Source: Stramenopiles sp. TOSAG23-3
Taxonomy: Eukaryota; Sar
Length of the DNA stretch: 28,404 nt
Direction: 5' to 3'
Assembly: GCA_900128585.1 (NCBI GenBank)
Contig: LT642247.1
Location: 1 to 28,404 of the forward strand
The translations under genes and the position numbers were made by a program. Positions 1 to 28,404 of this stretch are shown in pieces (the first letter of the stretch is position 1; the number at the start of each line of letters is the position of its first letter). The notes below the pieces were generated by a model. The model was not told where the DNA came from. It ran no database searches and saw only the letters and a list, made by a program, of their open reading frames with translations.

Positions 1-23
1 GTTTGATATTTTGGTGGAAACAG

Positions 24-38
24 TATATAGTATATTAA
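24..38 (+). promoter_or_regulatory. TATA-like element before the first gene
   Basis: An AT-only run beginning TATATAG sits about 30 bases before the ATG at 60. If it is a TATA box the 5' leader would be very short. Similar AT-rich boxes lie about 20-35 bases before other starts in the window (24141-24149, 27971-27981 and 15398-15413). This is pattern recognition only. Confidence 0.35.
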
Positions 39-59
39 TAGAATAGTACAAGAAAGGAC

Positions 60-701
60 ATGCATTCGAAAATCGTTCTTGTAGCCGCCGTTGCCGCCGC
101 CGTCATGGCGTCGTGCAACGTGGCCGCCGTGCCCGTGTCGTACAAGAGCGGGGCACGCGTTGTTTCCAAGGAGGAAACTCTTCCCACCGAATTTTTACAA
201 AAGTTTCAAAAGGCCGCCGCGGGGGTGCTGCAACCAGAGGCCGCGCCTGCGAAGACCGCCCCAAGGTCGAACAACCCCACCAAAGTGGAAAAGGACTTGA
301 GCTACCGTGTCGTCCAGACCATCAAAGGGTCCTACTCCGCCCTCGGGCCGCTCCAGTGCGAGAGCACGTGCACCGTGAAGCAGGCAAAGCCAACGTGCGA
401 CTGGCATGTGCCACCCTGTGCGTTGGGCTGCGCCGAGCAGTGCGCTCAAGGCACCAACGAGGTCCCGTTGCACAGGCAGTTGTGCATAGACGGTTGCACA
501 TTATTTTGCGGCGCAAAAGCTCCGATGAAAAGCAACAGTGCTTCAACCCAGGCGGCTTTGGAGGGACAAGGAGATATCACCGGCGCGAACGCCGACCGGG
601 AAAAATACGCTAGGAATCAAGTAGGAAAAGGGGAAGCCGGCCTCGCCCAAGCCGAGAAGAACGCCGCGTTGCCTGGCGCGACCACTCAACAACGTCTTTA
701 G
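60..701 (+). CDS. Small secreted Cys-rich protein with CX3C spacing, family unknown
   Basis: The 213-aa product opens with a basic residue and a long Ala/Val-rich hydrophobic stretch (residues 4-24), a good signal peptide with cleavage likely near residue 24. The mature part has nine cysteines, all within residues 100-150: C100, C104, C113, C120, C124, C128, C142, C146 and C150. Most are spaced as CX3C, and C124/C128 and C142/C146 form a twin CX3C pair separated by 13 residues. That spacing is known from small Tim chaperones of the mitochondrial intermembrane space, but a signal peptide argues against that role here. The C-terminus (160-213) is polar and rich in Ala, Gly and Gln. The protein is probably secreted or lumenal and disulphide-bonded. 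I do not recognise the family. The ATG at 60 is the first in frame and follows a TATA-like box. The gene converges on the TRRAP-like gene. Confidence 0.7.
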   Translation: MHSKIVLVAAVAAAVMASCNVAAVPVSYKSGARVVSKEETLPTEFLQKFQKAAAGVLQPEAAPAKTAPRSNNPTKVEKDLSYRVVQTIKGSYSALGPLQCESTCTVKQAKPTCDWHVPPCALGCAEQCAQGTNEVPLHRQLCIDGCTLFCGAKAPMKSNSASTQAALEGQGDITGANADREKYARNQVGKGEAGLAQAEKNAALPGATTQQRL

Positions 702-1235
702 AACAGTGCGACGAGCGACTGAGGTATACATTGTAAAGTATGTACCCTTACCTTGATACGCATTACGATATTACGAGTTTAGTGTACTGTACGTAAATCT
801 TATCTTTTTAGCTTTAATTGCCCGCTCCAATGGGCGAGCGGGATTGTGGTAAAACTTTGCAATTCTTTGAACTTTTCAATTTATCTTCTTCGTGTACCGC
901 GAATAAACAACATTTCCTTCCATCCATTAAAGGTTGTAAATTTAACCGTTCGGCGAATACCTCAGGGGAAACTTGGATAACCTGCCACACAAAGAGGGTG
1001 TCTTGTTCCTATGTTAAAGATTAGTTTTCTTCTGTGTACCGCAGGCTTTGTAAAAAATTATTTAAAAAATGTACTCTCGTAGTATTACATCATCTACGTA
1101 AGATCGCTGTGCAATTTTTTCATATTTACTATCATTTAAAAACAAGAAAATTGGCTGTTATTTAAGTAATTAAATTTAGCTTCCTATCATTTTAAAAGGA
1201 AAAATTAAATTTTTTGTTCCCGAATCTCACCTCAC
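702..1235. other. Convergent intergenic region
   Basis: These 534 bases separate the 3' ends of the Cys-rich gene (+) and the TRRAP-like gene (-). The region is AT-rich with oligo-A/T runs near 1050-1070 and 1135-1215, as expected for 3' UTRs and poly(A) regions. A 68-codon open stretch at 818-1024 begins with TTG and has no recognisable features. No RNA gene or repeat is seen. Confidence 0.6.
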
Positions 1236-4200
1236 TCACAGCCATGGCTGCCACGATGCCGGCATCGACGCCAATTTCTCCACGTCCATGGCATCGTTCA
1301 AAAGGTCCCGGATGCGACCGTTCATGCATGCGGGGTTGTCTACCGATCGGGTGCCCGCAAGGCAGCTCGTACGGTCGTGCACGGCCGGAATGTTGATCGG
1401 GGTCGTCTCGTCGAGCCGGTCCAGCACGCAGTACATATTCTTCACCACGCTGACGTTGTACGGGATCGTTTTGCTCCCCTTCGGTCCCCCGTCCCCCATT
1501 GCGGCGTCCGCGTCCCCCATTATGGCGTCCCCGTCCGTGTCGACGACGGCATCCTTCTCCTTTTTCTTCTCTTCCCCGTCCTCCCCCTTGGCAGTCTCTG
1601 CCGCGTGACTCGATTCGATCGCCGCCCGCTGCTGCTCCATGTCGTCCTGCAGCAGCAGGAACAGATAGTCCTCGAAGAACGCCTCGTTCTCCTTCAGGGC
1701 ACTGCCAACCGCCATCATCGAGTTCGTCAGCGTGCCGTGAATCCCGGCCGGGGTTAGAAAGTGCGCCATGCTCCGTGTCAGGCGGAAGGGCACGGCTCCC
1801 GTGCTCGCGAACAAACCGTCCGGGCTGTACAGAGGATGCAGGTCGGAGTACATTGTGGTCCCGGACTGCGCCGAGACAAACATCTTGTGGGGCTCCTGGT
1901 GCCCCATCGATAGCAGGTACGAGAGGTACGAAATCACCGCCGTCTGGGTCGCAAACTGCTTGCGGATGTACCACAACTTCTCGTACGAGTCCGCCAGCGC
2001 TGAGACGCGGTCCGTAAGGATACTGTTCGGAACCAGCGTCTCGCAGATCGTGCGGTACGTCCTCACGCGGTTCGCCGCCCGGGCCTCGGCCGGACTCCCA
2101 TCGAACAAAAAGTCCGGATGCGAGAGGACCGACGCATTCTTTGCCATTATGAAGGGAAGGACCTCGTCAACCCCAGCGGCCGCGCAGAAGTCCTCGTACA
2201 CGCTCGAGAGCGACGTGGACGCGCTGCACTCTTTCAGCAGGCGTATCCGGGGAGTGATGGGCACGATCACCGGCACCACCGAGCGAACGTTTCGCTGGCG
2301 CGCAGGCGCGTGCACCGCCATCAGGCGGTTGGTCAGCTCAAAGAACTGGGCGACTCGCTCGTCCCGGGGTGTCATCTTCGGGGCCGTGTTCTGCAGGAGA
2401 AAATTGTTCAGCAGCCCGTCACTGCCCCGGATCGAGATCCGGCACTGGTGCGTGTGGGACAGGTCCGAGCGTCGGAGAATGCTGTAGTCGGTCTCGATCA
2501 GGCTGATCGTGACGTTCTGGGACAAGTTCGGCTCGCTATCACACGAGTACTGCCCGGGGAGCTCGATGTTCTGGCTCGAGAACGCGACCATCTTCGAGCT
2601 GCAGTCTTCCATGTTCATGCTTCCCGACAAGCGGGACAGGGACTGGTCCAAGTGGTTGTTGATGATGTACTTCCACTTCGACAGCTTCCGCACCAGACCT
2701 TCCACGCTCATCCGCGGCCGCGACGACATCGAGAAGTCCTTGCGGAACGCCGCAGCGTACAGGTTGTAGCACTCGGCGTGGCGCGGGTGGAGACCCCTCG
2801 CCTCGGAAGGGAAAAACCGTGCCGTGATTCTCTCCAGGGTGACCCGTATGGAGTTGGGCACACCCACCTCGCCCATCGTGCTCTCTTTCAGCTGCAGCCT
2901 CATGCACTTTGCGAACAGGCCGTGGACAAAGTAGAGCAGCTCCTCCTCCGGGCCTTGCTTGAACTTTACGATAAGCTCCTCCAGAAGCGACTCTATCTCG
3001 AACGCGATCGGAGAATGGCTCCGTTTGATGGTGTTCATCAACTCCTCCGCGAACTTCGCGGCGGACTTGGGCCTGGCCGGGTCCGATTCGTCCGCGGGCG
3101 GTGCAGCCGCTGCGCCCTTCTTCTGCCTCGACCGCTCCTCGCTCCGGCATTCCAGCAGAAACGCCCGAAGCGAGTAGTACAGCGCCTGCGGGTAACGCTT
3201 CGCGATCTCTGTCAAGACTCGGTGGGCCTGGCCGGACCCTTCCTTCCCTAGCATGCTTATTAGCTGCGGAATCCACACCACCCAGCTCCAGATCGGCGTG
3301 TCGTCCACGTGCATCGTAAAAATCTTCAGGAGCCGGCCGCTAGGGTCGTCGCACTGAAGCAAGCGCAGGACCCGGGCAAGCAGCAGCTGCGTGTTTTCTT
3401 CTTTTCGTGTGTAGATTGCGTGCAAGTAACAACTCATGACGTGACACGCGTACTCCAGCGGCAGCCCTTCTAACGTCTTCGCCCCAAGCTCCAAGGACGC
3501 GTCCTCCCGCAGCACTGCCGCACTCTCGCCGCGGCACGCGATGTGCAGTAAACGGTCGTAGAATTGCCCCCAGGACAACCAGCCTTCCCCGAAGGACTGG
3601 CAGACGTTTAGGCACTTGCTGAACGCCGACTCCGCCTCCCTTGTCTCCCCGAGGCGCTCCAGGAAAAGCGCTTTCAGACGAAAAAGCTCCGCCTTTTGTT
3701 CAGATTGAAAATAGCTCAGGTTCGTGTTGTTGATCATCGCCAGGCCGTTCTTCAGCCGCAGGGGTTCGTCCAGGCAGAGCGAAATCTGCTGCTGCAGTTT
3801 CTTGAATGCTGGCCCGATTTCCATCTGAGAAATGTTGCTCAGCTTGTCCATGAACTTAAGCCCCAAATCTTTCAGTTTGTGGTTCCGCGCAACTTCGCAG
3901 ATTTTTAGGGCCGTCCACGGCGTGTCCTGCACCTGCCCGCTCTGGTCTTGCTTCGAACGGCTCCGCTGGTTTCGGCGAACGGACTCGGACTTGATAAAGT
4001 CGAACATGTGCATTCGCCAAGTCAGCACATCCGTCCACACCACCGCATCTTCCCATCGGTTAGGCAGGCGCTCCCGCCACACGTGCATATACTTGTTCAG
4101 GTCCGGCATCCTCGACGAATCGCGCTCTCTCGTCTCCTTCAGCTCGACAAGTATCTTGCTGGACTCCTGTACTTCCACCAAGTTCTGGAACGTTTGCAGG

Positions 4201-7200
4201 AGTGGGATGTGTGCTGCAGACGTCGTCGATGGCAGTGATTGCCATTTTTGCAGCACCAGCTGGACGCCGTGCCTGCAGTACTGATCGACGTCGCTCAGCT
4301 TCCACTCTTGAATGGCGAGGTAAATTTGGTACAGCAACAATTTGCTATCCGGGGTGGTCTCTTCGGTCACGGCTTTCACCGAGGGCGAGGCGAACAGCTT
4401 CTTCACCAGGCTCCACTTCGGCGTTTTCCACGCACATTCTAGGAGAACTTTAGGCTCGTTGGTCGCTGGCAAACAGTAATTCAACAACACGTCCCACTGG
4501 GCCAACTGGCGGCAGGACTCCACCCAGCTGGACTTCCACCCAGCCAGTTCGAACTCGCTCAGGCGCCCGTCCATGTGCTCTGATATAGCATTCACCAGCA
4601 CTTCCTGGGACTGCTTCCACTGCCCGTTGGCCTGCAAGTCCAAAGCAGCTGTCGTTTCCCGCGATTCAGAAGTCAAGTGTCGCAACCCCTTGGAGTGATC
4701 GGTTTCGTTCAAGGATGTATAGAGGTTGTCAAGAACCCTGGTCCACGACTCGAAACCTTCTTGGGTATGATTGTCCCTCTCAAACACCTGCCTCTCGCAG
4801 ATGCGTATCGCAGTGTGCCACGCATTGTACGTCTTCCCTAAAAACATCAGGAGCTCTGCGGGAATCAGCGGTGCAGGGTTCGATTTGGCAAGCCCAAGGA
4901 GCAAGGCCTGGACAACATTTCGACGGTACCCAAACCCGCTGCCCAGCCGCAATTGCCTTTTGTGGTACTGTTGAGACAGTAACGAGGTTAGCGGGCGCAC
5001 TAGAGCCATTTGGGAACGCTCATCGAGGCTTGCCCACGCTGCCGGGTAAACTTGCCCCCACATTTCTATCGCTACGCGGGGGTCGGCGTGGGACAGCTCG
5101 TGCAACGGGGTCAAGACACGCTTCACCGTCATGTTCCCCCTGACCGATTGCAAGAACGCAGACTGCTCTGCTATCATAGCAGTCAGCTCTGTGGTAGTGT
5201 TCCCCTTGCCCAACAGCCGGAAGCCCTCGGGCGCTTCCTCGATTGGTGCAAAACCTGGAGTGCTGCTGTCCAAAGATATGCTCGAGGTCTCGACCCGGCC
5301 CGCCAAGATACACTCCGTGGCGAGGGGCAGCCAGAATCGGTTGTTGACTGGCTCCCAATCCTGTACTAGAGTGGACAATACCCTGCTGAACGTGCTGTGC
5401 AGCTTGCCATCGCGGTTGAGTTTGGCGACGTAGAGCTTGTAGAACATCCGGCGCTGGATGGGATTTGGCGAAAAGAGGGCGGACATGAACGGCCGTTTCA
5501 GCTGCACGTTTAGCCAGTCCGGCCGACTATCCTCTGGCAACGAGCACATGGAGTAGATAATGTCGAAATACTTCGTGAGCAATGGCAAGGCGTGGTGCTG
5601 ATCGCGAAACCGCATAAGTGTAAACATTTTGATCAAAAAAGCCTCTTTCTCTTGATCGTTCAAGGGGGTGTGAAGGTGCACCGAGAGGTTCATCCAGTTG
5701 GACACCAAGCTGACAATGGCCTCCAAAACGAACGTGTTGTCGTTTTTGTGAATCACATGCGACAGGGTGTTCAAAAAGTACCGCTTGTCCGGTTTGTCGT
5801 GGATTCTGCTGATTGATTTCCCAATCATGCCCATAGCCAGTTTAAATGCATGGGCACCCTCGGTGGGACCTTCCAGTTTGCTAATCTTCCTACCTTTTTC
5901 ATCTTTGGACGGGTGAACAAACGCCGTGCGGTCCAACGCAAGCGCTTCCAAGACTTTGTTGAAAAACCCGATGTACATAAGGGCGGTGGGACTGTGGGCT
6001 TTCGCAAGGACAGAAATGCATTGCAGCGCCGCGAACCCAGTAAATCGCCCCGCAGCCTCCCCTTTTCCACTAGGTGGCTTCAGTCCGCTTTTGCTGTTCC
6101 CGTACTTGTTGTAAAAGTCGGTTACTTTCGTGCGGGCGGAGATGCCGGCAGTCACGCTCTTGTCCAACAGATCTTTGAAGTACCCGTAGAACCGGCAATC
6201 AGTGAACTCTTTTGGTGCGTTGTGCATTGGAAAACAGAAGATCAACCGAGTGATGAATCTCCGGAAGCATTTGTTGAGCAGAATGACTTCCTCGAGAAAG
6301 TTCCGCTGGTCCCGGTCTGCGTACGCCCCAAAAGAAAACACATTGTTCGCGCTTTCGCCAATTTCCAATTGTGACGGTTTGATGGCGCCATAATCCACTG
6401 TGGATATTGTTCGTAGGCAGGGCTCCAGCAGAGTCATAATTTCCGCAATGTTTGATTGGATAAATTTATTCTTCTTGGCAGGCGTGCTGAACCGCAGCAT
6501 GGTGTTCAAGACTTCCAGGCACGCAAGAAGGACACCAGGCTTAATGTTTTGGCTGGCGCTGGTCACGTCGTCCACGGCTTGGCGTGCCCGAGTCGCTGCA
6601 GTGCTCCGTTGGGATCCTTTTTTGGCCTTTCCGGCGGCACCCCTGCCCTTGGGCTTGGAGGTGGACGGGTACGATGAGTTGTCCGAGCCAGTGCTGCGGC
6701 CTCGGTTTGAACTGCCCCGTGAGCTCTTCTGGGGAACTTCCAATAGCTTCTTAAACGAGAAATTCTTTATCGATGTCAAGGGCCATACACTCAGTCCCCG
6801 GGCAAGCAACTCAGTGCACCTACGCCAAAGTATGTCTTGGTTTCCAACCTGAACCGTCGACAGGGATAAGCGAATGAGGAAATTGATGATCATGGTAATC
6901 GATTTGTCTGGTCGTGAGGCTGGGCCCATCGATTGCAGGCTAGAAAAGGGCCGTTTGGGGTACGACAAGTTTCGTCGGCTAATTGGCCTTGACTTGTACC
7001 GTTTCGAAGGTTTTCTTTCACTGCTCAGGACCCATTTCGTTTGTGACGCTTTGCGCAGTTTTAACGGGCATTTGCCAGCCGCCTTCCGTTTTTTCTCGAT
7101 GCGCGCCTGTTTCCGAGCCAATTTTAGTTTCGCTTCCTTCTTCGCGAGCCGTGCGGCGGCCTTCAACGACTTGCTTTGGTCTTGCAATTTCACCAATTTG

Positions 7201-10200
7201 CTTCTCTTTTCACGTTCAATTTCCCACACAATAATAATTTCAACCAAATCCACGGCGAGTGACCTGTTTTCCAACGTAGCGTTTCCGGGTAGAGCCAACC
7301 GGCTGAGACAATTGACCATCTGTGGCATAAACTGCTCCTTGTGGCCGTAAAACATGGAAGGATTTTTTACAATAACACCCCAAACATGAATTACATTTGA
7401 CAATGAGTGCCCGTCTTCGTAAATCACCTTTTTTGTCCATTTTATTGACTTCACAAACTCGTCATGCGGCAAGCGGTCCTTCAGGACAGGCACAAGAATG
7501 TCAAGCGCTTTACGAACCAACGGCCTGGATTCGGGCGCAGTCATTCTCAAAAGGGCCACATAAACTTGCAAAATGATCTTTGGCGGTGTTTCGTACATTG
7601 CAATAAACCTACAGACATTTATGTACGCCCAGTTTTTGCTCAAAGCGTCTTTTGACTTCAGGTGGTTCCATGCAAACTTAATCAAGTTTTTGCGGTGAAC
7701 CGTCAGTTCTGATGACATAAACTCTACCAGCAAAGTGGCGAGTTTCAACAATTCCACCAGCAGTTTCTCCGTGGCTTTGTTGCTGGCAGAGCTCTCCACC
7801 AGACTTGACACGATCTTCTTTATCAAGTCATCGCCAAGCACGTCGGAGTTCTTTATCGTTTTGTCAGCAAATACAGCGCTCAACACTGGGATCAACAAAT
7901 ATTGTATCGCCAACGTTTTCAAGGTCTCGGTCGCTTTCGTCCCATTGAAGTACTCAAGATACAACGTTACCAGCGTTTTCTTCGCTTCCACGGTAGCAAT
8001 CTTTGAAAGTTCCTCGGCAAAGAAGCGCTTCAGGAACGTGTAGTCTATGACACTCCTCTCTGTAAACACATTTAGCATTCGGAACAAAATCGATACATTG
8101 GAAGTGTCTGCCCGGTATACGTTTTGGAGGCACTCCACCAAAAGTTTCGACTCTTGCCTGTGGCGCAGCTCGACCTCTTCTTCCTTTTGCAGGCGCTCGA
8201 CTCGCCCTGGCATTTCCCACATCATAAGCAGGCATTTGGTGATCTTTTTATCGCTGGTAAGCCACTTCGGGTCAGAGTGAGAGAGTGTGTGAAATATTTT
8301 AATCCCTTGAAAGCGTAATTCCATAATTTTTCGCTCGTGGGCCGAAGTGTTTTGAAGCCCATTTTCCCCCCAGAAGGAGGTGGTGCCATCGGATGACGTA
8401 CTCGCGTTGGAGGTGTCCCCGGCGTCTTTGTTCTTTGGTTTTGCGTTGAGTTCTGGGAGGTTCGTGTCGGCAGTGCGTCGGACATTCTGGCGCTGTATAA
8501 CATCCCGTGCCTTTTTGAGCTGCGCATTTGCCCACATTTTTGCCCAATACTCGGCTTTTTCCTTGGCCCCTTTCTCTTCTGATTCCATCAACACCTGCCC
8601 CGCCGGACTCCGCTCTATTGCCATGGAAACGAGCCTGCGTTGGACTTTCGACACTAGTCGCTGCTGTTCTTCAAATGACCTTTCTGCTCGCTCCACTGCC
8701 TCTTCGCATTTCTTCGTAGTCTGGTGCTGCTTCTGTGCTGCTAGTTTCAACTTCTCCCGGCTATCGAGCAACTCTTTTTTGTACTTTTCCACGTTTTTGT
8801 GGGCCGTATCTTTTAGTTTTGCACTGTACGATTTGTGCTTGTAATCTTGCACCTTTTTCACCGCAGCGTTAAGCTTGCCTTGCAACGTCTTGTACTGCTT
8901 TGTGCCATCGTTTATCAATTTCTTTTGTTTCGTGTAAGACGATTGATAGGCTTTCCGGGCTTTTGTAAGCATTACTTGTGCGCGGGCCAGGTCTTGCCGG
9001 GCATTCTCTAAGTCTTGTGGCGATGGCTCCGGCAGGGATGGGGCAATTGAAATGGCCTCAAAGCCGTCCCCGTGTTTCGCATTAGGGTCTGTGCTGGTCT
9101 TAATCTGCAACAAGAACATGTTGTTGATCACCGTGTTCGTCGCTTCGCTTGTCATTAGTTCGTCGCGTATCGAACGCGCTTCGGGGAGCTTAATTATCGC
9201 CTGGAATAATTTGGCGTGAGGCCGGTTGACCAGCCTCTCTTTTTTCAGAAAGAATTCCACCGTTTGTTTCGGGTATTTCGCCAAAAACTGTGTCAGGGGG
9301 GACCGGAATGGGGAGTAGCCGCATCCAGAAACATCCACTTTTTTCGTTCTATCTTTCGTGTCGTTCCTCTGGGTCCTGTACCTGTGAAGCACACTTTCTA
9401 GCTTCAGGGTAACGGCGACGAGATCTTCCATGAATGACGCGACAGAGGGCGGAAGGTACTGAAACAGAGCTATCGTTTTTGCGGCAACCTCGGGCTCCTT
9501 GCCAGCTTCCCATTGCCCGGCAAGGATTATTTGTGCGGGCTGCGTCCATTGGCGCAAATGGTCGAGTAGCTGCTTCGCAAGAGCATCGTTAAATGCTTTG
9601 CTGAGCATTTCCAACACGTGCGCAAGTGCATTGAGAAGGGCGGGCGTCAAATTATCAAATTTTGCAAGGTTTGCCAGCACTGGTCGCAGAGACGTTTTTA
9701 ACAAATCGTTGGGCAAACTTTTCTGCAAGCTGGTGATAAGGGCTCCCAAGGCATGTTTCGACGCGGCAACGATATCCGGGGAAATCGCAGTCAATGATCT
9801 GCAACAGAACTGGATGCACTGGTTCCGTGACTGGGCCCTGGACTCGTCTGCGAATACAGTAGGCGATGCTACTGTGCAGGCCCAAATCAACCCCACAGTG
9901 TACACGCATAGGTTGGTCCTATGCCGTCCACAAAATGGGTATTCTAAATCTTCAACAATGTCGGCTGGGTTTCCATCCAACCCTAAAATTTTCCTAGTCG
10001 CCGAGTCTGCGACTGCTATGCCCCCAGAATCTAAATTTATGGGCAGCAGACGGGCTTGCAATCGATCAGAACTGCTAAGGTGCACAGACTCCATCAAAAA
10101 TTTGATAACGCTTTGGTCAACGTCAAACAATGGCTTGCCTTTTAAAGACAGCGCGAACGTTGCGCATGATATGCGCGCTATCTGCTCTTCGTTCATGAAA

Positions 10201-13200
10201 TGGTTCAAGGGCCTATTGAAAATGCGCTCTTGAATGTTTTTCCGGAACGGAACTAGCAAATGATACATCGAAATGCCGGTCTCCTCGGAGAGACGCTTGA
10301 GTAGCATTTGCGCGGCGTTTCTTGACGTTTCAGAGCGGCGAACCAGCTCTGCAGTGAGCAGATCAATAATTCTGAAGAGGCTGGGATCTTGCTTCTTCAA
10401 CTCTACCATAGGTTCAAGGTCGTTCGACTCGCCCTCTTCGTTGCTCCCGGCCAAAATTGTTTTGGCGGTCTTACGGGACGACAACAGCATGTCAATCGTC
10501 TTCTGGGCCTGGGAAATTACATGGGCTTGAAACTCAAATGTGTGGTCAAAGAGTACAAACAGCAATGCTTTGAACATGGTAGTTTCGTTCGCTCGTATCC
10601 AGTCCATGGGCATTAATTTGTGAAGCTCACGGATACCGACGCAAGCGCCAACCTTTCGTTTCCAAGCTTTCTCAAACGAAGCATGGATGAGAACTTTCAA
10701 CAAGGCTGCCCAAACCGTTTTACCAATGCGGCACACGTCGCTGTCGGTACCGTCCTTCCTGTTGCACAAAAGTTTTGCCGTTTCCGCCATGAGACAGAGC
10801 GTACGCGTGGCAACTTCTACGATTTCGTTTTTGCCAGACGACCACCCGTCGGCCAGCACTTCGCAGATTATGGTCGGGTCGGCGTTGATATGTCCATCGG
10901 ACAGAGCGCTGCCTTTCTTCGACACGCTCAAGAGGAACAATTGCCTGACAAATCCCCGAAACAGGGGCCAAGCTTTCCTACTCATTTCTGTATCGGCGGC
11001 CGCTGTCATCATTCCCACCAGAATTTTCTTTAAAGTCTTCTCTCGTGCCCTCAACTGCTTCACACGAACCCCCTTTTTAGCAGACGAGTCCAGAGTGTCG
11101 CCATGCTCGTCGCCGGTTGCCGATTCAAGCCCCATGCGCTCGATTCCAATGCTCTGGTCGACGAACATGGCCAAGGAAGACGCCAGAAAACTCAATGCCA
11201 TGTGCTTGTAATGCACCCGTACTGCGTTTGGGGTTTCAGATCCTTGCTCATCTGGCGTTTTCCCCTCGCCTCTAATTTGAGCAACAAGCTTTGCGCTCGC
11301 CGCGGCTTCCCTGCGAACCCTTTCGTCGTCAAATTTAGGGCGTTTGGAACGCCTTCGTTTTGCCTTCTTCCCCGCACTGATGATCTCAGCGATGGTTCTC
11401 TTTGGGCCGAATTCGATTGCATCCTCGGGTGCCTTCGACGTTTCTCCCTTCTCAGCAATTTTACTTTCGACGTTTCCATCGCCCGTCGTTTTCTCTCTGG
11501 AAGGCGCGTTGGAAGAAGTTTTTGTGCCTTTCACTGGAACCCTTTCTCCTGAAAAATGCTTTTGTAGAAAGGCCGTTGAAAGGTCTACAAATTTGTCCAT
11601 CTTGAGCACACTGTTGGTCCCGGAGCGTTCGGCCCCATTGAAATTAAATGAAAATGCAAGCCCGGGGTTTACGTCTTCGAGAATATCAAACTCAACAGGG
11701 TTTGTCAAGTATATGCGGTTTTTACCCCCCATTTTCCCTAATATTCGTAGCGCTGTTGTCCCGTAGTTCGCCGGCTTCGGCTTCAACAGGTCCGTCAACG
11801 CCCCCATCAAGTCGAGCAATATAGGCTTGCGGCTCATGATGGGGTACAGAAACTCTGTGTTCAAGTTGTCGATCCAAAACTCTAGCGTGCGTAGCGCCAG
11901 CGTGATGAGCTCGGAGTGCACCGACTTCAGCGCCAGGATGACCGGGGTCATCAGAAGTGGCAAGTGCTTCAGCAAAGACGGCAGGCGGGCTGGGACAGTC
12001 AAACACAGCTCGATCAGAAGCCGTTTGGCATCTGGGTCGTCCGTCTTCTTCTGCATCGCCACCAGCCCTTTCAGCAAACCCGGGAGCAGTTGCAGCAGTT
12101 CTTTGTACAGAAGCTCAAATTTTCCGCCACCGATGGAACGAAAGAGGTGCCTGAGGAGCTCAAGGTGGTTCTTCGGGTCCTTTACTTCTGTGACGCACCG
12201 AAGGTTCAAAATTATGATTTTTCGTAGCTTGGGAAGGAGCACGCGCTCGTTGTCCTTGTACAGCTTCACAGACTGAAACACCATTTTGAACAATCGCAAA
12301 AGTATGGCGGCGCGTTCGTCGGCGTTAGCTCTCTCGCTATCGTTGTAAATCCCTTCCCCGTTGACGTCCGTGCTGACCCCTATCAGCTTCTTCTCTGCCC
12401 GATCTACTCGGTCCCACTTGGAACACCCAGATGACGCGTGCCCTGACAAATAAAACACGCGCTTTGGTTCTAATAAAAAGTCTAACAATATATCCGCAAA
12501 TATTTTCGACATTCGCGCGTTCGTCAAAAACAGCTGCGGAATGACCAGCAGCGTGCGGTCCGTTAACATATTCTCGTACAGCAACTCTAGCGCAGACCGA
12601 GCCACGCCCGTCTCGGTGGACCGGTGGAAAATGTCCCGAAAGTTTGCGTGGTTCAGCACGGTGAACACATTCCCGAAGTTTTCCAAAACGTCCTTCTCCT
12701 CGTCTCGATTGTCCGACTTTTCGTCCCGGTACACGTCAAAACACGCCAATGCTAGCTGGAAAAAGTTGGAGATAAGGGTGATCTCGTGCTCTGTCAACGG
12801 TACGGCGACCCCTTGTTTCTGCACCCTTTGGTCACGCGTGATGGTCGAGTTGGTCTCTCGAACCTTGTAATTGGACACGCACCATACTACCGTCTTCAAG
12901 CCAAGGATCATGGTTTTGATCAGCGCTTTGATAATTTTCGAGGACTCCGTTTTCGCGTCCAGGGACAGCGACTTGTGGGGGTCGCCCGGCGCGGCCCGGG
13001 CGGGCGGCAGCGTGCTTTTCGCGGGGACCTCGGGCTGGCCGTTGGCCCGTGGCGCCCCCTTTGCCTCGCTGGCGGGATCGGCTACGACCAGCGTCATACT
13101 GCCCTCCTCGTTGGTGGGCTTGGGGTCCTTGCTTGCAATGTCAGCGCTCGGGTCTTTGGCGGCGGACGGCGCAGCCTTCTCGGCTGCCCCTGGCTCCGCG

Positions 13201-15383
13201 CCTCGTGCTGTGTCGGCCGTGCTGGTGGCGGCGCCGGACGCGGCGCCGGCGTCAGGCGTCTTTTTTGCGGCATTCGCGCTGCCCCCCGCGGCGCGAGGGC
13301 GACTCCGCTGCGACGACGACTTTTCCGCGTCTTTGACAACCTTCAAAAGTGCGGAGCTGTAGTGTTTTGCGTGCTCCTTGGACGCGTCCGCCTTTGCCTT
13401 TTCTATGGCCCGGATCCTTGGTATGTCGTCCTTCAACGTGCTAAATTTATTGACAAGGGTGTTCAAGATGCGAACGAGCAGGTTCCACCCCCTCATCCGG
13501 TCGGGCTCTTTGTTGTGGTATATGTTGTCCACCAGGTTCAGAAGCAGCCGGACTGAGGTTATTTGAATGGACAAGGGCAGCATCGGATCGTCAATGTTTC
13601 GCGAAAAAATATAGATGATGTTGGATATTTGCTTCAGTTTCAGCTTCCCGCGAACGTGGTGGACCAGGTCCGCAATCGTAGAGTAAGCCAGCGGGCGCAA
13701 ACTGGTGTCGGACTGCCGCCCTGACCCAAGAAGGACCTTCTCTTTTAGCAGCTCGTTCACGAACGGGAAAAAGGAGCTTCGAAAATCAGTTGCCAAGATG
13801 TGTCGGGTGGCCACGAAGAGCTCTTTCCGGACTGCCGTAGCGCTTGTGGGGCAGACTTTGAACAGGTACACGACCGCCTCGGCGATCTGCTTGCTCTGTG
13901 GCTTCATCGAGACGGCGAAGGACTTGAGCAGGTACGTCAAGAACGACAGCGTCTTCACCTGGCAGGCCACCATTTCAAGGAGCCTCATCTGGTACTTTGA
14001 CTGGGAGGTCTGCAGGGTCATCGGTGGGACCTTGAGCTGGATGGCGGCGATCATCTTTGGGATCAAGTCCCTGATCTGCTCCCGGATCTGCATAGGGTGG
14101 AGCTGGTACAGCAGCATGACGATCAGCGGGCACTCGGTGACGACCGGGAACGAGTATAGGCACGGCACTGTGGTCTCGACCCGCGTGGTGGCCCTCTGGA
14201 AGGACTGGAGCTTGGTTGCCCCCAGGTTCCAGTACAGCTTTTTGACGAAACCCAAGAAGGCCTGGACGTGCATTTTGTTCTGGTTCTTGTTCGCCTTGTG
14301 GAGTTCGAAGATGATCTTCAAGCACACGAGGGCATTGGCCTCGTTCTCCTTGGGCAAGACGGCCATGACCAGGTCCAGTATCTTCTCGCAGTACGGGAAC
14401 CAGACGTTGTTGACCGGAAGCCGGTTGATGATCTCCAAAATGATGAACCTGATCTTGTTCTTAATCTTCATCGCCCGGTTCTCCGGAACATTCTGCTTGA
14501 TCTGCACCGTGATCTTCTTCTCCAAAATATACTTGAATGCCGGGAAGAGGTACTTGAGGAAGTTGGCGTACTCCTGGGTGTGCACGATCTCGATCCTTTC
14601 CCTCAAGTTGTTGACGATGTTGTACAGTTCCTCGACGCTGGTCCCGGTGGCGACCATCTTTCGTTGGGCAATCTCGAACTGGCTCATCTTGGGCTGTGAG
14701 TCCTTCCCCGGCACCGTCGACGACCCGTATGAGAGCCTGGACTTGGACCCGGAGGACGACGGTTTCGCCCGTGGGGAGGCCGCGGCGGAGGAGTACGAGG
14801 GCCGCTTCCGGTCCCCCCCGCTCACGTGGCTCGGCGAAGAGCTCGCGGACAGCGGGCGCTTTTTCGACCCCGACCCCGTTGGTTTGATGATGCTGCTGCT
14901 GCTACTACTACTAATACTAATACTACTATGTTTCGGGGAGGCTTTCGCCTTGGACGCGAGGGGCTTGATGTCCGGCACTTTCCGGGTCAGGGACGGGGAC
15001 ACGGCCCGTCCGTTGACGACGGGGACCGCGGGGGGCGAAGACATCGACTGGCGGTCGGCATCGATGCCCGGGGAGACGATGGAGCTCGAGCCGTTGCTGC
15101 TCGCAAGCGTCGCGCTCCCCGTGTTCTCGCCCGCTACCCCGTTGCTATTGCCCGACGTCGAAGACGAAGAGGGCGACGGCGTTGCCGTGCTGCCCTCCCG
15201 TTGGCGCTCCAGTGTTGCCCCCCCGTTGGCGCTCTGGCCGTCGTCTGCGGGGGGGGTGCCCGCCTTTCCTACACTAGTGATCGAGCCCGATGAGACTTCG
15301 ACTTCCATGTCGACATCCGCGGTGGACGACCCGTCGTCCGGCTTCTTTTTGTCCGAATTCTGCTTCGTTTCTATGGTAGCCAT
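1236..15383 (-). CDS. TRA1: TRRAP/Tra1-like PIKK pseudokinase scaffold, about 4715 aa
   Basis: This is the large scaffold subunit of SAGA- and NuA4-type histone acetyltransferase complexes, which binds transcription activators in the nucleus. The start is taken at the ATG at 15383 (MATIETKQ); the reading frame extends upstream only to a TTG. Residues 1-235 are Ser/Pro/Ala low complexity, then a very long helical-repeat (HEAT/TPR-like) region runs to about 3400. The FAT domain covers about 3400-4250 (for example WVVWIPQLISMLG). The PI3K-like domain covers about 4300-4680 and FATC ends in ASWQPWL, matching the Trp-rich end typical of this family. Catalytic motifs are degenerate: the usual Asp-Arg-His loop reads GHQEPHKMF and DFG is replaced by SDLHP, as expected for a pseudokinase. 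The protein is roughly 850-950 residues longer than yeast or human homologues (about 3750-3850). The excess lies in an Ala/Pro/Lys-rich insert (about 685-800), basic inserts (about 1325-1365, 2720-2810 and 2888-2930) and a coiled coil (about 2120-2250). It is one exon throughout. Confidence 0.95.
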   Translation of the reverse strand: MATIETKQNSDKKKPDDGSSTADVDMEVEVSSGSITSVGKAGTPPADDGQSANGGATLERQREGSTATPSPSSSSTSGNSNGVAGENTGSATLASSNGSSSIVSPGIDADRQSMSSPPAVPVVNGRAVSPSLTRKVPDIKPLASKAKASPKHSSISISSSSSSSIIKPTGSGSKKRPLSASSSPSHVSGGDRKRPSYSSAAASPRAKPSSSGSKSRLSYGSSTVPGKDSQPKMSQFEIAQRKMVATGTSVEELYNIVNNLRERIEIVHTQEYANFLKYLFPAFKYILEKKITVQIKQNVPENRAMKIKNKIRFIILEIINRLPVNNVWFPYCEKILDLVMAVLPKENEANALVCLKIIFELHKANKNQNKMHVQAFLGFVKKLYWNLGATKLQSFQRATTRVETTVPCLYSFPVVTECPLIVMLLYQLHPMQIREQIRDLIPKMIAAIQLKVPPMTLQTSQSKYQMRLLEMVACQVKTLSFLTYLLKSFAVSMKPQSKQIAEAVVYLFKVCPTSATAVRKELFVATRHILATDFRSSFFPFVNELLKEKVLLGSGRQSDTSLRPLAYSTIADLVHHVRGKLKLKQISNIIYIFSRNIDDPMLPLSIQITSVRLLLNLVDNIYHNKEPDRMRGWNLLVRILNTLVNKFSTLKDDIPRIRAIEKAKADASKEHAKHYSSALLKVVKDAEKSSSQRSRPRAAGGSANAAKKTPDAGAASGAATSTADTARGAEPGAAEKAAPSAAKDPSADIASKDPKPTNEEGSMTLVVADPASEAKGAPRANGQPEVPAKSTLPPARAAPGDPHKSLSLDAKTESSKIIKALIKTMILGLKTVVWCVSNYKVRETNSTITRDQRVQKQGVAVPLTEHEITLISNFFQLALACFDVYRDEKSDNRDEEKDVLENFGNVFTVLNHANFRDIFHRSTETGVARSALELLYENMLTDRTLLVIPQLFLTNARMSKIFADILLDFLLEPKRVFYLSGHASSGCSKWDRVDRAEKKLIGVSTDVNGEGIYNDSERANADERAAILLRLFKMVFQSVKLYKDNERVLLPKLRKIIILNLRCVTEVKDPKNHLELLRHLFRSIGGGKFELLYKELLQLLPGLLKGLVAMQKKTDDPDAKRLLIELCLTVPARLPSLLKHLPLLMTPVILALKSVHSELITLALRTLEFWIDNLNTEFLYPIMSRKPILLDLMGALTDLLKPKPANYGTTALRILGKMGGKNRIYLTNPVEFDILEDVNPGLAFSFNFNGAERSGTNSVLKMDKFVDLSTAFLQKHFSGERVPVKGTKTSSNAPSREKTTGDGNVESKIAEKGETSKAPEDAIEFGPKRTIAEIISAGKKAKRRRSKRPKFDDERVRREAAASAKLVAQIRGEGKTPDEQGSETPNAVRVHYKHMALSFLASSLAMFVDQSIGIERMGLESATGDEHGDTLDSSAKKGVRVKQLRAREKTLKKILVGMMTAAADTEMSRKAWPLFRGFVRQLFLLSVSKKGSALSDGHINADPTIICEVLADGWSSGKNEIVEVATRTLCLMAETAKLLCNRKDGTDSDVCRIGKTVWAALLKVLIHASFEKAWKRKVGACVGIRELHKLMPMDWIRANETTMFKALLFVLFDHTFEFQAHVISQAQKTIDMLLSSRKTAKTILAGSNEEGESNDLEPMVELKKQDPSLFRIIDLLTAELVRRSETSRNAAQMLLKRLSEETGISMYHLLVPFRKNIQERIFNRPLNHFMNEEQIARISCATFALSLKGKPLFDVDQSVIKFLMESVHLSSSDRLQARLLPINLDSGGIAVADSATRKILGLDGNPADIVEDLEYPFCGRHRTNLCVYTVGLIWACTVASPTVFADESRAQSRNQCIQFCCRSLTAISPDIVAASKHALGALITSLQKSLPNDLLKTSLRPVLANLAKFDNLTPALLNALAHVLEMLSKAFNDALAKQLLDHLRQWTQPAQIILAGQWEAGKEPEVAAKTIALFQYLPPSVASFMEDLVAVTLKLESVLHRYRTQRNDTKDRTKKVDVSGCGYSPFRSPLTQFLAKYPKQTVEFFLKKERLVNRPHAKLFQAIIKLPEARSIRDELMTSEATNTVINNMFLLQIKTSTDPNAKHGDGFEAISIAPSLPEPSPQDLENARQDLARAQVMLTKARKAYQSSYTKQKKLINDGTKQYKTLQGKLNAAVKKVQDYKHKSYSAKLKDTAHKNVEKYKKELLDSREKLKLAAQKQHQTTKKCEEAVERAERSFEEQQRLVSKVQRRLVSMAIERSPAGQVLMESEEKGAKEKAEYWAKMWANAQLKKARDVIQRQNVRRTADTNLPELNAKPKNKDAGDTSNASTSSDGTTSFWGENGLQNTSAHERKIMELRFQGIKIFHTLSHSDPKWLTSDKKITKCLLMMWEMPGRVERLQKEEEVELRHRQESKLLVECLQNVYRADTSNVSILFRMLNVFTERSVIDYTFLKRFFAEELSKIATVEAKKTLVTLYLEYFNGTKATETLKTLAIQYLLIPVLSAVFADKTIKNSDVLGDDLIKKIVSSLVESSASNKATEKLLVELLKLATLLVEFMSSELTVHRKNLIKFAWNHLKSKDALSKNWAYINVCRFIAMYETPPKIILQVYVALLRMTAPESRPLVRKALDILVPVLKDRLPHDEFVKSIKWTKKVIYEDGHSLSNVIHVWGVIVKNPSMFYGHKEQFMPQMVNCLSRLALPGNATLENRSLAVDLVEIIIVWEIEREKRSKLVKLQDQSKSLKAAARLAKKEAKLKLARKQARIEKKRKAAGKCPLKLRKASQTKWVLSSERKPSKRYKSRPISRRNLSYPKRPFSSLQSMGPASRPDKSITMIINFLIRLSLSTVQVGNQDILWRRCTELLARGLSVWPLTSIKNFSFKKLLEVPQKSSRGSSNRGRSTGSDNSSYPSTSKPKGRGAAGKAKKGSQRSTAATRARQAVDDVTSASQNIKPGVLLACLEVLNTMLRFSTPAKKNKFIQSNIAEIMTLLEPCLRTISTVDYGAIKPSQLEIGESANNVFSFGAYADRDQRNFLEEVILLNKCFRRFITRLIFCFPMHNAPKEFTDCRFYGYFKDLLDKSVTAGISARTKVTDFYNKYGNSKSGLKPPSGKGEAAGRFTGFAALQCISVLAKAHSPTALMYIGFFNKVLEALALDRTAFVHPSKDEKGRKISKLEGPTEGAHAFKLAMGMIGKSISRIHDKPDKRYFLNTLSHVIHKNDNTFVLEAIVSLVSNWMNLSVHLHTPLNDQEKEAFLIKMFTLMRFRDQHHALPLLTKYFDIIYSMCSLPEDSRPDWLNVQLKRPFMSALFSPNPIQRRMFYKLYVAKLNRDGKLHSTFSRVLSTLVQDWEPVNNRFWLPLATECILAGRVETSSISLDSSTPGFAPIEEAPEGFRLLGKGNTTTELTAMIAEQSAFLQSVRGNMTVKRVLTPLHELSHADPRVAIEMWGQVYPAAWASLDERSQMALVRPLTSLLSQQYHKRQLRLGSGFGYRRNVVQALLLGLAKSNPAPLIPAELLMFLGKTYNAWHTAIRICERQVFERDNHTQEGFESWTRVLDNLYTSLNETDHSKGLRHLTSESRETTAALDLQANGQWKQSQEVLVNAISEHMDGRLSEFELAGWKSSWVESCRQLAQWDVLLNYCLPATNEPKVLLECAWKTPKWSLVKKLFASPSVKAVTEETTPDSKLLLYQIYLAIQEWKLSDVDQYCRHGVQLVLQKWQSLPSTTSAAHIPLLQTFQNLVEVQESSKILVELKETRERDSSRMPDLNKYMHVWRERLPNRWEDAVVWTDVLTWRMHMFDFIKSESVRRNQRSRSKQDQSGQVQDTPWTALKICEVARNHKLKDLGLKFMDKLSNISQMEIGPAFKKLQQQISLCLDEPLRLKNGLAMINNTNLSYFQSEQKAELFRLKALFLERLGETREAESAFSKCLNVCQSFGEGWLSWGQFYDRLLHIACRGESAAVLREDASLELGAKTLEGLPLEYACHVMSCYLHAIYTRKEENTQLLLARVLRLLQCDDPSGRLLKIFTMHVDDTPIWSWVVWIPQLISMLGKEGSGQAHRVLTEIAKRYPQALYYSLRAFLLECRSEERSRQKKGAAAAPPADESDPARPKSAAKFAEELMNTIKRSHSPIAFEIESLLEELIVKFKQGPEEELLYFVHGLFAKCMRLQLKESTMGEVGVPNSIRVTLERITARFFPSEARGLHPRHAECYNLYAAAFRKDFSMSSRPRMSVEGLVRKLSKWKYIINNHLDQSLSRLSGSMNMEDCSSKMVAFSSQNIELPGQYSCDSEPNLSQNVTISLIETDYSILRRSDLSHTHQCRISIRGSDGLLNNFLLQNTAPKMTPRDERVAQFFELTNRLMAVHAPARQRNVRSVVPVIVPITPRIRLLKECSASTSLSSVYEDFCAAAGVDEVLPFIMAKNASVLSHPDFLFDGSPAEARAANRVRTYRTICETLVPNSILTDRVSALADSYEKLWYIRKQFATQTAVISYLSYLLSMGHQEPHKMFVSAQSGTTMYSDLHPLYSPDGLFASTGAVPFRLTRSMAHFLTPAGIHGTLTNSMMAVGSALKENEAFFEDYLFLLLQDDMEQQRAAIESSHAAETAKGEDGEEKKKEKDAVVDTDGDAIMGDADAAMGDGGPKGSKTIPYNVSVVKNMYCVLDRLDETTPINIPAVHDRTSCLAGTRSVDNPACMNGRIRDLLNDAMDVEKLASMPASWQPWL
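14886..14930. repeat. Trinucleotide repeat coding for a Ser/Ile run
   Basis: A run of GCT and ACT/AAT triplets lies inside the TRRAP-like gene. On the coding strand it gives mixed AGC, AGT and ATT codons, encoding SSISISSSSSSSII near residue 160. Two serine codons are used in blocks, which suggests slippage expansion within a disordered N-terminal tail. The reading frame is kept. Confidence 0.85.
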
Positions 15384-16138
15384 GCTTGTACAGGCGCAAA
15401 AAATAAAATTAAACGACAACCCCCGAGTACGTGTCCTGGAAAAACGTACCTACCGATATCCAACGGGCTGAAACAAGGGAACTTTCGAACGCACACGCAG
15501 GAAGACGATGACCTGGGTGGGTGTAAAGAGATCGCCACACGCACGCACTGGACGTTACCAAAACTGTCCAAATGCAGCCGAAACAGAACGGTGTGTGTGC
15601 GTTTGTGCCTGGCCGGATGTTGTGCGGGCGGTGTCGGGCTGATGGGTCGACAGACGGACGGACAAAGGCGATCAACCAACAAATACAAATAAATCCACGA
15701 ACTTCTTAAAATGGATCCCTTTCTTTCTTTTCTTTAATCTCCAACGCTGTCGGAAGAACACGATGGGAAAACGGGACGGAACAAGAGTGGGAACCAGATA
15801 GACCAATTGAAAAGCAAACAAACGCATAAATACCTTTCCAAATGTTTTTTGTTGTTCATTGTTTCCTTCTTCGCCTCTTTTGCTTTCCTATTTATTATTA
15901 TAAACTATTTTTATTACACACTAATAATACTTTTATTGATTCAAAATGAAGGAATCCATTATCTTTCCTCATTCCTCATAAATCCAAGAAAACATAATTA
16001 TTTATTAAGGATAATATATTTCAATATAAATGTATACAACTATAATAAATATAAGTACACAAATAGAACTACATAAATTATATAGAAGGACAATAGAAAT
16101 AAGTAGATAATAAATCAAATTCAGTTTTATTAATATGC

Positions 16139-16159
16139 ATAAATACATTCAATAACATA
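16139..16159 (+). repeat. Direct repeat, copy A
   Basis: The 21-base sequence starting ATAAATACATTCA recurs at 16257-16277 with three mismatches, about 118 bases apart within the AT-rich core. It may be a fragment of a degenerate tandem unit or chance in AT-rich DNA. Confidence 0.4.
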
Positions 16160-16256
16160 GAAATAGTTTACACATATATATTTATTTTATCCTCAATAAT
16201 CAATAAAAAAAATAAAATTGAATGGATCGGACGGAGGATGATTTTACATAGGAACT

Positions 16257-16277
16257 ATAAATACATTCAGTATCATA
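16257..16277 (+). repeat. Direct repeat, copy B
   Basis: This is the partner of the repeat at 16139-16159. The first 13 bases are identical and three differences fall in the rest. Confidence 0.4.
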
Positions 16278-16319
16278 AGTATGTTATATTAGTATACATA
16301 TCAATGTACTTGATTTAAA

Positions 16320-16336
16320 TGATGTCATTTCGCGCC
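16320..16336 (+). promoter_or_regulatory. CRE-like plus E2F-like motif pair
   Basis: TGATGTCA (CRE-like) overlaps by position with TTTCGCGCC (matching the E2F/DP consensus TTTSGCGC). It is an isolated GC-containing island in an AT-rich stretch, about 470 bases before the ankyrin gene and about 940 bases before the TRRAP-like start. The motif match is direct; the function is inferred. Confidence 0.3.
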
Positions 16337-16806
16337 TTCCTTCTTCTTTGATTTAGTAGTGTTGGTATTAGGGTTAATTAAGATTTTTGATTGCATCGAT
16401 CGGAAGTACATGTTTGACGTATACTAATATATATTGTTTAAGGATATAATGTCCTAAACAAATAGTATTTTGTTTTCAACTAAAAAGCAATTGAATAGAA
16501 TAAACTCAATCACGAAGCGATGAACAAATTGCTCCGTAGACAATGTTCCTTATTTTATCATCCGTTATTTTTTTGGGCTACAAAAAAAAGCAAAAAAATG
16601 AAGCAAGAAAATAAAAAATATGACTCCTTCGTTATTTTATTATGCTTTAATCAAAAGATTGCATTTCGAATGGCAGTTAGAAATTGTTTGCACAACCTTT
16701 GTATTGACGCGTTAGTTCTTTGGTCTTCTGTCGTTTTTTATTGCTCGGGATCCTTTGAGCCAGATAATATCCCTGCACTAGAGGACACGCAAAAACGCAA
16801 CTATAG

Positions 16807-17532
16807 ATGGCCGAACGAAAATCTGCGTTTTCCAGGAATTACGCCCTTTATCTTGCGGCAGGGTACCAGAATGATTTAGAGGCCATGCGGCATGCCCTCC
16901 TTTTTCGAAAAGTCTTGCAGACGATCTCGTTTGGTGATGGGTACAGGGCGATCAACGAGGCGTTGCCATACAATGTAGAGTACCAAGCCGATTGGAGGCC
17001 GTACGCGAACAAGACGGTGGATGGGTTTACAGCAGCCCACCAAGCCGCGGCGAGAAACTTCAAAGGTGCTCTTGATTTGCTGTTTCAGTTCAATTGGGAT
17101 TGCACAGCGGACGATGGGCGAGGTAAAACGCCCGCCGACTATGCGTTTGATAACGGCCATGTAGAGCTCTACGAGTGGATCTTAGACCGGGCAAAGTTTC
17201 AGAAACAGTGCCGCCAGGTTGATAAGTACCTACGAAAGTCCATGACGCGTGGTGATGTAACGCTTCAAGAATTCCTCGTCCGCATAGAGTACGTTCGACG
17301 GTTGAAATCGGGAAAGATTGTCGCTGGAAAGCGGAAAAAGGCGATAAAAATCCTATGGACCAAACTGATGCAGAAGAAGGCAAAAGACCTTTCTGTCAAG
17401 GAGAAAGATTTCAACAAAATATTGTCTAAAATATCGATGGACGTCGATGGCTTAGAGCTGGAACTGCCAATGAGCGAAGCGGACATGAAAAAGCACCGTG
17501 TACCGCAACGAAAGCATATTGACGTCGTCTAG
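16807..17532 (+). CDS. Ankyrin-repeat protein
   Basis: The 241-aa product starts at an ATG in fair context. Residues about 75-130 contain ankyrin-type repeats: DGFTAAHQAAARN followed by a leucine-rich helix, then DGRGKTPADYAFDNGHVEL. The N-terminal 70 residues look like a helical cap or a degenerate repeat. The C-terminal half (about 135-241) is rich in Lys/Arg and predicted helical (KRKKAIKILWTKLMQKKAKD), with no ankyrin signature. It is probably an intracellular protein-binding adaptor; the partner is unknown. There is no signal peptide or membrane helix. Composition is GC-balanced, in contrast to the AT-rich DNA on both sides. An ATTAAA at 17568-17573 may serve polyadenylation. The gene could be longer if an upstream exon ends just before the ATG (CTATAG), but nothing coding-like is visible there. 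Confidence 0.75.
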   Translation: MAERKSAFSRNYALYLAAGYQNDLEAMRHALLFRKVLQTISFGDGYRAINEALPYNVEYQADWRPYANKTVDGFTAAHQAAARNFKGALDLLFQFNWDCTADDGRGKTPADYAFDNGHVELYEWILDRAKFQKQCRQVDKYLRKSMTRGDVTLQEFLVRIEYVRRLKSGKIVAGKRKKAIKILWTKLMQKKAKDLSVKEKDFNKILSKISMDVDGLELELPMSEADMKKHRVPQRKHIDVV

Positions 17533-17672
17533 AATGTGATGTTATAGTGCCAAAACTTCTTTTATTTATTAAATTTTTTACCAAAATAATTTTTGTGTCC
17601 ATCTGTCTGAGGTATACATTAAATAACATCTTAGAAATATGTATCAAACATTCTTTTATTTTTTTATCCTGA

Positions 17673-17888
17673 ATCCCTTGTTTAAAAAAATTGAATGGAC
17701 ACAAGCCAACAACAAAAGTATTCAACACAGATTTTACGCCGCTGCTTGGAAAATCACTCAAGGATGAGTCATCTATGAGTGAGACACCGGCTGTGGAAGT
17801 TGATTACGGATCAATTGAAAGCATTGCTCATCCACCTACCGATTCGGATCATGCATGGAGTACATCTGAGAATGATAGTCAAGACTAA
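17673..17888 (+). pseudogene. C-terminal gene fragment ending SENDSQD, family unknown
   Basis: An open frame without a convincing ATG runs from after a TGA at 17670 to TAA at 17886-17888. The tail is acidic and serine-rich (DYGSIESIAHPPTDSDHAW, then SENDSQD). The same frame can be read, with two single-base indels, in an inverted copy at 24535-24709, so protein-level conservation is visible: DYGSxxSIAxPPTDSDHAWxT. The fragment looks like the end of a once longer protein left after duplication. A short internal ATG (17775) would give a 37-aa peptide. It lies 140 bases after the ankyrin gene on the same strand. The parent family is not recognised. Confidence 0.5.
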
Positions 17889-17907
17889 GTGACACGGGTA
17901 TATTGAA
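17697..17907 (+). repeat. Dispersed inverted repeat, copy 1
   Basis: This matches the reverse complement of 24535-24709. The best block runs from ATCTATGAGTGAGACA (17771) through CAAGACTAAGTGACACGGG to ATATTGA at 17907, with scattered substitutions and single-base indels. Copy 1 has an extra stretch of about 35 bases after ACACAAGC. The two copies enclose about 6.6 kb that contains the large membrane-protein gene. Confidence 0.8.
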
Positions 17908-17980
17908 TTTAGTAAAATCACAATGGCCCTCCTTTTCCAACCTATCTACCACTCCATAGATGTTGTTGTCTTTTGAAGAG

Positions 17981-18030
17981 AAAAAGTGAAATGGGACAGT
18001 TTTTGAAAAAGTGAAATGGGACAGTTTTTG
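17981..18030 (+). repeat. Tandem duplication of a 25-base unit
   Basis: Two perfect copies of a 25-base unit containing GTGAAATGGGACAGTTTTTG lie head to tail at 17981-18005 and 18006-18030. It is non-coding and looks like recent slippage or a small duplication just after repeat copy 1. Confidence 0.9.
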
Positions 18031-18984
18031 AAACGCAACAACGCAGCTAATACTTTCCATTTGGCTTTGTTTGTTGGAGGCTGGTTTATTTTAGGAGGAG
18101 TCTAGTGGGTAGGATAGACAGAGCAGGTGCTACGAAGCTCAAAAGTGGCCCGACCAGTTCTGTGACCCTGCCGTAAATACATTACCTGAATAGATTTTGG
18201 AAAAAAATACCGGGACCATCTAGTCATCCAATATCATAAAGGGTCACCTCAACATATTTTACTCTACCACCCCTTGATAGGAAAAACGGTACTAGGCTTT
18301 GGTGCCAAAAAACGCCTAACATAGTTGTTGTTGCTCAAAGTTACCTATGTCTAGCCACACGATACTAGGGGCAAGCGTGGTCTTGGTGGCTATAATGTTG
18401 AATTTAGAAGGAAGGAGGAGGGTTTGTTTAGGCCCAAACCGTCCGGGGGGTACTCGAGCACTCAACAGGGGATACCCCGGAGACGCACAAATTGTCTGCT
18501 CGTATTCGACGCGCGCCAACAAGTACGAACACTTTCCTATATACCGCCGCGAGACGACGAAAAAAACGACTAAGCCGCGACCGGCTTATGCACTAGACCG
18601 GACGGGAAAGCCCCGGGACCTGCAAGCAAATATCGCAACCGATGAAACGAAATCTCTGCATGTCTGGAGCATGATTCTTTCTGCAGCTTGCAACAAAAAT
18701 AGTGTCGCGCTTAGTGTATCGTAGAACGGTACGTACCAGCGGAATAGTTTCTCCACGAGTGGGTTCGTGCGCAGAGGATCGAGTGACTTTGCTTCTGCGG
18801 GGTGAGGTTAATTCACAGCAGAGGGCGCCGCGCGGGGGGAACTGTTCGCGTTTGGGTGTAATAAGAACACTTTTATCGAAAGAAAGCCGGATTACAACAG
18901 TGAGAATATTTTACTGGATAGCGATTCGAAGGGTTTTGGCAAAGGATTTCTTCTTCTTCTCGCGGTTGCAACAGACGTTATAAT
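18031..18984. other. Upstream region of the large membrane-protein gene
   Basis: About 950 bases have no supported gene. A 125-codon ATG frame at 18347-18724 lacks domain signals and has a mixed Arg/Pro/Thr composition typical of chance. Base composition rises from AT-rich (18031-18340) to GC-balanced (18400-18870). No tRNA or rRNA is recognised. A TTATAAT directly precedes the ATG at 18985. Confidence 0.5.
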
Positions 18985-21900
18985 ATGTTCCGTGTTTTCG
19001 TTTTGTTTTGCTGCGTCGGGGTTGCGCTGGCGGCGGAGTGGAACTGCTCTGCTAGTAGTGGGGTGTTTACGCTGTCGAGCGACTGTGTGGTGAGCAGTCA
19101 AGTAGAAGTTACTGGTATTCTTTCACTTACTGGCGTTGTCAACGCGTCGGGCGTGCTCCCTCGCGTGGTTGGGGGAGGCTCCAACCGTCTGTTCAAAGTA
19201 GAGAGTGGTGGTGAGCTGGTGGTGCGGAGTTTGAACTTGACGGGAGGTAATGCAACAGGTACAGAAGATGATGAAATGGGCGGGTTCCTTCACATAAGTG
19301 GTGCTGGTTCAAAGTTCATCTGTCAACAAAGTATTGTGGGCAAACATTCTTCAGAAGCTCAAGGAGGGGCAATACTAGCAAACTCCGGAGCGAAAGTTTT
19401 TATTCACGAGGGTTGTAATTTTGAAGACAATGTTGCTGGAGGTGACGGTGGTGGTGCAATATTTTCGGCAGCTGCGAATTCCTTGGTGAATATATCCGGA
19501 AGGAGTACCTTTCGTGGGAATCACGCAATTAATTATGGAGGTGCAATTAATGTGCATTCACAGTCAAAACTTATTGTTAGCGAAGGAGCAATATTTGAGA
19601 ACAATTATGCTTCGGTTGGTGGTGCTGTACGAGGTGCAGGCAGTAGTACGATTACAATATCAAATAACGTTTTAATTCAAAACAATACTGCAGTTATTGC
19701 GGGTGGTGGTGTATTCATACAAGCGGGAGCCACAGCAGATATTTCTGATTCAATTATAGTCAACAATAAAGCAAATTCTTGGGGAGGTGGGCTGGGGGCA
19801 CATGCAAATTCACTCTGGGGCAGCATAGTAACGTACATGTACGTTCGCGATACGAAGGTGTCAAATAATTTTGGAAATAATGACGGCAACGATGTAAAAG
19901 TAAAAAGGGAAGGTGACAGTCAAATGAAAATGAACTTGGTTGTTCACCTTGTAAATATTGATTTCGGAATGTCCATGACGGAAAATAGTGTTGATACTCG
20001 TGATGCCAATGGCAATGCAATTGACTATACAATAAAAAATTGCTCTGATAATCCATGCATTTATAAGCCTTATTCTGCTTGTTTTGACCGTATTGTCAAT
20101 GGTCAAACCAATGTCGGCGTAGAATGCAAACCTCGACCAGACATCACGCGCATCTCGCCAAACAACCATTCGACCGTAGGTGGGGTTAACACATCATTTT
20201 ATGGCCAACACTTTGGTCGTAGCAACTCTGTCGTTTCGATAGAAACAAATGGCGAGGCATGGAACAATATCGTTTGGCGTAACGAAACGTGGATAACAGC
20301 AACTTCTCCGCCCGGGACTGGAAAATTGTATCCTGTCCACATGTCCGTCGATGGAATTGCTTCCGTACTGCCCACTGTACTATTTTCTTACTCACCGCCC
20401 AACATTTCTTCTACCGTGTCGCCCCCGTTTAAAGGTGGCACATTACAACTTTTTGGCATCAATTTTGGAGTCTCTCCCACCAAAATTTCCATCATGACGC
20501 AGGAAACAGGTGGTGGTTGTTCTCGAGAATGCACTGAACCTGAAGTGTCCAGCGGTAAAATAACCTGCCAATACGATGGCGTCGGAACCAAAGACAGTTG
20601 CCGAGAGGTTGTCGTCACTGTCGATGGTCAATCCAGCAATCGTGGAAATTTTTGTTATGATGCCGACCGAGGAGAAATGGTTTTCAACGATTTTCCCCCT
20701 CGTGTGACGGAGAAGGAAGCGTTCCAGTATAGCATTGGGTTGAGCACGGGGCTTGTGCGTTCGGCCAATGTCAAGGTTACCCTTGAGGCGGTATCAACAA
20801 AGCCTGAACTGGAATGTACGGTATCACCGACTGTGCTAATATTTTATCCAGACAATACAACACACGCTGTCAATGTACGAACGGATGGGAACCAAATTGA
20901 TGAAGGTACGGATGCGACAGCGTATTCGTGTGAGATATCCCACAGCGTTGCATCCACTGACTCTCAATATGCGGATTGTCCACCTAAGACGCTTACCGCA
21001 AACATCATCAACGACGATGAGGCGAATGTAAAGTTGTGGACCATTAACGAGGACACTGCCGAGTACGAGTACGATGTCAAATTTCTTCCATTTTTTATCG
21101 AAGAAGGTGAAAATGCATCGTACGGCGTTCGTTTGGATACCTCTCCGAATTCCACGGTCAAAGTGGAACCAGCAATACAATTGACGAATGCGCAAACCAT
21201 CTTGGAGCCTTATCCTGTGCTGAAGGTTGTCCCGCTGGCGTTGGAATTTGATTTCACAAATTGGAATGTCACGCAACGCCTTACCGTTCACTCTGTCCCG
21301 GATAAGATTGACCACAACGCGGTACGATTTCGAATTCTTCATAACATTACGACAACCGACAATGTGTTATTGAACAAGGCAACTGCACAGCCCATGCTGG
21401 TTGATGTTCGCGTAAACGACGATGATACGGCTGGTATTGATGTTGCCGACAAGAAAGCGTTGACACTTAAAGAAAATGGCCCCACCGAAAGCATCACCAT
21501 CTTGAAATTGAACTCGCAACCCGTGTTTGATGTGACCATCATGGTGGATATCCCATCTCCCCTTGTCAAAGCGTCCGTGCCTTCTTTCTACATTTCGAAG
21601 AACGCTTGGAATAGTGTCAGTCAGACCATCGCATTTCAAGCATTGGCTGGTGTTCCTAGTGACTCGATAAAGATTCACTTGCGTCCTGTAAGCGACGACC
21701 CCAAATATAACGGCGCCACCGTGGCAATCGATGCTACTTTGGTACCTAGCGGAGTAGCCCCCTCCAGACCCTTCGTTACCCATGAATCTCAACAACGCTT
21801 GCGAATATCTTGGTCGCACGCCAATACCCAATTCGAAGTACAATGGAGCGAGCAAGATACCTTTGCAAACGCGAATACCACCACGACAAATGCATCGGAG

Positions 21901-23751
21901 ATGTTCATCCATACAAAGACGCCCCTTGCGCTGGCCGTGGTTTACGTTCGCGTGCGGGCTGCCGAAGGCCCGTGGTCGCCAATATCGGAGAAATGGGTGA
22001 CGGCCGGTACCTGCGATATTGTGAACCAGTACCTGAGCACCGCCAATACTCTCTACGCGTGGAAATGCCAACAGTGTCCAGACGGCGCGTATTGTCAGGG
22101 TGATGACGTCACATGGAGCAAAGTCAAAGCGATGACAGGATACTGGAGAGTACCGAATAGAGCCATATTCGTCAAGTGCTTGAATCCCTGCTCGTGTCTA
22201 GGTGCTCCAAACCCTTTAATTTCATGCCCAGAAGCATTACAGCACAACCCAGAAGGCTGCAACACCGCGCAGGGGTTTCGACAAGGCTCCCGAATGTGCG
22301 CAGATTGTCTCCCGGGGTACAGCCGCGACGGTCGGGGAGGCTGCAAGAAATGCGGAGAAAAGGGGCTCAACGTGTTGTTTCCCATTTTGGTCGGGTGTAT
22401 GATTCTTCTGGTTTTGTTTTTACTAGTCTATTCGACGGTGGTAAAACGTGGAGGGGCATTCGAAAGTTCGGACGGGGCGAGAAAGATATTTATCTCGTAC
22501 CTTCAGCTATCATCACTTGCCACAACGATGAAGATTGCATGGCCTGTGGATTATATGACCCTGTTTCGCATCGAAGGCATGCTGTCATCTGTTGGCGAAG
22601 AGATGCTAGACATCCGGTGCGCGTTGGAGCAACCGATTCCCATCGCAACCATTGAATATTACAAGACGGTAGCGTACGCTTTTGTTCCGTTTGTACTCGT
22701 GTTTCTCTCTGTCCTCGGTTGGTCTACCTGTGGCCGTGTCGTGGCACGTCCAAAACGCCGCGCGATGATGGTGGGAACCATCGTGCTCCTACTATACTTG
22801 GCGTACCCTTCCATCTCCGCCGGCGTGCTCGGCTTATGGAAATGCGAGTACGTCGAGTCGGTGGGTTATATATTCGTAGTAGACCCTGAGACCTTGTGCA
22901 GCGACGTATCCCACCGGCAGTGGCTGAATCTGCTGGGGTGGCCGTGCATTCTGTTGTATGTGATTGGACTTCCCGCGAGCCCCGCACCCGTATACGATTT
23001 GGGCAATTGTACGATGGTTTTACGCGTGAAAATTATCTATACGAGGGTTGGGTAACCCTCCGCAAGGTGCTGATTATTATCATTGGAAATTTCACGGTCA
23101 AATTGCAGGTTCACTTGGCCATTGGTTCCGTTGTCTTGTTGCTGGGGCATACTATCTATCGACAGCCGTACCAGACTCGCAACTTGACGCATTTGGATAC
23201 ACTGCTTCTTTCGTGCGTCTTCTTCACGTACTGGGTGGGAAGTATCTTTGGGGTCTATCCACAGTGCCATTCGAACGAATGGGAAGCCGAGGTATGCAAA
23301 GCCGGCCAATGGGTGGTGTTCTTATTTAACATAGCATGCTCTGCAATAGGTTTTGGAATGTGCATTTGGCTGACATGGATAGAAGAACGGGAACAGCTGA
23401 CAGGGTCTGCAAAGGGCTTGTGCGCTGCGATTTCCAGATGGCGCATCTTTCGACCCTGCTGTCGCAAAGGGCTTGGTATCTGGTTGAGAGCGTCGCAAGC
23501 CGAATGGTCTACGAACCCGTTGGACAGAGAGGTGGAACTGAAAGCAATCGTTCGGTCGAGAGGTCAAGACACTGCGGGAGAAGGATACGAAACTGGAAAG
23601 AGAAAACAAAACACTGCGGGAGAAGGACACGAAACTAGAAAAAGAAAACAAGACACTGCGGGAGGAAAACAAGCGATTGAAGGCTGGAAAAACAGAAACA
23701 TGGGAAGAATTGCAAGACGAAGAAGGAAGGGGCATATCATTACAATCGTAA
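18985..23751 (+). CDS. Secreted-type mosaic protein: beta-helix, IPT/TIG, Calx-beta-like, multi-TM, coiled coil; frame broken twice
   Basis: The product is about 1590 aa across three reading-frame segments. Residues 1-17 form a clear signal peptide. Residues about 72-275 are GGAI/GGGV-type turns of a right-handed parallel beta-helix, like polymorphic outer-membrane (Pmp) repeats. Residues about 384-560 carry one or two IPT/TIG folds (PDITRISPNN...VGG). Residues about 571-920 hold Calx-beta-like units (NDDDTAGIDV, then LKENG). A fibronectin-III-like stretch covers about 925-1008 and a Cys-rich module about 1009-1125. From residue 1127 about seven membrane helices follow, then a coiled coil. 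It is probably a cell-surface protein with a large ectodomain, possibly adhesive or sensory. Frame 1 runs to about 22980, where homology to the following RIRFGQLYDGF segment continues in the -1 frame. That frame then shifts back at about 23541-23566 into the heptad tail, ending at TAA 23749-23751. The breaks may be a small deletion plus an insertion, sequencing errors, or pseudogenisation. Confidence 0.8.
23566..23682 (+). repeat. 42-base tandem repeat encoding heptad coiled coil
   Basis: There are two full 42-base copies (23566-23607 and 23608-23649) and a partial third (23650-23682). Each encodes a two-heptad unit, KTLREKDTKLE(R/K)EN, with leucines in a coiled-coil pattern, ending in KTLREENKRLK. 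The unit is in frame with the terminal TAA at 23749. The low number of substitutions suggests recent expansion. Confidence 0.85.
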
Positions 23752-24170
23752 TTCTGTGTGAAACGTCATGGGAGCCGCCAATGATAAGCAACCCGATGCG
23801 AAAATAGTTAATTATATTTTGTAAAACATTATGTACGGCACGCGTCCACTCGCTTGACAGCTTCCACTCGGTGAAATAGGCCAGCATCTGTTGTCGCCAG
23901 CACTTGTAGCACATTGGCCAGTCGAGGTAAGGGTAGCGCGTTTGGTGCAGTTTCATATCGGCCCAATGTATGACTCCAGTCGGCCGTCCATCCATCTTGA
24001 CCGACTGTCGTTTTGTCGCGCCCCGTACGCTTTCACCAGCCGTCTAAGAAAAGAAATGACGTATCGTTTCTATTGCGCGAGTCTTGTTTTTTCATGGTAA
24101 CCAGTGGCGAGCCCCCTTTAAATACAGCGATTTTTTGCACGTATATAAATGGCGACGAATCTAGTGTACC
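23752..24170. other. Intergenic segment with a possible minus-strand coding relic
   Basis: On the minus strand an ATG at 23995 opens a frame whose first 60 or so residues look protein-like and aromatic-rich (YPYLDWPMCYKCWRQQ, then AYFTEWKLSSEWTRAV). It then runs antisense through the coiled-coil repeat of the previous gene, where it has no meaning. It may be a gene relic of unknown family. A TATA-like TATATAAAT lies at 24142-24150 on the plus strand. Confidence 0.35.
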
Positions 24171-24561
24171 ATGGAAAAGATTCGAGTGGTCAAGATCAAC
24201 GTGCTCCACTTTCTCTCCGAAATCACGGTCATCGAGTACCAAGTGCATCAAGTACACGGCGGCGCACATAAACATAGAGGTGCGGGAATTTAGGGACGTT
24301 TCCATTGCTTTGTTTGGACAATACGGCGGTGAAATGCTGGACGATGTGCTGTCGAAGCACATGAACGAAAAACACCACGGCGTTGCCATAGACTCTGAGA
24401 CTGGCACGGAGAGAATGAAAATGATTTTGTACTTGTCCGAAGACAAGCATCATTTTTTTGCCACCACTCCAAAGAAAGGCGGCAAAGGGGAAAACCCATG
24501 TACCGCGAAAGTGAATCTGCTCCTTTTTTACAGTCTAATCAATATACCCGTGTCACTTTAG
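24171..24561 (+). pseudogene. Small frame-shifted gene, product unknown
   Basis: The ATG at 24171 has a strong context (ACCATGG) and lies about 25 bases after TATATAAA. Its frame (MEKIRVVKINVLHFLSEIT...) stops after 40 codons near 24293. The +1 frame is open from before this point and gives a protein-like tail (INIEVREFRDVSIALFGQYG, later ETGTERMKMILYLSEDKHHF) to the TAG at 24559-24561. Joining the two with one frame correction near 24260 would give about 130 aa. The last few codons lie inside the inverted repeat copy 2, so the original C-terminus may be lost. No family is recognised. The alternative is that only one of the two frames is real. Confidence 0.35.
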
Positions 24562-24709
24562 TCTTGACTATCATTCTCAGATTGTCCTCCATGCATGATC
24601 CGAATCGGTAGGTGGATTGGCAATGCTGGCAAATGACCCGTAGTCGATCTTCCTCGTCCGATGTCTCACTCATAGATAACTCAAACCTGGTCTGATTTTG
24701 CTTGTGTTC
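24535..24709 (-). repeat. Dispersed inverted repeat, copy 2 (decayed gene fragment)
   Basis: This is the reverse-complement partner of 17697-17907. Read on the minus strand it contains MSETS, then DYGSFASIANPPTDSDHAW and SENDSQD, but these pieces sit in different frames because of two single-base indels relative to copy 1. It therefore appears to be a decayed copy. It begins directly after the stop codon of the NAT-methyltransferase gene and would lie in its 3' UTR, much as copy 1 follows the ankyrin gene. Confidence 0.75.
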
Positions 24710-24716
24710 TATTTTT

Positions 24717-27700
24717 TTACCTTACGAAATACACCGTCCTTGTGGGCAATTCCACATATTTATTAGTCGTTCGCCATTTGCAGAAAGGATGAAGTGTGTG
24801 ATCCGATCGAGCAAGTCCGACGTATTCTACCTTTTCACCAAATCTAATCGGAAGCAATGATGTACCACGAATTAATTTTAACGCAGTACGGTAGGTTATA
24901 CTGCCCGGGTCTAGATCTTTTTCCTCACGGTCTTTTTCCTTTTTTATCTTGGTGTACTTATCAACCTCTTTGAAATCTAGTTTTAAAGTAAAAGTTCCAT
25001 TCTGTGCTCCAAGAGCGTTTAATTTTGCAATTGCACGTAGCATTCGTTGCACGACTCCTCTCCGTTTGGCATTTTCACGTTTTTCAATCGTCGTTTTCTC
25101 TTCTTGATCAATCGCGCCCTCCTCCACAGGATAGTTTTTCAGATGATTTTCACTCTTTTCCCCTTCTACTTCCTTGCACTTTGGTCGCTCGGTGATTAAC
25201 ATCACCCCGAGCTCCATGCCATCGTTGTCCGCTAACATTTTGTCGATACGAACACCTGGGATAATGTCACTCATGCACAAATTACAAAGATCACCACGAA
25301 AAGATTGTGGTATTGCGTCGTGTGTTTCCTCTCCATGAACTTCCTCGTCAATTAAAACATTGTTGCCAGGCTCTATTATGTTCATCATGAAGCCGTTGAT
25401 ATACATTTCACCCCCGGGTGAAAGAAGATTCGCATAAAACTCCAGTGATCCAAGTGGATCTGCAAGGTGGCGAAATGTCCACGATGATACAATAAGATCA
25501 TAACGATTGAAGCGCTCAAAACCACGACCGTTTGTGGAAATTGGTTGAAAAATTGGTTCGATTGGTATGGTGGATGGACATTCAAATGGGACAGATTGAA
25601 GGATTATCGCTGGTGAACATTCAAATTCTGTTAATTCCTTTTGGATAGTTGCCTCCTCTTCTGCTTTTTTGTACAATGTCCATGCGGCATCTTCCCTAAG
25701 TTTTTCTTCTTGTGTTTTTTCTCGACTGCTTACTCCTCTCCTTTGTAAATTAGTATTCTTTATACTCCAGCACAATCGAGCCATGTCTTCTGCTCTCCAA
25801 TCGTTAAAACCACTTTCACGATGCTCAGCCAAATCTTCCTTGATCATTGCAATTCGCTCTTTCTTGATCTGTAACTTTTTACGAAGGCTATTTTCTAGCT
25901 GTACTATTCCCAGTTCCAACGCATCGTTTGCACTCATAACACCACGATCGTACACAATTTTATTGCACGATGGATCATGTAGTCTCGCATCGGTTTTAGC
26001 ACCCACGTGATTCTCGTAAAAAACTTTGTTGCCCCCCGTTATCCCATGCCAAAGAAATTGATTCTTCTGAATATGTTTTGTACCCTGGGGAAACCATTCT
26101 ATATTTATGTTCACTTTAACTTGATTGCTCTTGGTTTTACCGGTTATCGTCTTTTGTAATGCTACTTGTTCACGTCTTTCTGATCTCCAAATAAAATTGT
26201 AAATTTTCCATTTTCCAGTTGAAGCTTTCGCTAACGAAGCTTCTAAATGATTCAAATTTGCTTTAATTTCCTCCAAAATGTACGTTGAGGCCATCGCGAG
26301 CCACCTTCCCTTGCCACATCCAACATCCAAGACCTTTAAATTTGGGTGCAGCGTATAATTTATGCTTAAAGGATCCTCCTCCCTGTTACCTTGGATCCTG
26401 TTGGCGCTTAAAACTATGTTTTTCGTAAGAAGTATCAATTTTTCCAGCACATCTGGCGCTTGCAACTCTTTCTCGATCTCCAAGCGCTTCTTTGCGACCA
26501 TTTCAACGAGTAATTCAAATTCTGCTGGGTTTTGTACAGTTTCATTACTGTGTGCCTTTAAATTACTAGCCCGTCCGAAACTTTCAAACTGATAACTCCA
26601 ATTCCCATCAACCGGCCAATTACCGCCCGTAGTTCCATCCATCCCAGCACAATAACGTTCCAAAACCCCATCCAAAATAATCCTAGGTCGTCGTTGCATA
26701 AGAAACGGAGATAATTTGCTGTTATTTTCATCTTCGCCAGACATTAGGAAGCGTTGCCAGTCTTTACCAAGTTCTCTTCGACGAGAAAGAACTGGGTTTT
26801 CCTTGGAGACACTTTTACGTAATCTAGAAACCTCTGTGTTATTTTCTGCCTCTTGGATTTTCCTTTTCATAAAATCACGAAAAGTTTTATGCAAAATGTT
26901 GCAATCACTTTCATTGAATTGACCGCGCTGAACTTGTTGCTGGATAACTTCCGTGCGGAAGTCATCAACCTTTGCATTGTTTTGCTGCAAAATAGAATCT
27001 AGTTTTTTAGCTCGCTCTAATTTCGAACTTGCGCTATATCCTCGTCCAAACAGTGCGAACAGTCTTACCGCGTCTTGGTCAGAGATGTGGGCAAGATGAA
27101 AGTGCTCGTGCAGGGTGCCTTTGAGCTCTGACGGAGTCCCGAGGCGATCGTGCCGGTACGTCAAGCCGGTGACGGCATTTCGCTCGGTAAAGCTGAGGTC
27201 ACGGAGAGTGAGGCGTCGCCCGCGATGGTAGCGCGTTACAATAAGGCGCCGGGACAGGTCACTAGTCGCCGAGGACGCCCGGGCGTTGTCGGCCTCCAAG
27301 TGCGTTGGTGGAAACACTGGCGTTCCCGACTCAAAGTCATAGACGGCGCGCCAGCGTGAGTCGCCTGGCCTGCGCGCCTCGAGACGGTATGTTGCCGCGT
27401 ACCCACCACACTCGTTCACAACTGTTCGAATGCGCCTCGGGCCGTCCGCGGTCGCCTGCTCTGTTCCCACCATGCCGTCCAAACGCACCGGGCACGACAT
27501 GGACATGGAGCCCAGCGCGATGTCAACAAGCCAGCGCTCCGGCGGGGGCCGGAATGCATCATCATTCGCCGTTGCAGCAAGGTCGACAACAAGAAAGAGA
27601 TGTGTGCGGTTGCTAATATCAGTGTCCTTCCTCAAGTGAAGACGCATGAGCGCTTTGCATGGCCAGGCATTGTACCCGAGGGCGCGAAGCACCGCGAGAA

Positions 27701-27947
27701 AGAGCAGCCCTTGCTCGAAGCAGCACCCGCCGCGGCCGTCTATGAGCATTTTCTGTCGCAATGCCACCCGGGCCAAGGACACGGGTTCTTGGAGCAAGAC
27801 ACTCAGGTTTTCGAACGGAACATTAGATATGTGCATCTTCATGAGATGTCGGAGCGTCTCTAGGTTTGGTAGATCAACACGAGGTGCCGCAGCGTCGTTT
27901 TGAACTCTCCGCCGGTATAATGCGAGGTCCTTTGGAGTAAGAGCCAT
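24717..27947 (-). CDS. Arylamine N-acetyltransferase fused to a SAM-methyltransferase-like region
   Basis: The product is about 1076 aa. The start is the ATG at 27947 (MALTPKDLALYRRRV); the frame before it reaches only a TTG. Residues 1-296 form a complete arylamine N-acetyltransferase, which transfers acetyl from acetyl-CoA to arylamines. The active-site motif GRGGCCFEQG gives Cys76, with His116 (NRTHLFLVV) and Asp142 (WLVDIALG) completing the Cys-His-Asp triad. The rest is lysine/glutamate-rich and AT-rich. It contains SAM-methyltransferase motif I (VLDVGCGKGRW, Asp541) and a motif IV/post-motif segment (YDLIVSSWTFRHLADPLGS, Asp817, then LLSPGGEMYING). These are separated by about 276 residues instead of the usual 50-70, so the Rossmann fold carries a large, partly coiled-coil insert. 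The C-terminus ends TRTVYFVR. Composition steps from GC-rich (NAT) to AT-rich (methyltransferase) near 27060. Substrate of the second half is unknown. Confidence 0.85.
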   Translation of the reverse strand: MALTPKDLALYRRRVQNDAAAPRVDLPNLETLRHLMKMHISNVPFENLSVLLQEPVSLARVALRQKMLIDGRGGCCFEQGLLFLAVLRALGYNAWPCKALMRLHLRKDTDISNRTHLFLVVDLAATANDDAFRPPPERWLVDIALGSMSMSCPVRLDGMVGTEQATADGPRRIRTVVNECGGYAATYRLEARRPGDSRWRAVYDFESGTPVFPPTHLEADNARASSATSDLSRRLIVTRYHRGRRLTLRDLSFTERNAVTGLTYRHDRLGTPSELKGTLHEHFHLAHISDQDAVRLFALFGRGYSASSKLERAKKLDSILQQNNAKVDDFRTEVIQQQVQRGQFNESDCNILHKTFRDFMKRKIQEAENNTEVSRLRKSVSKENPVLSRRRELGKDWQRFLMSGEDENNSKLSPFLMQRRPRIILDGVLERYCAGMDGTTGGNWPVDGNWSYQFESFGRASNLKAHSNETVQNPAEFELLVEMVAKKRLEIEKELQAPDVLEKLILLTKNIVLSANRIQGNREEDPLSINYTLHPNLKVLDVGCGKGRWLAMASTYILEEIKANLNHLEASLAKASTGKWKIYNFIWRSERREQVALQKTITGKTKSNQVKVNINIEWFPQGTKHIQKNQFLWHGITGGNKVFYENHVGAKTDARLHDPSCNKIVYDRGVMSANDALELGIVQLENSLRKKLQIKKERIAMIKEDLAEHRESGFNDWRAEDMARLCWSIKNTNLQRRGVSSREKTQEEKLREDAAWTLYKKAEEEATIQKELTEFECSPAIILQSVPFECPSTIPIEPIFQPISTNGRGFERFNRYDLIVSSWTFRHLADPLGSLEFYANLLSPGGEMYINGFMMNIIEPGNNVLIDEEVHGEETHDAIPQSFRGDLCNLCMSDIIPGVRIDKMLADNDGMELGVMLITERPKCKEVEGEKSENHLKNYPVEEGAIDQEEKTTIEKRENAKRRGVVQRMLRAIAKLNALGAQNGTFTLKLDFKEVDKYTKIKKEKDREEKDLDPGSITYRTALKLIRGTSLLPIRFGEKVEYVGLARSDHTLHPFCKWRTTNKYVELPTRTVYFVR

Positions 27948-28404
27948 CGTCAAATTGTCGCCCGACGCATGCCATAAATAATGGGGCTACTCACTACCTA
28001 TGATACAGTCGTATTTTTACAGCGCTCTGTGTGTGAGAGATAAAATGCTGTGTATGACTGGCAAGGGTGCATTTCGGCAATATAACTAGTCGAACTTCCA
28101 TTTTCACGGGAGTTAAATAATAATAATTAATAAAATAACATCAACACAGCATACGTAACAGTTCTATTTCTCGTTCTTCCGGTGGTGGTCTCTCCTCTCC
28201 TCTCCTCTCCTCCTCTCCAGATGATAAATTGGAATTTAAAATGTATTACTCATAAGTTTCTGAAGTTGTCGTTTACTCATATTATTCATAGTAGAATAGA
28301 GATACGTAGTACAGTGTGTACGGGTCCCCGCCCGCCAAGGGCGAGGAATGCGGTTTGTTCCAACACCTCACCACGGCAAATCCTGCTTCGACAATAGGTG
28401 TAAG
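27948..28404. other. Upstream intergenic region of the fusion gene
   Basis: A TTATTTATGG on the minus strand (27971-27981) lies about 25-30 bases before the ATG at 27947 and could be its TATA-like element. The remainder is AT-rich to mixed with no supported gene; the frame at 28182-28397 includes the microsatellite and lacks features. The window ends in unassigned sequence. Confidence 0.5.
28189..28218 (+). repeat. (TCTCC)n microsatellite
   Basis: About five TCTCC/TCTCC-like pentamers in tandem form a pyrimidine-only tract ending in TCCTCTCC. It lies about 240 bases before the start of the NAT fusion gene on the opposite strand. Confidence 0.85.

What the first reader, a model, noticed from the sequence alone, without database searches (positions are those of the whole stretch)
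24717..27947. NAT-methyltransferase fusion with a base-composition step at the junction
One uninterrupted frame joins a complete arylamine N-acetyltransferase (intact Cys76-His116-Asp142) to a long region with SAM-methyltransferase motifs. I know of no standard family with this order. The NAT half is GC-rich and the rest AT-rich, changing near 27060 just after the NAT fold ends (FALFGRG). This suggests a gene chimera, possibly with one half acquired by transfer. A bifunctional acetyl/methyl-transferring enzyme for small amines is a speculative idea.
Basis: partly seen in the sequence, partly recalled or inferred. Interest (0 to 1): 0.75.

Follow-up and report, generated by a model that had tools for sequence, protein, structure and literature searches.

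The report
Acetyltransferase–methyltransferase fusion gene in protist
In a compact genome of an unidentified eukaryote, two genes that are found apart in related sequences appear to have been joined into one, so that a classic arylamine acetyltransferase is followed directly by an uncharacterised methyltransferase-like protein; it is probably a real but local novelty whose joint function is untested.

Summary
Window 24717-27947 (-) is one open frame of 1076 residues: a complete arylamine N-acetyltransferase (NAT; PF00797, residues 28-285; Cys76, His116, Asp142), then a methyltransferase-like half. GC falls from 0.60 to 0.41 at residue 294. The host is a eukaryote: a 4727-aa Tra1/TRRAP gene shares the contig. 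Homology to a free NAT (P0006) stops at residue 299. Homology to a NAT-free protein (P0004, 50% identical) starts at residue 308. Eight residues lie between. The conserved block 308-359 lies upstream of the first internal Met, M360, and no other usable ATG was found; as it stands it is read only through the NAT. Best reading: a fusion of two formerly separate genes. The composition step marks the join but does not show foreign origin. Another odd methyltransferase frame in this genome (TTI1 + Methyltransf_16) hints that such joins are not unique there. Coupled bifunctional action is untested. An assembly error or a tiny frame-shifting intron is disfavoured, not excluded: there is no transcript, the NAT sits at the contig end, and no second species with the fusion was found.

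The parts
24717..27947 (-). NAT-methyltransferase fusion ORF, 1076 aa
27051..27947 (-). arylamine N-acetyltransferase part, residues 1-299 (PF00797 at 28-285; Cys76, His116, Asp142)
27027..27050 (-). 8-residue linker FGRGYSAS (residues 300-307) between the two homology blocks; GC change point at 27067 (27112-27008)
26358..27026 (-). N-terminal region of the second half, residues 308-530; no Pfam family above cut-off; conserved in P0004 (YCAGMDGTTGGNWPVDG.WSYQFE); first internal Met is M360
26292..26348 (-). motif I region, residues 534-552 (LDVGCGKG from residue 540)
25593..26291 (-). stretch of 233 residues between motif I and the motif IV region (553-785), which holds insertions relative to P0005
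25389..25502 (-). motif IV region, residues 816-853 (YDLIVSSWTFRHLADPLGSLEF...GGEMYINGF), shared with P0005 and P0012
24720..25235 (-). C-terminal region, residues 905-1076; no Pfam match; partly conserved in P0011, with a short similar stretch (SITYRTALK, from residue 1016) in P0005 by eye
27034..27068 (-). possible 35-nt intron (GTAAGA...ATATAG), by eye only; if spliced, the NAT would end after 8 more codons
   Evidence: sequence and stop list; no transcript seen

Best explanation
A real gene fusion in an intron-poor eukaryote. A free NAT gene and a free methyltransferase-like gene, of the kinds seen as P0006 and P0004, became joined end to end: the NAT lost its stop codon, and the other gene lost its start codon and the DNA between. 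One protein results, made of two enzyme parts that each keep their own active site. The NAT would take an acyl group from acyl-CoA onto Cys76 and hand it to an amine (inferred from the family). The second part would transfer methyl groups from SAM (inferred from weak but above-cut-off profile matches). Tethering would fix their ratio and place in the cell; a shared or consecutive substrate is possible but not shown. Shown: the frame, both homologies, the abutting boundaries, the lack of another ATG start, the composition step. Inferred: expression as one protein, both activities, any benefit of the join, and that the separate state is the older one.
For: Uninterrupted frame. NAT complete with its triad. 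NAT relative P0006 (115 of 293 aligned columns identical) aligns up to residue 299 and ends 10 residues further on. NAT-free P0004 (352 of 702 aligned columns identical) aligns from residue 308. Block 308-359: 25 of 52 aligned positions identical, score 97, maximum 49 in 1000 shuffles. No in-frame Met between M159 and M360. In the other frames the ATGs before the junction are closed by stops (27340 by 27238, 27178 by 27163) or absent (which covers coding positions 430-1110). Methyltransf_23 is 35.4 bits (cut-off 27) for a typed construct that leaves out 189 residues in two stretches. One match each for NAT and for the second half in the 12.9-Mb assembly, both here. The contig is tied to its host by Tra1 and by a dispersed repeat 17 nt past the stop codon. 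P0010 comes from a source labelled 'merc' and P0011 from 'eukprot'; that these are metatranscriptome and eukaryote collections is recalled.
Against: No transcript or read coverage for this genome. No second species with the fusion: of the 5 proteins found for the second half none is listed with NAT, though P0010 and P0011 are fragments. P0004's start is a predicted one and its upstream DNA was not seen, so an upstream exon there is not excluded. The NAT side is the last 1.35 kb of the contig (the window is the whole contig) and its 457-nt flank has no other copy in the genome, so an assembly join cannot be formally excluded. Apparent frame slips occur elsewhere (L021; the TIG gene of this window, by eye). 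The second half lacks an obvious acidic residue where motif II is expected (GITGGNKVF; by eye, same in P0004), its PDB profile search gave nothing at E<=10, and its model was too poor to test the fold (mean pLDDT 34.7).
Confidence: 0.78

Rival explanations
1. The two halves are joined only on paper: an assembly join or small deletion error removed the NAT stop, the intergenic DNA and the start of the second gene.
For: The NAT lies at the contig end; composition changes at the junction; apparent frame slips occur elsewhere: a run of G in L021 and two places in the TIG gene of this window (by eye). P0004 has no NAT.
Against: The join falls in frame and between two complete homology blocks, 8 residues apart; an accidental join would rarely do that, and homologues confirm both frames next to it. 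The assembly showed no second copy of either half that would show an unfused arrangement.
Confidence: 0.12
2. Two products from one locus: the 35-nt stretch 27068-27034 (GTAAGA...ATATAG) is a tiny intron; splicing shifts the frame and ends the NAT at about residue 301, while the unspliced message makes the fusion.
For: Consensus-like ends, and a stop 8 codons after the splice (by eye; stop at coding position 938).
Against: Chance GT...AG pairs are common; a 35-nt intron would be very short; many long ORFs in the sampled contigs are uninterrupted, though introns were not searched for; no transcript. The spliced form would leave the second half without a start.
Confidence: 0.05
3. A sub-case of the best explanation: the fusion is real but neutral. 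A compact, intron-poor genome joins neighbours now and then, and the two parts act independently with no shared substrate.
For: Another odd frame in the same genome joins TTI1 domains and Methyltransf_16. No second species with NAT plus this second half was found.
Against: Both halves remain open with most of their motifs, but a recent accident would show that too; nothing here separates a neutral join from a selected one.
Confidence: 0.45
4. One half was recently acquired from a bacterium or virus.
For: The composition step; a motif IV stretch shared with proteins of a Rickettsiales MAG and of Odyssella.
Against: The bacterial matches cover only 33 and 36 residues of the query. Four viral scans found nothing. 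The NAT half lies in the upper-middle range of sampled GC3, the other half at the low edge but not outside it. No tree was made.
Confidence: 0.07

Closest known systems
Arylamine N-acetyltransferase family (PF00797; e.g. solved structure 2bsz)
   Same: Complete NAT region with Cys-His-Asp triad; nearest sequences found are P0006-P0008, which carry PF00797 alone (P0007 and P0008 are short).
   Different: Extended by 777 residues with a second enzyme-like part; the solved NATs listed are 263-344 residues long.
Class I SAM-dependent methyltransferases (PF13489 Methyltransf_23)
   Same: Motif I LDVGCGKG and a motif IV region YDLIVSSWTFRHL; profile score above cut-off.
   Different: 233 residues between the two motif regions, an extra N-terminal region of about 220 residues and a C-terminal region, neither with a Pfam family above cut-off. 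No solved structure at E<=10 for the second half's profile; the whole protein gave one weak match outside the NAT, 2ffj at E 0.46, residues 327-382.
P0004, P0010 and P0011 (unnamed proteins of sources ena, merc and eukprot)
   Same: Same second half: P0004 50% identical over 87% of it; P0011 69% and 62% identical in two C-terminal blocks.
   Different: No NAT in P0004, whose predicted start is at the junction; P0010 and P0011 are fragments and cannot tell.
Melatonin route (serotonin N-acetyltransferase, then O-methyltransferase; recalled)
   Same: Acetylation followed by methylation of an amine-derived molecule is a known two-step logic.
   Different: Those enzymes are separate and of other families (recalled); nothing here points to that substrate.

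Membership tests
Arylamine N-acetyltransferase (PF00797) | Profile score above the curated cut-off, nearly whole profile | tested here: met
   110.8 bits against 22.8, profile 1-233 of 240
Arylamine N-acetyltransferase (PF00797) | Cys-His-Asp catalytic triad | tested here: met
   C76, H116, D142, aligned to 2bsz
Arylamine N-acetyltransferase (PF00797) | acyl-CoA-dependent transfer to an amine | not testable with these tools
   needs an assay
Class I SAM methyltransferase | Profile score above the curated cut-off | tested here: met
   Methyltransf_23 28.3 bits against 27, in two stretches; 35.4 for the construct without 189 residues
Class I SAM methyltransferase | Glycine-rich motif I | tested here: met
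   LDVGCGKG from residue 540, matched by Methyltransf_31 at 534-552, below that family's own cut-off
Class I SAM methyltransferase | Acidic residue at the end of strand 2 (ribose contact; recalled) | tested here: inconclusive
   by eye GITGGNKVF, no acid, same in P0004; strand assignment uncertain
Class I SAM methyltransferase | Rossmann-like fold | tested here: inconclusive
   model of mean pLDDT 34.7, pTM 0.23; no fold search made
Known NAT fusion proteins | A published NAT joined to a methyltransferase | tested here: inconclusive
   none seen in the listings. One search listed 20 of 562 papers, all 20 with 0 mentions of arylamine N-acetyltransferase; one search found 0 papers. PMC11213898, a survey of about 4,600 NAT genes, has 0 occurrences of fusion, fused, chimer or methyltransferase in its main text. 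Most subscription papers are not held

The most novel reading that the evidence does not exclude
A bifunctional acyl- and methyl-transferring enzyme in which the NAT and the methyltransferase act on the same amine or in sequence: a NAT with a covalently attached partner enzyme, of which my searches found no published example.
Probability: 0.2. Interest if true: 0.6.

Novelty: new variant of a known kind. Interest (0 to 1): 0.4.

Why it matters
NATs are studied mainly as single-unit enzymes that process drugs and other foreign amines, and the natural substrates of many microbial NATs are unclear (recalled). A partner fused to one would be a clue to a pathway. The second half also belongs to an unnamed methyltransferase-like protein group with long insertions, seen in environmental sequence and in one EukProt entry.

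Tried and rejected
Viral origin: four scans of viral contigs, no relative (for the second half; for NAT). Prokaryote genomes: one scan, 2 loci of 21 matching stretches confirmed, both confined to motif IV. Start at M360: rejected because block 308-359 is conserved. Ribosome skipping between the halves: no NPGP in the protein. Composition step as a wrong-frame artefact, as in L021: rejected because homologues confirm both frames. TPI-GAPDH fusion as a lineage mark: TPI stands in a 268-aa frame of its own, so no help. No light-harvesting family match; the assembly may be incomplete, so this does not exclude photosynthesis. Lineage by 18S rRNA: not completed. Structure of the second half: too poor to search with; NAT and full-length models were not obtained. 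No phylogenetic tree was made.

Counting note: the first ORF count used 250 aa and gave 68 ORFs. The later one used 300 aa and left out all L021 ORFs and ORFs with more than 5 N, giving 52.

Full report
What is there. On the minus strand, 27947-24717 is a single open frame of 1076 residues. Residues 28-285 match PF00797 at 110.8 bits (cut-off 22.8), and Cys76, His116 and Asp142 are in place. The second part scores above the Methyltransf_23 cut-off (28.3 against 27) in two stretches, the best at 808-850; Methyltransf_31 matches the motif I region 534-552 below its own cut-off. A typed construct that keeps residues 530-573, 628-643 and 779-874 and leaves out 189 residues in two stretches scores 35.4 bits over profile positions 23-116 of 164, as expected for a methyltransferase core interrupted by insertions. 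The regions 302-529 and 905-1076 have no Pfam family above cut-off, and the stretch 553-785 only weak matches below cut-off.

The host. The same contig carries a 4727-aa uninterrupted Tra1/TRRAP gene (Tra1_ring, Tra1_central, FAT and kinase domains above cut-off; FATC below it). The window is therefore eukaryotic, and it is the whole contig C507. The own genome is 12.88 Mb in 660 contigs. Twenty sampled 10-kb stretches hold many long uninterrupted frames (68 ORFs of 250 aa or more); introns were not searched for. The lineage could not be named: the rRNA search did not complete.

Composition. The best single change point is at residue 294 (support 279-314), GC 0.597 to 0.410. For GC3 the change is 0.66 to 0.37, likelihood gain 36.9; the highest of 500 codon shuffles reached 8.8. 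The NAT half is ordinary for this genome (43 of 52 sampled ORFs have lower GC3). The second half is at the low edge (1 of 52 lower), beside the L014 frames at 0.36 and 0.38 (the second is under the 300-aa limit). One of those looks like a GPN-loop GTPase (by eye). So the step reflects two genes of different composition and does not by itself argue for transfer.

Homology boundaries. The search with the second half returned 2 proteins at E <= 0.001 among 7994 scored: P0004 (756 aa) and P0005 (591 aa). By its length rule a protein the size of the fusion was eligible. A profile search returned 5 at E <= 0.01 among 7993 scored: P0004, P0010, P0005, P0011, P0012; P0004 and P0005 were part of the query profile. 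None is listed with a NAT domain; P0004, P0005 and P0012 were also scanned, P0010 and P0011 were not. P0005 and P0012 align mainly at motif IV; P0010 and P0011 are fragments. P0004 aligns from residue 308 of the fusion and residue 9 of its own, so its predicted start lies at the junction. The NAT search returned 4 proteins at E <= 0.001 among 3261 candidates. P0006 aligns up to residue 299 and ends 10 residues later. Eight residues, FGRGYSAS, lie between the blocks.

Why it is one gene here. Block 308-359 is conserved with P0004 (25 of 52 aligned positions identical; score 97 against a maximum of 49 in 1000 shuffles) and lies upstream of the first internal Met, M360. In its frame there is no Met between M159 and M360. 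In a second frame the two ATGs before the junction are closed by stops (ATG 27340 by TAA 27238, ATG 27178 by TGA 27163), and in the third there is none in the stretch examined, coding positions 430-1110. As the sequence stands, the conserved block can be translated only from within the NAT, from a non-AUG start, or after splicing from an exon not recognised; the last two I could not test. The assembly search showed one NAT and one copy of the second half, both here.

Weak points. The NAT side is the last 1.35 kb of the contig, and its outer flank has no other copy in the genome. Apparent frame slips occur elsewhere: at a run of G in L021 and, by eye, at two places in the TIG gene of this window, so assembly errors or broken genes are present. 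No transcript was available. No second species shows the fusion. P0004's upstream DNA was not seen. The structure model of the second half is unusable (mean pLDDT 34.7) and no fold search was made. The acidic residue expected after strand 2 is not evident by eye.

Mechanism. The best-supported reading is an in-frame fusion of two formerly separate genes that gives a two-enzyme protein with independent active sites. The same genome holds another frame that joins TTI1 domains and a Methyltransf_16 lysine methyltransferase, all above cut-off. 1096 aa of it were read, the open frame is 1392 codons, and its boundaries were not tested with homologues. A third frame joins a sulfatase-modifying-factor-like domain and a methyltransferase and resembles the known enzyme OvoA (recalled). 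Joined genes may thus not be rare in this compact genome, and a shared substrate should not be assumed.

Literature. The listings showed no NAT-methyltransferase fusion. One search was uninformative: 20 of 562 papers listed, none of the 20 mentioning arylamine N-acetyltransferase. One search found 0 papers. In PMC11213898 (seen: the start of the abstract, passages, section 5), a survey of about 4,600 microbial NAT genes, the terms fusion, fused, chimer and methyltransferase do not occur in the main text. The library excludes most subscription papers and no supplement was read, so this is not proof of absence from print.

Noticed in passing
G000 C483:18500-23500, locus L049 1710-5000 (-): One frame joins TTI1 (TELO2-interacting protein 1) domains to a Methyltransf_16 lysine methyltransferase (1096 aa read, open frame 1392 codons); GC3 0.61 and 0.51 in the two parts. 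Possibly another fusion.
   Followed up: partly
window 24540-24699 and 17750-17905: A dispersed repeat of about 160 nt: 41 listed matches in the own genome, itself included (40 of 136 candidates scored), the others at 77-95% identity; one copy lies 17 nt past the fusion's stop codon.
   Followed up: partly
window 18985-23807: A large TIG-domain gene that looks like a membrane protein, with apparent frame slips near 22975 and 23550 (by eye) and a 42-nt tandem repeat near its end.
   Followed up: no
L021 near 2005: A run of 8 G where the frame slips; the wrong-frame continuation gives a 0.475 GC3 step that mimics a fusion.
   Followed up: yes
L047 2869-4905 and L048 2356-3615: Proteins of a Rickettsiales MAG and of Odyssella thessalonicensis share an RHL.DPLG motif IV stretch with the second half.
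   Followed up: partly
P0004 and P0011 C-terminal parts: P0011 has about 100 residues after ITERP where the window's protein has about 25; P0004's end looks frame-shifted relative to P0011 (by eye).
   Followed up: no
window 1236-15419 (-): Tra1/TRRAP of 4727 aa without interruption, with GC3 from about 0.58 in the middle to 0.8 or more at both ends.
   Followed up: no
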